From Saprospiraceae bacterium (lineage in GTDB: Bacteria > Bacteroidota > Bacteroidia > Chitinophagales > Saprospiraceae), in NCBI GenBank assembly GCA_020627705.1, contig JAHDGJ010000010.1, positions 1 to 64,000 on the forward strand: a stretch of 64,000 bases of DNA, in the 5' to 3' direction. The notes under the pieces were generated by a model, which was given only the letters and a program-made list of their open reading frames with translations, ran no database searches and was not told the origin of the DNA. Shown piece by piece: positions 1-64,000 of the stretch. Both the position numbers and the translations under genes were made by a program. The first letter of the stretch is position 1; the number at the start of each line of letters is the position of its first letter.

Positions 1-1950
1 TAGGTATATCCTCCGCTTCCGCCTGTCGCACTTGCACTCACAGTACCATTTGACTCACCACAACTTGTATCTGTTGAGGAGGTGTTCGCGGACGGGCTCT
101 CACTGGGTGCTACATTTATATTTGCCACATCTGTACATCCTTCAGAGTCCGTAACAGTTACTGAATAATCTCCAGCTGGTAAATTATTCTGAGAAGCATT
201 TGAAGAACCATTGCTCCAAGAATAGGAATATCCACCACTTCCTCCAGTCGCAGTTGCACTTACGCTTCCGTTAGACTCACCACAACTTGTATCTGTTGAG
301 GAGGTACTTGCAGCAGGACTTTCACTTGCCCCAACTGTTACCAAAGATGTATCTGTACAACCTTCTGAATCAGTTACAGTCACTGTATAATCACCCGCAG
401 TCAAATTACTTTGTGAAGATCCTGAACCGCCATTACTCCAAGCATAGGTATAGCCACCGCTTCCGCCTGTTGCACTCGCACTCACACTTCCATTATCTTC
501 TCCACAAGTTGTATTGGTGGATGTAGCATTCGCTACAGGACTTTCACTCGATCCAATTTCTATAGTTGTTATATCTGTGCAGCCTTGAGCATCTGTTCCT
601 GTAACTGTATATGTACCTGCTGCCAAATTATTTATCGTTGACCCTGTAGAACCATTGCTCCATGAATAAGTATAAGGACTTGTTCCACCTTGAGCACTAA
701 CGCTAACACTTCCTGTAGCGTTTCCACAACTAGTATCAGTAGTCTGATCAATGGTAATTGATGGGTTTTCGTTTATACATAATTCAACTTGATTTGATAA
801 ATCATGACATAAATCCAATTCGTTCAGACCCATTCCAGGTTTAATCCCAGCGCAAGAAATAGTTATTGCCCCATTAGCAATATTGTCAGTACATGCAAAT
901 GAAGTTGAGCACACAATCAATTGATAATCACCGGCGGTCAAGCATGCGCCACCAATTTGTGTAATTCCGACATCTTGATCGGAGTGCCCACCAAAAGCTA
1001 ATAAGTTATCTACGCTGCAGCTGTTGGTGATATCAAAACCATTTAAAGGGTAAAGGTTAAATATATAATCGCATGATTCTGCTGGGGTAAAACTGTAGTA
1101 TCCATCTTCTGGAATAGTTACAGTAAATTCTTTAATAGGAAGATCAAACGTTCCAACAGGTGGTACAGGATTTATAAAGAACGATGCCAAAGCAGCACAT
1201 TCAGGATCTTCCAAATCAAGAGTAACAACATCACTACTTACCACATTTTGATCTGTGTTAACCGTAAATTCGCCACAAGAACTATCATAACTTATATGTT
1301 GAATGGTATAACATCCCGTATTCAGATCTGTTACATCAATTGGGTTGTTATCAACCTGTATAATATCATCATTTTCGTCCAAGACTAACCAAGCAGAATT
1401 TGCACCAACATTATTTAATAGAGCCATAAATACTTGTTCTTCATCACCCTCGCAAATGTTTTTGATTACGCTTCCGTCATCAAAAGTTATTTGTCCTCCA
1501 TCATTTGGGTTTGAACTTGAACCAACTGTAGTGGTAGATGATGCCGTACAGCCTTCCGCATCTGTAACAGTTACAGTATAATCTCCAGCAGCTAAATTAT
1601 CTAGAGTAGCATCTGACGACCCGTTGCTCCATAGATACGTATAAGTTCCACTGCCTCCACTTGCACTTGCTGTCGCAGTACCATTATTTTCTCCACAACT
1701 AGTATCTGTTGAAGTAGCATCAACTGAAGGTGCAGCACTCGTACCTACCGTTGCACTTGCAATATCAGAACAGCCTTGAGCATCCGTAACAGTTACAGTA
1801 TAAGTCCCGGCTGGTAAATTATTTTGTGTTAACCCTGAAGCACCATTGCTCCATACATATGTGTAAGGACTATCTCCGCCAGAAACATTGACAGATGCTG
1901 TTCCATTAGTAGCACCACAACTGGTATCAGTTGCGGAAATCGTTGCGTTT
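1..1950 (-). repeat. SprB repeat array of the truncated gene
   Basis: Protein-level repeats of about 75-80 residues, each with TSCGxxNG, a YTYxWSNG core and a TVTVTDxxGC end. Two lie at roughly 1515-1950. After an intervening FNLYP module (763-1505), three more full units and the start of another run to the window edge. DNA copies are similar but not identical. Confidence 0.8.
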
Positions 1951-3419
1951 GGATTTTCATTTATACAAAGCTCAACTCCATTCGACAAATCATGACAAAA
2001 ATCCAAATCATTTATCCCAGTACCTGGCGCTAAGCCTAAACATGAAATGGCTATTGCACCACCTGTAATATTATCAGTGCATGCAAAAGATGTCGAACAA
2101 ACAATCAATTGATAATCTCCTGCCGTCAAATATGCGCCTCCAATTTGTGTAATGCCACCATTTGTTACGGAATAACCTCCAAAGGCCAATAGATTTGCCA
2201 CACTACAACTGTTGTTTATATCAAAACCATTTAAAGGATACAGATTAAAAATGTAATCACATGATTCCGCTGGCGTGAAGCTATAATATCCATCCTCTGG
2301 GATAGAAATAGTAAACTCCTTTATTGGTAAATCAAAGGTGCCCGCTGGTGGAACAGGATTAATAAAAAATGTGGCAAGAGCAGCACATTGCGGATCTTGC
2401 AAATCAAGCGTTACGACATCACTGCTCACAACATTTTGATCCGTGTCTACTATAATCTCCCCACAATTACCTACATAGCTTATGTGATGTATGGTGTAAC
2501 ACCCTGGAGTTAATCCAGTGACATCGATTGGATTATTATCCACCTGGATTATATTATCATTTTCGTCTAATACAACATATGCAGAATTTTCTCCAACATT
2601 ATTCAACAATGCCATGAAAATTTGTTCTTCTTCTCCCTCGCAAATATTCTTAATTACACTACCGTCGTCAAAAGTAATTTGTCCCCCCTCTACTGTGGTA
2701 TAGTTGTTTTCATTAATCTTAATATCCTCAAGATCCCAAGCATTAATGAAGCCACCATTTCCAACAGTACAATATCCTAGCAATTCAAAAGAAAAAGTAG
2801 TTGGGCTACTCACTGTAAAAGCAGGTATACCAGAAAAATCAAAAGATTCTAAAGTATAGTCCTGTGTGGTAGCTATATCTATTTGTTTGAAAATTTCTAC
2901 CCCATTAACAGTAACTCTAATTCCATAACGTTGAGGATAATTATTGAGTCCTTGTGCACCTGCATTCCAAAGAAAATATTCTGGAGCGGCCTCATAAAAA
3001 CTCAAAGTGCTTAAAGACCCTGACCCAGAATTTCCTGGTGTAACAAGAATATCAAACCGTACAGCACGATCACTGTCGTCTTCAAAGTCACAGGAGGTAT
3101 TAGAACTTACACACATGGCAGAAGTACCATTATTCCCTGTAGTACAAGAATGCGGATTAACATCTGGATTATTTACATACAAATGTCCTCCAACCAATTC
3201 TAATTGAGAACCCTCAGGATGATTTGTTACCTCCCCTGTAAACTCAGAGTAATCCGCTGCAGATCCATCCCCTGAAAAAGAATAACAGTCATCAAAATCA
3301 ATACAAATCGAAGACAAAGTCTCCGGTTCACAATTTTGAGCTGATACATTCAATAAAAAACACATCGAAAAACAAAAAACAAGGAGTGCTATCCTCGTTA
3401 TACGGTTTAGATTTTTCAT
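1..3419 (-). CDS. Giant SprB-repeat surface protein, 3' end beyond window
   Basis: About 1139 codons are open from the ATG at 3419 to the window edge with no stop, so the C-terminus (expected T9SS sorting domain) is missing. Residues 1-27 are a signal peptide (MKNLNRIT..., cleavage near NVSAQ-NC). Residues about 40-240 form a module with GGHLYVNN and SCTTG motifs, also present at both ends of the 3328-residue neighbour. Two copies of a larger module (DNA 1951-2693 and 763-1505) carry FNLYPLNGFD and NLLAFGG. SprB-type repeats (TSCGxxNG ... YTYxWSNG ... AGxYTVTVTDxxGC) follow each copy; five full and one partial are visible. SprB repeats are known from gliding adhesins and other Bacteroidota surface proteins. 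Adhesion or matrix function is inference. It is separated from the upstream same-strand gene by a terminator. Confidence 0.88.
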   Translation of the reverse strand, partial: MKNLNRITRIALLVFCFSMCFLLNVSAQNCEPETLSSICIDFDDCYSFSGDGSAADYSEFTGEVTNHPEGSQLELVGGHLYVNNPDVNPHSCTTGNNGTSAMCVSSNTSCDFEDDSDRAVRFDILVTPGNSGSGSLSTLSFYEAAPEYFLWNAGAQGLNNYPQRYGIRVTVNGVEIFKQIDIATTQDYTLESFDFSGIPAFTVSSPTTFSFELLGYCTVGNGGFINAWDLEDIKINENNYTTVEGGQITFDDGSVIKNICEGEEEQIFMALLNNVGENSAYVVLDENDNIIQVDNNPIDVTGLTPGCYTIHHISYVGNCGEIIVDTDQNVVSSDVVTLDLQDPQCAALATFFINPVPPAGTFDLPIKEFTISIPEDGYYSFTPAESCDYIFNLYPLNGFDINNSCSVANLLAFGGYSVTNGGITQIGGAYLTAGDYQLIVCSTSFACTDNITGGAIAISCLGLAPGTGINDLDFCHDLSNGVELCINENPNATISATDTSCGATNGTASVNVSGGDSPYTYVWSNGASGLTQNNLPAGTYTVTVTDAQGCSDIASATVGTSAAPSVDATSTDTSCGENNGTATASASGGSGTYTYLWSNGSSDATLDNLAAGDYTVTVTDAEGCTASSTTTVGSSSNPNDGGQITFDDGSVIKNICEGDEEQVFMALLNNVGANSAWLVLDENDDIIQVDNNPIDVTDLNTGCYTIQHISYDSSCGEFTVNTDQNVVSSDVVTLDLEDPECAALASFFINPVPPVGTFDLPIKEFTVTIPEDGYYSFTPAESCDYIFNLYPLNGFDITNSCSVDNLLAFGGHSDQDVGITQIGGACLTAGDYQLIVCSTSFACTDNIANGAITISCAGIKPGMGLNELDLCHDLSNQVELCINENPSITIDQTTDTSCGNATGSVSVSAQGGTSPYTYSWSNGSTGSTINNLAAGTYTVTGTDAQGCTDITTIEIGSSESPVANATSTNTTCGEDNGSVSASATGGSGGYTYAWSNGGSGSSQSNLTAGDYTVTVTDSEGCTDTSLVTVGASESPAASTSSTDTSCGESNGSVSATATGGSGGYSYSWSNGSSNASQNNLPAGDYSVTVTDSEGCTDVANINVAPSESPSANTSSTDTSCGESNGTVSASATGGSGGYT
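763..1505 (-). repeat. Second copy of the approx. 247-residue FNLYP module
   Basis: The encoded segment starts GGQITFDDGSVIKNICEG and ends ELCINENP, and is nearly the same as the segment at 1951-2693. Differences are scattered substitutions (for example NSAWLVLDE against NSAYVVLDE), so this is an older intragenic duplication. A third, more diverged copy is at about 6060-6830 in the next gene. Confidence 0.8.
1951..2693 (-). repeat. First copy of the approx. 247-residue FNLYP module
   Basis: Same module as 763-1505. It has an initial part (VIKNICEGEEEQIFMALLNN) and a later PPC-like beta part with EFTISIPEDGYYSFTPAE, FNLYP, LLAFGG and AGDYQLIVCS. The resemblance to bacterial pre-peptidase C-terminal domains is inferred from the strand pattern. 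Confidence 0.75.
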
Positions 3420-3594
3420 ACTACTCTTAATTAGTTCAAAAAAAAACAAGGGCATTTAAATTTAAATGTCGCCTAGTTGTCAATGACTTATACGTCTGTT
3501 TAATCTTATGACTAAGGTGTGTTATAAAGTAACCCAAATTGGGTCGGATTCTTAAATTCTCTTCCAACCAAACTAATTTTCGTCGGATTTCTAA

Positions 3595-3628
3595 CAAAAA
3601 AATGCCAAGTCCCTTTCGGGACTGGCAT
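3595..3628 (-). terminator. Rho-independent terminator after the 3328-residue gene
   Basis: Hairpin ATGCCAAGTCCC / GGGACTGGCAT (one bulged A) with a TTTC loop. Read on the minus strand it is followed by a run of T (3595-3601). It lies 45 bp past the stop of the 3674-13660 gene and before the start of the next minus-strand gene, so the two giant genes are transcribed separately. Confidence 0.85.
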
Positions 3629-3673
3629 CTTAATATTTTAAACTTGAGATTAACTATCAATCAATTGATGTTT

Positions 3674-6600
3674 TTAGTTAACAATTACAATTTGCTTGGT
3701 TTTAATAAAGCCGTTCGCATTGACTTTGAGCATGTAGGTTCCTGGTCTTAAAGAACTTAAATCAATTTCTATAACTTGTCGTAAGTTATTGTCAGACTTA
3801 TACCTGAATTGCTCTTGACCCAATTGATCAAAAATCTGATAGGTCAATTTATCATAGCGTGACACATTCAATTGTAAATTAATATTCGTACTTGTCGGAT
3901 TCGGGAATACTGAAATGTTGCTTACACAATCTGTGATTTCAATATTTATTGGGTTGGAAGTATCCATACAACCCAAAACGTCCGCATAAAAATCATTGCC
4001 CGGAACTATCCCTGCAGTACTTCCATAATAACTTACATTCACTATTTGATAATTGCCAATTTCCAATCCATCTAGATTATAATTTGACAATTCAGTAAAC
4101 GAGCTAAAGCTTTCGACGATGACATCATTAGAGTTGAGTAGTACCAATTCGGAAGTACCCAAGAAGTTGCTAAGTTGTAAGTCCGTAATATAATCTGCGT
4201 TTCCATTTTTACAGAAGGAATAAGGACCTCCACTTAAAAAACCGCCTACAGGTGATGCTTCGCATTCGGTCGAGATCATTATATTATCGATATCCCAAAT
4301 TGACACAGAAACCGAAGAAGTAGGATCAGCGCAATAAGGAATAAATTCAATCGTAAAGTCAGTAACCGCATTTACTATAAAGTCTGGGTTATTTGTAAAA
4401 TCGAATTCATTTAAATTCCACGTTCTGCTTGTAGGAATTTCGGTTTCTTCAAAGATTAAAGTTCCCCCTTTCAAAATTCTAACCGCTAGTTTTGAAGGAT
4501 AGTTATTGGCTCCGGTCGTTCCGTCTGTCCAAACAAAATTATATGGAGCTTGCTCATGGAACGTAAGTTGCTCAATAGAACCAATCCCATTTGATCCAGG
4601 AGTAACTCGAATCGGAATAGTAATTTTCTTGGTTGTTGAAGGATCATATGCGCAGCCATTTTCAGCTGATATACACAATGCCACTCCTTCAAATCCAGGA
4701 GTACAAGAATGAGAATTGGGACCTTCTAAATGTCCTCCAATTACTTCGTAAGATGTACATCCAGGATAGCTATCAAAATCTGCATCAAATTCGTCAAAAT
4801 TATTATTCGCAGCGCACGCATTTAGATCAAACGTCAACTTAGGATTTACCACTTGGATATTAATTCGGTTCACTTCTATCGGACCGACAATATCATAACA
4901 TCCAGCTAATGCATTGGCATTTGAACCCATCGCAAGATTTATAATCACATCTTCATAAGTCACATACCAAATGTAACATTCACCTACCCCAGCCTCATTA
5001 AAGTCAATGCTTTCTAGTTGCGCAAGGGTCTCTGGTAATCCTAAAATTTCGCCAGCCGCATTGGTTACCACAAAAGTCCCATTGGTTCCTATAGCATTAT
5101 TTACTTCTATACCATCAACGAAGTCAGGCATATCGTCTACACAGAAATAAAAAGGCCCTCCAGTTAATATTCCGGCATCAGGAGTAATACTTCCATCAAC
5201 CACTACTTGTCGAATGGACTCACAGCCTTTTGCATCCGTTACCGTAACAGTATAATTCCCTGCGGGTAGACCAGAAATATTAGGAGTTGATGCTCCATTA
5301 CTCCATTGATACGTATATGGCAATGTTCCTTGCACAGCAGATACCATAGCAGAACCATTATTAGCTCCACATGTTGTACCCACAGCTGTAGCAGTGGCAT
5401 TAGGACTAGTAGAACTCAATACAGTAAATGATCCTGATTCGGATTGTCCTGTATTATCGGTTACTGTCACAGTATATAATCCTGGAGCTAAATCATTTAT
5501 TTGAGCGGTAGTTTCTCCATTACTCCAAAGAATTTGAACCGGATCAACTGCACATTCATAAGTCACATTTACCGAACCATTATTTTCTCCACAACAGGTA
5601 TGTTCTCCAGTAACTGCAATCTCCAAATCGGTAATATTATTAATGGTAACGGATCTTACTACAGAACAATTTTCTGCGTCGCTTACAGTGACCGAATATT
5701 GCCCAGCAGATAATCCACTAAGTGAAGCACTTGTTGCTCCGTTACTCCAATTATATTGGTAGGATGGTGTGCCAGAAGTAACAGTCAATGCAATCGATCC
5801 TGTTGCATCCGTACATTCCTCATCTTGAGCATTGATCGAAACCGCTAGCTCTGTGGAAGGAAGAATTTCAAGACTTGTCACATCTGTACATCCTGAAACA
5901 TCGGTAACAGTAACAGTATATATACCAGAAGTCAAATTGTTTTGGGAGCTTCCAACACCACCATTGCTCCAACTGTAACTATACCCTGTACTTCCACCAG
6001 TAGCATTTACTGTTGCACTACCATTGTTTTGCCCACAGGTAGTGTGACTTATATTGCTTAGACCTAAACTCGGTTGAGGATTGATATTCAAAGCCACTGG
6101 ATTAGATATATCATAGCAGCCTTCCAAATCAGTTAGTAAACCACCCGGTGCTAAGTCCAAACAACTTATGGTAAGAGCACCATTTGCAATATTATCTGTA
6201 CAAGCGAAAAGTGTGGAACAAATAATTAATTGATAATCACCTGGAGTTAAATATGCCCCACCATTTTGAACAAAGCCCATATTTGTTTCGGAGTATCCTC
6301 CAAAGGCCAATAGGTTGTTCGTGCTGCAAGGATCATTTTGGTTAAATCCTCCTAAAGGATAAAGATTAAACACATAATCGCATGACTGAGCGGGTGTAAA
6401 ATTATAGAACCCTGCTTCAGCTATAGTAATGGTAAATTCTTTAATTGGCAAATTGAATGTCCCGGTTGGCGGTACTGGATCAACAAAAAATGTTGCCAGG
6501 CTTGCACAATTGGCATCCTCTAAATCCAATGTAACCGCACCAGCTCCAACCACATTTTGATCAGTATCAATGATCATTTGGCCACAAGTATTGTCATAAC

Positions 6601-9600
6601 TAAGGTGTTGAATGGTATAATTACCTTGCGGTAATAAAGAAATATCAATTGGATTACCTGAAACAGAAGTTACCAACCCATTTTGATCTGTGACAATCCA
6701 AGATGAATTAGCACCAGAATTATTTGCAAGAGCCATAAATAAAAGATCGGCATCATCCTCACAAATATTTTTCACACTATTGCCGTCTGCACAACTTATA
6801 ATGCCTCCGCTGTTTTCGTTTACACTCGCGCCCACAGAGAAACTAGTTTCATCCGTACAACCCTCTGAATCAGTAACTGTGACACTATAGTTTCCGGCTG
6901 CCAAATCATTTAAAATTGGTCCGTTGGCTCCATTACTCCATGCGTAGGTGTATCCTCCACTTCCACCCATAGAAAATGCATTTAAGCTTCCATTAGCAAA
7001 ACCACAATACGTGTCATCACCTTCGATGGATACCGTAGGTCCAGAGCTACTCTCAACGAATACATCGGCAACTGTGGAACATCCTGCAGCATCAGTAACC
7101 GTAACGGTATAACCGCCAGAGGGGAGATTTGACTGGTTTGCCTCGTTAGAACCATTGCTCCATAAGTAAGAATAAGGGGCTATACCTTGCGTCACGCTAG
7201 TGTTTACAGATCCATTAGTTTCACCACAACTGGTCGGATTCGAAGTAGCCACAACCTCAGGAGTCGCACTCGAGTCAATATCCATATCTGAAACAACTGA
7301 ACATCCTGCTGAGTCAGTTACAGTCACTGAAAAAGTTCCAGGATCTAAACCAACTTGTGTAGCTTCCGTGCCTCCATTACTCCATAAATAGGTATACACT
7401 CCTGTACCACCTGAGGCAACTACAGTTAAGGCACCGTTATCCTCTCCACAACTAGTATTGACTACTGAAATATCAAGACTAGGATTTGAACTACTTCCAA
7501 TAGTTATTATGGATACATCAGTACAATTATTTGCATCAGTCACTGTTACTGAATATACACCCGCAGCCAAATTAATTTGAGAGTCTCCAGATACTCCATT
7601 GCTCCATTCGTAGGTATATCCTCCAACTCCACCTGTAGCTGTTGCTAAAACACTTCCATTTGATTCCCCGCATGACGTACCAACCTCATCTACAGATACA
7701 ACAGGGTTAGTACTACCCAACACTTCAATACTTTCTATAGCAGAACATCCTTCTTGATCTGTTACTGTAATTGTATATACTCCAGCAGCCAAATCATCAA
7801 TGCTTGTTGCATTTGAGCCATTGCTCCATTCATAGGTGTAAGGAGCAACTCCGTTTATTGTGCTTGAGCTAACACTTCCATTTGCCAATTCGCATGTGGT
7901 ATTTATTGCTGTTAGAGATACCACTGGCACCTCACTTGAGCCTACATTCATACTTGCGACATAAGAACAACCTGCAGAGTCAGTTACCGTGACTTCATAG
8001 GTCCCCGGTATTAAATTGGTTTGGACAGGTGCTGTACCTCCATTACTCCAATTAAAAGTATATCCACCAGTTCCACCGGAAGCAACAGCATTTAGGGCTC
8101 CATTTGATTCTCCACAAGATGTGTCGGTTTCCGTAATATCCAACGTAGGGCTAGAACTTGCCCCAATAGTAATATTTGCTATCCCTTGACAGTCGTTTTC
8201 ATCAGTTACTGTTACCGAATAATTTCCAGGTGCTAAACTACTTAGCATTGGATCTTCAGAACCATTACTCCATAAGTAGTCATAACTGCCATTGCCATTA
8301 GTAACACTTACTGTAGCCGATCCATTGTCCTCCCCACAGCTTGTATCAACCCCACTTATTGCAAGAGTTGGACTTGTACTTTCGCTAATAGAAAAAGTAC
8401 CCACAGCTGTACAGCCCTCGGCGTCAGTTACCGTGACCGTGTATGTCCCAGCTGCCAAATTATCTTGAGCTGATGATGATGAGCCATTACTCCAAGTATA
8501 GCTATATCCGCCATTGCCAGAAACGACAGAAACGCTTGCTGTACCATTTGATTCTCCACAAGAGGTATTGGTTGAAGATTGACTAATATCTAAGCCTATC
8601 GAACTTTCTACTGTTGTAGTAGCTACACCAGTACATCCATTACTATTTGTTACTGTTACCGTATATGTTCCAGGAGCTAAATCCGAAAGGTTCATCTGAC
8701 TAGATCCGTTACTCCAATCGAAGGTATTTGGACCATTAGAACTGCTTACGCTAATGTTTATCGATCCATTATTAACCCCACATGATGAATCCTCTACAGA
8801 ATCAATTGTTGCTACAGGGTTTTCACATATAGAAATAGTGACTGCGTTTGAAAGATCATAACATCCTGATAGTTGGGAAATATTTTCACCCACCTCTAAG
8901 CCATCAATGTAATCATAAGCCACGTGATAAATTTGGTATTCTCCTACTGTAGCATCTGGGAAAAAGGCAATGCCCTCAACTATATTTAAGATCTCTCCAT
9001 TTTGCGAAGCCAAAATCCATCTGTAATTGAGACCGTTTTCATTTATAAGCTCTATGCCAAAATCACCAACCATTTCGTTCAAACAAATCTTATATTCTAA
9101 TTGCCCTCCAGAAAATGATATATCACCTCCATTGCTTAAATTATTACTTCCACCAACTGTCACGCTTTCAACGCTCTCACAACCCACGGCATCCGTTACC
9201 GTAACGGTATAGGTATCTGCGCTTAAGTTTGATTGACTTGCACTATTAGATCCATTACTCCAATCATACGTATAGGCACCAATACCACCTGTAGCGGTGA
9301 CATTTACCGACCCATTATCTAATCCGCATTCTGTTGGTTCTGCACTAAGTACTAAAGTAGGGCTTTCGCTTGCCCCAACATTTACACTGCCTATATCGGT
9401 ACATCCTTCAGCATCTGTGACAGTTACCGAATAACTACCAGCATCTATATTTGATTGACTGGATGCCGTTGAACCATTACTCCACAAATAACTATAAGGG
9501 GCAACACCTTGATTCGTTGTCGCACTGACTCCACCATTAACTTCCCCACAAGTTGTATCTGTCGAGCTCAAACTAACTATGGGTGCAGTACTTCCTTGAA

Positions 9601-12600
9601 TGGTAAAAGTTATAACATCAGTACAACCTACTACATCAGTCACGGTTACTGAGTAAGTGCCACTGGATAGATTAATTTCACTGGCAGAAGAGGCTCCATT
9701 ACTCCAAGAAAAACTATTTCCTCCAGATCCACCAGTAGCTGAAATAGAAACGCTACCATTGTCTTCTCCACATGAAGTATCCATGATAGAAGTGATATTT
9801 AACATTGGGCTTTCACTTCCTTCAATATTTATAGTCCCAAAATCCGTACAGCCTGCAGCATCAGTTACTGTAAACGAATAACTGCCAGATGCTAAACTTG
9901 ACAAATTGGCAGCCGACGCTCCATTGCTCCAAGTGTACGTGTAAGTTCCTGAGCCACCACTAACCGTTAAATCAATACTTCCATTATCTTCTCCACATGA
10001 AGTGTTTTGAGATCCAACTTCAGTAATTGGGGAACTGCTCGATTCTATAGTGAAACTAACTTCATCCGTGCAACCTGCAGCATCAGTTACTGTAACATTG
10101 TATGTGCCAGCCGGTAAATCAGATAGCGATGTTGCTGAGGCTCCATTACTCCACATATATGTATAACCACCAGAACCTCCTGAGGCTGATACTATGGCAG
10201 AACCATTATCAAAGCCACATGAAGTATCATTTACTGAAACCACATTTAATGTTGGAGTTTCACTAGCTCCTACATTCACTGTTTCGACATCTGTACAGCC
10301 TTCTGAATCAGTAACGGTTACAGAATATGTACCTGAAGGAATATTGTTTTGACTGGCTGAAGAAGACCCATTACTCCATGCATAAGTATATCCTCCATTT
10401 CCGGATACAACTGAAACATTTACAGATCCATTCGATTCTCCACAAGATGTATTGGTCGAAGATGAAGTGATTTCTATTCCTTCTGAATCTCCTACCTCAG
10501 CAGAAGCTGTACCTGTACATCCATTAGAGTTTGTAACGGTTACTGTATATGTCCCTGGTGCCAAACCTGAAGGATTCATTTCAGTAGAGCCATTACTCCA
10601 TGCATATGTATTCGGCGGATTTAAAGTAGTCGCTACTATCGAAATAGAACCATTATCCATTCCACAGGACGTGTCTTCTACAGTAACAGTAGTAATTACT
10701 GGATTCTCACATATCGAAACAGTAATTGAATTTGATAAATCAAAGCATCCTGTAAGATTAGATACATTTTGTCCTGTATTTAATCCCTGGATGTAGTCAT
10801 AGGCTATATGATAAATGAGATATTCTCCTGGCGTCGCATCAGGCAATGATGCCGTACCTTGAGAGACGTTGAGTATATTTCCATTGTTGTCAGTCAAAAT
10901 CCAGTTTAAGTTTGAGCCCTCTTCGTTTGTCAGCTCTACTCCGAAATCTCCTAAAAACTCATTTAGACATATCTTGTAATTAGAAGCTCCCCCTGTAAAT
11001 TGGATATTTCCACCATTATTGGTATTAGCACTTCCGCCAACATTAACAGAACCTGCATCCGTACAACCATTGGAATCAGTAACAGTGACAGAATAATTAC
11101 CTGCAGGCAAATTGCTTTGATTAGCTGCCGCAGATCCATTACTCCACATGAAGGTATATCCTCCTGAGCCCCCAGTTGCACTCGCACTAATGCTTCCATC
11201 ATCTTCACCACACTCGGTATTGGTTGAATTAATTTGAATCGTTGGATGATCACTCGCACCTACACTTGCTGTTCCTACATCGGTACAACCCTCTGAGTCT
11301 GTGACCGTAACTGTATAATTACCAGCGGATAGATTGCTTTGGCTCGCTGCTGTCGAACCATTGCTCCACATGTAAGTATAACCTCCTGAGCCCATAGAGG
11401 TGTTTGTAGTAATATTTCCATTGTCTTCACCACATGTAGTATTCGTTGCATTTACAACTATAATTGGAGCACTGCTTGCCTCTATTTCTATATTCTCTTC
11501 AACAGAACATCCTGCTGCATCAGTAATAGTCACCGAATAATTCCCTGGAGCAAGGTTTTCGAGACTTGATGAAGTCGCTCCATTGCTCCAGTCATAGGTG
11601 TAACCTCCTGTGACCTGAAGCGCAACACTACCATTATCTTCTCCACAAGAAGTGTTTTGAAGACTAGAAATGTTGACAACCGGATTTTCACTAGCTCCTA
11701 TAGTTACATTTTCTGTAGCGCTACATCCAGCTGAATCTGTTACTGTAACAATATAATTTCCGGCAGCGAGGCCACTTAGATTTGAGGATGATGTATCATT
11801 ACTCCAGTCATAAGTATATCCACCATTACCTGCTACAACCGATACAGTGGCGGTACCATTAGAATCACCACATGTCGTGTTTGTAGAAGTAACAGTGATC
11901 TCTACTCCAACAGAACTGTCTATTGTTGCAGAGGCAGTTGCACTGCATCCATGCACATTGGTAACTGTAAGAGAATAATTACCAGGAGCTAAATCATTCA
12001 AGTTCATTGTCGTTGATCCATTACTCCATGCATATGTATTCGGTACATTATCCGAAGAGGCAGTGATTGAAATTGATCCATTGTCTAAACCACATGTAGC
12101 ATCGACAACTGATGATATTGAAACCGTTGGATTACTGTAAACTCCTAATGCTAAAGGATTAGATAAACCAAAGCATCCTTCCAAATCACTGATATTTTGT
12201 CCAATGGCTAAACCTGTTATATCGACATATGACACATGATAGACACTATATTCTCCAATCGCTAAGGACGGAAAAGATGGTCCATCTTCCAAGCGTAAAA
12301 TTTCTCCATTTGTATCAGTTAGAATCCAATTTGAATTGCTGCCCGCGGCGCCATTGACAGTTAGTCCCAAATCTGAAGGAAGCTCCTCTATACATACTTC
12401 ATAATTATCCACTCCTCCATCAAATGAAATGGCTCCACCATTAATATTTTCTCTTTCCTTATAACTTATTTGAATTTCATCCAAGTCCCATGCATTGATC
12501 AAACTTCCATTCCCAACAGTACAATAGGCCAACAATTCGAAGGTGAAAACTGTAGTTTCGGAAACTGTAAAGCCAGGTATATCAGTGAAATCAAAGTTTT

Positions 12601-13660
12601 GAAAGGTATAATCAAGTGTTGTAGGTATACCTGTTTGCTCATAGAGCACATTATTTCCTACCAATACGCGGATCCCATATGATCTGGGCAAGTTATTTAG
12701 TCCCCAAGAACCATCAATCCAATTGAAATATTGTGGGGCTGACTGATAAAAACTTAAACAACTTAATTGCCCTTCGCCGTCATTTCCAGGATTCACTTGA
12801 ATATCAAAACGCACCGCTTTATCGCTGCCGCTTTCAAATTCGCAACTATTCAATGAACCTACACACATCGCACTTCCACTTACACCAGGGGTACATGAAT
12901 GCGGGTTTTGATATGGATTATTTCGGTATAGATTACCACCTACTACTTCAAAACTTGTTTCTCCTGCCACATTTTGTGAAGTAGCAACAAATTCGGAGTA
13001 ATCTGCTTGAGAAATATCGCCTGCAAAAGACAAACAATCATCCATACTAAACAACAAAGAACTCACTTCTTCAAGCTGACAAAACTCTGGCTCGGGAAAG
13101 CTAATCGAGGTAGGGAGATTTTCTTCCGCTTCCCCTGATCCATTAGGATCCGGATTGGTCCCATCTGTGGATTCATCAAATGCTTCTCCACATGTGCTTG
13201 GGAATAGACTTACATCAAAAGACGCTGTTACACTTGCCTGATTGTTAAGTGATAATACTGAATCATCTACGGCAACATCAAAACCAATGAATACGGTTTG
13301 TGAAGAGTACCCCGCAATGGATTGTCCGCTTGACAATATATTGGAAGTTGGGAATCCTTTCCAATTTGGATTGGTAGCCAAAGTATTGCCACTAAAATTG
13401 GTATTAAAGTTTGATACCAAAGCATTTGCAAATTGATCCTTAACGTTATCATAAAGCCTTAAATCAGTTAAGCTTTCGGAAGACAAATTTTGAATTGTCA
13501 TCTCAAAAACTAATGAAAAGCTTCCATTGGCATTCTCACTCATTGAGCTCAATGATTTAGCTAATCCAATTTGGGGACAATCACTTTGCGCAACTGAGCC
13601 TATGGAATAAAGCATAAATGAAAGCGAGAACAGAATAATTTGCTTAAGTCTAGACATCAT
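3674..13660 (-). CDS. 3328-residue SprB-repeat protein with T9SS sorting domain
   Basis: Signal peptide at residues 1-25 (...SIGSVAQ-SDC). A DUF11-like segment follows (about 26-160), then a module with GGNLYRNN and SCTPG (about 220-420). Roughly 25 SprB repeats span residues 515-2845, by hand count of TSCGxxNG ... WSNG ... VTVTDxxGC units. They are interrupted by three spacer domains; two share a YKICLNE...GCFDLSN/GCYDLSN pattern and the third is the FNLYP module (about 2280-2530). A second SCTPG module lies near 2950-3110. The last 75 residues (FPNPTSTNINLQL ... PGTYMLKV ... KQIVIVN) are a type A T9SS sorting domain, so the protein is exported and probably anchored at the cell surface. By family knowledge the role is adhesion or gliding-type surface filament; the ligand is unknown. 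Confidence 0.93.
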   Translation of the reverse strand: MMSRLKQIILFSLSFMLYSIGSVAQSDCPQIGLAKSLSSMSENANGSFSLVFEMTIQNLSSESLTDLRLYDNVKDQFANALVSNFNTNFSGNTLATNPNWKGFPTSNILSSGQSIAGYSSQTVFIGFDVAVDDSVLSLNNQASVTASFDVSLFPSTCGEAFDESTDGTNPDPNGSGEAEENLPTSISFPEPEFCQLEEVSSLLFSMDDCLSFAGDISQADYSEFVATSQNVAGETSFEVVGGNLYRNNPYQNPHSCTPGVSGSAMCVGSLNSCEFESGSDKAVRFDIQVNPGNDGEGQLSCLSFYQSAPQYFNWIDGSWGLNNLPRSYGIRVLVGNNVLYEQTGIPTTLDYTFQNFDFTDIPGFTVSETTVFTFELLAYCTVGNGSLINAWDLDEIQISYKERENINGGAISFDGGVDNYEVCIEELPSDLGLTVNGAAGSNSNWILTDTNGEILRLEDGPSFPSLAIGEYSVYHVSYVDITGLAIGQNISDLEGCFGLSNPLALGVYSNPTVSISSVVDATCGLDNGSISITASSDNVPNTYAWSNGSTTMNLNDLAPGNYSLTVTNVHGCSATASATIDSSVGVEITVTSTNTTCGDSNGTATVSVVAGNGGYTYDWSNDTSSSNLSGLAAGNYIVTVTDSAGCSATENVTIGASENPVVNISSLQNTSCGEDNGSVALQVTGGYTYDWSNGATSSSLENLAPGNYSVTITDAAGCSVEENIEIEASSAPIIVVNATNTTCGEDNGNITTNTSMGSGGYTYMWSNGSTAASQSNLSAGNYTVTVTDSEGCTDVGTASVGASDHPTIQINSTNTECGEDDGSISASATGGSGGYTFMWSNGSAAANQSNLPAGNYSVTVTDSNGCTDAGSVNVGGSANTNNGGNIQFTGGASNYKICLNEFLGDFGVELTNEEGSNLNWILTDNNGNILNVSQGTASLPDATPGEYLIYHIAYDYIQGLNTGQNVSNLTGCFDLSNSITVSICENPVITTVTVEDTSCGMDNGSISIVATTLNPPNTYAWSNGSTEMNPSGLAPGTYTVTVTNSNGCTGTASAEVGDSEGIEITSSSTNTSCGESNGSVNVSVVSGNGGYTYAWSNGSSSASQNNIPSGTYSVTVTDSEGCTDVETVNVGASETPTLNVVSVNDTSCGFDNGSAIVSASGGSGGYTYMWSNGASATSLSDLPAGTYNVTVTDAAGCTDEVSFTIESSSSPITEVGSQNTSCGEDNGSIDLTVSGGSGTYTYTWSNGASAANLSSLASGSYSFTVTDAAGCTDFGTINIEGSESPMLNITSIMDTSCGEDNGSVSISATGGSGGNSFSWSNGASSASEINLSSGTYSVTVTDVVGCTDVITFTIQGSTAPIVSLSSTDTTCGEVNGGVSATTNQGVAPYSYLWSNGSTASSQSNIDAGSYSVTVTDAEGCTDIGSVNVGASESPTLVLSAEPTECGLDNGSVNVTATGGIGAYTYDWSNGSNSASQSNLSADTYTVTVTDAVGCESVESVTVGGSNNLSNGGDISFSGGQLEYKICLNEMVGDFGIELINENGLNYRWILASQNGEILNIVEGIAFFPDATVGEYQIYHVAYDYIDGLEVGENISQLSGCYDLSNAVTISICENPVATIDSVEDSSCGVNNGSINISVSSSNGPNTFDWSNGSSQMNLSDLAPGTYTVTVTNSNGCTGVATTTVESSIGLDISQSSTNTSCGESNGTASVSVVSGNGGYSYTWSNGSSSSAQDNLAAGTYTVTVTDAEGCTAVGTFSISESTSPTLAISGVDTSCGEDNGSATVSVTNGNGSYDYLWSNGSEDPMLSSLAPGNYSVTVTDENDCQGIANITIGASSSPTLDITETDTSCGESNGALNAVASGGTGGYTFNWSNGGTAPVQTNLIPGTYEVTVTDSAGCSYVASMNVGSSEVPVVSLTAINTTCELANGSVSSSTINGVAPYTYEWSNGSNATSIDDLAAGVYTITVTDQEGCSAIESIEVLGSTNPVVSVDEVGTSCGESNGSVLATATGGVGGYTYEWSNGVSGDSQINLAAGVYSVTVTDANNCTDVSIITIGSSSNPSLDISVVNTSCGEDNGALTVVASGGTGVYTYLWSNGGTEATQVGLDPGTFSVTVTDSAGCSVVSDMDIDSSATPEVVATSNPTSCGETNGSVNTSVTQGIAPYSYLWSNGSNEANQSNLPSGGYTVTVTDAAGCSTVADVFVESSSGPTVSIEGDDTYCGFANGSLNAFSMGGSGGYTYAWSNGANGPILNDLAAGNYSVTVTDSEGCTDETSFSVGASVNENSGGIISCADGNSVKNICEDDADLLFMALANNSGANSSWIVTDQNGLVTSVSGNPIDISLLPQGNYTIQHLSYDNTCGQMIIDTDQNVVGAGAVTLDLEDANCASLATFFVDPVPPTGTFNLPIKEFTITIAEAGFYNFTPAQSCDYVFNLYPLGGFNQNDPCSTNNLLAFGGYSETNMGFVQNGGAYLTPGDYQLIICSTLFACTDNIANGALTISCLDLAPGGLLTDLEGCYDISNPVALNINPQPSLGLSNISHTTCGQNNGSATVNATGGSTGYSYSWSNGGVGSSQNNLTSGIYTVTVTDVSGCTDVTSLEILPSTELAVSINAQDEECTDATGSIALTVTSGTPSYQYNWSNGATSASLSGLSAGQYSVTVSDAENCSVVRSVTINNITDLEIAVTGEHTCCGENNGSVNVTYECAVDPVQILWSNGETTAQINDLAPGLYTVTVTDNTGQSESGSFTVLSSTSPNATATAVGTTCGANNGSAMVSAVQGTLPYTYQWSNGASTPNISGLPAGNYTVTVTDAKGCESIRQVVVDGSITPDAGILTGGPFYFCVDDMPDFVDGIEVNNAIGTNGTFVVTNAAGEILGLPETLAQLESIDFNEAGVGECYIWYVTYEDVIINLAMGSNANALAGCYDIVGPIEVNRINIQVVNPKLTFDLNACAANNNFDEFDADFDSYPGCTSYEVIGGHLEGPNSHSCTPGFEGVALCISAENGCAYDPSTTKKITIPIRVTPGSNGIGSIEQLTFHEQAPYNFVWTDGTTGANNYPSKLAVRILKGGTLIFEETEIPTSRTWNLNEFDFTNNPDFIVNAVTDFTIEFIPYCADPTSSVSVSIWDIDNIMISTECEASPVGGFLSGGPYSFCKNGNADYITDLQLSNFLGTSELVLLNSNDVIVESFSSFTELSNYNLDGLEIGNYQIVNVSYYGSTAGIVPGNDFYADVLGCMDTSNPINIEITDCVSNISVFPNPTSTNINLQLNVSRYDKLTYQIFDQLGQEQFRYKSDNNLRQVIEIDLSSLRPGTYMLKVNANGFIKTKQIVIVN
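5200..12130 (-). repeat. SprB repeat array, approx. 25 units
   Basis: Recurring coding units of about 225-240 bp. Each carries the signature TSCGEDNGS, then YTYxWSNG, then AGxYxVTVTDxxGCT. Units come in blocks of 5, 7, 9 and 4, separated by non-SprB domains. The unit opening each of the first three blocks is variant (NTYAWSNGS or NTFDWSNGS without GGY), which suggests that blocks rather than single units were duplicated. Confidence 0.85.
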
Positions 13661-13810
13661 CTCAAGTAGGTTTTTTTATTTCTATCCTATCGAAAACTTC
13701 TCTGAGATAATTAATTACTCAGAGACAATAGAACATTCGGGGATAAAGATAAAAAAAGATGAATTCATATTGAATTTTATTTAATATGTAAAATTCATAT
13801 GTGTTTAGAC

Positions 13811-13850
13811 AAAAAAATATCGGTCAATGCGACGAAACACTGACCGATTG
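13811..13850 (-). terminator. Second minus-strand terminator-like hairpin
   Basis: On the minus strand, CGGTCAGTG pairs with CATTGACCG (one G-T pair, 8-nt loop), flanked by AT and followed by a T run (13812-13818 on the plus strand are A). It lies downstream of the stronger hairpin at 13940-13967. Confidence 0.6.
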
Positions 13851-13939
13851 CTTTGTTTAATAACCTTACTCAATCTTAAACGCTGTAGAAGTTCAATATT
13901 CATGCCATATGAAATTTTTATTATATGATACCAATAAAA

Positions 13940-13967
13940 AAGGGAAGACAGCAAGCTGTCTTCCCTT
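13940..13967 (-). terminator. Terminator of the 1494-residue protein gene
   Basis: Perfect 13-bp stem AAGGGAAGACAGC / GCTGTCTTCCCTT with a 2-nt loop sequence. On the minus strand it is followed by a T run. It is 34 bp beyond the stop codon at 14002. Confidence 0.85.
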
Positions 13968-14001
13968 AGTTCTAGGCTTTACGCCTTAGATTTTGGCCTT
14001 A

Positions 14002-17000
14002 TTAATCAATAAGGATCATCTTCTTGGTCGCTGTAAAGCTTCCGCTTTCTAATTGATAGTATAAAATACCAGCAACTGGAATATCTGATTTATTCAAAGT
14101 GATTTGATTAAATCCTTTTTCGAAGTCTCTTTGAACCTGAGTAATTACTTTACCACTAACATCAAAAACAGTAAGCGTTGCTTCACCATGTGTTGGCAAA
14201 TCAAACCCTATAGTTGTAGCTTGTGTAAATGGGTTAGGCTCATTTTGGTACAGAACAAATGTCTCATCGATTTCTGTTCCGTTTCTAAATTCTAAATCTA
14301 GATCTAAAATTTCGGACCCATTGGATACGTATGCCTCAGATCTTAACAACCTATCTGTCAGAGATATCGTGTTTTGCAATTGAGCATTTTCTTTAGAATT
14401 AAAACTCAAAACGAACAATTCTTGTCCTTCTCTCACTTCTAAGTCTTCAATATCATTCCAAGATACCGTCAAAGCACCTTCGTGAATACCAATGTTGCTT
14501 GAATTCAATAAGCCACTCTTCACTTCATTAAATTGAAGATTTGCTGTATTCAAAGTAAACTGATATCCTGATAATGACATTGCTTCTTTGGCAACAAAAG
14601 AGATTTCAATATTATCACCTTCGGCCACTTCCACATTCTCAACTACCATTTTAAAGCTTTTTGGCGATCTATTTTCGGTCGTTACCGAAACAGCATTCGC
14701 TTGAACAGTATTGTTTACATCACCAATCTTCACCCCTACAAAGTCCTCAGCCATCATTGGAGTGGTCACATTTGCAAGTTGTAATACCTCTGTGAATGGG
14801 AATGGATCCATAGCATTAGACCACGTCTGTCCAGCATCTACAAACCTCCAACTATCATTGCTTGGTAATTCTAAATAAATACCTAAAATTAATTTTCTCA
14901 ATTCGATCAAATCAATCGCAGATATATTAGAATCACTATTTACATCAGCTGCAATTACCTTATATGGTGAATTAAATGGCTGAATGTTTAACAAGTGCTT
15001 TTGGATCAAAAGTAGATCTAAAGTACTTACACCGTTCATATAGTCATCCGACTTATTACCTTGCACCTCATAATCTAAATACATTGGGTTATTATAGAAT
15101 GCATAATCACCTGCTGCATTAGTCATTTGATTAATAGGGAATCCAACAATACCATCGGTACTTAATTCCATCTGTACATCTTCAACATTTTCTCCCACTT
15201 CAGTAGATACTCTACCTGCAATTGGTGCTGTTAAAGTGCCTAGACCGCACGCGTTATTGTTGTCAATTAGTGTCAGATAAACTGTGCAGAAGGAGTAATT
15301 ATCCTTTTCATCCCATACATATACATTAACTGGAACTTGAGCACCAGGTGTATCAGGAATATCAGAACAGTCAAAAGTATGAGCAGAACTACTTAATGAT
15401 GGTATATATGAGGGATCGTTATGTGGTGGTACGTCAGAGAAAGTAAAACGCAAATCATCTTGTTCAGTACAATTATCAGATGCGCCTAAATCAAAATCAA
15501 TTGCCCATAAATCTACAGTCCCACTTTGCATCAATGCAGTACTGATATTAACACAATATGGAGTTGGCGCTTTTTTGTCCACGACCATAAAGTATTGGGT
15601 ACAAGAAACAGTATTAGCACAACCGTCAGTCACTTTCCACAAAGCTTTGTGGTTATTCATACTACCATCGATGTCTGGCAAGTTAACTGTAACTACGCCA
15701 CCATTGGAAGTAGGTGCTAAATAATATGGGTTATTAGATGGTAAAGCACTGCTATAAACATATTCGTACGAACCATCTCCCCATAGATCGATTGAAACTT
15801 CCCATTTCAACCAGTCACTTGCACATGCACCATTATCCATCGCTGTATTTGTAAGCGTTAAACCTACACCTTCACATATTACTCCATCATTATCGCTGTC
15901 TTCGTGATCATTTACTTCTAACATTACATCGCTGCATGTCATTGTAGCACCTTCGTTATCAATTACTTTAACAACTTGGGTATGATACCATATCCCGCCT
16001 GACAATGGATCGTTTGGATCATACTGACACCAATCAATCACAGTAAATTGATTTAAAACCTTCAAACAAGCTCCACTTTCAAAGTAGAAAGTATCAGACT
16101 CCATGCTGTGTGCTACAATATCACAAGCACCTGAAACCCAAGTTGGGATTCCTGTAAATCCTAAATCAGTACAATCTGTTTCTACATCATTAGGCCATTG
16201 GATATCATCACCATCAAATGGATCACCTGGTAAAATATCTATTCTTTGTACACAGAAAACATCAGGTCTGCCTACTACTGACCACTTTCTATTGATGTAA
16301 CCATAGTTACAACTGTTCATGTTAACGTTGTCAACATAAATTACACTCTTGTTTCCACAAGGACTTGTTGAAACTGCCTCACCAACCATATCAAGGTTGC
16401 TTGGATCATCATCACAATCAATAGTAATGTCTGGAGGACAAGTTAAGTATGGCGCAAGCTTGTCTTCCACTCTTACGTTTGTCCATGTTTCGTTATAGTT
16501 TCCATTTAGATCGAATACTCGCATCCAAACTTTGACTATACCGTAATCATTAATCCCATCACCATCAACATCTACTCCGTTAGGGCCATAAACGTCATCA
16601 CAACAAAATTTAACAAATTCGCCATCATCTGGATCAGTACTACTATCAAAAGAATGACCGTCATTATTATATGTTGAATTACCCGTAACTCCACATGCAG
16701 GACTACTAGCAGTACCATCATCTCTTCTAATTTCGAAGAACACATCAGTACAACCATCATGAGAACCGTTATCAACACTAGTGTTAAATAACTTCGCCCC
16801 GCCATCAAGTCCAGCACCATCATATGTTAACGATACTACAATGTCCTGAGTTGCAACGGCAACCGGTGGTGTTTCATCTACTACATAAAGTGTAATAGTT
16901 TCTACCGTTTGATTTCCGCAACAATCAACTGCAGTATAAGTAAGTGTATGCGTACCAATACCTAAACCAGTAACAACATTCCCATTTACCACAGACCCCA

Positions 17001-18486
17001 ATGGACCTGTAATTTCATAGGTAACTATATTGTCACAATTATCGTGAAGAATATCTGGTTCTGGTGCAGTAAAGTTTACTTCACAAGTCCATGGGTGTAC
17101 AGAAGAAGTAAATTCTGTTTGATTTAAAGTAATAGTTGGACCTTCGTTGTCCTGAGCAATAATTACTTGAACAAAAACTAGTGGAGCACTACCAGGCTGA
17201 CACCAATTTACCAAATTCCAAGTTCTAATTACTTTAGAATTGCCGTTACAACCTGATCCACAAGTAGGTATTACTTGATCAGTATAAGTTACAGCTATAT
17301 TACAAATTGTTTGTTCATCCATTGCGGAACCATAGTACATTGGCCACGCCGAGTTAAGAGCAACTTGCTCAGAAAATCCATTGTCTATTAAATAATCATA
17401 AATTGACTGAGGATCTGAATCTACTCCACAAGAAGTATAAACAGATGGGTCTGGTGCCAATACCTCGTTCAAATCCACCGGGTCGATTGTAAATACTTCA
17501 TCATAAGTAGCCGAAATATTCCCACAATCATCTTCACAAATCCATGTTCTGGTTACTATTGAACCGTTACAAATGTCAGTAAGAACTACATCTGCAAAGT
17601 CACATGTGTAATCATTACATTCGTCAACTAGAGGCTGAGCATTGTAGATTTCACCATCTAAAAGAGCAGTTAAGTTATTACAAGAGAAAGTACATTCTCT
17701 CAATATAACATCCGAACAAGTTGGGTCGATGGAACATATAACAAGTTCGTAATTACCTGCATCTAAACTTGCAGTACCCGCTTGTGAAATACCGCTAATG
17801 GTAGAAAGGCCACCAAAAGCAAGTAAGTTATCTGTATTACAAGGATCAGCTGGATCAAAAGCACCAGCAGGATACAAGTTAAACACATAGTTACATGCGG
17901 CTCCGTTTTGAGGAGTAAATGTATACGCTCCATTAACTGAAATTGTTACAGGTGTTACTGTATAAGCTAATGGAATTGAACCTGTTGCAGGTAAAGTACC
18001 GGCAACAAAGTAAGAAGCTAAAGCTCTACAATCTTCATCAGCAAAATCAAGATTAACGACTGGACCACCAATTGCAAAATCAGTTGCATAAGGTGTTGCA
18101 GCACATGCTTGTGCATTAGCGCTTCCTGTGATTACTGGAGCGATCTTGTCTTCAACAGTCATTGTACCCCAACAAGAATTTGCATTCGTTGCAGAAGATT
18201 CATAAACTGTTACTTCGTATGTTCCTTTTTCTGTAACAACTACAGAAGGCATTCTAGGTCCACCATCAATCGATAGCAATGCACCTGGAGGAACTGCCCC
18301 TTCCAAAATCATATCAGGAGTAATGACAGCATTACATGTGGTCCCATCAATGGAAACCTGAACACTGTTGTTACAGCCAATTCCTTGAGCTGTTACATTA
18401 CTAACCAATACAAACTGGAAACAAAAAATGAAAAGAATTACAGATAAGGACATAGCCCTATCATTGCGTAAAAATCGTTTACACAT
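14002..18486 (-). CDS. 1494-residue secreted multidomain protein: FNLYP module, HYR, dockerin-like, cohesin-like, T9SS tail
   Basis: A signal peptide ends near residue 34 (NVTAQ-GIGC); Met12 is an alternative start. Residues about 145-262 hold the same FNLYP ... NLLAFGG ... LVICS module as the giant neighbours. HYR-like segments follow (DNCDNIVTYEITG, THTLTYTAVDCCGN, about 440-535). Two dockerin-type calcium loops (about 1145-1205) read DYMNGVSTLDLLLIQKHLL and ADVNSDSNISAIDLIELRK. A cohesin-like beta domain follows (about 1282-1395: NIEISFVAKEAMSLSGYQFT). The tail NEPNPFTQATTIGFDLP ... MILID is a T9SS sorting domain. It is probably a secreted scaffold or adhesin; the presence of dockerin-like and cohesin-like parts suggests calcium-dependent assembly (inference). 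It has its own terminators. Confidence 0.9.
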   Translation of the reverse strand: MCKRFLRNDRAMSLSVILFIFCFQFVLVSNVTAQGIGCNNSVQVSIDGTTCNAVITPDMILEGAVPPGALLSIDGGPRMPSVVVTEKGTYEVTVYESSATNANSCWGTMTVEDKIAPVITGSANAQACAATPYATDFAIGGPVVNLDFADEDCRALASYFVAGTLPATGSIPLAYTVTPVTISVNGAYTFTPQNGAACNYVFNLYPAGAFDPADPCNTDNLLAFGGLSTISGISQAGTASLDAGNYELVICSIDPTCSDVILRECTFSCNNLTALLDGEIYNAQPLVDECNDYTCDFADVVLTDICNGSIVTRTWICEDDCGNISATYDEVFTIDPVDLNEVLAPDPSVYTSCGVDSDPQSIYDYLIDNGFSEQVALNSAWPMYYGSAMDEQTICNIAVTYTDQVIPTCGSGCNGNSKVIRTWNLVNWCQPGSAPLVFVQVIIAQDNEGPTITLNQTEFTSSVHPWTCEVNFTAPEPDILHDNCDNIVTYEITGPLGSVVNGNVVTGLGIGTHTLTYTAVDCCGNQTVETITLYVVDETPPVAVATQDIVVSLTYDGAGLDGGAKLFNTSVDNGSHDGCTDVFFEIRRDDGTASSPACGVTGNSTYNNDGHSFDSSTDPDDGEFVKFCCDDVYGPNGVDVDGDGINDYGIVKVWMRVFDLNGNYNETWTNVRVEDKLAPYLTCPPDITIDCDDDPSNLDMVGEAVSTSPCGNKSVIYVDNVNMNSCNYGYINRKWSVVGRPDVFCVQRIDILPGDPFDGDDIQWPNDVETDCTDLGFTGIPTWVSGACDIVAHSMESDTFYFESGACLKVLNQFTVIDWCQYDPNDPLSGGIWYHTQVVKVIDNEGATMTCSDVMLEVNDHEDSDNDGVICEGVGLTLTNTAMDNGACASDWLKWEVSIDLWGDGSYEYVYSSALPSNNPYYLAPTSNGGVVTVNLPDIDGSMNNHKALWKVTDGCANTVSCTQYFMVVDKKAPTPYCVNISTALMQSGTVDLWAIDFDLGASDNCTEQDDLRFTFSDVPPHNDPSYIPSLSSSAHTFDCSDIPDTPGAQVPVNVYVWDEKDNYSFCTVYLTLIDNNNACGLGTLTAPIAGRVSTEVGENVEDVQMELSTDGIVGFPINQMTNAAGDYAFYNNPMYLDYEVQGNKSDDYMNGVSTLDLLLIQKHLLNIQPFNSPYKVIAADVNSDSNISAIDLIELRKLILGIYLELPSNDSWRFVDAGQTWSNAMDPFPFTEVLQLANVTTPMMAEDFVGVKIGDVNNTVQANAVSVTTENRSPKSFKMVVENVEVAEGDNIEISFVAKEAMSLSGYQFTLNTANLQFNEVKSGLLNSSNIGIHEGALTVSWNDIEDLEVREGQELFVLSFNSKENAQLQNTISLTDRLLRSEAYVSNGSEILDLDLEFRNGTEIDETFVLYQNEPNPFTQATTIGFDLPTHGEATLTVFDVSGKVITQVQRDFEKGFNQITLNKSDIPVAGILYYQLESGSFTATKKMILID

Positions 18487-18519
18487 GTCTTAAGTTTTGG
18501 TTAAAAAAAATGAGTTTGT

Positions 18520-18538
18520 GTTCCGTCGTCTACGGAAC
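18520..18538 (-). other. Leader hairpin before the 1494-residue protein gene
   Basis: Inverted repeat GTTCCGT-CGTCT-ACGGAAC, 34 bp upstream of the start codon at 18486. It would form a 7-bp stem in the 5' leader. No U-run follows, so it is more likely an mRNA structure or operator than a terminator. Confidence 0.45.
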
Positions 18539-18751
18539 TGTGTTCAGATGATTAGGGGGAATCTTGTAATCTTCGGGGGAAAAAGATTATTAATAGATTA
18601 TTATGGATGCCACAAATATGATATCTAGTTGACAATAAATTTTGAAAACGCTTCGGTAATTATCAAATTTTTATTTCACTGATAGAATAAAATTCTAATA
18701 TGAAGGAGTATCCCTCGGCTTTAAAAGTGAATCACAATTTACGGTAGTCCA

Positions 18752-20041
18752 TTAGGCAGTTTGTAATTCAAGTAAGGTAATCTCAGGCCACATCCCTACT
18801 CTTCCTGGAAATGCCAAAAATCCAAATCCTTTGTTTACATACAACTTTTGATTTTTCTCTTCATGCAGGCCCATCCACCTTTTATATCTGTATTGTGCAG
18901 GACTCCAAGAAAACCCTGGCATCTTGATGCCAAACTGAAATCCATGCGTGTGGCCACTAAGTGTAAGGTCAATATGTTTTTTATGTGCTAAAACTTTTTC
19001 ATCCCAATGTGTAGGATCATGAGAAAGCAAAATGCAAAAATCATCCTCTTCCACATTTTCTAAAGCCATGTCTAAGTCCCCTTCTTTGGGAAACCATCTT
19101 CCTGCTCCCCAATTTTCTACACCAACTACTCGAATCATCTCCTTGCCTTTATGAATTGTAGCATTGGAATTATTTAATAGATTAAAGCCCAAACGGGAGT
19201 ACTTCGAGAAAAAATCATCCCAGTAGGCAGGTTTTTCTTCTTCCGACAAATCATACAAGCCGTAATAGTCATGGTTACCTAACACTGCAAACTTTCCATC
19301 TTTTGCTTCAATCTTATTGAAGATGTCTATATAAGGATCAACTTCATCTTTGCTGGAATTAACGAGATCTCCAGTAAACAATACTAGATCTGGCTTTAAA
19401 TCATTTATCAGTTTTACCCCTTTCATAACCTCTTCTTTATTGTCTAAACTTCCGGCATGAATGTCAGAGATTTGCACAATCTTATATCCTTCAAATGCAG
19501 AAGGCAGGTTATTAAATTTTACTTTGATCTTTTCTAATTCATACCTGTATTTGCCTTTGGTCACTCCATAAAGCATAGTGGCAAAAGGAATCGTGGCAAT
19601 ACCAGCAGCAATGCCTGTCAAAATTTTTCTTCTGGAGGGAATAAAAGGCCCTTGTATATCAGTATTGAAAAAAGAACCTAAGTATTTGCCCCCACCGTAC
19701 AACATTCGAGGTAAGTCTTGAAAAAGCAAAAGAACGGCAAAAATCAGCTTGGTTACAAAAGCAGTTAAAAACATGCCCAAATAGAAGTTTACAGCTGTAC
19801 CACTAAACATGCTTCTGGATTTTGCGATATACCAAATTTGATAAAAACAGTATATCGTAAACAGTGAAACACAGAAATACAGAACGCTAAAAAGGATTAT
19901 ACTCCGTCGTTCTGTAAAAAGTGATTTAAGGGCAAAAAACCCAAATAAATCGCACAACAAGTAAATCAATAGAAACCTTCCAAATAACGACATGTGGCTC
20001 AAATAAGAAAAGGTTAAAATTACGATTGCAAATTCATACAT
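18752..20041 (-). CDS. Membrane-anchored calcineurin-type metallophosphoesterase
   Basis: The N-terminal 140 residues hold several hydrophobic segments. A TAT-like or simple membrane anchor follows (RRKILTGIAAGIATIPFATML). Residues about 185-425 contain the full metallophosphoesterase signature: QISDIHAG, TGDLVN, LGNHDYY, LLSHDP and SGHTHG, which supply the two-metal ligands. The layout matches the YkuE/YaeI-like family, some members of which act on lipid pyrophosphates; the substrate here is not determinable. It is a single gene, divergent from the DUF5723 gene. Confidence 0.88.
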   Translation of the reverse strand: MYEFAIVILTFSYLSHMSLFGRFLLIYLLCDLFGFFALKSLFTERRSIILFSVLYFCVSLFTIYCFYQIWYIAKSRSMFSGTAVNFYLGMFLTAFVTKLIFAVLLLFQDLPRMLYGGGKYLGSFFNTDIQGPFIPSRRKILTGIAAGIATIPFATMLYGVTKGKYRYELEKIKVKFNNLPSAFEGYKIVQISDIHAGSLDNKEEVMKGVKLINDLKPDLVLFTGDLVNSSKDEVDPYIDIFNKIEAKDGKFAVLGNHDYYGLYDLSEEEKPAYWDDFFSKYSRLGFNLLNNSNATIHKGKEMIRVVGVENWGAGRWFPKEGDLDMALENVEEDDFCILLSHDPTHWDEKVLAHKKHIDLTLSGHTHGFQFGIKMPGFSWSPAQYRYKRWMGLHEEKNQKLYVNKGFGFLAFPGRVGMWPEITLLELQTA

Positions 20042-20230
20042 AATGTACTCTACCTGGTTTTAAATCGTCTATAGAACAAAGAAGGCGTTGAGAATTAAGA
20101 TTTCTTTTATGACATCTGAAAGACAATTTTGAATTGTACGCTCGTTATAATGCTGTTTGGAAAAATAATTGTGTCCTCTTTGATATAAACACCTAAAAAA
20201 ATCGGTTTAAAATATCTCTCTTCATTTTTA

Positions 20231-21646
20231 GTGCTTCTCGCATATGCCTCTTGCTATGCACAAGGATACTCTGCGTATCAAAGTCTGGGAGACCCAAGCA
20301 TTTCTATGATACAAATCAATCCAGCCACCTCTAGTGGGACAAATTATGGCTGGAATTTTCGTCTCGGAGGCTTTGGTGTTGACCTTGGCAATAGCTACAT
20401 TGCCTTTAACAATCAATCCATTTCCTCCTTCATTAAAGAAAGACAAGACAATTTGGATCTGATCAATTCTGAAATTTCTTCGATGTCAGAATTGCCTATT
20501 TTGTTTGACTTCAGTACCTACGATTTCCAAAGATCTTCTGCTCATTTTGAAATTGAGGTTTTAGGTCCAGCACTTAAGTTTCAAATTCCTTCTGGATCAA
20601 TCGGTGTTTTCAGCAATGCCAAAGCACTCGGGTTTGCGAGTTCGCCCAATTGGAATGAATTAAACGACATTGCCGAACTTCCAAGCTTATCACCTTTTGA
20701 TTTTCCAAAGGCAAAGATCGGTGCAGTCCATTATGTAGAATTGGGATTTAATTACAGTCATATTAAGAATATTGACAGGGAAACAATTCTTACGCTCGGT
20801 GTAAATGCAAAATTTTATAAAGGTGGAGAATACTTTGGTGCTCGAAGTATTTCTCTAGGCGAAGCCATCAAACATATTGACAGCCTTACGCTGCGAAACG
20901 TAGAATTTGAAGCTGGGGTATTTTCTAATTATACCTATGACGAAGAAACGAATCAATCATCATATCGTCCCATGTACTTTGGGAATGGAGGTGGACTTGA
21001 TCTTGGAATTCAATATGCAATAGCAGCACCTAATGCTAAAAATCAAAATATAATATTGGGTGTCTCAGTCAATGATATTGGTCTTATAAAATTTAAAAAT
21101 GGCAACTATCATCATTTTGAGGTAAGAGAAGGTTATACCTTAAAAAGTGAATTCTTAGATGAATCTATCATTAACGAATTGAGCAAGGATGTAGAAATTT
21201 TTGGTGCCGCGTATAACAAAAGAGGAAGTGAAAAAACCATTTGGATGCCAACAGTGCTAAACCTTATGGCCGATATCCCCATCAACTCTGATCTATCTTT
21301 GGGCTTTTCGTCCAGATTAAATGCCCTACCAGCAAACACATTAAAAAGAGTTCAATTTTTAACGGTGTCCCCAAGATACAAACTTGGACCTCTTCAGATT
21401 TATCTACCCGTTTCGTATTATGATTTTCATTTTATTCATGTAGGTACTGGTATTCATTTTGGACCTTTGAGATTTGGGAGTGAGAATGTGATGCCGTTTT
21501 TGACAAAGTCAAAATTAAAAAGTGCCAACCTCTATCTTTCCATTGAAATTACGCCAAACGACTTACCTAAATTTCTTCGGTCCAATTCGGGGAAAAGATC
21601 AAAAAACAAAAAATCTAAAGATGATGTAAAATGCTATTACTTTTAG
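20231..21646 (+). CDS. DUF5723-like outer-membrane beta-barrel protein, start uncertain
   Basis: Residues after the signal peptide read QGYSAYQSLGDPSISMIQINPATS, and the body alternates amphipathic strands typical of outer-membrane barrels (similar to DUF5723 proteins; family call moderate). The only standard start is GTG at 20231, which leaves a truncated signal sequence. The frame is open upstream to 20189, and KKIGLKYLSSFLVLLAYASCYAQ would be a complete signal peptide, yet no ATG, GTG or TTG precedes it; ATC at 20201 is the only near-start. The C-terminus (KRSKNKKSKDD) is lysine-rich. It is followed 18 bp later by a DUF2461 gene on the same strand. Confidence 0.75.
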   Translation: MLLAYASCYAQGYSAYQSLGDPSISMIQINPATSSGTNYGWNFRLGGFGVDLGNSYIAFNNQSISSFIKERQDNLDLINSEISSMSELPILFDFSTYDFQRSSAHFEIEVLGPALKFQIPSGSIGVFSNAKALGFASSPNWNELNDIAELPSLSPFDFPKAKIGAVHYVELGFNYSHIKNIDRETILTLGVNAKFYKGGEYFGARSISLGEAIKHIDSLTLRNVEFEAGVFSNYTYDEETNQSSYRPMYFGNGGGLDLGIQYAIAAPNAKNQNIILGVSVNDIGLIKFKNGNYHHFEVREGYTLKSEFLDESIINELSKDVEIFGAAYNKRGSEKTIWMPTVLNLMADIPINSDLSLGFSSRLNALPANTLKRVQFLTVSPRYKLGPLQIYLPVSYYDFHFIHVGTGIHFGPLRFGSENVMPFLTKSKLKSANLYLSIEITPNDLPKFLRSNSGKRSKNKKSKDDVKCYYF

Positions 21647-21664
21647 CATTTAAATTTTTCCCAA

Positions 21665-22348
21665 ATGGCTATAATAGAAAAATCAACGCTTGCTTTTTGT
21701 AGAAAACTCTCAAAAAACAACAACCGTGAGTGGTTTAAGGAGAATAAGGAGACATATCAAATGGCTTTAGAAAACGTAAAAGCTTTTCAAGCAGATCTTC
21801 TTTCAGGGCTCCAAAAAATGGATGAGATCGATAAAAACAAAATGTTTCGAATTTATCGAGACGTTCGATTTTCAAAAGATAAAACGCCTTATAATCCTGA
21901 TTTTAGACTTTCCTTTTCTCGGGAAGGTGCGCATCGAAGAGGCGGATATTATTTACGCATTGCACCAGGCAACTCCTTTGTCGCAGCTGGCTTTTGGGGA
22001 CCAGAGCCCAAAGACTTAAAACTCATTCGATCCCATATTGCTCAAGATGACAAACCGCTGCGTAAAATCCTTAGCTCTAAAAAATTTAAAGCACAATTTG
22101 GAACACTTGATGGAGAGCAAGTAAAGTCTGCGCCTAAAGGATATGCCAAAGACCATCCGGCGATTGATTTGCTGCGTTACAAACAAATGATCGTCTCCAA
22201 AAAAATAGCAGATAAAGTGGTTTGCACCTCTGATTTTAAAAAAGAAGTGCTCACTTCGTATAAAGCCATTAGACCATTTTTTGACTACATGTCGGAGATT
22301 TTAACTCATGATCTAAATGGGGTTTCGTTGTTGGGAGGCGGTAAGTAA
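21665..22348 (+). CDS. DUF2461 (TIGR02453) family protein
   Basis: 227 residues matching the usual length. Family-typical sequences include NNNREWFKENKETYQ near the N-terminus, FRIYRDVRFSKDKTPYNPDF in the middle, and GGYYLRIAPGNSFVAAGFW. Members are widespread cytoplasmic proteins of unknown biochemical function. The gene follows the DUF5723 gene closely and may be co-transcribed. It is tail-to-tail with a minus-strand membrane protein gene only 8 bp away. Confidence 0.88.
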   Translation: MAIIEKSTLAFCRKLSKNNNREWFKENKETYQMALENVKAFQADLLSGLQKMDEIDKNKMFRIYRDVRFSKDKTPYNPDFRLSFSREGAHRRGGYYLRIAPGNSFVAAGFWGPEPKDLKLIRSHIAQDDKPLRKILSSKKFKAQFGTLDGEQVKSAPKGYAKDHPAIDLLRYKQMIVSKKIADKVVCTSDFKKEVLTSYKAIRPFFDYMSEILTHDLNGVSLLGGGK

Positions 22349-22356
22349 TAGGCCTT

Positions 22357-22896
22357 CTATCGCCTAAGCCACCATCCTAAACAAGCACCCACAAGCCCCC
22401 ACGATGCCAAAGCATCTATGAGATTGCCAATACTACTGGTTTCAAACCATATGCTTTCTATGTAAGACATATTGAGCCACGATATTCCGGCAACCACAAG
22501 AGAACCTAGAAGAACATCAGAAAAACTCAAATCTGGAATTTTCAATAATAGCCAACAAAGCAGCAGCGCAGAAATAAAGTTGACTACAAATCCTCTCAAC
22601 ATGTTCATACCCATATTTGGACTAAAGGATGAACCGTATTTTATTTTGGCCCACGGTTTTCCAGCGATATCTGCTCCAAACGCCTCTCTTTCTTCAGCTG
22701 TAGAACCTGGCGGTAATCCTGGCACCATATACTCTCCATCCGTCAATCCTGCAGCGGTTAAACAGTCAATAATTTGTTGTTGGTTTGGAGTATATACATT
22801 TTCTTTTGCATGAATGTTTAAGGCAGTCCAAGACAAAAATTGCCAGATAAATAAAATAATACCTCCTAGGAGCCCTCCTACAATAATTTTTTGCAT
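22357..22896 (-). CDS. Conserved membrane protein of unknown function
   Basis: 179 residues. There is an N-terminal membrane segment (IIVGGLLGGIILFIWQFLSW), then a periplasmic loop of about 75 residues containing LPPGSTAEEREAFG, then three C-terminal hydrophobic segments (GFVVNFISALLLCWLLLKI and two more) ending in GWWLRR. It looks like an inner-membrane protein with an extracytoplasmic loop. I do not recognise the family with confidence. Confidence 0.75.
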   Translation of the reverse strand: MQKIIVGGLLGGIILFIWQFLSWTALNIHAKENVYTPNQQQIIDCLTAAGLTDGEYMVPGLPPGSTAEEREAFGADIAGKPWAKIKYGSSFSPNMGMNMLRGFVVNFISALLLCWLLLKIPDLSFSDVLLGSLVVAGISWLNMSYIESIWFETSSIGNLIDALASWGLVGACLGWWLRR

Positions 22897-22945
22897 TGGT
22901 TAGTTGTTTTGTTTTCCAAAAGATAATGAAAATGACGCAATGCCG

Positions 22946-22953
22946 TACTTTTG
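22946..22953 (+). promoter_or_regulatory. Putative -7 element of mnmE
   Basis: TACTTTTG fits the Bacteroidota -7 consensus TAnnTTTG and lies 8 bp before the mnmE ATG, implying a very short leader. Confidence 0.5.
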
Positions 22954-22960
22954 GCTTTAG

Positions 22961-24358
22961 ATGAAATTTGATCTAGCTGATACAATTGTTGCTCTTGCTA
23001 CACCACATGGTGAAGGAGCTATAGGTATAATAAGATTAAGTGGGCCTCAAGCAATCTCATTGGCTGATACCTTCTTTTTTGGTAAAAACTTACTGCAAGC
23101 GCAAGCCAACACGATCCATTATGGCAAAATAAGAGATGAAGAGGGATTGATTTTGGACGAATGTCTAGCAAGCGTATTTAAAGCACCCCGATCATATACC
23201 AAAGAAGATGTCATCGAATTGAGTTGTCATGGTTCAAGTTATATCCTTCGGTCAATTTTGGAATTGTTTACTCGTAATGGCGCGCGATATGCCAAGCCTG
23301 GAGAATTTACCATGCGCGCTTACCTTAATGGTCAATTTGATCTAACTCGTGCCGAAGCAGTGGCAGATCTTATAGCCTCTAAATCCAAGGAGCAACACCA
23401 ATTGGCTATGCGCCAATTGAAAGGGGGAATTTCTGATCTTATTGCGCAAATGCGTGCTAAACTCATCGAGTTCGCGAGTTTGCTGGAGTTAGAAAATGAT
23501 TTTGGTGAGGAAGATGTCGAATTTGCAGATCGCAGTCAATTGATCACGGATTTAAAAGAAAACATAAAAGATTTAGAGCAACTCAAATCAAGTTTTATTG
23601 AAGGCAATGCGGTTAAGGAAGGAATACCTGTCGCCATAGTTGGCCCGCCAAATGCAGGAAAATCTACCTTATTAAATGCTTTGCTTAATGAAGAAAAAGC
23701 TATCGTGAGTTCGATCCCTGGCACTACACGTGATGTCATTGAAGACACGTTAATTTTAGATGGTAAGATTTTACGATTCTTAGATACTGCTGGGCTAAGA
23801 GAAAGTGAAGATGAAATAGAAAAAATCGGAATAGAACGAGCCAAAAGTGCGGTCAAAAATGCTGGGCTCATCCTTTATGCCCACGAAATAGAAGAAGACT
23901 CAAAAACCATTGCTAAAAAATTTGAAGCACTCGGACTTACAAAAGAACAAACTGCCATCATTGTGCTCACCAAACTTGACGAGTACGATCACAGTTGTCA
24001 CAGCTATGATATCGAAGAGTCTGTCAGCACTTTGACAAGAAGAACTCCTACTCTTTTGATCTCTGCGAAGGAAAACAAAAACTTAGATCAATTAAAAAAA
24101 TTGATTTCTCAAAACTTAAGGTCAAATAAGCTGGAAGACGACCAAGTTTTGATCTCCTCTGCACGTCATTATGAAGCGTTACAACAAACGATTAATCACT
24201 TAAACGCAGTGTTGGAAGGTTTAGCAAATCAAACTCCTTCGGACATTCTGGCTCTTGATCTACGTCATGCCATGCATCACCTTGGAGAAATTTCTGGAGA
24301 AATCCATACCGACGATTTGTTGGATTCGATCTTTAGTAATTTCTGTATTGGAAAGTAA
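22961..24358 (+). CDS. mnmE: tRNA modification GTPase MnmE
   Basis: 465 residues, full length. The N-terminal folate-binding domain starts DTIVALATPHGEGAIGIIRLSG. The inserted G domain shows the P-loop GPPNAGKSTLLN, the G2 region GTTRDVIED, the G3 DTAGLRES and the G4 TKLD. The C-terminus is the invariant CIGK whose cysteine is needed for catalysis. With MnmG it forms the carboxymethylaminomethyl group at U34 of certain tRNAs. It is transcribed alone here. Confidence 0.98.
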   Translation: MKFDLADTIVALATPHGEGAIGIIRLSGPQAISLADTFFFGKNLLQAQANTIHYGKIRDEEGLILDECLASVFKAPRSYTKEDVIELSCHGSSYILRSILELFTRNGARYAKPGEFTMRAYLNGQFDLTRAEAVADLIASKSKEQHQLAMRQLKGGISDLIAQMRAKLIEFASLLELENDFGEEDVEFADRSQLITDLKENIKDLEQLKSSFIEGNAVKEGIPVAIVGPPNAGKSTLLNALLNEEKAIVSSIPGTTRDVIEDTLILDGKILRFLDTAGLRESEDEIEKIGIERAKSAVKNAGLILYAHEIEEDSKTIAKKFEALGLTKEQTAIIVLTKLDEYDHSCHSYDIEESVSTLTRRTPTLLISAKENKNLDQLKKLISQNLRSNKLEDDQVLISSARHYEALQQTINHLNAVLEGLANQTPSDILALDLRHAMHHLGEISGEIHTDDLLDSIFSNFCIGK

Positions 24359-24382
24359 AAGCTCTTCATTCATCCACAAGAT

Positions 24383-24447
24383 TGATCAGGATCACATGCT
24401 AGGGTGACCGCGGTCATAGAAACACCTGCTTTATCATATAATCTTTG
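24383..24447 (+). promoter_or_regulatory. Island promoter P1: tandem FNR-like boxes plus -7 element
   Basis: Distal box TGAT-CAGG-ATCA (24383-24394, centre 24388.5). Proximal box TGAC-CGCG-GTCA (24405-24416, centre 24410.5), exactly 22 bp on. ATCTTTG ends at 24447, 36.5 bp from the proximal centre. The gene start is 24 bp further at 24471. The geometry is shared with five other promoters in the window. Confidence 0.8.
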
Positions 24448-24470
24448 AAGTATACTTTAAAATTATAGAT

Positions 24471-24704
24471 ATGAAAATGTATGATGCTTCTTTTGATACG
24501 ATATTTTTGAGATTCAATTTAATGATGGCAGTGGTGGTTGTTCCATTCGTTTTGGATATACCCGTTGTGGCCATTTTGGCTTTGCCAATTTTCTTGTCAT
24601 GTATGTTTGGGATTAGATTTTTCCCAAAAAATGCTTTTGACAAACCAAGCATTACAGTCTATCCAGATCTTAGTAATGATACGATGGGCAGAAAGGCCGC
24701 ATGA
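24471..24704 (+). CDS. Small two-segment membrane protein (77 residues)
   Basis: Residues about 14-50 form a hydrophobic hairpin (FNLMMAVVVVPFVLDIP and VVAILALPIFLSCMFGI). A short soluble tail containing FFPKNAFDKPSITVYPDL follows. It is not a recognised family. The case for a real gene is its promoter (P1 at 24383-24447) with the same tandem-box layout as the CBS, Hsp20 and USP genes of the island, plus a sensible 24-bp leader. It ends one base before the convergent response-regulator gene. Confidence 0.65.
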   Translation: MKMYDASFDTIFLRFNLMMAVVVVPFVLDIPVVAILALPIFLSCMFGIRFFPKNAFDKPSITVYPDLSNDTMGRKAA

Positions 24705-24705
24705 T

Positions 24706-25767
24706 TTATGCTATCAAGTCTTTTAGTTCTTCTAAGTCTTCGATTACTATTGAATTCGACTGAAGCTGGATAAGTCCTTCTGCTTTAAAATCTGATAATG
24801 TTCGAATCAAGGTCTCCTTCGCAGTACCAGCGGTAGTAGCAAGATCCTCTCTTGATACCGTAATGTTTAAGCTATTGCCGCTGGTTTCTTTAGCGCCTAA
24901 ATTTGCAAAAGAAACAAGTGCGTTGGCCACTTTTTTGCGCACTGAACTGTATGCCATGTCAATAAGTTTCTGTTCTGTCTGGATTGTTTTGTTTGCAATC
25001 ATTTCTATAAACTTGGCAGCAAAGTCTTTATTATTAAAAAGCAATATTTTAAAATCTTCTTCAGGAATTAGTCGAAGGCTAGTATCTGTGACGCACGCTG
25101 CACTTGAAGAATATTTTTCTCCAGTTAGTAGTGGGAAATACCCAAAAAACTCACCTGCTTTTAGCAATTGTGTGGTCAACACTTTGCCATATTCATTGGT
25201 CTGAAAGAGTTTCACCTCCCCTTCTATAATATAATACAACCATCTGGCTTTTTGCCCTTCCCCATAAATCTCATCTTTGGTATTATAGCTTCGCAATTCT
25301 CTATCCAAAGAAAGGTTTTCTAATTCTTTTTGTGCCTTGGCCTCAGAGAAAAAATGTTGCAGTCCATCCTCTGACGAAGTAAAATCTGAGGCAAGCTTTT
25401 CTGATTTTTTAAGACGAAGTTCTACCGCCTCCAAAAGCTCAACATCATCGTAGGGTTTAGTCAGGTAGTCATCTGCTCCTAATCCCATACCTTTCCTAAA
25501 ATCTGTTTTTTCGGCCTTTGCCGTTAAAAAGATAAAGGGTATGTGATTAAGCTTTGCGTTTTTGTTCAAAACTTTGAGCACCCCAAACCCATCCATCTCT
25601 GGCATCATCACATCACAAATGATAAGATTAGGTAAAAAATCTAGTGCCTTTTTAACACCCAGTCTGCCATTTTCAGCAGAATCCACTTCGTAGTCAGACA
25701 ACTCTAAAAGTTCTACGAGATTTTCTCTTACCTCTAGATTATCCTCAATTACCAATATCTTTTTCAT
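24706..25767 (-). CDS. Response regulator with Crp/FNR-type output (receiver-cNMP-HTH_Crp)
   Basis: 353 residues. The receiver domain (1-120) has acidic D9, phospho-acceptor D52 in IICDVMMPEMDG, T82 and K104 (LTKPYDD). A cyclic-nucleotide-binding-like beta roll follows (about 145-255: EIYGEGQKARWLYYIIEGEVKLFQ). A Crp winged helix (about 290-345) has recognition helix KETLIR; E318 and R322 correspond to the Crp/FNR residues that read TGA half-sites. No FNR-type N-terminal cysteine cluster is seen, so sensing should come through phosphorylation by the kinase 11 bp upstream. It is the best local candidate for binding the TGAY-N4-RTCA boxes of the island (inference). Confidence 0.93.
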   Translation of the reverse strand: MKKILVIEDNLEVRENLVELLELSDYEVDSAENGRLGVKKALDFLPNLIICDVMMPEMDGFGVLKVLNKNAKLNHIPFIFLTAKAEKTDFRKGMGLGADDYLTKPYDDVELLEAVELRLKKSEKLASDFTSSEDGLQHFFSEAKAQKELENLSLDRELRSYNTKDEIYGEGQKARWLYYIIEGEVKLFQTNEYGKVLTTQLLKAGEFFGYFPLLTGEKYSSSAACVTDTSLRLIPEEDFKILLFNNKDFAAKFIEMIANKTIQTEQKLIDMAYSSVRKKVANALVSFANLGAKETSGNSLNITVSREDLATTAGTAKETLIRTLSDFKAEGLIQLQSNSIVIEDLEELKDLIA

Positions 25768-25778
25768 TTCCAGTTTTT

Positions 25779-27422
25779 TTATTCTACTTCCAATTTTAAA
25801 CTAAATATACTTCCCTCCCCTTCAGAACTTGTAAAGCTCAATTGTGCCCCTAGAAGTATGGAATAATTCTTCACAATATTTAAGCCTAAGCCTGTGCCCT
25901 GAATGTTTTCAACATTAGACGCTCTATAAAATCTCGAAAACAAATGTTTTTGATCTTCCTTCGGAATACCAATACCCTGATCAATAATTTCAAAAATCAA
26001 GGAGCTATCTTCTTCTCGTATCCTACAAATAACTGTATCATCTTTTCCACTATACTTTATTCCATTTGACAATAAGTTTAATAAGATGTTGTGTAAAATT
26101 TTAGGGTCCGAATGAATCGTATCATAACTTGTATTTACCTCACTCACTACATCCTGTCCTTCTTTTAACAAGCCAGAAACTTCTTCAACAATACCTTCGA
26201 CAAAAGGGACCAAATCAACAGCCTCCTTATTTACTTCGATCTTACCTTCTTCTATTTTGCTGAGAGATAAAAAATCATTAAGAATGTTGGTTAGATTAGA
26301 TACCGACGACTTGATACGGCCAATATGTTTTTCTCTTTGAACCTGCTGTGACTCCTTTTCGTACCTCTTTAACAAATTGGCAGAGGATAGAATTGTACTC
26401 AGTGGTGTTCTGAATTCATGAGAGGCCATAGAAACAAATCGAGATTTCAATTCGTTTAGTTCTTTTTCTTTTTCCAAAGAAATAACGAGTTGCTTTTCCT
26501 GGTCCTCCAGTTTTCTATTTAGAGACAAAAGCTGATTGATGGTAGATTCGAGTTCTTCAGTCCGATTAAATACTTTTCTTTCTAAGTCATCATTAAGGAG
26601 TTTTAAATCGGATTCAACCTTTTGTATTTTTAAAATTTTTTCTTCCAATTCCAGCTCGTATTGCTTAAGAGGTGTAATGTCCTGAATGTAGCCAAGTATA
26701 GAGACAACCTGTTTGTTTTGATCTAATATGACTTCTCTTTTCCCACTCAAATGTCTTTCTTTTCCTTTTGCGTCTTTAATCTTAAAAGTAATTGCCTCAG
26801 CAGATTTGGTAACCAATTGTTCTTCAAAGGACTTAATCATTTGTTGACGGTCTTCTGGAACAATAAATTTTTGAATCTCAGACAACCTAATCAACTTGTT
26901 TGCGTGTTGACTTTCATCCATTCCAAATATATGAATGGCTTCCTTTGATAGTTTTACATGTCGCTCCGGAAGAATTATCTGAAAACTTCCAATATGGGCC
27001 AAACTCTGCGTCTCTTCGAGGCTATTCTGACTGTCCAAAATATCAGACAGCATTTTTTTTCTGCTGGTATCATCAGAGACAAAACCTATAGCAAACATTT
27101 CGTTGTTAACCATTGTATGGCTTAAACTAATCGCTACAGAAAATGTAGAACCATCCTTTTTTACTCCAAACAATTCTTCATGCGTTCCCATGGCACGAGG
27201 TCGAGGATTTTTTAAATATCCATCTCGATGGTGCACATGTGCTTTTTTATACTTTTTTGGTAAAAGCAGTTCTATGGTCTCACCAACAAGTTCTTCTTTT
27301 GAGTATCCAAAAAGATTTTCAAGATAAGGATTGGATTGTACGATTTCTCCTTTTCTATTGACTACGATTATACCAATAGTCGCTTCACTAAAAATAGACT
27401 TAAATACTACAGCTTCTTGCAT
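25779..27422 (-). CDS. PAS-domain sensor histidine kinase
   Basis: 547 residues. PAS domain 1 covers about 5-120 (GIIVVNRKGEIVQSNPYLENLFGYS), a second PAS/PAC about 130-265 (LGYIQDITPLKQYE), then a coiled coil (about 265-325). HisKA has the phospho-His in MASHEFRTPLS near residue 335. HATPase_c has the N box NILLNLLSNGIKYSG (about 450), DQGIGIP (about 484) and GTGLGLNIVKN (about 510). It has no transmembrane segment, so it is a cytoplasmic sensor. It forms an operon with the Crp-type response regulator and is very probably its cognate kinase. A bound PAS cofactor is possible but cannot be read from sequence. Its own promoter does not show the island boxes in the right position. Confidence 0.93.
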   Translation of the reverse strand: MQEAVVFKSIFSEATIGIIVVNRKGEIVQSNPYLENLFGYSKEELVGETIELLLPKKYKKAHVHHRDGYLKNPRPRAMGTHEELFGVKKDGSTFSVAISLSHTMVNNEMFAIGFVSDDTSRKKMLSDILDSQNSLEETQSLAHIGSFQIILPERHVKLSKEAIHIFGMDESQHANKLIRLSEIQKFIVPEDRQQMIKSFEEQLVTKSAEAITFKIKDAKGKERHLSGKREVILDQNKQVVSILGYIQDITPLKQYELELEEKILKIQKVESDLKLLNDDLERKVFNRTEELESTINQLLSLNRKLEDQEKQLVISLEKEKELNELKSRFVSMASHEFRTPLSTILSSANLLKRYEKESQQVQREKHIGRIKSSVSNLTNILNDFLSLSKIEEGKIEVNKEAVDLVPFVEGIVEEVSGLLKEGQDVVSEVNTSYDTIHSDPKILHNILLNLLSNGIKYSGKDDTVICRIREEDSSLIFEIIDQGIGIPKEDQKHLFSRFYRASNVENIQGTGLGLNIVKNYSILLGAQLSFTSSEGEGSIFSLKLEVE

Positions 27423-27473
27423 TCCAATGATTATATGATGAATCTACACTTATTCCAATCCCAAATTGCAAAT

Positions 27474-27538
27474 TGATCAAAATCTTTTTCTACAATGATA
27501 TTAGTCATGTCGCTTGCTTTAAAAATGGTCTCTTTTTG
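27474..27538 (+). promoter_or_regulatory. Island promoter P2: tandem boxes before the 27551 lipoprotein
   Basis: Distal box TGAT-CAAA-ATCT (27474-27485, one mismatch). Proximal box TGAT-ATTA-GTCA (27496-27507). Centres are 22 bp apart, and the G of TTTTTG is at 27538, 36.5 bp from the proximal centre. The start codon follows after 12 bp. Confidence 0.75.
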
Positions 27539-27550
27539 AAATAAAAAGAT

Positions 27551-28123
27551 ATGAAAACGTTGACCAAAATTTTAATTCTTCCAGTACTCCTTATTTACAG
27601 TTGTTCTCCTCAGATTATATATAACAGTGATGTAAGCTCCAAAGATTATCGCTTCGTCTGCAGTGATTATAAGATTGTTCCTGATTTGGCTCAAGCGCCA
27701 TCAAATTTTAACCCTATTAACATATCAAAAATCAATGAAATCTTAGAAAAAGAAGTTTTGTCTTTAGAGGGTTTACCATCCATGTACCCTTGTATAGTAT
27801 ACGAATGGGCATATATCGAGACAAAATTTGCTGATCACAGTTTTTTCCCAATGCACAGGCAAAATGATTCGTGGTTTATACCCCAAATAAATGTTAAAGA
27901 ATTTACTGAATACCAATTAGTGCTCAATTTGTTTGACAATTTTAAGGGCAAATATGTATGGCACGGAAGGGCATATACCACTCATGAAATTTTTCCTTAT
28001 GGCGAAATCAATCCCATTCTAAAAAATATTTTTCGTGGTTTGGTTTCTCAAATGAAAAAAGATCTAAACATCCGCGAAACCCAAGACTACGCAAAAAGCT
28101 TTAGGTATGAAAACCAATTCTAA
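27551..28123 (+). CDS. Putative lipoprotein of the stress island
   Basis: 190 residues. The N-terminus MKTLTKILILPVLLIYSCSP is a lipoprotein signal with the lipobox ending at Cys18. The body resembles the DUF4136-type layout: a beta segment LVLNLFDNFKGKYVWHGRAYTTHE, followed by a C-terminal helix KNIFRGLVSQMKKDL. That comparison is tentative. It sits behind promoter P2, so it should belong to the island regulon. A 39-codon membrane ORF overlaps its last 17 bases. Confidence 0.8.
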   Translation: MKTLTKILILPVLLIYSCSPQIIYNSDVSSKDYRFVCSDYKIVPDLAQAPSNFNPINISKINEILEKEVLSLEGLPSMYPCIVYEWAYIETKFADHSFFPMHRQNDSWFIPQINVKEFTEYQLVLNLFDNFKGKYVWHGRAYTTHEIFPYGEINPILKNIFRGLVSQMKKDLNIRETQDYAKSFRYENQF

Positions 28124-28226
28124 ATATAAAAATAGAGCTGTAGCGATAGCCTACTTGCTTTGGTTGGTAATTCTTGTTTGTATTATCATCATTTATTGGG
28201 AATTCACATTGGCTCACTCAATATGA
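28107..28226 (+). CDS. 39-residue single-membrane-span protein (candidate)
   Basis: ATG at 28107, TGA at 28224. The start overlaps the end of the preceding lipoprotein gene by 17 bases, a typical translationally coupled arrangement. The product has a basic N-terminus (MKTNSKYKNR), then a continuous hydrophobic stretch (AIAYLLWLVILVCIIIIYW) and a short polar end. Its stop codon lies inside the distal box of promoter P3. No homologue is recognised; confidence rests on its composition and coupling. Confidence 0.5.
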   Translation: MKTNSKYKNRAVAIAYLLWLVILVCIIIIYWEFTLAHSI

Positions 28227-28288
28227 CAAAGATCATTAGAAGCATTGATCCCTATCATTTTGTGACAATTCAAGTCGTAAGATCTTTA
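28224..28288 (+). promoter_or_regulatory. Island promoter P3: tandem boxes before the CBS-USP operon
   Basis: Distal box TGAC-AAAG-ATCA (28224-28235) and proximal box TGAT-CCCT-ATCA (28246-28257, a TTGAT-N4-ATCAT FNR-like site) are 22 bp apart. ATCTTTA ends at 28288, 36.5 bp from the proximal centre. The start codon is 21 bp downstream. Confidence 0.82.
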
Positions 28289-28308
28289 AATCATCAAAAA
28301 AAAGAATT

Positions 28309-28749
28309 ATGAATTTACTTGCTCCTGTCAGCACCATCATGACAAAAAACATCATTAGCGTTGATCGCTATGCAAGCCTAAAATTAGTAAAGGACAGTAT
28401 GGGAAAACACAAATTTCATCACATGCCTGTGACTGAAGGCGGAGAAATTATTGGGTTGATAAGCAAGTCTGATCTATTGTGGTTTGAACAAGGATTTAAA
28501 AACGGGAGAGACAAATTTGATGACTACAAACTTAAATCTTACAAGGCGTTTCAGATCATGACAAAGAAGTTGGCTACAATGCAACACGATGAAAAAATAA
28601 ATGTCGCATTGGAGATTTTTAATGCCAATCTATTTCATGCGATCCCAATATTGAACGGTGAAAAACTTGTAGGGATATTAACGACCTACGACATAATAAA
28701 AACCTTGTCTGAAAATAAATCTGCCATCAACGAATATTTAAACACATGA
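28309..28749 (+). CDS. CBS-domain pair protein
   Basis: 146 residues made of two CBS motifs and little else. CBS1 runs from STIMTKNIISVDRYASL to IIGLISKSDLLWF. CBS2 runs from AFQIMTKKLATMQHDEKI to LVGILTTYDIIKTL. Stand-alone CBS pairs bind adenine nucleotides or similar ligands and often act as energy sensors. It is the first gene of an operon behind promoter P3, and its stop overlaps the next start (ATGA). It is one of five such proteins within 8 kb; the ligand is unknown. Confidence 0.92.
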   Translation: MNLLAPVSTIMTKNIISVDRYASLKLVKDSMGKHKFHHMPVTEGGEIIGLISKSDLLWFEQGFKNGRDKFDDYKLKSYKAFQIMTKKLATMQHDEKINVALEIFNANLFHAIPILNGEKLVGILTTYDIIKTLSENKSAINEYLNT

Positions 28750-29831
28750 TTACTGTAACCCTATTCGGAAAGCCATCTTATCCCTTTCATTACTTAAAAT
28801 CTGTAGTGAAGGATAAGTTAGAAAAGGCAAAGGTTCATTATAAGATAATTGAGAAAACAGAGCTTAGTGACTTTATGAATCAAAACATTGATCAAATCCC
28901 TGCTCTTCAGTTTGAAAATCAAATAATGTATTTGGATAAAACACACAGTAAAAGTTCGATACAAAGAATGACGAAAACAATTTTAAAAAATGAAAATTTT
29001 GGAAAAATGACAAAAATTATATCACCAGTTGATTATTCTGAAAATTCTAAAAATGCGTTTGAATATGCCTTTGAATTGGGCCAAGATTTAGGCGCTGTCA
29101 ATAAACTTATACATGTGTACAGACCTAGTGCTACAGCAATTGATGAGCATGTATCGGTTTATGTAGAAATGGAAAAAGCGGAAAATAGAAAATTTAAAAA
29201 ATATGTCTCTTCCATTTTTCAAGATAAGACAACGAAGTTAGGTAAAGATCAAATTCTAGATTCCGAGTTTCTTATAGGCCTTCCTGGAGACACTATAATT
29301 GAGTACTCCAATGCGCCTAATCATTTGATAGTAATGGGAACCAAAGGAAATACAGGAATCGCAAAAAGATGGTTTGGTTCGGTCTCAACCAAAGTAGCCA
29401 AAAGCGCACAATGTCCTGTTCTAGTAGTCCCACCGCAAGCGAAATATTCTGGAATAGAAAACATTCTTTATTTGGCCGATGAATTAGATCTGGATGGAGG
29501 AATAGTAGAGATCGTAAAAAAGACCTTCAAAGAAAAAAGACCTAACATCCATGCTGTACATATTGATGATGGAGAGTATTATGATTTCGAAAAATTAAAA
29601 TCGGTTTGGAGTAAGTTTTATTCAAGTGAAAAACTTAAGTATCAATTGTTAAAAGATATTTCTACGGCAGCACTAGAAGAATATATCGAAAAGAATAGCA
29701 TAGGCCTAATTGTTTTGAATCGACGTCAACGAAGTTTTATGGAAAATATATTTCATGAAAGTATGACCAAAAAATTAGTCCTCCATTCCAAAACACCCCT
29801 ACTTATTTACCACGCAAACGATCAAAAATGA
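28746..29831 (+). CDS. Glutaredoxin-like fold fused to universal stress protein domains
   Basis: 361 residues. Residues 1-80 read like a glutaredoxin (TLFGKPSYPFHYLKSV ... IDQIPALQF with the cis-Pro loop). The CxxC positions are replaced by Tyr and His, so the domain should be redox-inactive. A UspA domain follows from residue about 92 (IISPVDYSENSKNAFEYA). Its ATP motif G-x2-G-x9-G-S is complete in GTKGNTGIAKRWFGS. The C-terminal 130 residues form a second, degenerate Usp half (ENILYLADE ... LIVLNRRQRS ... KTPLLIYH). It overlaps both neighbours by 4 bases, which implies translational coupling. Confidence 0.85.
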   Translation: MITVTLFGKPSYPFHYLKSVVKDKLEKAKVHYKIIEKTELSDFMNQNIDQIPALQFENQIMYLDKTHSKSSIQRMTKTILKNENFGKMTKIISPVDYSENSKNAFEYAFELGQDLGAVNKLIHVYRPSATAIDEHVSVYVEMEKAENRKFKKYVSSIFQDKTTKLGKDQILDSEFLIGLPGDTIIEYSNAPNHLIVMGTKGNTGIAKRWFGSVSTKVAKSAQCPVLVVPPQAKYSGIENILYLADELDLDGGIVEIVKKTFKEKRPNIHAVHIDDGEYYDFEKLKSVWSKFYSSEKLKYQLLKDISTAALEEYIEKNSIGLIVLNRRQRSFMENIFHESMTKKLVLHSKTPLLIYHANDQK

Positions 29832-30634
29832 AAAACATCTTAATTCCTATGGATTTTACTCAAGTCGCTTGCAATGCACTTGAGTACGCTTCAAAATTGT
29901 TTGAATTCGAAAAATTGCACATCGTACATACCACCTTTGGTACTTATTTTAATGATGGCAAGTTTGACGAACCTCGAATCGAAAAAAAGCAAATTCTAAA
30001 AACCGAATTGACAAAGGATGTCTTACGCATTCTAAAAGTTGACACCTTACCGGAAAATGTAGAAGTAAAAATTCTTAATGGAGAAACAATCCCTACGTTG
30101 ATTAAATATGCAAAAGAAAACAACATCACTGAGATCGTGATGGGAACGAGAGACAAATACTCTTTGTTCGACAAATGGCTAGGTACAGTTTCTTTGCGGC
30201 TTATAAAAACTACAAATTTGCCCGTCTATCTAATACCACCCAGAGCAAGCTTTAAAGGTTTTAAAAAAGTATTGATTGCCAGTGACGCTCATTTAAATAA
30301 AAGCTCTGCAATATCAGAAATCAAATCTTGGAATGAAACCCACCAAGCATTTTTAGAATTTTTACATATTAATCAGCCCAATCAAAAAGATAAATATGTC
30401 AATCCGTTGGATTTACTTTTTACAGATAGTGAGCCAACCTTTGGATTCGAAATGAAGCAAATTGTAGATACAGACATATCCGGATCTTTATTGGCACTAG
30501 CACATAATGATCATTGCGATTTGATTATCGCGGTGCCGGACAATCAGAATTTTATACAAGGCCTAATGTTTATAAGTATTTCAAAAGATTTAATTCTGAA
30601 AACGGATACGCCATTACTGTTTCTTAAGGGTTAA
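29828..30634 (+). CDS. Tandem universal stress protein (degenerate second half)
   Basis: 268 residues. The first Usp domain opens KNILIPMDFTQVACNALEYA and carries the nucleotide motif as GTRDKYSLFDKWLGT, with Asp replacing the second glycine. The second domain opens FKKVLIASDAHLNKS and lacks the motif. Double-Usp proteins are common in Bacteroidota and usually form intramolecular pseudo-dimers. It is the third gene of the P3 operon, coupled by an ATGA overlap. Confidence 0.88.
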   Translation: MKNILIPMDFTQVACNALEYASKLFEFEKLHIVHTTFGTYFNDGKFDEPRIEKKQILKTELTKDVLRILKVDTLPENVEVKILNGETIPTLIKYAKENNITEIVMGTRDKYSLFDKWLGTVSLRLIKTTNLPVYLIPPRASFKGFKKVLIASDAHLNKSSAISEIKSWNETHQAFLEFLHINQPNQKDKYVNPLDLLFTDSEPTFGFEMKQIVDTDISGSLLALAHNDHCDLIIAVPDNQNFIQGLMFISISKDLILKTDTPLLFLKG

Positions 30635-30676
30635 TCTAACTTATCTTATTCATTTTAAATAATCTAAAGACAAACC

Positions 30677-31477
30677 ATGAAAATTTTATGCCCTGTTGAT
30701 TTCTCTACATCATCAAAGAATGCCACAGCATATGCTTTACAACTAATGCAAAAGTTTACAGGAGAAGAGCTAGTTTTTTTTCACTGCGTAGATTATTTGG
30801 GAAGTTTTGATAAACTAAAAGTAGCAAAAGACATCCTTAAAGAACAAGCCGAAAAGGAAATGGAAAAATTAATATTGGAAACGAATATTGCTTTTCCCAA
30901 TATTAATTGCAAAGGAGATATTTATATTGCTTCACCGAAAGCTCTAATCCCTAAATACACGAAAGAACATGACTTTGATTTCGTGGTCATTGGGTCTACT
31001 GGATTGACAAATCTAAAAAACATTTCAGTAGGATCTGTCGCAGAGACTGTGGCAAGAAATGTCAAAATTCCTGTCTTGATTGTTCCTCCATCAGCATCAT
31101 TTGATCAGGTTGAGGATATTGCTATCGGAATTTCTGAAGATCAACTAGACCTTCCGAATCCTTTTCATTCGATTCAAACACTTTTTGGAAGTAATGAATT
31201 ACATTTCTATCTGGTCTATTTCTTTTCTAAATCTCCTTCAAACAAACTAGATGTCGAAATCCACGATTATATGAAGGGTCTTAATCACAGTATGCATCAA
31301 GTACTAAAAAAAGAATCGATCTCTAAATCCTTAAACCATTTTGCTCAAAACTACCGCATGGATTGGATAGGTATTTTACATAAACATAGAAATTGGTTTT
31401 CTGATTTATTTCATCATTCTATTTTGAGAGAAGAACTATTTAATCTCGAAAAACCAGTGTTGATTTTGGCTAATTAG
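30677..31477 (+). CDS. Tandem universal stress protein
   Basis: 266 residues. The N-terminal Usp domain (KILCPVDFSTSSKNATAYALQL) has an intact ATP-binding signature, GSTGLTNLKNISVGS. The C-terminal half is diverged (VEDIAIGISEDQLDL ... WIGILHKHRNW ... KPVLILAN). It lies 42 bp behind the preceding usp gene without a visible tandem-box promoter, so it is probably the last gene of the P3 operon. A strong terminator follows at 31507. Confidence 0.9.
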   Translation: MKILCPVDFSTSSKNATAYALQLMQKFTGEELVFFHCVDYLGSFDKLKVAKDILKEQAEKEMEKLILETNIAFPNINCKGDIYIASPKALIPKYTKEHDFDFVVIGSTGLTNLKNISVGSVAETVARNVKIPVLIVPPSASFDQVEDIAIGISEDQLDLPNPFHSIQTLFGSNELHFYLVYFFSKSPSNKLDVEIHDYMKGLNHSMHQVLKKESISKSLNHFAQNYRMDWIGILHKHRNWFSDLFHHSILREELFNLEKPVLILAN

Positions 31478-31506
31478 AGACCTAGTTTTTACCCCTTTAT
31501 GTTAAA

Positions 31507-31540
31507 GGTTCTAATCACTTTTGATTAGAGCCTTTTTTTT
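31507..31540 (+). terminator. Terminator of the CBS-USP operon
   Basis: 11-bp stem GGTTCTAATCA / TGATTAGAGCC (one G-T pair) with a CTTT loop, followed by eight T. The T run abuts the distal box of the Hsp20 promoter. Confidence 0.92.
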
Positions 31541-31605
31541 TGATGAAAATCAATGATGATGATGATTGAGATCATTTCATCCTTTTTCGTTTGACCCCAT
31601 CTTTG
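31541..31605 (+). promoter_or_regulatory. Island promoter P4: tandem boxes before hsp20
   Basis: Distal box TTGAT-GAAA-ATCAA (core 31541-31552) is a perfect FNR-type palindrome. Proximal box TGAT-TGAG-ATCA spans 31563-31574. Centres are 22 bp apart. CTTTG ends at 31605, 36.5 bp from the proximal centre. This places the transcript start downstream of an in-frame ATG-less extension and supports the start at 31639. Confidence 0.85.
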
Positions 31606-31638
31606 AAACATATTAATTCACTAAAAAATTATTTCATT

Positions 31639-32076
31639 ATGGCACTCACTGATTTAACTAGAGTAAATGTCTTTCCAAGTCTAAATCCTTTTTGGGATGA
31701 TTTCTTAAACAATTCTTTTGAGCCTATTCGCTCAATGGGAACTTTCAAATCAGTTCCCTCTGCAAACATTTCCGAAAGCGAAAAAGAATACTCTATAGAG
31801 TTAGCAGCTCCTGGATTAACAAAAAATGACTTCAAGGTTGATGTCGAAAATGGCATGTTATCAATAAGCTCTGAATTAGAAGAAAGCAAAGAAGAAAATG
31901 AAAAAAACTATTCGCGAAAAGAATATAGTTACACTTCCTTTAATAGAAGTTTTCGATTACCAGATAATGCAAACGAGGATAAGATATATGCTCGATATGA
32001 AGATGGGGTTTTAACCATCACAATTGAAAAAGAGGCTGCAAAGGAGGATACAAAAAAATCCGTTTCTATTGATTAA
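31639..32076 (+). CDS. Small heat shock protein, Hsp20 family
   Basis: 145 residues from the ATG at 31639; a longer frame opening at 31591 would begin upstream of the predicted transcript start. The alpha-crystallin domain runs about 40-135: SESEKEYSIELAAPGLTKNDF, SRKEYSYTSFNRSFRLP and the typical ARYEDGVLTITIEK. The C-terminus ends KKSVSID. Such proteins are ATP-independent holdases that bind unfolding proteins in the cytoplasm. It is preceded by P4 and followed by a 20-bp palindrome and two CBS genes. Confidence 0.95.
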   Translation: MALTDLTRVNVFPSLNPFWDDFLNNSFEPIRSMGTFKSVPSANISESEKEYSIELAAPGLTKNDFKVDVENGMLSISSELEESKEENEKNYSRKEYSYTSFNRSFRLPDNANEDKIYARYEDGVLTITIEKEAAKEDTKKSVSID

Positions 32077-32086
32077 AACATATTAG

Positions 32087-32106
32087 GCAGGGGTAATTAC
32101 CCCTGC
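32087..32106. other. Perfect 20-bp palindrome between hsp20 and the CBS genes
   Basis: The sequence GCAGGGGTAA followed by its exact reverse complement lies 11 bp after the hsp20 stop. It would form a GC-rich hairpin in the transcript, but no T run follows on either strand. A role as partial terminator, 3'-end protector or protein site is possible. Confidence 0.7.
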
Positions 32107-32127
32107 AATAAAACTAAAATTAATATC

Positions 32128-32583
32128 ATGATAAAATATTTAAACATCGAAGCAAAAAGACTTATGAGCGATTCATTAATCAGCGTAATTCCTGATACCA
32201 TTGTAACAGAAGTAGATGAAATATTCAAGTCAAATTCTTTTCACCATATACCAGTAATTAATGAGGACAAGGTTTGTGTTGGTATCATAAGTAAAATGGA
32301 CTATTGCCAATTGCAACATCACTTCACCCGAATTGATGGGGAAAGAGATAAAGAGAATAATAGATTTTTTGCTAGTCTTTTGGCCTCGGATATTATGACC
32401 CCAAATCCTGTAACCGTTACAGATGATATTTTGCTTTCGGATCTAATCAAAATTTTCAAGAATCAAAACATTCGATCTGTCATTGTTACCCGGAAAAATG
32501 AATGCGTTGGAATAATCACTCCGATGGATCTAATAGCATATCTCGAAGAGGTACTTATTAATTATCAAAAAGCAATCGCCTAA
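32128..32583 (+). CDS. CBS-domain pair protein
   Basis: 151 residues. CBS1: KRLMSDSLISVIPDTIV to CVGIISKMDYCQL. CBS2: ASDIMTPNPVTVTDDIL to CVGIITPMDLIAYL. Two CBS motifs make one Bateman module without an effector domain. It overlaps the next CBS gene by one base. It lies 51 bp after hsp20 with only the palindrome between, so it is probably expressed from P4, perhaps at reduced level. Confidence 0.92.
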   Translation: MIKYLNIEAKRLMSDSLISVIPDTIVTEVDEIFKSNSFHHIPVINEDKVCVGIISKMDYCQLQHHFTRIDGERDKENNRFFASLLASDIMTPNPVTVTDDILLSDLIKIFKNQNIRSVIVTRKNECVGIITPMDLIAYLEEVLINYQKAIA

Positions 32584-33029
32584 TGAAAAATATATCACAT
32601 TACATGACTAGGGAAGTAGAATGCGTGTCAAAAGATATGTGTCTAAAAAATGTTCTTAAAACATTTAAAAGCAAAAATGTTTCTCATCTGATTGTAACTA
32701 ATACAAATGAAGAGCCAATAGGCATGTTATCAATCAATGACATCAATAAAAATCTGTTGTCAATTCTAAGAGAGACCACTGGAAAATATTATACGGAGTT
32801 GGAGCTCAATGGTACAGAGGCGGAAGACTATATGAGTAAAAATTTAGTGCTCGTACAAGAGGCGGATTCAGTAGAATTGGCAGCAGAGATATTCCTACAA
32901 GGTAAGTTCCACGCCTTGCCCGTGGTTAAAAGAAACAAACTTACTGGAATCATTACAAATACTGATCTATTAAAAGCCTACTATGAAAAAGCCAACAATA
33001 TCCAAGAGCTATCACTTACAAAATCTTAA
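32583..33029 (+). CDS. CBS-domain pair protein
   Basis: 148 residues with CBS1 (ISHYMTREVECVSKDMCL to PIGMLSINDINKNL) and CBS2 (AEDYMSKNLVLVQEADSV to LTGIITNTDLLKAYY). Its start overlaps the stop of the preceding CBS gene, and the following metal-binding protein starts 47 bases inside its 3' end. Together these imply a tightly coupled operon. The ligand is unknown. Confidence 0.9.
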   Translation: MKNISHYMTREVECVSKDMCLKNVLKTFKSKNVSHLIVTNTNEEPIGMLSINDINKNLLSILRETTGKYYTELELNGTEAEDYMSKNLVLVQEADSVELAAEIFLQGKFHALPVVKRNKLTGIITNTDLLKAYYEKANNIQELSLTKS

Positions 33030-33261
33030 ATGTGGATCATGTCAGCGCAGAATTGAGCAAGTCCTCATCAAAATTGATGGAATTGAAAATATAAAATTCG
33101 CAGGTAACACGATAATCTTAGATATATCCGAGAAGTTTAACGATATCCAAGTCAAAAAAACACTTTCAAAACTTGGCTATCCAGCAGCAGGTACATCTAA
33201 CAGTTTGATCCAAAAAAGCAAATCATTTATTAGCTGCGCAATAGGAAAAACGCATTCATAA
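32983..33261 (+). CDS. Heavy-metal-associated (HMA) domain protein
   Basis: 92 residues. YHLQNLKCGSCQRRIEQVL matches the HMA metal-binding loop, with cysteines in CGSC instead of the classical MxCxxC start. The ferredoxin-like fold continues with IDGIENIKFAGNTIILDI and KKTLSKLGYPA. Such domains bind Cu(I) or similar soft metals. The ATG lies 47 bases inside the preceding CBS gene and no later ATG is in frame, so the long overlap seems real. Confidence 0.8.
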   Translation: MKKPTISKSYHLQNLKCGSCQRRIEQVLIKIDGIENIKFAGNTIILDISEKFNDIQVKKTLSKLGYPAAGTSNSLIQKSKSFISCAIGKTHS

Positions 33262-33282
33262 TATTTAAAACTAAAAGCTTAA

Positions 33283-33675
33283 ATGATGATAACACCATCT
33301 ATCATACTAATTATTTGGGGCTCATTACTCATCCTATCTTCGCTTTTCTTTCTGCAGTATTATGAATTATGCCTACAATGCATTTCGATCCTTAAAAAAA
33401 ACAAAACGCGGGAATCCATTTATATGGTTGCTCAAACCGTAGGACTTTTTCAGATTTATATGGCATTTTCGATGCCAGATGAATACTACTCTGCCCTACT
33501 TACGACAGGACTATTTTTCGTTTTTGGTGGCATTTCCATATTTGCATTCTTTCCGCTTGTCACCAATCATCTAAACAAAATATTTAGTTCCAATACTGGA
33601 TACTTTTTATTATTTGGAATTCTTTTTTACGGTCTGTACTTACTAAATCTAGTTCTCAAAATTGCTAGGATATGA
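33283..33675 (+). CDS. Four-helix membrane protein of the island
   Basis: 130 residues with four hydrophobic segments (IILIIWGSLLILSSLFFLQYY; VAQTVGLFQIYMAF; ALLTTGLFFVFGGISIFAFF; GYFLLFGILFYGLYLLNLVL). It is an inner-membrane protein of unknown family. Its stop overlaps the next ATG (ATGA), so it is translated with the following secreted protein gene. Position in the island suggests a stress-related role; nothing in the sequence gives a mechanism. Confidence 0.75.
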   Translation: MMITPSIILIIWGSLLILSSLFFLQYYELCLQCISILKKNKTRESIYMVAQTVGLFQIYMAFSMPDEYYSALLTTGLFFVFGGISIFAFFPLVTNHLNKIFSSNTGYFLLFGILFYGLYLLNLVLKIARI

Positions 33676-34397
33676 AAAACTTAACTACCATAATATTGAT
33701 TTTACTCAGTTCTAATCCAATGCTATTCCTGACCTCACAAGAGGGTTTTGTTTATAAAGCATTAGACCAAGCTGTCATAACACTTTTGCAAAATGCTCAT
33801 TCAAGCAGCATGATAAGTAAAACAGCTCAACTCGATGAAATCATCTTTCAGCTAGAAAACACAAACGACGATCTTATTAATAAACCAACTCCGCATTTTG
33901 ACAAATCACAATATTATAAATACTGCAAAGGCCTAACTCATTTACTTGCTCGTTACATCAAAAAAAACAATGCGGATAAAATAGAATTTTTTTGCTGGGA
34001 ATTGTTGATGGAAAACAATCAATTGAGACAGTGCATGGGCATATCCAATTATCCTCTTGATCCTTTTTTAGAAACTTATGAAGCCATGAAAAAATTGGAC
34101 AAAACAATTAACGATCCGATGATGGACCTTCTGGAATGGAATGAATTTGAAGACGTAATTGAAGACTTTATTAATTCGTGGCAAGTGTATGATTGTTTTG
34201 ATGATAAAAATTTTAAAATATACTTCCCAAAATTTGATCAAGCAAAACATGACACGCTCAAAGGATACCTAAATTTCAAAATGGACCATTTTCTTCTTGT
34301 TTTAAATGAAGAAAACCAAGGTGCCTTTAAAGACCCATCGTACGAAATAATTGAAATTCTGAATTCTATTCTTCATCTATATCACTTACCGTTATGA
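33672..34397 (+). CDS. Unrecognised helical protein with N-terminal signal or anchor
   Basis: 241 residues. The N-terminus MKNLTTIILILLSSNPMLFL is a signal peptide or membrane anchor. The remainder is predicted largely helical and acidic (DQAVITLLQNAHSSS, EFFCWELLMENNQLRQC, WNEFEDVIEDFINSWQVYDCFDD). It has no motif I can name. It is coupled by ATGA overlaps to the membrane protein before it and the CinA-like gene after it. Confidence 0.7.
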   Translation: MKNLTTIILILLSSNPMLFLTSQEGFVYKALDQAVITLLQNAHSSSMISKTAQLDEIIFQLENTNDDLINKPTPHFDKSQYYKYCKGLTHLLARYIKKNNADKIEFFCWELLMENNQLRQCMGISNYPLDPFLETYEAMKKLDKTINDPMMDLLEWNEFEDVIEDFINSWQVYDCFDDKNFKIYFPKFDQAKHDTLKGYLNFKMDHFLLVLNEENQGAFKDPSYEIIEILNSILHLYHLPL

Positions 34398-35035
34398 GTC
34401 AATTTCCATCTATATCAGATTTCAAGTTAAGACTCGATAATTCAGAATACAAAACCTGGAAAAATTTAAAAACTGAATCTTATCGAGTATCATCCCATTT
34501 GATGGAAAACAATTTGAGTATTTCTATCGCCGAAAGCATGACTGGAGGAAGCTTGATGGGTAACTTAACCAAGAATCCAGGAATATCGAAAATATTTAAA
34601 GGTGGAATAGTTTGCTACCAGCCTGATATTAAAATAAAACTATTGGGTGTACCGCAAGATAAAATTGACCTGTACAGTTGTGAATCTAACGAGATGAGCA
34701 GCATACTTGCGTATCAAATCAAAACAATCTTCTCTACAGATGTGGGAATAGGTATAACAGGACTGGCTTCTCCGGGAGCGTTGAGTACTCCCTCAAAACC
34801 TTCAGGGTCTGTCTTTATTTCAATTTATTTTGCTGGGTCTATTTACGAGTTTTCCTATCAACTTAAAGGAAATAGAATACAGATTTTACAAGACTGCTGT
34901 CGGTTGGCTTTATTGGATGCTAAACGAGTGGTTTCGGACAACCATTTCAAAACAAGTGCGGCAATCACATCCAAGGACATAAATTCGAAAGGAATCGTTT
35001 TGTATCGAATCGAACAAAATCATTTTCTTCAATGA
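34394..35035 (+). CDS. CinA C-terminal domain protein (PncC-like NMN deamidase family)
   Basis: 213 residues. The core (about 35-185) shows the CinA-C signatures ISIAESMTGGSLMGNL, FKGGIVCYQPDIKIKLLGV and GIGITGLASPGA. In typical members the last reads GITGxAGPGG, so the second glycine-rich position is altered. Family members deamidate nicotinamide mononucleotide in NAD salvage. About 35 additional residues at each end are unusual. It is the last gene before promoter P5 and is coupled to the preceding gene. Confidence 0.85.
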   Translation: MSQFPSISDFKLRLDNSEYKTWKNLKTESYRVSSHLMENNLSISIAESMTGGSLMGNLTKNPGISKIFKGGIVCYQPDIKIKLLGVPQDKIDLYSCESNEMSSILAYQIKTIFSTDVGIGITGLASPGALSTPSKPSGSVFISIYFAGSIYEFSYQLKGNRIQILQDCCRLALLDAKRVVSDNHFKTSAAITSKDINSKGIVLYRIEQNHFLQ

Positions 35036-35075
35036 CTTTGATCATTTTAGATCTTCCTTAAGGCATCGATCTTAG
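35011..35075 (+). promoter_or_regulatory. Island promoter P5: box pair before the second CBS cluster
   Basis: The proximal box TGAC-TTTG-ATCA (35033-35044) overlaps the end of the CinA-like gene. The distal site at the 22-bp offset is only a half-site (CGAA-CAAA-ATCA, 35011-35022). ATCTTAG ends at 35075, 36.5 bp from the proximal centre. It supports translation from ATG 35091 rather than the upstream TTG at 35076. Confidence 0.72.
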
Positions 35076-35090
35076 TTGAAAATTAAGGAT

Positions 35091-35510
35091 ATGAAACCTA
35101 TTGCGATTACAGAAATAATGACTAAAAAACCTTTATCGGTTCATCCAAAAGAAGAGATTTCTTTTGCCGTGCAGTTGATGAAACAAAATGCGATTCATCA
35201 TCTTCCTATAACCGTTGGTCAAAAAGTAGTAGGAATAGTTAGCATGGGTGATTTACTCTTTTTACAAAATTGTGTCAATCAAAACAAGGACATGTTTTTA
35301 AAAGGGACAAATTTTCAACTAAGTGCTTTGGATGAAATCATGACCAAAAACCCTATCTGTTTAACTAACAATTCTTTTATTCAAGATGCAGTTTTAGAAA
35401 TGCAAGAATCAAGGATTAATTGCCTACCCATAGTGGACGAAAATAAAAATTTGGTGGGTATTGTAACAACACATGATCTCATTCAATTCTTAGGAAATCT
35501 ATATAATTAA
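35091..35510 (+). CDS. CBS-domain pair protein
   Basis: 139 residues from ATG 35091. CBS1: ITEIMTKKPLSVHPKEEI to VVGIVSMGDLLFLQ. CBS2: LDEIMTKNPICLTNNSFI to LVGIVTTHDLIQFL. Nearly the entire chain is a Bateman module. It is the first gene behind promoter P5, and the next CBS gene starts 4 bp after its stop. Confidence 0.93.
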   Translation: MKPIAITEIMTKKPLSVHPKEEISFAVQLMKQNAIHHLPITVGQKVVGIVSMGDLLFLQNCVNQNKDMFLKGTNFQLSALDEIMTKNPICLTNNSFIQDAVLEMQESRINCLPIVDENKNLVGIVTTHDLIQFLGNLYN

Positions 35511-35514
35511 TCAA

Positions 35515-35910
35515 ATGCTAGATATAAAAAAATCAATTCAGACCATTATGTCTGAAGATCTTATTACTGTCTTGGAAGGTGCCCAACTAAAACATTTTGA
35601 ATACAAATTAACTCCTCGTAAAATTCATCATTTGATTGTAGAAAATTTACAAGGAGAATTAGTAGGGATCATAAGTACGGAAGACATTGCCAAAGCTACA
35701 TCATGGATAGTTGAGGATAAAATAACCACCCAACATATAATGAGTAAGGATTTAATTACTCTTCCGCATACAGCAAGCATCAAAGATGTCCTATTAAAAC
35801 TATTGGAAAACAAACATCGAGCAATCCCGATCATAAAAAATAAAAAAGCTGTTGGGATCGTAACAGCATATGACTTCTTATATTCCTTTTACTTAGATAA
35901 AATAGCTTAA
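35515..35910 (+). CDS. CBS-domain pair protein
   Basis: 131 residues. CBS1 (IQTIMSEDLITVLEGAQL to LVGIISTEDIAKAT) and CBS2 (TQHIMSKDLITLPHTASI to AVGIVTAYDFLYSF). It is the fifth CBS-pair protein of the island. The sequences differ enough that they are old paralogues. It lies two bases before the next gene's start, in the P5 operon. Confidence 0.93.
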   Translation: MLDIKKSIQTIMSEDLITVLEGAQLKHFEYKLTPRKIHHLIVENLQGELVGIISTEDIAKATSWIVEDKITTQHIMSKDLITLPHTASIKDVLLKLLENKHRAIPIIKNKKAVGIVTAYDFLYSFYLDKIA

Positions 35911-35912
35911 CG

Positions 35913-36131
35913 ATGATTGGATTTATCAAAACCAAAGTGGAAAGGCATTTTACCTTTTGGGACATCGGACTTTTAAAAACTTATGGGGCCATACCTGGAC
36001 TTATGATAGGAGCATATTTCCCCCAAATAATCATAAATGTTCAATTGCTGCTAGGTGTAATTTTTGGTGCTCTTTTGTTTAGATATGTTTATTTGATTTT
36101 CATAAAGAATGATTTTAAAGAAAAAGCATGA
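35913..36131 (+). CDS. Small membrane protein (72 residues)
   Basis: The amphipathic N-terminus IKTKVERHFTFWDIGLLKTYG is followed by hydrophobic segments AIPGLMIGAYFPQIIINV and LLLGVIFGALLFRYVYLIFI, then a basic and acidic end. It overlaps the next gene (ATGA). It is not a recognised family, but is supported by operon position and composition. Confidence 0.75.
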   Translation: MIGFIKTKVERHFTFWDIGLLKTYGAIPGLMIGAYFPQIIINVQLLLGVIFGALLFRYVYLIFIKNDFKEKA

Positions 36132-36697
36132 AAAAAGTAATAGTAATTCTTCTAGTGGTTTTACTTCTTTGGGTATGCCTCACATTATTTACACAATATT
36201 CGGGGCGTGGGCCTAGCATCCCAATTACTTCGGATCATTCGAGTCAAAATTGCTTGATCGTTTACAATCCTGATCCATTTTACAATTTTGACTTTCTCAT
36301 TTGCGATAAGATCGCTGAAGGTCTAAAAACTGTAGGTTTCGATTCTCAAATAATGACATTAGATAAAACCAAAAACGTTGAGCTGTCAACTTATGAGTTA
36401 ATCGTTATTTGTTCTAATACATATAATTTTTCTCCAGACTGGTCAACACAAAAATGGATCAAAGAAAAAAACCTACTGAACAAAAAAACTATTGCTGTGA
36501 CACTTGGAGCCGGAAGTACCAAAAGATCAAAAGATAAACTAGAAAAATTGCTGCTTCACAATGGAGCTTCAGTCATTGAATCAAAAAGTTTTTGGTTGAT
36601 GAAACCTAATGATCAAGAAAAAAGCAATAAAACCAATGAACAAGTAGCTTTAGAAATGGCTTTTGAATTGGGGCGTTCGGTGAAGCTAGAAAAATAA
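36128..36697 (+). CDS. Membrane-anchored flavodoxin-like protein
   Basis: 189 residues. One N-terminal membrane segment (VIVILLVVLLLWVCLTLFTQY) precedes an alternating beta/alpha domain (NCLIVYNPDPFYNFDFLICDKIAEGL ... YELIVICSNTYNFSPDWSTQKWIKE ... KKTIAVTLGAG). The strand order resembles flavodoxin-like quinone or FMN proteins, but the FMN phosphate loop is not obvious. It is the last gene of the P5 operon, convergent with the minus-strand P6 operon. Confidence 0.72.
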   Translation: MKKVIVILLVVLLLWVCLTLFTQYSGRGPSIPITSDHSSQNCLIVYNPDPFYNFDFLICDKIAEGLKTVGFDSQIMTLDKTKNVELSTYELIVICSNTYNFSPDWSTQKWIKEKNLLNKKTIAVTLGAGSTKRSKDKLEKLLLHNGASVIESKSFWLMKPNDQEKSNKTNEQVALEMAFELGRSVKLEK

Positions 36698-36728
36698 CAT
36701 AACTTTGACTTACTCTTTGATTTTTCAA

Positions 36729-36959
36729 TTATTCTATCAAATCGCTTTCGAACTTCTTAGTTGACCTAAATAAACCCAAAACTGGAAAATAGCTCCCAAC
36801 AAGAATTCCAGAGATAAATAAATAGTATGTCACATCAATCATGAAAAATGGTGTGACTAAACCAAGAATCCAAAAGCAACCCGATAAGAGTGCTAATACA
36901 AATTGAGAATTAACCCTAAATAACATTATCGCTTTGAGTTTCTTTTCAATCATTATCAA
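36729..36959 (-). CDS. Small two-span membrane protein (76 residues)
   Basis: It has two hydrophobic segments (FVLALLSGCFWILGLVTPFFMI and YYLFISGILVGSYFPVLGLF) between charged ends. The start overlaps the stop of the upstream lipoprotein gene (ATGA on the minus strand). It is the last gene of the five-gene minus-strand operon behind P6; its family is not recognised. Confidence 0.75.
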   Translation of the reverse strand: MIMIEKKLKAIMLFRVNSQFVLALLSGCFWILGLVTPFFMIDVTYYLFISGILVGSYFPVLGLFRSTKKFESDLIE

Positions 36960-37648
36960 AATATTACTTGTTCTATTGGACGTTCTTCAAAGTTCATTGG
37001 GTAAATTTTAAACACCTCTCCCTTAATTCTATGATTAAAGATGTGATCAAATTGTTCTGGATTAGGATTCACAATCCGTTGAATGGTACCATCACGACTT
37101 TCCCTTTCTTTATAATTATCTATAACATTTTCGATAAAATACTCCTCTGGAACATCTAACATTTCCCACTCCAAACTGCCATCTTCTTGTGGAGAAATCA
37201 CATGAACTATCCAATTTTGCTGGGCATTGAGATAATTTAAAAACAACCGTCCATCCTTCATTTTTGCAGAATGAACTGGATCAAAACAAAACAACGTATC
37301 TACTTCATAATACTGCACCAATATTTTGCCATCATCCAATCTCTCTATGGGAAAGCATTTCTTCAAATCATAGCTATAGATGCCACCCTCTTCTATTTCA
37401 CAGTTTTTCAAAAATTTCAATTCGCTCTCTTCAACAATGTCCTGATAATACAATTCTTGAATAATGTGACTTACACTGACTTTAAAAACGCCGTCATCCA
37501 ATGACCAAATGAAAACACCTTGAAACTCATTTGGTAATTGATCCAGAATTTTTGCATTTGGGGGAACTGGCTCCTCAAAGACTATTGCGGGTTCGCAAGA
37601 AAAAATACCTAGGAAACTAAGGAAACAAATTTGAACATACTTTATCAT
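36956..37648 (-). CDS. Putative lipoprotein of the P6 operon
   Basis: 230 residues. The signal MIKYVQICFLSFLGIFSCEP ends with a lipobox Cys at position 18. The mature part is mostly beta (GVFIWSLDDGVFKVSVSHII, GIYSYDLKKCFPIERLDDG, LFLNYLNAQQNWIVHVIS). No known domain is recognised. It lies 7 bp after the usp gene on the same strand and overlaps the next small membrane gene. Confidence 0.78.
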   Translation of the reverse strand: MIKYVQICFLSFLGIFSCEPAIVFEEPVPPNAKILDQLPNEFQGVFIWSLDDGVFKVSVSHIIQELYYQDIVEESELKFLKNCEIEEGGIYSYDLKKCFPIERLDDGKILVQYYEVDTLFCFDPVHSAKMKDGRLFLNYLNAQQNWIVHVISPQEDGSLEWEMLDVPEEYFIENVIDNYKERESRDGTIQRIVNPNPEQFDHIFNHRIKGEVFKIYPMNFEERPIEQVIF

Positions 37649-37655
37649 GCTTATT

Positions 37656-38486
37656 TCATTTTAGATTAATAGATAACACTGGGACTTCTGAATGATTTAC
37701 AATAGACTCGACATTACTACCCGTAAAAATCCTTCGAATGTTTCCTTTTTGATGGTTGGCTATTCCTACTAATGAAACATTTTTTTCGTGAACGAAATGA
37801 CGTACTCCTGCCTCTACAGAATAGTCTGCATAAAAATGCGTTTGTACATTAAAATCATCTGCCAAAGCTTTAAAGTCCTTTAAAGCTTCTTGCATTATAA
37901 AGCGAGGTTGAGTAAAATAAAAGGCAGTATCGACTGCCATAATATGCAGCATATTAACTTTAAAATGGCTTAAAAACTCTAAAAAGTTTTTGAAGGCTGG
38001 TACATCGCTCTTATTTAAACTAGAAACATAAAGCACATTGGAGACATTAAATTCATTTTCATTTTTAACAACCAATACATTGTGCTCAACATTACGTACT
38101 ACTTTTTGAGCATTGGATCCCATAGTCCACTCTCGAAAACCAGAGGCTCCATGTGATCCCATAACAATCAAGTCATAGTCTTCTAATCTTTCAATGGATT
38201 TGATGTTTTCAATGAAGTTTCCTCTTCGAATAATTACATCCGATTCAATCTCTAATTCGTGGTTAGCTTGCTTCAATTTTTCTAATTTATCTTCGATCTC
38301 ATTCACCAAAATATTTACATATCCCTTCATCAACTCAGAATTATTCTTCAATACCTTCTCTAATTCTCCATTTTCAAAACTGTGAAAAAGGTCAACACTG
38401 GAAGAAGATGTGTTAGCAATATTTTGGGCCACTTTGAGCGCATTCAAAGACATACTAGAGAAGTCAATAGGTACTAATATTTTCAT
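37656..38486 (-). CDS. Tandem universal stress protein
   Basis: 276 residues. The first Usp domain (KILVPIDFSSMSLNALKVAQ) has the complete ATP motif GSHGASGFREWTMGS. The second (SNVLYVSSLNKSDVP) has a related but altered loop (GIANHQKGNIRRIFTGSN). It is the third gene of the P6 operon, 10 bp after the HPF-like gene. It is the fourth Usp protein of the island and the only one on the minus strand. Confidence 0.9.
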   Translation of the reverse strand: MKILVPIDFSSMSLNALKVAQNIANTSSSSVDLFHSFENGELEKVLKNNSELMKGYVNILVNEIEDKLEKLKQANHELEIESDVIIRRGNFIENIKSIERLEDYDLIVMGSHGASGFREWTMGSNAQKVVRNVEHNVLVVKNENEFNVSNVLYVSSLNKSDVPAFKNFLEFLSHFKVNMLHIMAVDTAFYFTQPRFIMQEALKDFKALADDFNVQTHFYADYSVEAGVRHFVHEKNVSLVGIANHQKGNIRRIFTGSNVESIVNHSEVPVLSINLK

Positions 38487-38496
38487 GCCACTAGTT

Positions 38497-38793
38497 TTAT
38501 ATATTTTGATAATGCTTCACTCTGTATTTCTCAACTTGCGGTTGGATTTTTCGAATACTATTGTTAAAAGCGATTTTAACATCTTGAGATACAGATGATC
38601 CAAATAAATCTGGTCCGTTTTCAGTATAGGCAAGAAGGCTTACTTCTACCTGATCACTCTTGACCGATTTAAACTTCAATCGTAAAGAATTTATAAATTG
38701 AAACTTGCCAAATTCTTTTTCCAATTTTTCTCTAAAAAAGGAGTCAGAACCTTGTCCTGCAAATTGTCCTTGTGCTTCTATTATTATTTTCAT
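38497..38793 (-). CDS. Short HPF/RaiA-like ribosome hibernation protein
   Basis: 98 residues with the beta-alpha-beta-beta-beta-alpha pattern of short HPF: KIIIEAQGQFAGQGSDSFFREKLEKE, then LRLKFKSVKSDQVEVSLLAYTENGPDLF, then a helix SVSQDVKIAFNNSIRKIQPQVEKY. HPF-type proteins bind the 30S decoding region and promote ribosome dimerisation or inactivation. Coexpression with Usp, CBS and Hsp20 proteins suggests a growth-arrest program. It starts one base after the stop of the previous gene. Confidence 0.8.
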   Translation of the reverse strand: MKIIIEAQGQFAGQGSDSFFREKLEKEFGKFQFINSLRLKFKSVKSDQVEVSLLAYTENGPDLFGSSVSQDVKIAFNNSIRKIQPQVEKYRVKHYQNI

Positions 38794-38794
38794 C

Positions 38795-39157
38795 TTATAT
38801 GTTATTTGAGTTTAATCCTTTCCTGTTTTGTTCTGCTAATGTCCAGTCGTCCGTTGCGGTTGTTTGCAACCACAGATCGTTGGATAACCGTGACACTTGT
38901 ACATTTAAAGAAAATCTTGTTTCAAACTGATTTTCTAACTCTGATACTGTTAAATCACTTGAAAATTCAATCTCATCTTCGACTAACGATGGTGAAATAG
39001 ATCCTAAATTTTGTTGTTGATCCAGAATCAAATCTTCCTTTGGGCTTCCTTGATTAGAGTAATGTGGTTGCTTATAAAAATCCAATTTCAATCCAGGGAA
39101 TTGGGACTGAAATTCCTTTTGAATCTGTTGTAAAGTTGTAATCCTATTTAGCTTCAT
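38795..39157 (-). CDS. Conserved acidic protein of the P6 operon, unknown function
   Basis: 120 residues, no signal peptide. The N-terminal helix (MKLNRITTLQQIQKEFQSQF) is followed by a region with SNQGSPKEDLILDQQQNLG, then a C-terminal part VSELENQFETRFSLNVQVSR ... WLQTTATDDWTLAEQNRKG. The tight junction with the HPF-like gene (one base) suggests the two act together, perhaps with the hibernating ribosome (inference). It is first in the operon behind P6. Confidence 0.75.
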   Translation of the reverse strand: MKLNRITTLQQIQKEFQSQFPGLKLDFYKQPHYSNQGSPKEDLILDQQQNLGSISPSLVEDEIEFSSDLTVSELENQFETRFSLNVQVSRLSNDLWLQTTATDDWTLAEQNRKGLNSNNI

Positions 39158-39177
39158 TCCTAGAATTTTAATTACTT

Positions 39178-39242
39178 CAAAGGTGATCGATGTCAGACCA
39201 TTATCAGATGACCCCCGTCATCATTAGAATTGATTTTGATCA
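39178..39242 (-). promoter_or_regulatory. Island promoter P6 (minus): tandem boxes before the HPF-USP operon
   Basis: Distal box TGAT-TTTG-ATCA (39231-39242, centre 39236.5) and proximal box TGAC-CCCC-GTCA (39209-39220, centre 39214.5) are 22 bp apart. On the minus strand CTTTG ends at 39178, 36.5 bp from the proximal centre. The ATG of the first gene is 21 bp downstream. Confidence 0.82.
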
Positions 39243-39279
39243 GATCAAATAAAATTCAGCTTAGACATTGTATGCTTTA
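39236..39279 (+). promoter_or_regulatory. Possible divergent promoter of the DoxX-like gene
   Basis: A palindrome TTGAT-CAG-ATCAA (39236-39248, 3-bp spacer) overlaps the distal box of P6. CTTTA ends at 39279, 37 bp from its centre, similar to but not exactly the island spacing. It suggests that the plus-strand gene at 39313 shares the control region. Confidence 0.4.
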
Positions 39280-39312
39280 CAAACCCATTTCCTTTCATTA
39301 ATTTTAAAAGCT

Positions 39313-39654
39313 ATGAAAACCATCAAAAAATACCTCGTCTATTTTATTGCCTTAAACCTTATCATCTTGGGATTTGATAAATTTTTCGTTTTTATACCCG
39401 AGGCATGTTCACTAATGACAGATGGTCCTAAAAACTTACTTTATAGTATCGGAGTTATCGAAATCGTTTTAGGTCTTTTTCTTTTTTTTGGGAAATTCAT
39501 CAAACCAATTTTGATTTTGGTCATCCTATTGATGCTCTGGGCAATTTACGCGCATATCAGCGTCGACACAACAGACTATGGAGGAGCTATTTTTATGGGG
39601 ATTGTGGCATTGATTCCACTTATTATTCCGGAACAAAAAACTACACTGGCTTGA
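39313..39654 (+). CDS. DoxX-like four-helix membrane protein
   Basis: 113 residues from the ATG at 39313; an in-frame ATG at 39268 gives a less likely 15-residue extension ahead of the predicted transcript start. Four hydrophobic segments occur (YLVYFIALNLIILGFDKFFVFI; LLYSIGVIEIVLGLFLFFGKFI; PILILVILLMLWAIYAHIS; GAIFMGIVALIPLIIP). This layout resembles DoxX/SURF4-like proteins (tentative). It is divergent from the P6 operon, across a shared control region. Confidence 0.72.
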   Translation: MKTIKKYLVYFIALNLIILGFDKFFVFIPEACSLMTDGPKNLLYSIGVIEIVLGLFLFFGKFIKPILILVILLMLWAIYAHISVDTTDYGGAIFMGIVALIPLIIPEQKTTLA

Positions 39655-39877
39655 TTTAGCCCTTGCTGTTTGACGCCAAATACTTTACAACTAATTATAT
39701 AAGTTGATCTTATATATTATGATTTTATTTAATATAAAATAGTACCTTCGCTTTCCTTTTAACGTCTTATTGATAGAACACTCCTACCTCCTTGAGAAAG
39801 ATTTGATATCAAGCATAGATCACTTCTATCGAACGTTCTTCCATATTTTATTACGTAAAGAAATTAACAAGTTTATT

Positions 39878-40792
39878 ATGAGAAAATTGTTTTTGTGCAG
39901 CCTATTGGCTTTAGGATTTATAAATTTTAGTTACGGGCAAAAATTTGCCAAATCAGAGCGGCTCTCTGTTATGACCTTTGACGAAAACGGAGAAATGGAG
40001 AAATTTCGTTTAAGGGGAAAGGAAGCCGTTGCTTTTGACGTTGCCTCTTTCATTAAAGAAAACGATCATTTACAACGCATCATCATCAACGGTTCTTTTC
40101 GGAGTGCGCTTAATACAACATTGATTAGATTTGATTCACATGATCAAAAAATTGAAGAGACAGGCAATGTCTGCAAAGAAGTAAAGTCTACCTTAACTCC
40201 ATTCTTAGGTGTATGGGGAACAGGTACCCAAAATCATAATGGTGTGGACATTAAAGAAATTATAGCTCATACTTCGGCAGAGAGAGCCGGGATTTTAGCA
40301 TCAGAAAACATTATTGCCTTTGATGAGGTCCAAATCAATAATTTTCGTGATTTAAAAGATGCAGTGTTAGCGAGTAATGTAGGAGATCATGTGGAATTAA
40401 CCCTCCAACAAGGCTCCCAGATATACACTAAACCTGTGATTGTTGGAAGTAGAGGAACAGAGACCATCACATATAATTATTGTGAGGAAGAACCAGAACA
40501 AGTCCAAGTACGAGATATGAATGTCAACTCTAAAGAAATTTCTTTGACCGCTTTTCCAAACCCTACGAATTTGATCTCTCATGTCAGTTTTGAATCATCC
40601 TCAAATGAAGATGTTTTATTTAGTGTTACAGATCTCGCTGGAACACTTGTCCATAAAGAAGTTTATAAAAACACAAACGGTCGCATAAGTTTCGAATATA
40701 GTTTTGATAATGTGGTAAGTGGAACCTATATCCTTACTATGCGTCAAGGCACGGAAAGTTCTAGTCGAAAAGTACTTTTGATCAAAGAATAG
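39878..40792 (+). CDS. Secreted PDZ-domain protein with T9SS sorting domain
   Basis: 304 residues from ATG 39878, which begins a clean signal peptide (MRKLFLCSLLALGFINFSYG-QK); the longer frame from a TTG at 39770 is unlikely. A PDZ domain lies about 105-190 (LGVWGTGTQNHNGVDIKEIIAHTSAERAG split over two strands, then ENIIAFDEVQINNFRDL). The last 75 residues (FPNPTNLISHVSFES ... SGTYILTM ... KVLLIKE) are a T9SS sorting domain. No protease domain is present, so it is likely a surface binding or adaptor protein. A terminator follows at 40839. Confidence 0.85.
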   Translation: MRKLFLCSLLALGFINFSYGQKFAKSERLSVMTFDENGEMEKFRLRGKEAVAFDVASFIKENDHLQRIIINGSFRSALNTTLIRFDSHDQKIEETGNVCKEVKSTLTPFLGVWGTGTQNHNGVDIKEIIAHTSAERAGILASENIIAFDEVQINNFRDLKDAVLASNVGDHVELTLQQGSQIYTKPVIVGSRGTETITYNYCEEEPEQVQVRDMNVNSKEISLTAFPNPTNLISHVSFESSSNEDVLFSVTDLAGTLVHKEVYKNTNGRISFEYSFDNVVSGTYILTMRQGTESSSRKVLLIKE

Positions 40793-40838
40793 CTAGAAAA
40801 CACTTTTAATTGTTATTTAAGAAATACAACACAAATAC

Positions 40839-40875
40839 AAAAAGCGAGGGTTTCAGAGATCTTCGCTTTTTTTTG
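40839..40875 (+). terminator. Terminator after the PDZ-T9SS gene
   Basis: Stem AAAAAGCGAGG / CTTCGCTTTTT (one G-T pair) with an 11-nt loop and a continuing T run. Confidence 0.85.
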
Positions 40876-40940
40876 CCCCTATAAGTAATCAATCACATGT
40901 AGGTATTCCTATGTGCAACATATTTACAAGTTTTTTGCTT

Positions 40941-40948
40941 TACTTTTG
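40941..40948 (+). promoter_or_regulatory. Putative -7 element before the Cys-rich protein
   Basis: TACTTTTG matches TAnnTTTG and lies 9 bp before the ATG at 40957. No clear -33 element is visible. Confidence 0.5.
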
Positions 40949-40956
40949 TAATTGAT

Positions 40957-41298
40957 ATGAGAAGGTTCTGTGCCATAGTATTATTAACTCTTATTTGCAA
41001 AGCAAGCTTTGCCATGAGTTTTTCGTACGTTTTCTCTTCTTCCTGTTGTAGTGAGGGAACACAAACAGAACTTAGCTGTGGAATGGAAGATGGCAACAAG
41101 GAAAATATACCAGCCAATGGATGCTGCGAAGATCAAATCTGTGATTGCCTTTGTTGTACTGTAGTTTTTATTTCACAACCAGAGCACTTTTTATTGTCTA
41201 AGCCTCAAATTATTTCTTCAACTGATTTCCAATTTTTCACGGCACCGACTATGTCGATAGATATTGGTATCTGGCATCCTCCCAAAATTCTTTTGTAA
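40957..41298 (+). CDS. Small Cys-rich secreted protein preceding a metal TonB receptor
   Basis: 113 residues. The signal peptide MRRFCAIVLLTLICKASFA is followed by a region with nine or more cysteines (SSSCCSEG, ELSCGMEDG, GCCEDQICDCLCCTVVF) and an end IWHPPKILL. It resembles the small HYC_CC_PP/DUF6660-type proteins found beside TonB receptors in Bacteroidota (moderate). Clustered cysteines suggest soft-metal binding in the periplasm. It lies 51 bp before the HMA-TonB receptor and is probably co-transcribed with it. Confidence 0.75.
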   Translation: MRRFCAIVLLTLICKASFAMSFSYVFSSSCCSEGTQTELSCGMEDGNKENIPANGCCEDQICDCLCCTVVFISQPEHFLLSKPQIISSTDFQFFTAPTMSIDIGIWHPPKILL

Positions 41299-41349
41299 AA
41301 ACTAGAATGTTCTAATAGATCTAACCTATTGATTACAAAAGCTTTTTAA

Positions 41350-43911
41350 ATGAATACTAAATATTTGTTTTCGATCTTGCTTGTACTACTAATGTATACG
41401 AGTGGATCATCACAAGAACTATATACATACCAATTTGAGGTAGCTGGTCTTTGCGGCATGTGCAAAGAGCGCATCGAAAAAACAGCCATCAAAAAAGGCA
41501 AGGCCAAATCCGCAATCTATGACCTGACGAGTGGCATTCTTACTATCGAAATAGACCACAACAAAACGGCGGTCAGCGAGGTAAGATGGGAATTGGCACA
41601 AGCAGGCCATGATAACGGCGATTTTAAAGCACCAGATGATGTGTACAATGCATTACCGCTTTGTTGCCAGCATCGAGATATGGAAAACCTTATTCATCAC
41701 GAAGAGATATCACAAGTCCCCAATCCAACCCTTGGGGAAATACAAGGCAATATCTATGCAATCGAGGATGGCAAAGAGATTCCTTTGGAGGGAGCTACGA
41801 TATATCTCCAAGGCACATACATTGGGACACAATCAGATGATAAAGGATTTTTTGTCTTAGATAATTCTATGTCAAAGGCGAAAAAATTAGTCGTTTCTTA
41901 TGTCGGTTTTGAAGATAAAATATTAGAGCTCAATGGAAATTCAGAAGTCGATATTTACCTAACTCAAGGAGAACAACTGGAAACGATAGAAATAAAATAC
42001 CGCAAACGTACCACTGAAGTGTCCTTTGTCAATGCCATAAATGTAGAGACAGTCACACGTGAAGAATTGTGTAAAGCGGCATGTTGTAATCTTTCAGAAA
42101 GCTTCGAAACCAATCCATCCGTTGATGTCTCTTACTCCGATGCTGTTACAGGTACGAAGCAAATACAAATGCTTGGGCTTGCAGGAACTTACGTGCAAAT
42201 CGGAAGAGAACTCATCCCTGATGTAAGGGGAATTTCATCCATATATGGATTAGGGATGACTCCAGGTCCATGGATAGAAAGCATCCAATTGATCAAAGGA
42301 ACCGGCTCCGTAGTGAACGGCTTCGAAAGCATTACAGGTCAAATCAATGTCGAACTCAAAAAACCAGAAAAAGGCGATTTGATTTTCCTTAATGGCTACA
42401 CCAATATTGGTGGACGAGTAGAACTCAATGCCAATGCCCGTAAAAAATTAAGTGACAGAGTTCATACAGGAATCTTGGTGCATAGAAAAAGTATGCGCGA
42501 AGCTCATGATAATAATAGCGATGGATTCACCGATATGCCTATAGAAAAAGACTTTGTCATTGCCAACCGTTGGAAGTTTATGGATTTTGGGAATTTCCAA
42601 GGTCAAGTGGGCGTCAAGTATAGCGCGCTAAGTCATGAGGGTGGATACCACGACCATTTCTCAGGAGACGATGTCAATCATGAAAGTCATTGGCGAATGT
42701 TTAACGAGACCCAACGGATTGAAAGCTGGGCCAAAATTGGCTACATCGATCAAGACAATCCTGAGACCAGTGTTGCCTTACAGATGAGTTATGTGCATCA
42801 TGATCAAAATTCCGAATTTGGATTCCAGCAATTTGATGCGTTACAAAAATCCTTTTACTCCAATTTGATCTACCAATTCATTCCCAATGAAAAGCATACC
42901 ATTCGTACTGGCCTTAGTTACCAAATGGATGTAGTTGAAGAGCTCATCGGAAAGGCTGGATTCTTTGAGCGAAACGAGCATATCCCTGGTGCTTATTTAG
43001 AATATGCCTACAAGGACGATTCTAAATTTACGATCATCCCCGGAATCCGTGTAGACCACCATAATAACTATGGGCTCTTTCTAACCCCAAGATTGCATGC
43101 CAAATACAACCTTAGCGATCGATCCATTATTCGAGGCGTTTTAGGTAAAGGATGGAGAACCGCCAATATCTTTGCAGAAAACCTAGGAATCTTCAGTTCA
43201 GCACGAGTTGTAAATTTGATTGAAACGGAAAGCCAAAATCCATATGGTTTAAAGGCAGAGGAAGCACTCAACTTGGGCCTTAGTTTTACTCAAGGAATTG
43301 ATATCGCTTCGAAGGAATTAATTATCAGTACTGATTTTTACAGAACCCAATTTGACAATCAAATCATTGTTGATTACGAAACACCCACTGAGGTATCCAT
43401 CTATAATTTGCAAGGAGAGTCGTACTCTAATAGTTTTCAAATCAAATTGGAATATCCCGTTTTAGAAAGATTAGATGTAAGAGTTGCCTATCGGTTGTTT
43501 GATGTCCAAGCAGATTACATTGATGGAATAAGGTTAGAAAAACCCCTGGTCTCCAAGCATCGGGCATTTATTAATGCAGCGTATAAAACCAAAAGTGATT
43601 GGCACTTTGATTCTACCCTAAATTTTATAGGTCAAAAAAGATTGCCAAATACACAATCCAACCCTGAAGCATACCAGTTGGAAGACTATTCACCCAATTA
43701 TATGCTTTGGAATGCTCAAATCATGAAAAGATGGGGCAACAAATGGGATGTATATGTAGGAGCAGAAAACATCTTAAATTATAAACAAGACAATGCGATC
43801 ATTGCAGCAGATGATGCCTTTGGTCAATATTTTGATGCATCAATTGTTTGGGCGCCTTTGTTCGGAGCAAATATTTATGCTGGATTTAGGATGACAATCA
43901 CAGACGAATAA
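41350..43911 (+). CDS. TonB-dependent receptor with N-terminal heavy-metal-associated domain
   Basis: 853 residues. A signal peptide (to about 22) precedes an HMA domain (about 24-95) with GLCGMCKERIEKTA and a further Cys pair LPLCCQHRD. A carboxypeptidase-regulatory-like domain follows (about 120-205: GNIYAIEDGKEIPLEGATIYLQG). The plug (about 220-345) includes IYGLGMTPGPWIESIQLIKG and VNGFESITGQINVELK. The rest is the outer-membrane barrel ending YAGFRMTITDE. The fused HMA domain and the Cys-rich neighbour point to copper or a similar metal as substrate (inference). A large inverted repeat follows. Confidence 0.92.
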   Translation: MNTKYLFSILLVLLMYTSGSSQELYTYQFEVAGLCGMCKERIEKTAIKKGKAKSAIYDLTSGILTIEIDHNKTAVSEVRWELAQAGHDNGDFKAPDDVYNALPLCCQHRDMENLIHHEEISQVPNPTLGEIQGNIYAIEDGKEIPLEGATIYLQGTYIGTQSDDKGFFVLDNSMSKAKKLVVSYVGFEDKILELNGNSEVDIYLTQGEQLETIEIKYRKRTTEVSFVNAINVETVTREELCKAACCNLSESFETNPSVDVSYSDAVTGTKQIQMLGLAGTYVQIGRELIPDVRGISSIYGLGMTPGPWIESIQLIKGTGSVVNGFESITGQINVELKKPEKGDLIFLNGYTNIGGRVELNANARKKLSDRVHTGILVHRKSMREAHDNNSDGFTDMPIEKDFVIANRWKFMDFGNFQGQVGVKYSALSHEGGYHDHFSGDDVNHESHWRMFNETQRIESWAKIGYIDQDNPETSVALQMSYVHHDQNSEFGFQQFDALQKSFYSNLIYQFIPNEKHTIRTGLSYQMDVVEELIGKAGFFERNEHIPGAYLEYAYKDDSKFTIIPGIRVDHHNNYGLFLTPRLHAKYNLSDRSIIRGVLGKGWRTANIFAENLGIFSSARVVNLIETESQNPYGLKAEEALNLGLSFTQGIDIASKELIISTDFYRTQFDNQIIVDYETPTEVSIYNLQGESYSNSFQIKLEYPVLERLDVRVAYRLFDVQADYIDGIRLEKPLVSKHRAFINAAYKTKSDWHFDSTLNFIGQKRLPNTQSNPEAYQLEDYSPNYMLWNAQIMKRWGNKWDVYVGAENILNYKQDNAIIAADDAFGQYFDASIVWAPLFGANIYAGFRMTITDE

Positions 43912-43916
43912 AAAAA

Positions 43917-43986
43917 AGACTGGAACAATTTGAGAAAAAATAGTTTTTTCATACATCATTTCTGATAATCTCAAATGTTCCAGTCT
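43917..43986. terminator. Long inverted repeat, likely bidirectional terminator
   Basis: Left arm 43917-43935 (AGACTGGAACAATTTGAGA) pairs with right arm 43969-43986 with one bulged A. An inner GAAAAAA-TA-GTTTTTTC hairpin lies in the loop. Convergent genes flank it (TonB receptor on plus, SET protein on minus). Confidence 0.75.
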
Positions 43987-44064
43987 TCTAAATCTAAAGG
44001 TAGTATTACTTAAAAACTACTATGCCATTGTATAACGACTGTATTGAAACTAGTGCTGCCTCCG

Positions 44065-44502
44065 TTAATTTTTTTCTTCAAACCAAAGTTTCTCATTTGA
44101 ACGGACGTCTATGTAATTGATAAGTATTTCATCTCCAATATTTATTTTTTGGATGCACTCAAAATATATCAGTCCTTCATCATAAGATGGCGTAAAAGAG
44201 GCATTCGGATTAGACGAATGATTGTAAAGAGATCCATAACCAAGTGCAATGGCGGCCTGTTTCTCTTCTTTGCCCCATGCGAAGTAGTAGTCGTGAAGAT
44301 GCGTTTGGTGAATTATTGCTCGTTCGCTCGGCGATAAGCTTATTACTGGACAAATCTCAATCAAGTCACCAATTTCAAACGAAACGCCTGCAAAAACCCC
44401 ACGGCCCTTCAGCTTGTCATCGACGATATAAAGCCCATTTTGCTGCATAATTTGTCTTGTAGTATACTCTTTTAAATTCTGACCAAAAAGTTCATCATCC
44501 AT
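44065..44502 (-). CDS. SET-domain protein (putative lysine methyltransferase)
   Basis: 145 residues. SET hallmarks are visible: KGRGVFAGVSFEIGDLIE at the start, GYGSLYNHSSNPNASF corresponding to the NHS pseudoknot motif, and IGDEILINY near the C-terminus. It is a minimal SET without pre-SET or zinc-binding post-SET cysteines. Bacterial single-domain SET proteins are known but mostly uncharacterised; the substrate is unknown. It stands alone on the minus strand. Confidence 0.85.
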   Translation of the reverse strand: MDDELFGQNLKEYTTRQIMQQNGLYIVDDKLKGRGVFAGVSFEIGDLIEICPVISLSPSERAIIHQTHLHDYYFAWGKEEKQAAIALGYGSLYNHSSNPNASFTPSYDEGLIYFECIQKINIGDEILINYIDVRSNEKLWFEEKN

Positions 44503-44697
44503 TACAAACTTATTAATTAAATTTTCTTCGACATTAAGGGTGTTAACCAGGGGGTGTGTTTCTGTCTAGAAGCCACCCTCTTTGTATTCATACAAGAGTT
44601 AGCTAAATTCATCTAAGTTTTCACTAACTTGATATAAGGAATATTTTACTTCAATATTTATTCCTTTTCTTCAATAGCTAAGTAGTTAAGTATTAGT

Positions 44698-46428
44698 ATG
44701 ATAAAGAACTTAAAACACGTATTGTGTAGCTGTCTGATCAGTATCAGTCTTATATCCTTTGGACAAAACAGCAACACACCCAAAAAGGTAACCAATACCT
44801 ATCTCATCAAAAACGTATTCATTACGTCAAATCCTGATGTTAGTCCAACTTTTGGATCGGTATTGATTAAAAATGGATTAATTCACCAGGTGGGTGCAGC
44901 GGTAGCGGCTCCTTTTGATGCCGAAATCATAGATGGAGATTCGATGTATATCTATCCAGGATTCATCGATGCGCTTTCGCATACTGCGATCAAAAGTACT
45001 GACGACGAAGACAGACCCAAGGCAGAAAATCCGGGTAATCCTCCCAACGATCTCGCTGGGATTATGCCCAACCGATCCGCTTTTTCTATGCTTTCTTCAG
45101 AAGAGAGCAGCCTAAAAGACATGAGAAAGGCCGGAATTTGCATTTCTCATGTAGTCCCAAAAGGAAATATGTTGCCCGGCAATGGCGCAATTATTCTGAC
45201 AGATGGCGACAGCCCTGAGGCATTGACCGTAAAAAAAGATGTTTCTATTTTTTCACAATTCAAGGGTGCAAGTCGCATGTATCCAGCCACGATCATTGGT
45301 GTTATGGCCAAATGGAGGGAATTGTACCGTAGAGCTGAAATCGCAATAAAACATGTCAGAAACTACAACATGAACCCTAGTGGTTTGTCGAGACCCAACC
45401 ATGACAAAGAATTGGAAGCCCTTTTTCCAGTTGTGGACAAAACAAAGAAGGTCTTTTTCAAAGCATCCAAAACTCAAAATATTTATCGCGCACTATCGCT
45501 TCAAAAAGACCTTGGTTTTCCTATTGTACTTACCGAAGTTCAGCACGTTTCGAATGCCTTGAACAAAATAAAAAGTGCCAAAGCGGGAGTTTTGCTTTCG
45601 TTAAAACTTCCAAAAGAAGAGAAGAAGAAAGAAGAAAAAGAGGAAGACGACAAAGAAGAGGGCCAAAAAGATGACAGTGGGGCCAAAAAAGAAAAAAAGA
45701 AGGATACGGATCCAGAAAAAGAAGCACTTGAAAAGCGAAAGAAAGAAAGCGTAAAGTCGTACTTGGAGCAAGCTTCAATCCTAGAAAAAAATAATATTCC
45801 TTTTGGTTTTTCATTTATTGATGGAAAGGCAAAGGATTTATTGCCCAATGTTAGAAGAATGATTGAGGCTGGCCTGAGCGAAAAAGCAGCCCTCAAAGCA
45901 ATGACAATATATCCAGCCAAAATTTTAGGAATCGACAACATTTGTGGAAGCTTGGACAAAGGAAAAATTGCCAATCTGGTGATGTCAGACAAACCAATTT
46001 TTGATGAAAAAACAAAATTGAAATATGTCTTTGTCGAAGGGAATCCATTTAAAATGGAAGAAAAAAAGAAAAAAGCATCTGCATCGGATGAGGATGCTGC
46101 AGATATTGTTGGCAAATGGAGTTACGAAATGGACATTCCAATGCCTGACAATACCGGAATCATTCTGATTTCAAAAACTGAAGATGGTCATTTAATCAAA
46201 ATAGCAAGTGTAGATGACCTTACTGATTTCGAAGAAATTGAAGATGCCGAACTAGACGGTGATAATCTAAGCTTTTCTTTTGATGTCGACAATGACGGCA
46301 TGACGATGAATATCGGTATGGATTTAAATTTTAGTGGAGAAAGTTTTGAAGGTACAATAACGCCAGGCGCTTTTGGTACATTCAACATTACCGGCAACAG
46401 AACTTCAAAAACCCCAGAAAAAAGATAG
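44698..46428 (+). CDS. Secreted amidohydrolase-like protein with degenerate metal site
   Basis: 576 residues. Signal peptide MIKNLKHVLCSCLISISLISFG. The composite N-terminal domain (NTYLIKNVFITSNPD) leads to YPGFIDALSHTAI, where the usual HxH metal motif has Leu instead of the first His. A Lys/Glu-rich linker lies about residues 305-345. The C-terminal amidohydrolase part (ALKAMTIYPAKILGIDNICGSLDKGKIANLV) is followed by an extra beta domain (about 475-576: DIVGKWSYEMDIPMPDNTG). Loss of metal ligands suggests a non-catalytic or altered subunit. It is first of three adjacent amidohydrolase-like genes. Confidence 0.85.
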   Translation: MIKNLKHVLCSCLISISLISFGQNSNTPKKVTNTYLIKNVFITSNPDVSPTFGSVLIKNGLIHQVGAAVAAPFDAEIIDGDSMYIYPGFIDALSHTAIKSTDDEDRPKAENPGNPPNDLAGIMPNRSAFSMLSSEESSLKDMRKAGICISHVVPKGNMLPGNGAIILTDGDSPEALTVKKDVSIFSQFKGASRMYPATIIGVMAKWRELYRRAEIAIKHVRNYNMNPSGLSRPNHDKELEALFPVVDKTKKVFFKASKTQNIYRALSLQKDLGFPIVLTEVQHVSNALNKIKSAKAGVLLSLKLPKEEKKKEEKEEDDKEEGQKDDSGAKKEKKKDTDPEKEALEKRKKESVKSYLEQASILEKNNIPFGFSFIDGKAKDLLPNVRRMIEAGLSEKAALKAMTIYPAKILGIDNICGSLDKGKIANLVMSDKPIFDEKTKLKYVFVEGNPFKMEEKKKKASASDEDAADIVGKWSYEMDIPMPDNTGIILISKTEDGHLIKIASVDDLTDFEEIEDAELDGDNLSFSFDVDNDGMTMNIGMDLNFSGESFEGTITPGAFGTFNITGNRTSKTPEKR

Positions 46429-46433
46429 GAATC

Positions 46434-47783
46434 ATGAAAAATAAATATTCAGCAATTATATTTTTCTTGATGTTGGCGCTAGGCCTGCACAGTCAAGATG
46501 TTTTAATAAAAAATGGAACACTGCTCACGATAACAGATGGTGTAAAAGAAAACACCGATCTTCTGATTCGAAATGGGAAAATTGATCAAATAGCAAAAGG
46601 GTTAAAAGCAAGTGCCGGGATAGAGGTCATAGATGCCCAAGGCATGTTCGTCATGCCAGGCATTATTGATGCACATTCCCATCTGGGCATCGATGCGGTT
46701 AATGAGGCCACGGATCCAAACACCGCAATGGTTTGGGTTGGAGATGCTTTAAACCCTTACGATGTTGGTATCTATCGTGCATTGGCTGGTGGCGTCACCA
46801 TTAGTCATGCCATGCATGGATCCGCTAATGCAGTGGGAGGTCAATGCGAAACAATCAAGCATCGATGGGGCGTACACGATCCAGATGAACTCCGAATGGA
46901 AGGAGCACCAAGAACCATCAAATTTGCCTTAGGTGAAAACCCAATGCGGGTGCACGGAGAAGGCCGAAGAATTACTCCTCGGACCCGTATGGGCGTCGAA
47001 CAAGTATTTAGAAAATCCTTCGCCGATGCACAAGTCTACATGGAAAACTGGAATCAATTTAACTCGGGCAAAATCAAATCTCCACCGCAGTATGATCTAA
47101 AAATGGAGACGATGGCGGACATCCTCAAAGGTGAGATTTTGATTCATTGCCACTCGTACAGAGCCGACGAGCTTTTGATGTTGCTCAATGTGCTTTCTGA
47201 TTATGGCGTAAAAAACATCACTTTCCAGCATGTAAATGAAGGATTTAAGGTCGCGCCCGAATTGGCTGAATTTGGTGCACATGCCTCGGTATTTTCTGAT
47301 TGGTGGGCTTATAAATTTGAAGTGTATTACTCCACCGCGTACAATGCAGCCATATTGACAAAAAACGGTGTAGTTACTTCTATAAATTCTGACTCTCGTG
47401 AATTGATTAGACATCTTTATCACGAGGCGGCTAAAACTCAAAAATATGGAGATCTTTCTGACAATGAAGCCTTGCGCCTCATTACGATAAACCCGGCCAT
47501 ACAATTGGGTATTGACAAGCGGGTAGGCTCTTTGGAAAAAGGAAAAGAAGGCGATGTGGCTATCTTCAAAAACCACCCTTTATCGATTTATGCCGTCCCA
47601 CAAAAAACGATAGTGGATGGTGTTGTTCGATTCGATATCGATGCAGATCCTGATGACATTCGGATCGACGTTGATCCCAACGAGACTATACCAGCTTACA
47701 TCGAAACACAATCACAAAATGCAAAAGGATGCAGTGATGGATGCATGCAAGGAGTTCACGAAATTTTAGGCCACAAACATTAA
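46434..47783 (+). CDS. Secreted amidohydrolase with intact metal motif
   Basis: 449 residues, signal peptide ending near LGLHS-QD. PGIIDAHSHLGID carries the complete HxH. Further ligands are visible in LIHCHSYRADELL, ITFQHVNEGFK and the catalytic acid in TSINSDSRELIRH. The C-terminus has the standard ALRLITINPAIQLGIDKRVGS signature. It resembles imidazolonepropionase-like metallo-hydrolases; the substrate is unknown. It starts 5 bp after the preceding gene and is the only one of the three with a full active site, so it is the likely catalytic partner. Confidence 0.9.
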   Translation: MKNKYSAIIFFLMLALGLHSQDVLIKNGTLLTITDGVKENTDLLIRNGKIDQIAKGLKASAGIEVIDAQGMFVMPGIIDAHSHLGIDAVNEATDPNTAMVWVGDALNPYDVGIYRALAGGVTISHAMHGSANAVGGQCETIKHRWGVHDPDELRMEGAPRTIKFALGENPMRVHGEGRRITPRTRMGVEQVFRKSFADAQVYMENWNQFNSGKIKSPPQYDLKMETMADILKGEILIHCHSYRADELLMLLNVLSDYGVKNITFQHVNEGFKVAPELAEFGAHASVFSDWWAYKFEVYYSTAYNAAILTKNGVVTSINSDSRELIRHLYHEAAKTQKYGDLSDNEALRLITINPAIQLGIDKRVGSLEKGKEGDVAIFKNHPLSIYAVPQKTIVDGVVRFDIDADPDDIRIDVDPNETIPAYIETQSQNAKGCSDGCMQGVHEILGHKH

Positions 47784-47793
47784 AAGCGAAGAC

Positions 47794-49098
47794 ATGAAAA
47801 TTACCAGATATATAACGATGCTGACTTTTTGCTTCACGGCTTTTCTCCTAAATGGCCAAATGAGTCAAAAGTCAAAAAATGGAAGTTTCTTAATTAAGAA
47901 TGCCACCCTAGTCACAGTAACTAACGGAAGTTACGTAGGAGATCTTTTGGTTAAGGATGGGATCATTGCAGAAATAGGCAAAGATGTTTCTGCTCAAGCA
48001 GACCAAACTATTGATGCCACTGGAAAATTTGTTTATCCAGGCATGATTGATGGCGCGACACATATTGGTCTTGGTGAAATTGGGGCGGTGTCTTTAACAC
48101 AAGACTACAACGAACTTGGAGACTTCATTCCTCACATGCAAGCACTCACTGCAGTTAACCCAAACAGTGTAAACATTCCAGTAAATAGAGTGGCTGGGGT
48201 TACTACGGCACTAACCTACCCTTCTGGAGGGCTTTTCCCAGGCACCGCAGCTTTAATCCATTTGCATGGGTATACTCCTGAGCAAATGTATGCTGACTTC
48301 AGAGCTCCAATTATGAATTTCCCTTCCTCCGGCAAAAGAGGACGTTGGGACAGAAGATCAGAAGACGAGATCAAAAAGCAAGAGGAAAAAGCGTTGAAGA
48401 AACTAAATGACATTTGGAGCAAAGCAAAGCAGTATGCTCGAATAGATTCTTTGGCACTTGCTGGCAATAAAAAAAGAAACGACTACAACCCTCAAATGGA
48501 TGCTTTGCTTCCTGTGGTCAGAGGAGCGCAATCAATGATCATAAACGTAAATAAAAAGGCGGATATCTTATCCGCAATTAAATGGGTGGAAGAAAAAGAG
48601 ATCAAAGCAATTTTTATGGGTGTAGCAGAAGGTTGGCGCGTCGCTGACGAAATTGCCAAAAGCGGCATACCGGTAATCGTTGGGCCAGTTCTTGATAATC
48701 CAAGAAGAAATTCTGACCCGTACGAAATCAATTATGCCAATCCTGGCATTCTTCAAAAAGCTGGTGTCCTTGTGTGCATAAGGACAAATGAAACAGAAAA
48801 CGTTCGAAATTTACCATACAATGCTGGTTTTGCTGCAACTTACGGCATGGGTATCGAAGAGGCCTTAAAAGCAATCACAATCAACGCTGCTAAGATTTTT
48901 GGAGTGGATCAAAAACTTGGAAGCTTGGAGAAAGGAAAAATTGCAAACCTCTTTATTTCTACAGGTGATCCATTCGAAACGAAAACAGACATTACAGATT
49001 TGTTTATTTCCGGATGGAAAGTGCCAATGGAGAGTCGACATACCCTACTGTATGATGAATTTTTAGAAAGAGATCCTGGGCTTGATTCGAGGAAATAG
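47794..49098 (+). CDS. Secreted amidohydrolase-like protein, metal motif degenerate
   Basis: 434 residues. Signal peptide MKITRYITMLTFCFTAFLLNG. The fold matches its neighbours (FLIKNATLVTVTNGSYVGDLLVKDG; AAKIFGVDQKLGSLEKGKIANLF). The HxH region reads YPGMIDGATHIGL, with Ala in place of the first His. A helical insertion with KKQEEKALKKLND occurs mid-chain. It starts 10 bp after the catalytic paralogue. It and the first gene of the trio could form hetero-oligomers with the middle one (inference). Confidence 0.86.
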   Translation: MKITRYITMLTFCFTAFLLNGQMSQKSKNGSFLIKNATLVTVTNGSYVGDLLVKDGIIAEIGKDVSAQADQTIDATGKFVYPGMIDGATHIGLGEIGAVSLTQDYNELGDFIPHMQALTAVNPNSVNIPVNRVAGVTTALTYPSGGLFPGTAALIHLHGYTPEQMYADFRAPIMNFPSSGKRGRWDRRSEDEIKKQEEKALKKLNDIWSKAKQYARIDSLALAGNKKRNDYNPQMDALLPVVRGAQSMIINVNKKADILSAIKWVEEKEIKAIFMGVAEGWRVADEIAKSGIPVIVGPVLDNPRRNSDPYEINYANPGILQKAGVLVCIRTNETENVRNLPYNAGFAATYGMGIEEALKAITINAAKIFGVDQKLGSLEKGKIANLFISTGDPFETKTDITDLFISGWKVPMESRHTLLYDEFLERDPGLDSRK

Positions 49099-49141
49099 TT
49101 TCTAATATCGTGTTTGCTTTTGTAGTGGAAAAATTTTGACT

Positions 49142-49585
49142 ATGCGTGTACTCTTTGTTTTGAGTTTTGTTCTTGGTTGTTCGATCCTGTTTGGACAGAC
49201 CAAACAAAATGAGATAAACTCCTTTGCTAATAAGAAAGAAAAATATTGGCTAAAGAATCAAAATATTGATTTGTTTAAGGTTCCACTTAACGACAAAATG
49301 TTTGCCACCAACGTTTCGAAATCGATCTCTTTAAATGAATCCTATAAAGATGAAACTGCGAAATACAGCGCCTTTCTGGCTGGAGGAGTGTTTGGAATCC
49401 TGACAGGGATTGGTACGGCTATCGCAGGAAAATCGAATCAAACCAATGCAATACTTGGAGGTTTAGGTCTAGGCTGTACAGTGATGGCGATTAATATCAA
49501 CAAAAAGAGAAAAAAAACCAAAGTAAAACTAAAAGATCAATTAGATCTGACTAGAAGTCAATATCAACTGCTGCTCAAAAACTAA
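49142..49585 (+). CDS. Secreted protein of a paralogous pair, unknown function
   Basis: 147 residues from ATG 49142 (a TTG two codons earlier is possible). Signal peptide MRVLFVLSFVLGCSILFG-QT. The mature part holds KYWLKNQNIDLFKVPLND, KSISLNESYKDE, a glycine-rich hydrophobic segment (AGGVFGILTGIGTAIAG) and a basic region (KKRKKTKVKLKDQL). The next gene encodes a paralogue with the same layout one base after this stop. Confidence 0.7.
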   Translation: MRVLFVLSFVLGCSILFGQTKQNEINSFANKKEKYWLKNQNIDLFKVPLNDKMFATNVSKSISLNESYKDETAKYSAFLAGGVFGILTGIGTAIAGKSNQTNAILGGLGLGCTVMAININKKRKKTKVKLKDQLDLTRSQYQLLLKN

Positions 49586-49586
49586 A

Positions 49587-50033
49587 ATGCTTCGCTCCGT
49601 TTATATTTTAGGAATTGTTGCCTTTGTGAACTTGGCTGGATATTGTCAGCAAAATTTTAATCAATTAAACCCATACGTTAGCAACTCACAAATCTTTTGG
49701 TTGAAAAAACAGGACATTGATCTCACCAAAAAATCAATTTTTGAGGCAGATTTTCAAAGCGCCATTCAGAAGAGTATACGGCTACATCAATCCGAAAAAA
49801 AACTCCAGTCTCAGTTTGGATTACTTTGCGCTTTATCAGGTGTGGGCATAGGTGCAAGTCTATCAAACAGCAATACCTCATTTACGAGTAAGAGTCTCAA
49901 TTCTGTATTTGGAAGCCTGGGAATTATATGCGGAGGAATCGCTGTCAAAAAATTTATTGACATGCGAAACAAACGAAGTGAAAAACAGCAACAACTCGCT
50001 ATCAGCAAATCCCTATTTGACAAATATTTTTAG
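49587..50033 (+). CDS. Secreted protein, paralogue of the preceding gene
   Basis: 148 residues. Signal peptide MLRSVYILGIVAFVNLAGYC-QQ. Shared pattern with the gene before: IFWLKKQDIDLTKKSIFE, QKSIRLHQSEKK, hydrophobic glycine-rich segments, then DMRNKRSEKQQQLAISKSLFD. Sequence identity is low but colinear, so this is an old tandem duplication. No functional motif is recognised. Confidence 0.7.
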   Translation: MLRSVYILGIVAFVNLAGYCQQNFNQLNPYVSNSQIFWLKKQDIDLTKKSIFEADFQSAIQKSIRLHQSEKKLQSQFGLLCALSGVGIGASLSNSNTSFTSKSLNSVFGSLGIICGGIAVKKFIDMRNKRSEKQQQLAISKSLFDKYF

Positions 50034-50110
50034 CTTAAAGAGTCCTTACCAAATGCTTGACTATTAATTGCGGCAGAGCTAGTTTTGCGCACTTTTTAAA
50101 ATCTACGTTT

Positions 50111-50683
50111 ATGGATGCAAAAGAATTTATATCAGTCACGCTTATTTTGTTTTCGGTCATAGACATTCTTGGGAATATTCCAATTATTATATCTCTAAAG
50201 GAATCTGGAAAGAAAATCGAGTCAGGCAAAGCGACCATAGCATGTGCCATTATTATGATTTTATTTCTTTTTGTCGGCGAAAATCTTCTAAAATTATTTG
50301 GTGTTGATTTAGAGTCCTTTGCCTTAGCGGGTGCCTTGGTTATCTTTTTAATCGGTCTCGAAATGGTCCTTGGAAGAGACATCTTCAAGTCTTCGCCAAA
50401 TTTAAATTCTGTGTCGGTTTTCCCATTGGCGTTTCCCTTAATAGCTGGAGCAGGAACCTTGACAACTATTCTTACCCTAAAAGTGGAATATCAGATTCCC
50501 AACATCATCATTGGGATAGTAATAAACTTGCTAATAATTTTTGTTGTGCTGAGATCTTCTGGCTGGATACAAAAAAGAATTGGTTCTCAAGGAGTAGAAA
50601 TATTGAGAAAAATATTTGGGATTATACTCCTAGCCATTGCGATTAAAATTGGGAAAACGCATTTGACCACCATGTTTATGTAA
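50111..50683 (+). CDS. MarC-family integral membrane protein
   Basis: 190 residues from ATG 50111; the frame extends 18 codons upstream from 50057 but that leader is not MarC-like. Six hydrophobic segments are present. Typical MarC sequences: FSVIDILGNIPIIISL near the N-terminus, FALAGALVIFLIGLEMVLG, and FPLAFPLIAGAGTLTTIL. The transport function of the family is unresolved. It ends at a bidirectional terminator facing the MscS gene. Confidence 0.88.
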   Translation: MDAKEFISVTLILFSVIDILGNIPIIISLKESGKKIESGKATIACAIIMILFLFVGENLLKLFGVDLESFALAGALVIFLIGLEMVLGRDIFKSSPNLNSVSVFPLAFPLIAGAGTLTTILTLKVEYQIPNIIIGIVINLLIIFVVLRSSGWIQKRIGSQGVEILRKIFGIILLAIAIKIGKTHLTTMFM

Positions 50684-50689
50684 TTAAAA

Positions 50690-50722
50690 AAGGAGGCATC
50701 AATACAACATTGATGCCTCCTT
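50690..50722. terminator. Bidirectional terminator between marC-like and mscS-like genes
   Basis: Perfect 14-bp stem AAGGAGGCATCAAT / ATTGATGCCTCCTT with a 5-nt loop. An A run lies on the left and a TTAATATT end on the right; the convergent genes end on each side. Confidence 0.88.
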
Positions 50723-50748
50723 AATATTAAATCAATCGTAAAAAACGA

Positions 50749-51576
50749 TTAGATGTTTTTAATTCGACGCGCTGGGTAAGCAACAGTAATACCTGCTTCT
50801 CCAAAGGCTTTCTTAATTTCTTTGTAAGAATTAAAATATACATCCCAGTACGTAGCGTCTGTAGCATATGGTCTTACAGCCAAAAGAATATTGTTTTCGT
50901 CAAATTTCTCAATTTCTATCGTTGGTTCGTCTGGCAATCTCTCTGTCACTTTATCTAAAGCGTTTCTGATAATGCCTTGCACCTTTTCAAAATCCTCTTC
51001 ATAAGGCATAGCTACATTAAGATCCACACGAAGTTTGCCATTTGCAGTTAGGTTTGTCATGATTCCACTTGTAGCAATTCCATTAGGCATGATCACTTTT
51101 TTGTTATCCAGTGTATTAATGATTGTATTGAATACCTGAATCTCTTCAACGTGTCCGACAGTACCTTGAATATCAACTAAATCACCAACTCTGTATGGTT
51201 TGAATAGAAGTACCATTACTCCAGACGCGAAATGCCCTAAAGTGCCAGACATCGCAGCTCCAATTGCAAGACCAGCACCGGCAATCAAAGCGGCAAAAGC
51301 AGTAATTTCTATTCCTACAGCGCCAGCAGCAGTAATCACAACAAGTACTTTGAGCAAAACACTTACGAGTGACTTCAAAAATGGCTGAAGATCTTGATCC
51401 ACACCAGATCTTTGCATGGATTTTCCAATAAAATTTACTATCATTTTAACGATCCAAAAACCAATAATTAAAATGAGAATAGCGCCAACAATCTTAGGTG
51501 CATAGCCTATGGCAGCATCGATATATCCAGGGATACGATCCGAAAAACTAAATACTTGATCAACTTGTTCTTCCAT
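50749..51576 (-). CDS. Small-conductance mechanosensitive channel (MscS family)
   Basis: 275 residues, the classic short MscS size. Transmembrane helices occur near 20-45 (KIVGAILILIIGFWIVKMIV) and 68-90. The pore helix is rich in Gly and Ala (AALIAGAGLAIGAAMSGTLGHFASG). The beta domain VGDLVDIQGTVGHVEEIQVFNTII is followed by the C-terminal alpha-beta part. It forms heptameric channels that release solutes on hypo-osmotic shock. It is a monocistronic minus-strand gene. Confidence 0.94.
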   Translation of the reverse strand: MEEQVDQVFSFSDRIPGYIDAAIGYAPKIVGAILILIIGFWIVKMIVNFIGKSMQRSGVDQDLQPFLKSLVSVLLKVLVVITAAGAVGIEITAFAALIAGAGLAIGAAMSGTLGHFASGVMVLLFKPYRVGDLVDIQGTVGHVEEIQVFNTIINTLDNKKVIMPNGIATSGIMTNLTANGKLRVDLNVAMPYEEDFEKVQGIIRNALDKVTERLPDEPTIEIEKFDENNILLAVRPYATDATYWDVYFNSYKEIKKAFGEAGITVAYPARRIKNI

Positions 51577-51849
51577 TTTTTAACGTTTGTGTTTGTTTTA
51601 AAAAAATTGGGACGCGGGCAATTATTAAAAGTAACCTCACAAAAAGGCATTACTTCAAAAAAAACAGTGTCCCAATATTGCTAGATTGAAACTATGCGTA
51701 ATCACCAGATGTTAAGAGGAAACTTAAACTGATTCGAGGACGAAGTTTAATGAGTTCTGCATAAACGCAGCGCGATCACCTTTAACTTTCTTTTACATAC
51801 AATTAATCAAAAGAACATTATATTGTATTGAAGCACTTCACTTTTTACA

Positions 51850-53328
51850 TTGGTTTTAACAAGGGATTTATATCTTGAAATTTTTAGAAAGTCTAAAACG
51901 AATTGTTGCATCGTTGATGTATCAACATTAGAAATAGTAGAAATCAATGAGGCCTTTTCTTTGGCATTCAATATCAACCCCGCTACTTTTCAAACAACGT
52001 CAATAAAAGAATTTATTGATCAAGAGGATTTAATTCTTTTTGAAACAGATTTGCAAAGTATTAAATCAGGAAGGAGTACTTCTTTTCGAAAAACATTAAA
52101 ATTTTGTACTCGCGCTAAAGAAACTTTTTGGGGAGATCTAGATCTGATTGATTTAGAAGAAAAAAAACCTCACTTGGCTTTTGTATCCATAAGAGATGTA
52201 TCTCGATATAAAAATTCAGAGTTCAAATTAGTTTCAAGCGAAGCCAAGTACAAACAACTTTTCGATCATTCTTTAAATGCAATTAGCATATTTGACGTAG
52301 AAAAAGAATGCTACATTGATTGCAATAAAACATTCACATCACTCTATGGGTACACCAAATCTGAACTCGCTAAAATCTCGCCCGTAGACCTTGCTTGGAG
52401 TCAAAGGAGTGATGATATCTATAAGATTAGGTTCGAGCAAAACCTAATACGACTCAAAAACAACGAAACTATCAGATTTGAATCCGAACACAAAAACAAA
52501 AAAGGCGATAAGGTATTCGTGGATGTCATTCTTATTCCCTTCCTAAACAATGAAAAGCTCCACATTAAGCAAGTCACTACAGATATTTCGGAAAGAAAAA
52601 AGTCGAGAGAACAGCTTCAGCAAAGCATGGAAGATTTGAGGTCAAAGAATGAAGAACTAGAGCATTTTGCCTATGTAACTTCTCATGATCTTAAAGAACC
52701 TCTTACGACTATTATTGCCTTTACTAAGTTAATTAAGCGGGAATTTGAAATCGAAAAAGATCCCAAACTACTTGAATATTTAGATTATGTAATCAACTCT
52801 GGGATAAGGTTGAAAGCCATGGTAAAAAACATACTCGAATATTCTAAATTAAATTCTAAAAGCATCAAGTTAGAGGACATTCCAATCCTTAAACTGATAA
52901 GAGAAATAGAACTAGATCTTCAATCCCTATCTATAAATCAACCCGTTCGATTTCATCTAAATCAAGAGTTGCCCAAAACTATACAGGGAAACAAAAGCTA
53001 CATATACCAACTTTTTCAAAATTTATTGAAGAATGCCTTAAAGTTTAAGCATCCCGAAAGAGATTTGAAAATTGAAATTCAATACCAAGATTTAGCCAAA
53101 TTTCATCAATTCACGGTCGTAGACAATGGGATAGGCATTGAAGAAAAACTATCATCTGAGATTTTTACCATTTTCAAAAAAGGCAATGCATCAAATTCCA
53201 ACGAAGGAAACGGAATTGGCTTGGCAATTTGCAAAAAAGTTGTGGAGTTACACAAGGGTATGATTTGGATAGAGTCAGAACTTGGCAAAGGAAGTAGATT
53301 TCACTTTAAACTTCCCAAAAAGCAATGA
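51850..53328 (+). CDS. PAS-domain sensor histidine kinase (orphan)
   Basis: 492 residues from a TTG start at 51850, the only start-like codon in the open frame. Two PAS domains (about 5-118 and 122-245: SEAKYKQLFDHSLNAISIFD) precede HisKA with the phospho-His in AYVTSHDLKEPLTTI (about 278). HATPase_c has NLLKNALKFKHPERD, VDNGIGIEEKL and GNGIGLAICKKVVELHKG. There is no membrane segment and no response regulator next door. It resembles soluble phytochrome-type or bacteriophytochrome-like kinases in the catalytic half. Confidence 0.9.
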   Translation: MVLTRDLYLEIFRKSKTNCCIVDVSTLEIVEINEAFSLAFNINPATFQTTSIKEFIDQEDLILFETDLQSIKSGRSTSFRKTLKFCTRAKETFWGDLDLIDLEEKKPHLAFVSIRDVSRYKNSEFKLVSSEAKYKQLFDHSLNAISIFDVEKECYIDCNKTFTSLYGYTKSELAKISPVDLAWSQRSDDIYKIRFEQNLIRLKNNETIRFESEHKNKKGDKVFVDVILIPFLNNEKLHIKQVTTDISERKKSREQLQQSMEDLRSKNEELEHFAYVTSHDLKEPLTTIIAFTKLIKREFEIEKDPKLLEYLDYVINSGIRLKAMVKNILEYSKLNSKSIKLEDIPILKLIREIELDLQSLSINQPVRFHLNQELPKTIQGNKSYIYQLFQNLLKNALKFKHPERDLKIEIQYQDLAKFHQFTVVDNGIGIEEKLSSEIFTIFKKGNASNSNEGNGIGLAICKKVVELHKGMIWIESELGKGSRFHFKLPKKQ

Positions 53329-53358
53329 AATAAAATGTAAGAAGATTTTGAAGTACTA

Positions 53359-54078
53359 TTACCGGATCTCTAACTGACCAAATTCCGTATGCTCTTTGAT
53401 TAAATCTACATGTTCAAAATCAATGGTAGTCTCTTCCAAATTCCCTTCCACACACGTGATGCTTATCGTTTTGACTTTATCTTCTCGATTCATTATCAAT
53501 CCATTGGACAAATCGCCTTTGGATTTATCTCCATGAAAAGCCATTATTTCCTTTTTAGAAGGTGCCGGATGTGCAGTGCTCCATTCTTTAAACCAATCGC
53601 GACGCATAGCTCTCCATTCATTAGTATAAAGCGTGGAGGAGGCCCAAATGTGACGTTTACTGTTGTCCAATTGCAGCACATGTTTTTTTATTCCATCCCA
53701 TCTTAACTCCAGCAACAAATCATGGGCACAAATCACCAAAGTAAAAGGCTCTATATTTTCAAGGGAATATTCCAATATAAAATCATCGATGGATGATGAA
53801 GAAAGTGCATCCAAAACAACAAGTCCCCTGCTCATCCTGTATGGCGGATTTCTTTGGTGAAAATCAAATGCTCCATTCAAAAGACACACTACCCTTCCAT
53901 TTTGAGAAGCACCAATCCAACTTCCGTGGGCATGTGGATCTTCAGGGAAAAGCACTTCTACATCATTTATTCGCTGCTTTTTTATCGCCAATGCAGCCCT
54001 TCCAGGTGCCTCATCTCGATTGGAAGTCAATAAGAAATTTTTGTTTCCCATCATGGGAATGTAAGTAACTGTACACAT
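53359..54078 (-). CDS. NRDE/TANGO2-family protein
   Basis: 239 residues. The N-terminus MCTVTYIP ... FLLTSNRDEAPGR contains the family-defining N-R-D-E motif after a Cys at position 2. HAHGSWIGASQNGRVVCLLNG and RNPPYRMSRGLVVLD follow the family pattern. Cys2 would be N-terminal after Met removal, as in Ntn-like hydrolases (inference from the fold family). TANGO2 homologues have been linked to heme handling. It is divergent from the DinB-like gene. Confidence 0.88.
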   Translation of the reverse strand: MCTVTYIPMMGNKNFLLTSNRDEAPGRAALAIKKQRINDVEVLFPEDPHAHGSWIGASQNGRVVCLLNGAFDFHQRNPPYRMSRGLVVLDALSSSSIDDFILEYSLENIEPFTLVICAHDLLLELRWDGIKKHVLQLDNSKRHIWASSTLYTNEWRAMRRDWFKEWSTAHPAPSKKEIMAFHGDKSKGDLSNGLIMNREDKVKTISITCVEGNLEETTIDFEHVDLIKEHTEFGQLEIR

Positions 54079-54130
54079 CGAATTGTAAACAATTTATTAA
54101 TAGTATATTAGGTTAAAGATTAATGCGGTC

Positions 54131-54637
54131 ATGAATTTAATATCTTCAACACTAGAGGTACTCAAAAGTAATGTGGAATTCTTAAGCTGCATCGATAATA
54201 AAGAGTATAATACCTCTATAGCTGCACTTTCTAATTCTACCATAGGACAACATTTTAGACATCTCATTGAGCTATACCAATGCCTTTTTGATCAATACTC
54301 TAGTGCACGAATTAATTATGCACTGCGCAAAAGAGATAAGTCCATTGAAACAAATAAAGAAATTGCTATCAGCTGTATAGAAAATTTAATGTCTCGAATA
54401 AATGATTTGGATTTTGAAAAAAAATTAGAGCTCGCATTAGACACCAATGAGGAAGAATTTATTTCTACCAATGTCAAACGAGAGCTTTTGTACAACTTAG
54501 AACATGCGATCCATCACAACGCAATGATTAAAATTGGTATCCATGTGCTAAACAAAAACTTTGAATGCAGTGCTGCTTTTGGTGTGGCACCCAGTACAAT
54601 TGAATATCAACGAAAGTCATCCAAAAGACTTCAATGA
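54131..54637 (+). CDS. DinB-like four-helix protein
   Basis: 168 residues, mostly helical. IGQHFRHLIELYQCLF and LEHAIHHNAMIKIGIHVL supply histidines at positions resembling the DinB/YfiT metal site. Family members are putative metal-dependent thiol or bacillithiol-type transferases, many uncharacterised. The stop overlaps the ATG of the following ATP-grasp gene (ATGA), suggesting linked function. Confidence 0.82.
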   Translation: MNLISSTLEVLKSNVEFLSCIDNKEYNTSIAALSNSTIGQHFRHLIELYQCLFDQYSSARINYALRKRDKSIETNKEIAISCIENLMSRINDLDFEKKLELALDTNEEEFISTNVKRELLYNLEHAIHHNAMIKIGIHVLNKNFECSAAFGVAPSTIEYQRKSSKRLQ

Positions 54638-55695
54638 AAACGCTGCTCAGAAAATTAAGCAATACGGTCACAAAGTATACGCGTTGGGAGTATCTTCCAA
54701 TGTCGATTTCCAATATTCCCGTATTCTTTTTTTGGATTTACTTTGGCATTAGATCTAGATCACTTTTCTTCTTTACTCGCGTAAATCCTGCCATAAAAAC
54801 AGGAGGCATGGCTGGGGAATCAAAATCTTCCATCCTTTCTGCCTTTCCTGAACAATACCTGCCGAAGAGTATATTGATTTCTAAAAATGAACTTTCATCC
54901 CAAAATATTATCGATCGAATTGCCCAAGCCAAAATTTCATTTCCTTTTATACTGAAGCCAGACATGGGCAATAGAGGATTTAAAGTGTCGCTTATAAAAA
55001 GCGAAAAAGATTTGGCGTCTTATTTAAAAGGAATTCGAGCCGATCTTATACTTCAAGAATACATTGATTACGAAACAGAACTTGGTGTATTTTATTACCG
55101 TTATCCATCCCAAACCAAAGGAAAAATTAGTAGCCTCTGTCTTAAAGAATTGCTCAAAGTAACGGGAGATGGTGTTTCGACAGTAGAAGAACTCATGATG
55201 ACCAAACGCCGATCGAAATTACAAATCGATCGAATTCAAAATGATAATCCAGAAATTTTAAAGATTATTGTTTCAAAAGGTGAAGAGCTGTTAATAGAAC
55301 CCATAGGAAATCATAATAGGGGTACCAAATTCATTAACGGCAATCATTTTATAGATGATCAACTTTGTCGTCATTTTGATCAAATTTCCACATCTCTCGA
55401 AGGTATTTATTATGGTCGTTATGATATTAAGTGTCACTCGATAGAACAGCTTAAAAAGGATGGAGCTTTTAAAATTTTAGAATTTAATGGCGCCAATGCC
55501 GAAGCCACACATGTGTATGATCCCTCGCTTAATTTTTTCCAACGTTATAAGGACATCTACAAGCATTGGAAAGTAATGTTTGAGATAAGTGCATTACAAA
55601 AAACAACAGGAGTGAAATCTATTTCGTGGGCTGAGGCTATGAAAATTGCAAAAGATTACAATCGGCACAAAAAGACTGCTGGGCTCGAAACCTGA
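54634..55695 (+). CDS. ATP-grasp domain protein
   Basis: 353 residues. The ATP-grasp fold is visible from about 75 onward: FPFILKPDMGNRGFKV (nucleotide-binding strand and Lys), LILQEYIDYETELGVFYYR, GRYDIKC, and ILEFNGANAEATHVY, which supplies the Mg-binding Glu/Asn. It resembles D-Ala-D-Ala-ligase-like or tubulin-tyrosine-ligase-like carboxylate-amine ligases. The substrate is unknown. It is translated with the DinB-like protein and convergent with trhO five bases away. Confidence 0.82.
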   Translation: MKTLLRKLSNTVTKYTRWEYLPMSISNIPVFFFWIYFGIRSRSLFFFTRVNPAIKTGGMAGESKSSILSAFPEQYLPKSILISKNELSSQNIIDRIAQAKISFPFILKPDMGNRGFKVSLIKSEKDLASYLKGIRADLILQEYIDYETELGVFYYRYPSQTKGKISSLCLKELLKVTGDGVSTVEELMMTKRRSKLQIDRIQNDNPEILKIIVSKGEELLIEPIGNHNRGTKFINGNHFIDDQLCRHFDQISTSLEGIYYGRYDIKCHSIEQLKKDGAFKILEFNGANAEATHVYDPSLNFFQRYKDIYKHWKVMFEISALQKTTGVKSISWAEAMKIAKDYNRHKKTAGLET

Positions 55696-55700
55696 ACAAG

Positions 55701-56735
55701 CTATAACTCTTGGTCCTTCCTCTTGGCCTTATATCTTCCCTTACCAAACTTTGAACCATTAAACTCGGTAGTGATCTTTAGTCGATCTTGTTGCTCTTTA
55801 GGAAGTTGAACAAATTCAGCACACGTAGTAGAACAGGTTGCCAAATATTTAGTTTTGCAGGACTTGCATTGTATAAACAAGATGTGGCAGGCATCATTGG
55901 CACAATTAGTATGATCATCACACGGATCTCCACACTGATGACAATAGGAAACAATTTCATTTGTAATTCTTTCTCCTAGTCGATCATCAAATACAAAATT
56001 TTTGCCCTTGAATTTATTTTCTAACCCGAGTTTTTCGGCCTGACGAGCATACTCAATAATCCCACCTTCCAGTTGATGTACATTTTGATATCCTTTGTGC
56101 TTTAGGTAAGCACTGGCTTTTTCACATCGAATTCCACCAGTACAATACATTACTATGTTTTTGTTTTTATGTTCTTCAAGCAAATCAGAAACAATAGGCA
56201 AAGATTCTCTAAAGGTTTCAACATCAGGTCTAATGGCATTTTCGAAATAACCAACTTCACTTTCGTAGTGATTTCTCATATCCACTATGACGGTGTCCTC
56301 TTGATTTGCCAATTCGTTAAATTGCTGGGCATTTAAATGGACGCCTTTGTCCGTCACATCAAAACTATCATCATCCAAACCGTCTGCGACTATTTTGTCA
56401 CGTACTTTAATTTTGAGAATGTAAAATGATTTGCCATCATCCTCTATAGCCACATTCAATCGAATGCCTTTCAAAAAAGAAATGGAATCAAAATAGGATT
56501 CAAACTTATGTAGGTTTTCTGATGGCAAAGATATTTGTCCATTGATCCCCTCTTTCGCAACATAAATTCTACCTAAAACTTCTAAGGCATTTAGTGATGC
56601 ATAGAATTTATTTCTGAATTCTTGCGGGTCTTCAATTTTTGCGTATTGATAAAAAGAGAGCGTGGTTCGCTGTCTTTTATCTGCAAGGATCTTAGCTTTT
56701 TGTTCTTCTTTGTTATACTTATTATATAGCTTCAT
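55701..56735 (-). CDS. trhO: tRNA uridine(34) hydroxylase TrhO (rhodanese family)
   Basis: 344 residues. The N-terminal acylphosphatase-like domain (about 20-115) precedes a rhodanese domain (about 135-235) with the catalytic Cys in MYCTGGIRCEKASAYL. A C-terminal Cys-rich region follows (YCHQCGDPCDDH, CANDACHILF, CKSCKTKYLATC). This architecture is that of TrhO/YceA, which hydroxylates U34 of certain tRNAs using prephenate-derived chemistry or oxygen. It is monocistronic. Confidence 0.93.
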   Translation of the reverse strand: MKLYNKYNKEEQKAKILADKRQRTTLSFYQYAKIEDPQEFRNKFYASLNALEVLGRIYVAKEGINGQISLPSENLHKFESYFDSISFLKGIRLNVAIEDDGKSFYILKIKVRDKIVADGLDDDSFDVTDKGVHLNAQQFNELANQEDTVIVDMRNHYESEVGYFENAIRPDVETFRESLPIVSDLLEEHKNKNIVMYCTGGIRCEKASAYLKHKGYQNVHQLEGGIIEYARQAEKLGLENKFKGKNFVFDDRLGERITNEIVSYCHQCGDPCDDHTNCANDACHILFIQCKSCKTKYLATCSTTCAEFVQLPKEQQDRLKITTEFNGSKFGKGRYKAKRKDQEL

Positions 56736-56774
56736 CGCAAGTGCAATTTACGAGTGAAGAAAAAAGAGTTCTTC

Positions 56775-57074
56775 TTATTTCTTTTTAATAGCGCGAGAGA
56801 TAAGCAATATTACTATTGCCCCAACGGTTGCCGAAACCAACATTCCTACAAAATCTTGAGGTAACTCTACCCCAAACGTATCCGAGATCATTGTTACGAT
56901 TCCTTTCCCTGGCGTAATTTTTAAAAACTTAAAAATATATCCACCTACGATTGCCCCTGCAATTCCCAGTAGAGAATTTATAAGCAAACCAAAATTATCT
57001 CCTTTGACAATTCGAGCAGCCAGAGATCCAGCGATCATTCCAACAACAACCATTACTATCAATTCCACATTCAT
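56775..57074 (-). CDS. GlsB/YeaQ/YmgE family membrane protein
   Basis: 99 residues with three hydrophobic helices. The family pattern is ELIVMVVVGMIAGSLAARIVKG, then LINSLLGIAGAIVGGYIF, and a C-terminal VGMLVSATVGAIVILLISRAIKKK. The stretch of about 25 residues between helices 2 and 3 is longer than in E. coli members. These small inner-membrane proteins are often stress-inducible; function is unclear. Confidence 0.88.
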   Translation of the reverse strand: MNVELIVMVVVGMIAGSLAARIVKGDNFGLLINSLLGIAGAIVGGYIFKFLKITPGKGIVTMISDTFGVELPQDFVGMLVSATVGAIVILLISRAIKKK

Positions 57075-57167
57075 ATCTTACAATTAGAACGCAAAGATAT
57101 AAATACTTGATTTTTACCGCTATAGGGAGCTCTTTTAGAAGTAAGAACATTATGATTGCTCAATTCT

Positions 57168-57175
57168 TATATTTG
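57168..57175 (+). promoter_or_regulatory. Putative -7 element before the DksA-like gene
   Basis: TATATTTG is an exact TAnnTTTG match, 20 bp before the ATG at 57196. No convincing -33 TTTG was found at the expected distance. Confidence 0.6.
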
Positions 57176-57195
57176 CAGCGTTTACAAATTATATC

Positions 57196-57561
57196 ATGGC
57201 TAAGAAGAAAGAAAAGACACGATATACGGCTTCGGAATTGAAGGGATTTGAGAAGATAATAAATGAAAAACTGAAAGAGTCGGAATCTCAATTAGAATTT
57301 TATTTATCCTCCTTGGCGGAAAGTGCTGATGGAAGTAAAATCAAAGGTCTTGATGATGGAACCGGCACCGCTGAAAGAGAACGTATGGTAACTCTTGCTG
57401 CCAGGACTAGAAAGTATATGCAACACTTAGAAAATGCCAAATTGCGTATCAAAAACGGTGTTTATGGCGTTTGTAGAGAAACAGGAAAGCTTATTTCCAA
57501 AGAAAGATTAAAAGCAGTGCCGCATGCTACACTAAGCATCGACGCAAAAAAAGAGAAGTAA
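57196..57561 (+). CDS. TraR/DksA-family protein lacking the zinc cysteines
   Basis: 121 residues. The N-terminal coiled coil (LKGFEKIINEKLKESESQLEFYLSSL) and DDGTGTAERERMVTLAARTRKYMQHLENA match DksA-type proteins. The C-terminal globular part NGVYGVCRETGKLISKERL keeps only one cysteine, so the four-Cys zinc finger is absent, as in several Bacteroidota members. DksA-like proteins bind the RNA polymerase secondary channel. It precedes lspA by 25 bp, a common pairing. Confidence 0.86.
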   Translation: MAKKKEKTRYTASELKGFEKIINEKLKESESQLEFYLSSLAESADGSKIKGLDDGTGTAERERMVTLAARTRKYMQHLENAKLRIKNGVYGVCRETGKLISKERLKAVPHATLSIDAKKEK

Positions 57562-57586
57562 ATACCTAAAATTTAAAGCCAATCTA

Positions 57587-58252
57587 TTGAAACGATCCAC
57601 AGCAGCTGTTCTAGTTATACTCCTAATATTAGTATTGGATCAAACGCTTAAGTTTTATGTCAAACTTAACATCCCATACCTGGATGGCTTTGATATATTG
57701 GGGTGGAGTAAAGCCAGAATACATTTTATCGAAAACGACGGTATGGCATTCGGATTAAGTTTTGGAGGCGAATACGGCAAGCTTTTCTTGAGCTTGTTTA
57801 GAATAGTAATGATAGGCTTCCTCATATTCTTATTGCGAGGATTGATTAAAACTGGAGAATCCATGGGTTTGATTCTTAGTTTTAGTTTTATTGTTGCTGG
57901 AGCAATAGGAAATATGATCGACAGTGCTTTTTATGGGATGATTTTCTCTAAAAGCAATGTGCATCATAGAGAAATAGCTACCCTATTTCCGCCGGAAGGA
58001 GGGTATTCGTCCTTCTTACATGGAAACGTCGTTGACATGTTTTATTTTCCTTTAGTAAATACAACTTGGCCCGAATGGGTACCGTATTTCGGTGGAAAAT
58101 CTTTCCAGTTCTTTAAACCTGTATTTAATATTGCCGATTCTGCCATAACTTGCGGAGTTGCGAGTATTCTTTTATTTCACCGTAATTTCTTCAAATCCGA
58201 ATCAGATTCAAAAAATCAGTTACAGCAAGAAGTAAATTCTGAAGAGGAATAG
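57587..58252 (+). CDS. lspA: Lipoprotein signal peptidase II
   Basis: 221 residues from a TTG start at 57587. Four membrane segments. The catalytic aspartates lie in AIGNMIDSAFYGMIF and VFNIADSAITCG. Between them is an extended loop (about 115-165, with HHREIATLFPPEGGY) characteristic of Bacteroidota LspA. It removes the signal peptide of prolipoproteins in the inner membrane. It is probably co-transcribed with the DksA-like gene. Confidence 0.93.
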   Translation: MKRSTAAVLVILLILVLDQTLKFYVKLNIPYLDGFDILGWSKARIHFIENDGMAFGLSFGGEYGKLFLSLFRIVMIGFLIFLLRGLIKTGESMGLILSFSFIVAGAIGNMIDSAFYGMIFSKSNVHHREIATLFPPEGGYSSFLHGNVVDMFYFPLVNTTWPEWVPYFGGKSFQFFKPVFNIADSAITCGVASILLFHRNFFKSESDSKNQLQQEVNSEEE

Positions 58253-58274
58253 TTGCTAAATTCAGCCTACCTAA

Positions 58275-58580
58275 TCACTTACCCAAAAAATTATTCACTG
58301 CACGCTCTGCTCGTTCCAAAATAGGATAGTTGATGTCGTAAATCATAAACTTTCCTTCTTTGGTAGCATTTACTACCCCAGCCATCTTCAATATCTTGAG
58401 GTGCTGGGAGGTTATAGACTGTTCGATTCTTAGCGTATTGTAAATTTTATTCACCTGAATTTTTTCATTCGAATCAATAAATTCCAATATTCTAAGTCTT
58501 AAGGGATGGGCCAATGCTCTCATAAGTTCGCAAGAGAAATTTAATTTCTCATTGTCGAAGATTACCTTAGTCTTCTTCAT
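58275..58580 (-). CDS. ArsR-family HTH regulator
   Basis: 101 residues. A winged-helix core runs from LMRALAHPLRLRILEFIDSN, through the recognition helix QSITSQHLKILKMAGVV, to the wing KEGKFMIYDIN. No metal-binding CxC motif of classical ArsR proteins is seen; one Cys lies in NFSCELMRAL. A nested palindrome at 58628-58688 upstream is probably its own operator. It is a paralogue of the next ArsR-type gene. Confidence 0.88.
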   Translation of the reverse strand: MKKTKVIFDNEKLNFSCELMRALAHPLRLRILEFIDSNEKIQVNKIYNTLRIEQSITSQHLKILKMAGVVNATKEGKFMIYDINYPILERAERAVNNFLGK

Positions 58581-58627
58581 TTGTAGTTGTCTTATTATTG
58601 TGACCGCAAGACAAATATCAAAAGAAA

Positions 58628-58688
58628 AATCCTTTTAACAAAGAAATATTACGAAAAATCGTAATATATCTTTTTTGTTAAAAGGATT
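58628..58688 (-). promoter_or_regulatory. Nested palindrome, probable ArsR-type operator
   Basis: Outer arms AATCCTTTTAACAAA (58628-58642) and its exact complement (58674-58688) enclose an inner palindrome ATATTACGA-N4-TCGTAATAT (58646-58667). The inner element resembles ArsR-family operators. The whole lies 48 bp upstream of the start at 58580. Confidence 0.7.
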
Positions 58689-58780
58689 CTGGACAAAGTC
58701 CGGTTGTATTTTTTAACTGTTGGTCTAAATAAGCTCGAGTAAAAAGCTGTTATTCAGTGAGTTACAGTTTTATTTTGGTT

Positions 58781-59122
58781 TTAAGCAACTAGCTCCTCCA
58801 CGAGTTTAGATATTTGCTCTAATCTTGATTGGTCTAAGGAATAATAAATGAATTTTCCTTGTCTTTCCGTAACAACTACCCCTGCCCTACGTAAAATGGC
58901 GAGGTGTTGTGAAGCTACAGACTGCTCCAGTCTCAATTTGATGTAAATATCCGTTACTGTCATGGTGTCACTATCTTCGAGCAAATCGATAATTCGCTGT
59001 CTCAATTTATGATTGACAGCTCGTAGTACAAGGACAGCTTTTCTAAGATCAGCATAATCCAATTGTACTTCTTTACCTCCTTTCTTTAGAGTAACAGTTT
59101 CGTTCTTTTTATTTCTCATCAT
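58781..59122 (-). CDS. ArsR-family HTH regulator
   Basis: 113 residues (Met2 is an equally good start). The core LRAVNHKLRQRIIDLLEDSD, recognition helix QSVASQHLAILRRAGVV and wing RQGKFIYYSLD align with the paralogue 200 bp downstream. No metal ligands are obvious. The N-terminal extension is rich in Lys (KKNETVTLKKGGKE). It is transcribed in the same direction as the paralogue but has a separate upstream region. Confidence 0.88.
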   Translation of the reverse strand: MMRNKKNETVTLKKGGKEVQLDYADLRKAVLVLRAVNHKLRQRIIDLLEDSDTMTVTDIYIKLRLEQSVASQHLAILRRAGVVVTERQGKFIYYSLDQSRLEQISKLVEELVA

Positions 59123-59246
59123 CGGTTGGTAATAAAATTTGTTAGATAGTTCACGGTTTACTCTCTCTAGTTGACAAATCCTATGCCAAACGCGTAGATT
59201 CCGCAGTAATCTATAGATATAAAATAAATTTAATGCCTAAAAGGTT

Positions 59247-59933
59247 CTAAATCAGCGATTTATTTGACTTAGTAATGTTGGGAGGCTTAAAATAGTTTGG
59301 AGTAAAATAATTGACATCTTCAAAAGCCTTTTGTTTTAAAGCCTCTACAGCCATTTTTTGAAAATATGTTGAGGAGATTTTGGCCGTAGAAACAGTCATA
59401 TTTTCGAAAGAAAGAAGATTTTGAGCTTTATCTGCCCCACTGCCGCATAAATGCCACTTGGCGTTGGTTTGTCGAAATCTTTCGAAAGACTCGGCATGTA
59501 ACACCTTGGGCTTTCCTGGGTACAATACATGATGATTGGGATCATAAACGGCCACATAAACTTCATCACGTCTGGCATCAATCATTGAAAAGATATAATT
59601 GTTACACCCCTTTTCTATGGCATGTGGTGCGTAACTGAGGCCTTTTAACGTGTCCAAACCGATAAAAGGAAGGTTACTGGCAAAACAAATGGCTTTAGCC
59701 GTAGAACTCCCTACACGAAGTCCAGTGTATGATCCAGGTCCCGCACTTACTGCTACAGCACTTAAATCCGATGTTTTAAGCCCATTTGCCTTTAAACTCT
59801 TTTGGATGAGAGGCACCAATTCTCTGCTGTGCACAAAACCTTGTTCTATTTCTTCAAGATGTAACACTTCGTGTTCGTCGACGACACAGACCGAACAAAC
59901 TTCAGTAGAGCTTTCAATTATCAGTATTTTCAA
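59247..59933 (-). CDS. tsaB: tRNA threonylcarbamoyladenosine biosynthesis protein TsaB
   Basis: 228 residues. The N-terminal ASKHA domain opens MKILIIESSTEVCSVCVVD and carries the signature VSAGPGSYTGLRVGSSTAKAICFA; FSMIDARRDEVYVAVYD follows. TsaB is the inactive partner that stabilises TsaD in t6A37 formation on ANN-decoding tRNAs. It lies 3 bp after the processing-protease gene, so the two form an operon. Confidence 0.95.
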   Translation of the reverse strand: MKILIIESSTEVCSVCVVDEHEVLHLEEIEQGFVHSRELVPLIQKSLKANGLKTSDLSAVAVSAGPGSYTGLRVGSSTAKAICFASNLPFIGLDTLKGLSYAPHAIEKGCNNYIFSMIDARRDEVYVAVYDPNHHVLYPGKPKVLHAESFERFRQTNAKWHLCGSGADKAQNLLSFENMTVSTAKISSTYFQKMAVEALKQKAFEDVNYFTPNYFKPPNITKSNKSLI

Positions 59934-59936
59934 GGC

Positions 59937-61562
59937 TTACTTCTTTAAAATCTTATTATACCTATCTGTGTCCTTCAAAAGACTTATGGCTTCAATAATT
60001 TCTGAATCATTGTCGAGCTTTTGCTTGACTTTGCCCGTTTGATAGTAGTAACGTGTTGCAATTTCGCTTTCGATTTGATCGATGATTAACTCTTTATTTG
60101 TTGTGATATCAGATTTAAACTGCATTTCTAACTTTGATTTTAATGCCGTGATATCACTTAAAATAGTCAGTTCTTCCTCACTTGCCACTGCTTCAGCTTC
60201 ACCGATGAGCTCTTGTATTTTAGAATCGGCAACAAAATTGTTTTTATCTAAAAAGGACTTAAAACCTTCAAAATCCTTGAATTCAAACTCTCCTATCGCC
60301 TCAATACTATCTTTATTAACAACCCATTGGTTGACATATTTAAAGATCATATGATCATCTTGCAAAGCTTTGACCACTATGGGCATTTTTTGCTCTTCTA
60401 ATTTTACATCGGGTGTTACCCCACCGCCATCCAGTACAGGCCTTTTATTCTTCGTATAAAACGTACTTCTTTCGCTATCAGGAATATCCACAGGGCTTCC
60501 ATCCTCATATTCCATGCCTTGTATACATCGACCACTTGGAATATAATACTTCGATGTGGTGACCTTAATCCTGTTGTTATAGCCAACATCACGCGTGTTC
60601 TGGACCAATCCTTTACCAAAACTTCTTTGCCCCATAATGACGCCTCGATCCAAATCCTGAATTACACCAGAAACAATTTCGGACGCTGACGCTGATCTAT
60701 TATTAATCATAACTACCAGCGGGATCTCCAAATCAAGAGGTGAACCTGTTGTTTTGAAATGCTGATCTCGTTCTTTCACCTTACATTTCGTACTCACAAC
60801 CTCTACTCCTTGGGGTACAAAAAGATTACAAATCCGTACAGCTTCACCCAAAAGGCCTCCACCGTTGTATCTCAAATCAAGCACTAGTCCTTTTACCTCG
60901 TTTTCACGTTTTAATTCTTTGATGGCTCGAGCAATATTTTGGGATGCCTTTTGTGTAAAAGTGGTAAGCGAAACATATCCAATCTCATCGTCGATCATTC
61001 CATAATATGGGACATTCTTTATGTTTATGGAGCCTCGCGTGAGCACTTTTGAGCTCACCACACCATCCCGATCTACTTTAAAGGTTACGTCTGTCCCTGG
61101 TATACCTCTTACGATAGTGTTTAAATCTTTTATCGTTTTTCCTTTGGTAGGCTGGCCATCTACTTCCAAAACAACATCACCTGCCTTGAGTCCAGCTTCA
61201 TCTGCTGGTGAGCCTTCCATAGGTTCTACAATCGTTATTTTATCATCTATCAATTTGGTAACTGCTCCAATCCCATCATACTTTCCCTCTGTATTGATCC
61301 GATAACTTGCGACTTGAGATTCCGAAATAAAGTTGGTGTATGGGTCCAGCGAACCTACCATTGCATCAATACCCGTACGCATTAACTGGTTCGGGTCAAT
61401 ATCGTCCACATAATTTGCATTGAGCTCTTTGTATACATTGACAAAGATTTCGATATTTTTCGCGATTTCGTATAATCTGTCGTTGTTGTATCCAATGGCA
61501 GACATTCCTACTACTAGGGCTAAAAGAACCGTAACAAGTCTTGATTTTCTATTAAACTTCAT
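59937..61562 (-). CDS. C-terminal processing peptidase, S41 family
   Basis: 541 residues. A signal anchor (LVTVLLALVVGMSAIGY) is followed by a PDZ domain (about 95-175: IVEPMEGSPADEAGLKAGDVV). The S41 catalytic core has Ser near 290 in NRSASASEIVSGVIQD and Lys near 315 in GQRSFGKGLVQ. The C-terminal 130 residues are helical. These periplasmic proteases cleave C-terminal tails of exported substrates. It is upstream of tsaB. Confidence 0.94.
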   Translation of the reverse strand: MKFNRKSRLVTVLLALVVGMSAIGYNNDRLYEIAKNIEIFVNVYKELNANYVDDIDPNQLMRTGIDAMVGSLDPYTNFISESQVASYRINTEGKYDGIGAVTKLIDDKITIVEPMEGSPADEAGLKAGDVVLEVDGQPTKGKTIKDLNTIVRGIPGTDVTFKVDRDGVVSSKVLTRGSINIKNVPYYGMIDDEIGYVSLTTFTQKASQNIARAIKELKRENEVKGLVLDLRYNGGGLLGEAVRICNLFVPQGVEVVSTKCKVKERDQHFKTTGSPLDLEIPLVVMINNRSASASEIVSGVIQDLDRGVIMGQRSFGKGLVQNTRDVGYNNRIKVTTSKYYIPSGRCIQGMEYEDGSPVDIPDSERSTFYTKNKRPVLDGGGVTPDVKLEEQKMPIVVKALQDDHMIFKYVNQWVVNKDSIEAIGEFEFKDFEGFKSFLDKNNFVADSKIQELIGEAEAVASEEELTILSDITALKSKLEMQFKSDITTNKELIIDQIESEIATRYYYQTGKVKQKLDNDSEIIEAISLLKDTDRYNKILKK

Positions 61563-61634
61563 ATTATACTAACGCTTTAAACTTCTGCTAAGTTATGGGA
61601 TATTACATCCAAAAATTCAACGAAACATAAAGTT

Positions 61635-62231
61635 CTAGAATTTAGGCAAAAATCTTAGATCTGAATCCATGTACACCCTATCTCCCTTACGTTCTTTGAC
61701 TATATTCCAAAGTGCTCTAGCGTCTTTTCTTGACCTATCTGGATTAGCCTCAAAAAAATCTCGGAAATACTGATTGTATTCAAATTGAGGTGCAATCGAT
61801 GTTTTTGCCCCCTTTTTAGCCAATTTTATTTCTCTCCAAGCTGTAATTGCATCTCCTAAGTTTTTCCCTGTATTGAATTTCATCCAATTCATAAATAACA
61901 CAGAAAATTTGAACGATGGCCCAATTTTCTTTTCAAAAAACCTTCGTACGTTTTGACTATTCTGGTAATTGTCCGTGATAATAGTTTGGGTAGAAAGAAC
62001 TTCCTTGCTCCAATCAAATGTAGATTTTGTTGCTTTTATTCTTTTACTTTTTAGGATCAATCCGGTTTCAAGAAAGTGTGCAATGCGCAGGGTAAGTGCT
62101 GCCTTTGATCCTGATGTAGGAAGCTTCTGCTCCTTACAAAAAGCATGTAACTCTTCTTTTAACCAATAATATTCTACAAAATCTTTTGACTTTAATGATA
62201 GAGTCAAGGAAGGTCTCTTTTCAAAACTCAT
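61635..62231 (-). CDS. SAP-like/DUF6434 domain protein
   Basis: 198 residues. The N-terminal part (LKEELHAFCKEQKLPTSGSKAALTLRIAHFLETG) has a SAP-like helix-extended-loop-helix pattern. The middle STFDWSKEVLSTQTIITDNYQNSQNVRRFFEKKIG matches DUF6434 in memory. The C-terminal region ends RKDARALWNIVKERKGD. A nucleic-acid-binding role is suggested by the SAP-like part only. It overlaps the upstream hydrolase gene by 4 bases. Confidence 0.8.
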   Translation of the reverse strand: MSFEKRPSLTLSLKSKDFVEYYWLKEELHAFCKEQKLPTSGSKAALTLRIAHFLETGLILKSKRIKATKSTFDWSKEVLSTQTIITDNYQNSQNVRRFFEKKIGPSFKFSVLFMNWMKFNTGKNLGDAITAWREIKLAKKGAKTSIAPQFEYNQYFRDFFEANPDRSRKDARALWNIVKERKGDRVYMDSDLRFLPKF

Positions 62232-62995
62232 CCTTCAAAAAATAATTGTACTTGTTTTAAAAGTTCTTCAGGTTTTTCGGCATGAACCCAATGTCCAGCT
62301 TCCAAACCCAGAAATGAAGCAAGAGGAAACACTTCTAAAATTTTAGACTCATCCTCTGATAAGATGTAATCAGATTTTAGACCATTAATAAATAATGTAT
62401 CTACTTCTACCCTCTCTCTTTGCGAAAGATCGTGGGCCATCAAATCAGCATAACTCTCTTTCAACAAGGACAAATTTATTTTCCAAGTATACCCTCCTTC
62501 AGGATTGCGCGTCAGATTTTTCATCAAAAACTGTCGGACGGAAAATGAATTAATTTCTTGAGACAAATGCTCCTCTACCATTCTTCTTGAAGTTACCTCA
62601 TCTATGGGGACATTGGAAAGAGCGTCAATGATATACTCATGTCCACCTTCATAGGCCTTAATGCCCATATCTACCACTACCATTTTCACTACTTTGTCAG
62701 GATGAGATAGTGCAAATTCCATAACCGCTTTCCCACCCATCGAATGGCCGATCAAGTGCACTTTTTCTAAGTTATGTTCTACAAGAAAATCGAAAATATC
62801 CTGTGCAAGAATGGGATACGAAAATTCATCAGTATGTGGAGATCGTCCATGATCCCTTTGGTCGATAAGGTACACCTTATGTGTTTCGGCAAGCTTTTTT
62901 CCAAAGCTGTTCCAATTGTCCAGCATTCCAAAAATCCCATGAAAAATAAGCACAGGGGATCCTTCTCCATATGTTTTATAATTAAGCCTAATCAA
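62228..62995 (-). CDS. Alpha/beta hydrolase (YbfF-like esterase)
   Basis: 255 residues. The oxyanion loop FHGIFGMLDNW, nucleophile elbow LIGHSMGGKAVMEFA and C-terminal catalytic His in EAGHWVHAEKPEELL give a full triad with a likely Asp near LKSDYIL. The IDQRDHGRSPH motif is typical of the YbfF/BioH-like subgroup. The substrate is probably a small ester or thioester. It is coupled by 4-base overlaps to glyS upstream and the DUF6434 gene downstream. Confidence 0.9.
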   Translation of the reverse strand: MIRLNYKTYGEGSPVLIFHGIFGMLDNWNSFGKKLAETHKVYLIDQRDHGRSPHTDEFSYPILAQDIFDFLVEHNLEKVHLIGHSMGGKAVMEFALSHPDKVVKMVVVDMGIKAYEGGHEYIIDALSNVPIDEVTSRRMVEEHLSQEINSFSVRQFLMKNLTRNPEGGYTWKINLSLLKESYADLMAHDLSQRERVEVDTLFINGLKSDYILSEDESKILEVFPLASFLGLEAGHWVHAEKPEELLKQVQLFFEG

Positions 62996-64000
62996 AACAG
63001 TGTTGACATGTCAGTTTTAGCGAATACCTTCGACTTTAATTCATCAATATGTACTCTTTCTTGTTGTAACGTATCCCGGTCTCTTATTGTAACTGTTTGA
63101 TTTTCAACGGTATCGAAGTCGATGGTTATACAATATGGAGTCCCAATCGCATCTTGTCTTCGGTATCTTCGACCTATGGCATCTTTCTCATCATATTGAC
63201 AATTAAAGGAGTATTTAAGTTTGTCATACACTTCTTTTGCCGTTTTTGTGAGCTCTTCCTTATTCTTGAGTAATGGTAAAATCGCACATTTTACTGGAGC
63301 TATGGCAGGATGTAATTTCATAACCACTCTGGTAGATTCCTTTCCATCAGCATCTGGCACCGTCTCTTCCTGTAGCGCATTGCTTATTTGAGACAAAAAC
63401 ATTCGATCACAACCGATGGAAGTTTCTACCACATACGGCACGTAGTTTTCATTCACCTCGGGATCAAAATACTGCATCTTTTTGCCAGACAAATCTTGAT
63501 GTGCCTTAAGATCAAAATCTGTTCTCGAATGAATACCCTCTAGTTCTTTAAACCCGAAGGGAAACTCAAACTCGATATCTACGGCTGCATTGGCATAGTG
63601 CGCTAAGTTATCATGATCATGAAAACGTAATTTAGATTCTGGAGAGCCTATCGCCTTATGCCAATTTAATCTCGTTTCTTTCCAGTATTTATACCATTCC
63701 ATCTCGGTTCCTGGTTTTACAAAAAACTGCATTTCCATTTGCTCGAATTCTCTCATTCGGAAAATGAATTGGCGAGCTACTATTTCGTTTCTAAAGGCCT
63801 TCCCTACCTGTGCTATTCCAAATGGCAGTTTTTGACGCGTAGATTTTTGAACATTTAAAAAATTAACGAAAATCCCTTGTGCTGTTTCTGGTCTTAAATA
63901 AAGTTTGCCTTCTTCTCCAGCCACATTACCAAGTTGAGTAGAAAACATGAGGTTAAATTGCCTCACCTCCGTCCATTCTTTTGAACCACTTACAGGGCAA
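62992..64000 (-). CDS. glyS: Glycyl-tRNA synthetase (dimeric type), N-terminal part outside window
   Basis: The frame is open to the right window edge, so the N-terminus is missing; about 336 codons are visible. Class II motifs are present: CPVSGSKEWTEVRQFNLMF, LRPETAQGIFVNF, KLPFGIAQVGKAFRNEI (motif 2) and SIGCDRMFLSQI near motif 3. An anticodon-binding domain (APVKCAILPLLKNKEEL ... RRYRRQDAIGTPYCITIDFD) completes the C-terminus. This is the eukaryote/archaeal-like homodimeric GlyRS, not the alpha2beta2 form. Confidence 0.95.
   Translation of the reverse strand, partial: CPVSGSKEWTEVRQFNLMFSTQLGNVAGEEGKLYLRPETAQGIFVNFLNVQKSTRQKLPFGIAQVGKAFRNEIVARQFIFRMREFEQMEMQFFVKPGTEMEWYKYWKETRLNWHKAIGSPESKLRFHDHDNLAHYANAAVDIEFEFPFGFKELEGIHSRTDFDLKAHQDLSGKKMQYFDPEVNENYVPYVVETSIGCDRMFLSQISNALQEETVPDADGKESTRVVMKLHPAIAPVKCAILPLLKNKEELTKTAKEVYDKLKYSFNCQYDEKDAIGRRYRRQDAIGTPYCITIDFDTVENQTVTIRDRDTLQQERVHIDELKSKVFAKTDMSTLF

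Follow-up and report, generated by a model that had tools for sequence, protein, structure and literature searches.

A receiver-Crp regulator and its PAS kinase in Saprospiraceae as a probable two-component counterpart of FNR/FixK

A 64-kb stretch of DNA from a bacterium of the Saprospiraceae (Bacteroidota), referred to here as the window, carries an island encoding a response regulator in which a receiver is joined to a Crp-type output (REC-Crp) and a PAS histidine kinase directly upstream of it, among promoters bearing paired palindromes. The regulator and the kinase probably constitute a two-component counterpart of FNR/FixK (probability about 0.72), and many related Bacteroidota share this wiring, a good number of them beside genes of low-oxygen respiration.

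The first-pass annotation of this DNA had described a receiver-Crp fusion with intact receiver residues (D9, D52, K104), the recognition residues KETLIR, no FNR iron-sulfur cysteines and a PAS kinase as partner, and all of this was borne out. Response_reg, cNMP_binding and HTH_Crp_2 matches lie in one ORF, which has the phospho-acceptor Asp, the acidic pair and the Lys of a receiver and, by Pfam and predicted fold, the cNMP-type roll and winged helix of the Crp/FNR superfamily. The features of the pair are as follows.

24706-25767, minus strand: REC-Crp response regulator, 353 aa (Pfam, conservation, structure model)
25420-25758, minus strand: REC-Crp receiver (Response_reg, residues 4-116, 1.1e-25; Pfam)
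25033-25293, minus strand: REC-Crp cNMP-type roll (cNMP_binding, residues 159-245, 2.2e-17; Pfam)
24715-24933, minus strand: REC-Crp Crp winged helix (HTH_Crp_2, residues 279-351, 6.1e-15; Pfam)
24802-24819, minus strand: recognition helix residues KETLIR, with E318 and R322 (sequence, alignment)
25779-27422, minus strand: PAS-PAS histidine kinase, 547 aa, directly upstream of REC-Crp (Pfam PAS_9, PAS_3, HisKA, HATPase_c)
27237-27239, minus strand: His62 of the first PAS domain (gapless alignment with the FixL/DosP heme histidine position)

Residues D9, D52, K104, E318 and R322 are invariant across 19 aligned REC-Crp sequences and kept in all 30 REC-Crp loci read. A structure model based on the 19 sequences (mean pLDDT 81.8, pTM 0.55, with a low-confidence linker at residues 124-134) gave Foldseek matches to GlxR, MtbCRP and CRP. 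A cAMP-responsive CRP was ruled out, the pocket residues being missing: Tyr210 and Tyr219 occupy the columns of Glu72 and Arg82, which we take to form the cAMP pocket of E. coli CRP. An iron-sulfur FNR was likewise ruled out because the protein has two cysteines only (C51 and C225) and thus lacks the four-cysteine set. The LuxR-type (NarL/FixJ) output domain of FixJ and DosR is absent from the Pfam matches of REC-Crp, the output being HTH_Crp_2.

The kinase was compared across 80 REC-Crp loci, which are the best 80 of at least 593 confirmed candidates and amount to 1.39 Mb, some of them from close species and some on short contigs. A kinase gene adjoins REC-Crp in 72 of these (71 on the regulator's strand, 69 on its upstream side), as expected for the partner of a response regulator, with phosphotransfer between the two putative. 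The best PDB match of the first PAS domain is FixL, with DosP also among the best, and its His62 aligns with what is presumably the proximal heme histidine of these proteins; 61 of the 64 PAS domains aligned share this His. Against our reading, the kinase PAS in the window has a Glu at the column of the FixL distal Arg, which is therefore missing, while the PAS domains of several relatives keep both the proximal His and the distal Arg.

The presence of TGAY palindromes in the flanking promoters, also proposed at first pass, holds in a sharper form than claimed, the unit being two TGAY-N4-RTCA palindromes 22 bp apart. The window has 18 exact boxes, 10 of them within the roughly 4.0 kb that lie outside the listed ORFs. 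The assembled 3.7-Mb genome holds four exact 22-bp pairs, every one inside the island (reversed-pattern control 0), and two pairs with one mismatch, one in the island (27474) and one elsewhere in the genome, within an ORF (C3:59912). The promoters and the genes that follow them are listed below.

24383-24416, no strand: P1 tandem box, exact, 22-bp period (pattern scan)
24444-24447, plus strand: P1 TTTG core, ending 31 bp past the proximal box (pattern scan)
24471-24704, plus strand: 77-aa protein downstream of P1, membrane-like by eye (frame check)
27474-27507, no strand: P2 tandem box, one mismatch, between the kinase and a lipoprotein-like gene (genome pattern scan)
27535-27538, plus strand: P2 TTTG core, directed to the lipoprotein-like gene 27551-28123 (pattern scan)
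27551-28123: lipoprotein-like gene downstream of P2 (by eye)
28224-28257, no strand: P3 tandem box, exact (pattern scan)
28285-28288, plus strand: P3 core, TTTA (pattern scan)
28309-31477, plus strand: P3 genes, a CBS protein and three universal stress proteins (Pfam)
31541-31574, no strand: P4 tandem box, exact (pattern scan)
31602-31605, plus strand: P4 TTTG core (pattern scan)
31636-35910, plus strand: P4 genes, Hsp20, CBS proteins, CinA and others, as a predicted operon reach (Pfam)
39209-39242, no strand: P5 tandem box, exact (pattern scan)
39178-39181, minus strand: P5 TTTG core, leftward (pattern scan)
39184-39195, no strand: third single box adjoining the P5 core (pattern scan)
36956-39157, minus strand: P5 genes, a conserved 120-aa protein, an S30AE/HPF-like protein, a universal stress protein and a lipoprotein-like protein, the last by eye (Pfam)

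Each of the five island pairs has a TTTG or TTTA ending exactly 31 bp beyond its proximal box. The P2 core faces away from the kinase gene, which counts against our reading as regards autoregulation. A single box followed by TTTG occurs at 13 places in this genome, four of which are the island tandem promoters (control, two forward and none in reverse). No Pfam match was obtained for the lipoprotein-like gene of P2 or for the P4 ORF 33672-34397, and the Pfam scan of the P4 genes left out ORFs 32983-33261 and 33283-33675. Homologues of the 77-aa P1 protein (in G017) and of the P5 120-aa and lipoprotein-like genes (in other genomes) also lie under tandem promoters, as do CBS-type genes in L073, L074, L075 and L206.

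The targets identified in this genome are confined to the island and comprise the four universal stress proteins of the genome, the CBS proteins, Hsp20 and the HPF-like protein. As to the earlier description of a dormancy-type island, the targets across relatives look microoxic or FNR-like and do not suggest dormancy alone. Elsewhere, promoters of the tandem type precede genes for cbb3 oxidase, CcoI, HemN, Ric, hydrogenase, USP and CBS proteins, where the names HemN, Ric and CcoI were assigned from Pfam (radical SAM, ScdA/hemerythrin and P-type ATPase) and by inspection. As downstream gene of an oriented promoter we took the longest of the ORFs that start no more than 350 bp away, a mechanical rule by which a few entries are probably wrong ORFs; 81 promoters, of which three had no ORF, one had an ORF of less than 60 aa and one gene was reached twice, gave 76 genes from a mixture of genomes having REC-Crp, an FNR-like protein or both. 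Usp (9), COX1 and FixO (8), kinase (7), CBS (4) and P-type ATPase (3) are found among the first 25 of their 62 families. CcoNO-like genes lie within 10 kb in 22 of the 80 loci and CcoI-like genes in 21, counts that may include paralogues, against an expectation of about 0.3 if every 4.5 Mb contained a single copy. COX1 and FixO are not among the first 25 of 32 families represented by 30 downstream genes in five genomes of the window's own family and FixO has no match in this genome; the microoxic reading therefore rests on the relatives. It is quite conceivable, if rather doubtful, that the kinase responds to starvation or to general redox stress instead of oxygen and that the island serves survival in general, as a regulon of that kind, as its local targets, the missing FixO match and the missing distal Arg would allow; the oxidase, CcoI, HemN and Ric genes behind the same promoter type in relatives, the widely kept proximal His position and the matches of the first PAS domain to FixL and DosP speak against it.

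The geometry of the promoters was examined in the same 80 loci. Box pairs with a period of 22 number 28 in 20 loci and those with a period of 23 number 12 in 11 loci, every other period from 12 to 44 giving at most two pairs. The end of TTTG falls at +31 for 49 of 146 orientations, and no other offset between 4 and 74 is seen more than four times; in an enlarged set, TTTG or TTTA is present at +31, in some orientation, for 81 of 128 distinct pairs. Tandem boxes and core taken together define 113 promoters in 55 of the 80 loci, as against 0-4 loci for ten shifted controls. A chance origin of the boxes was ruled out by the reversed-pattern controls of 0 and the low counts at other periods and shifts. 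A promoter at the same threshold is absent from 25 of the 80 loci, which counts against our reading. The box-to-core spacing appears to be that of a class-II activator, with the proximal box predicted near -41.5. That REC-Crp binds the boxes but is switched off by phosphorylation, or acts as a repressor, so that the kinase would release the genes, is unlikely; the third box adjoining the P5 core would fit such an arrangement, but the proximal box stands at one fixed distance that corresponds to the class-II contact position and does not overlie the core.

Conservation of the regulator together with the boxes, which had been suggested as a check, is seen across genomes. The counts (both, regulator only, box only, neither) are raw and, like the Fisher p values, ignore descent: 22/4/1/10 in the window's own family (p 2.7e-5), 28/15/4/26 in its class (p 1.1e-5), 28/8/5/19 in 60 genomes including this one (p 1.8e-5) and 28/15/10/243 in a 296-genome phylum sample (p 3e-20). 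The searches scored the best first-look candidates, at most 34 per search in the 60 genomes and at most seven in the phylum sample. Exact box pairs are present in 33 of the 60 genomes, with the reversed-pattern control at 0 in every genome; the exact 22-bp pair is missing from 8 of 36 REC-Crp genomes in this set and 15 of 43 in the phylum sample. A congener at 98% completeness has neither REC-Crp nor the boxes. The circuit had been thought unusual but is not rare, REC-Crp being found in 43 of the 73 genomes that were sampled from the class and in none of the remaining 223 genomes of the phylum sample.

Boxes in genomes devoid of REC-Crp, which the first-pass annotation had regarded as telling against this regulator, do occur, in 5 of 33 box genomes among the 60 and 10 of 38 in the phylum sample. 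Nine of these 15 belong to the class, and seven of the nine encode a standalone FNR-like protein that bears cysteines and shares the Glu and Arg of REC-Crp; the helix residues being the same, the DNA code is therefore common with FNR. As judged from these sequences, the box-only genomes point to a shared code and not to a wrong assignment of the regulator. Neither REC-Crp nor the cysteine-bearing protein was found in G030 (7 boxes) and G050 (57% complete). The recognition-helix Glu and Arg of Crp/FNR proteins read TGA, and both these residues and boxes of the TGAT-N4-ATCA type are present here, as in a predicted FNR-type site. Five Crp proteins were found in this genome, and REC-Crp is the sole one with both residues; the helices of the other four (RQTVTT, RQTVTS, RQTVAR and RVVISR) have Gln or Val in place of Glu, the last two retaining Arg, and reading of the boxes by another of the Crp proteins found was ruled out, Glu being missing in all four. 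A sixth candidate (L006, 337 aa), with a sub-threshold HTH_Crp_2 match, was taken by eye for a GntR-type regulator. In five of eight named genomes no FNR-like protein besides REC-Crp carries both residues, and in one of the five (L145, one helix unread) genes for CcoNO, a kinase and Ric lie behind tandem promoters; a standalone FNR-like or other Crp protein with Glu and Arg is present in three of the eight and in G005 of the own family. Thus, even though box genomes without REC-Crp exist, mostly with such an FNR-like protein in the class, and the two regulators occur together in G005, G038, G051 and G056, it is very unlikely that the boxes belong to another Crp/FNR protein with REC-Crp a mere neighbour or in control of something else, given the missing Glu of the other four proteins and the tracking of REC-Crp by the boxes within the family, including the congener that has neither.

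As a counterpart of FNR/FixK, the pair would act through the kinase, which, with low oxygen or some other redox or respiratory cue as its likeliest signal, would phosphorylate D52 of the receiver. Phosphorylated REC-Crp would then dimerise and bind the TGAY-N4-RTCA palindromes through E318 and R322 of its winged helix. The box spacing of 22 or 23 bp would place two dimers next to each other, the distal one near -63.5 and the proximal one near -41.5, where it would contact RNA polymerase as a class-II activator. A bolder version, which we put forward tentatively and at somewhat below even odds, is that the FixL-FixJ-FixK chain has collapsed into two proteins as a widespread oxygen response in the window's class of Bacteroidota, with a heme-PAS kinase directly phosphorylating a FixK/FNR-like activator, two receiver-coupled dimers obligatorily side by side on the 22/23-bp operator for it to fire, the module replacing iron-sulfur FNR on the same DNA code, and regulator, kinase and detected targets travelling as one island of about 15 kb in the window's lineage.

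The usual switch of a Crp/FNR protein is a ligand or cluster that the protein itself binds. A widespread branch under receiver control would subject FNR-type regulation to a kinase, and sensors of two kinds could then share one DNA code. The sharp grammar of operator and promoter offers a ready predictor of regulons in these bacteria, and the system allows direct tests both of the way in which a receiver acts on a Crp fold and of the question whether the two regulator types have replaced each other on the same promoters. None of the titles and abstracts listed in searches of openly licensed papers, several of them narrow, describes a receiver-Crp regulator, nor do passages of PMC9239204, which concerns Campylobacterota.

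CRP, GlxR and the Porphyromonas gingivalis Crp-Fnr protein 2gau are the closest folds and sequences for the C-terminal two thirds of REC-Crp, which differs from CRP in the two Tyr residues that replace the cAMP-pocket Glu and Arg and in the added receiver. The regulon of mycobacterial DosR includes USP, CBS, Hsp20 and HPF-like genes, and in the island such genes are likewise predicted to be under two-component control; however, DosR of the DosRST system is a LuxR-type regulator with other boxes, whereas the output of REC-Crp is Crp-type. E. coli FNR and the cysteine-bearing FNR-like proteins of Bacteroidota have the same recognition-helix Glu and Arg, and the latter accompany the same boxes in seven of the nine class genomes without REC-Crp, but REC-Crp has an N-terminal receiver instead of the iron-sulfur cysteine set. 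The FixL-FixJ-FixK system of rhizobia likewise has a PAS kinase, a receiver and a Crp/FNR-type activator within one pathway, and the likeness extends to FixL as best structural match of the first PAS domain and to the FixNO-type oxidase, CcoI/FixI-like ATPase and HemN-like genes among the targets in relatives. In that system the receiver belongs to FixJ, which has a LuxR-type output, and the Crp/FNR-type part to a second protein, FixK, whereas REC-Crp has receiver and Crp part in a single chain, and the PAS of the window is without the distal Arg of FixL.

The regulator and kinase described here most likely function as a two-component FNR/FixK. They are encoded by adjoining genes:

24706-25767, minus strand: REC-Crp regulator, in which residues 4-116 form the receiver, 159-245 the cNMP-type roll and 279-351 the Crp winged helix, each above the Pfam cut-off
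25779-27422, minus strand: PAS-PAS-HisKA-HATPase kinase (Pfam), the upstream gene of the regulator

The receiver-Crp fusion proposed in the first-pass annotation is borne out by these domains and by D9, D52 and K104, which along with E318 and R322 show no variation across 19 aligned relatives and are retained in 30/30 loci read. As the same annotation had noted, FNR-type iron-sulfur cysteines are absent from the sequence, C51 and C225 being the only cysteines; a LuxR output domain was looked for in the protein and is also absent. Tyr210 and Tyr219 occupy the alignment columns of Glu72 and Arg82, the cAMP-pocket residues of E. coli CRP. The AlphaFold model has a mean pLDDT of 81.8 and a pTM of 0.55, and its linker (124-134) is weakly predicted. 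The 50 PDB structures closest to it in fold are all of the Crp type, GlxR and M. tuberculosis CRP first; of 313 PDB matches by sequence, none of the best 60 spans the receiver and Crp parts together.

Among the 80 named REC-Crp loci (1.39 Mb; the best 80 of at least 593 confirmed candidates), a kinase adjoins the regulator in 72, on the same strand in 71 and upstream in 69, in agreement with the PAS kinase reported earlier. The first PAS domain of the window's kinase has FixL and DosP as best PDB matches, in alignments shown ungapped, and its His62 aligns with their heme-binding histidine. PAS matches were lacking in nine of the 73 kinases examined (the 72 and the window's), and His occupies the His62 column in 61/64 aligned PAS domains. 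The Arg of GxGRE is Glu in the window's kinase but is retained in several relatives, among them L073, the locus closest to it. These features make heme binding and oxygen sensing by the kinase plausible.

The TGAY palindromes claimed for the flanking promoters were recovered as 18 exact TGAY-N4-RTCA boxes in the window, 10 of them within the approximately 4.0 kb not covered by tabulated ORFs, arranged in pairs 22 bp apart. In the whole assembled genome (98.7% complete) the exact pair occurs at four sites (24383, 28224, 31541 and 39209), all within the island formed by the regulator, the kinase and the genes under promoters P1-P5, and the reversed control pattern has no match. Allowing one mismatch adds 27474, between the kinase and a divergent lipoprotein-like gene, and one site within an ORF on a different contig. 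The genome's Usp-domain genes, of which four were found, all lie in the island. In the 80 loci, exact pairs number 28 (20 loci) at a period of 22 and 12 (11 loci) at 23, with at most two at any other period from 12 to 44; single boxes number 336 with an inner spacer of 4 bp and 75-180 with the remaining spacers from 0 to 11. Pairs with up to two mismatches mark 113 promoters in 55/80 loci (0-4 loci in ten shifted controls), and exact 22-bp pairs are present in 33/60 genomes, the own genome counted (reversed pattern, 0/60).

TTTG, which is the core of the -7 element in Bacteroidota, ends exactly 31 bp beyond the proximal box at P1, P2, P4 and leftward P5, with TTTA at this position in P3. In loci from relatives, TTTG lies at +31 in 49/146 orientations, any other offset from 4 to 74 giving at most 4; TTTG or TTTA occurs there, in one orientation or the other, for 81/128 distinct pairs of an enlarged set and for 31/52 in regions of five genomes belonging to the window's family. 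The 23-bp period is seen in a minority of tandem operators (L073-L152), with an unchanged distance to the core. Single boxes (672 orientations, 80 loci) show TTTG maxima at 31 (75), 53 (70) and 54 (23), the mean being 6.5; exact pairs contribute to both peaks, and the remainder fits pairs with one degenerate box. Setting the core at -7 would place the boxes near -41.5 and -63.5, the class-II and adjacent activator positions. A third exact box (39184-39195) adjoins the core of leftward P5, which could make this promoter self-limiting.

The helix KETLIR carries the Glu and Arg that contact TGA in CRP and FNR. Four further Crp proteins found in the genome (RQTVTT, RQTVTS, RQTVAR and RVVISR) all lack the Glu, and two keep the Arg, so that REC-Crp alone among the five found has both. 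Its co-occurrence with tandem boxes was compared across genomes.

Table. Genomes with both REC-Crp and box pairs, REC-Crp only, pairs only, and neither
60 genomes (exact pairs; regulators called from full-length matches sorted by hand): 28, 8, 5, 19
Window's family: 22, 4, 1, 10
Phylum sample, 296 genomes: 28, 15, 10, 243 (Fisher p 3e-20, descent uncorrected)
Class genomes of the phylum sample, 73: 28, 15, 4, 26 (Fisher p 1.1e-5, descent uncorrected)

All 43 REC-Crp genomes of the phylum sample belong to the window's class. The first-pass annotation had assigned the boxes to this regulator as probable targets and named genomes with boxes but no such regulator as a refutation; genomes of this kind exist, but seven of the nine within the class carry a standalone FNR-like protein with N-terminal cysteines and the same two residues (helix GTATE[ST]xIR in G075, G168, G207, G329 and G053; GTVKETxIR in G040 and G047). 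In G053 its gene adjoins a tandem box and, judged by eye, coproporphyrinogen-oxidase-like and CcoI-like ATPase genes. No cysteine-bearing FNR-like protein was found in box-only G050 (57% complete) or in G030 (1040 contigs, 91% complete), which has seven exact pairs and encodes one Crp protein with SREAVSR; REC-Crp was not found there either, and a fragmented assembly or some other reader may account for this. Both regulator types occur together in G005, G038, G051 and G056. In G038 (C4:9902-20597; 14 exact tandem boxes in the genome) the two genes lie about 10 kb apart. When the FNR-like protein was used to query eight named genomes with REC-Crp, a second Crp protein with Glu and Arg was found in three and not seen in five (one helix, L295, unread). 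The box-only genomes with FNR-like proteins and those with both types thus suggest a DNA code common to the two regulators, of which just the two-component type was found in the window's genome.

Genes behind oriented tandem promoters number 76 and include, among the first 25 of 62 families, Usp (9), COX1 (8), FixO (8), kinase (7), CBS (4), metal P-type ATPase (3), YceI (3) and two each of molybdopterin oxidoreductase, rhodanese, FixG, ScdA, hemerythrin and radical SAM. Thirty of them come from five genomes belonging to the window's family. Here Usp accounts for five genes and molybdopterin and rhodanese for two each, while NosZ-propeller, HypA, NiFe hydrogenase small subunit, CBS and kinase are among those that occur once; the first 25 of 32 families include neither COX1 nor FixO. 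Within 10 kb of REC-Crp in the 80 loci, CcoNO-like (22), CcoI-like (21), HemN-like (10) and Ric-like (4) genes were found, any of them in 31, the chance expectation being about 0.3 at one copy per 4.5 Mb. In L145, whose genome yielded no cysteine-bearing FNR-like protein, ccoNO, kinase and Ric genes lie behind tandem promoters. FixO has no match in the window's genome, so the known regulon here is the island. Three of its products have homologues under the same promoter type: the membrane-like 77-aa P1 protein (24471-24704; 35% identity, another genus) and, each in another genome, the 120-aa (50%) and lipoprotein-like (30%) proteins of P5. In E. coli K-12 (L282) fnr adjoins uspE, and the FNR-USP neighbourhood therefore extends beyond Bacteroidota.

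The G+C content of the island (24359-39769) is 33.9%, as against 38.8% to its left and 37.6% to its right within the window, and searches of three congeners, of which two are just 64-73% complete, gave neither REC-Crp nor exact pairs; acquisition of the island as a unit would fit both observations. Elsewhere in the window, 3674-18486 (minus strand) holds ORFs of 3328 and 1494 aa, the latter resembling, by eye, a large secreted repeat protein.

No description of a receiver-Crp regulator appeared among the titles and abstracts listed for openly licensed papers, several queries being narrow; the bare domain combination is probably already in domain databases. FNR has the cysteine set and FixJ the LuxR output that REC-Crp lacks, and the protein is therefore a member of neither group. 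The window's system would operate in the manner of the FixL-FixJ-FixK chain, with the last two components fused.
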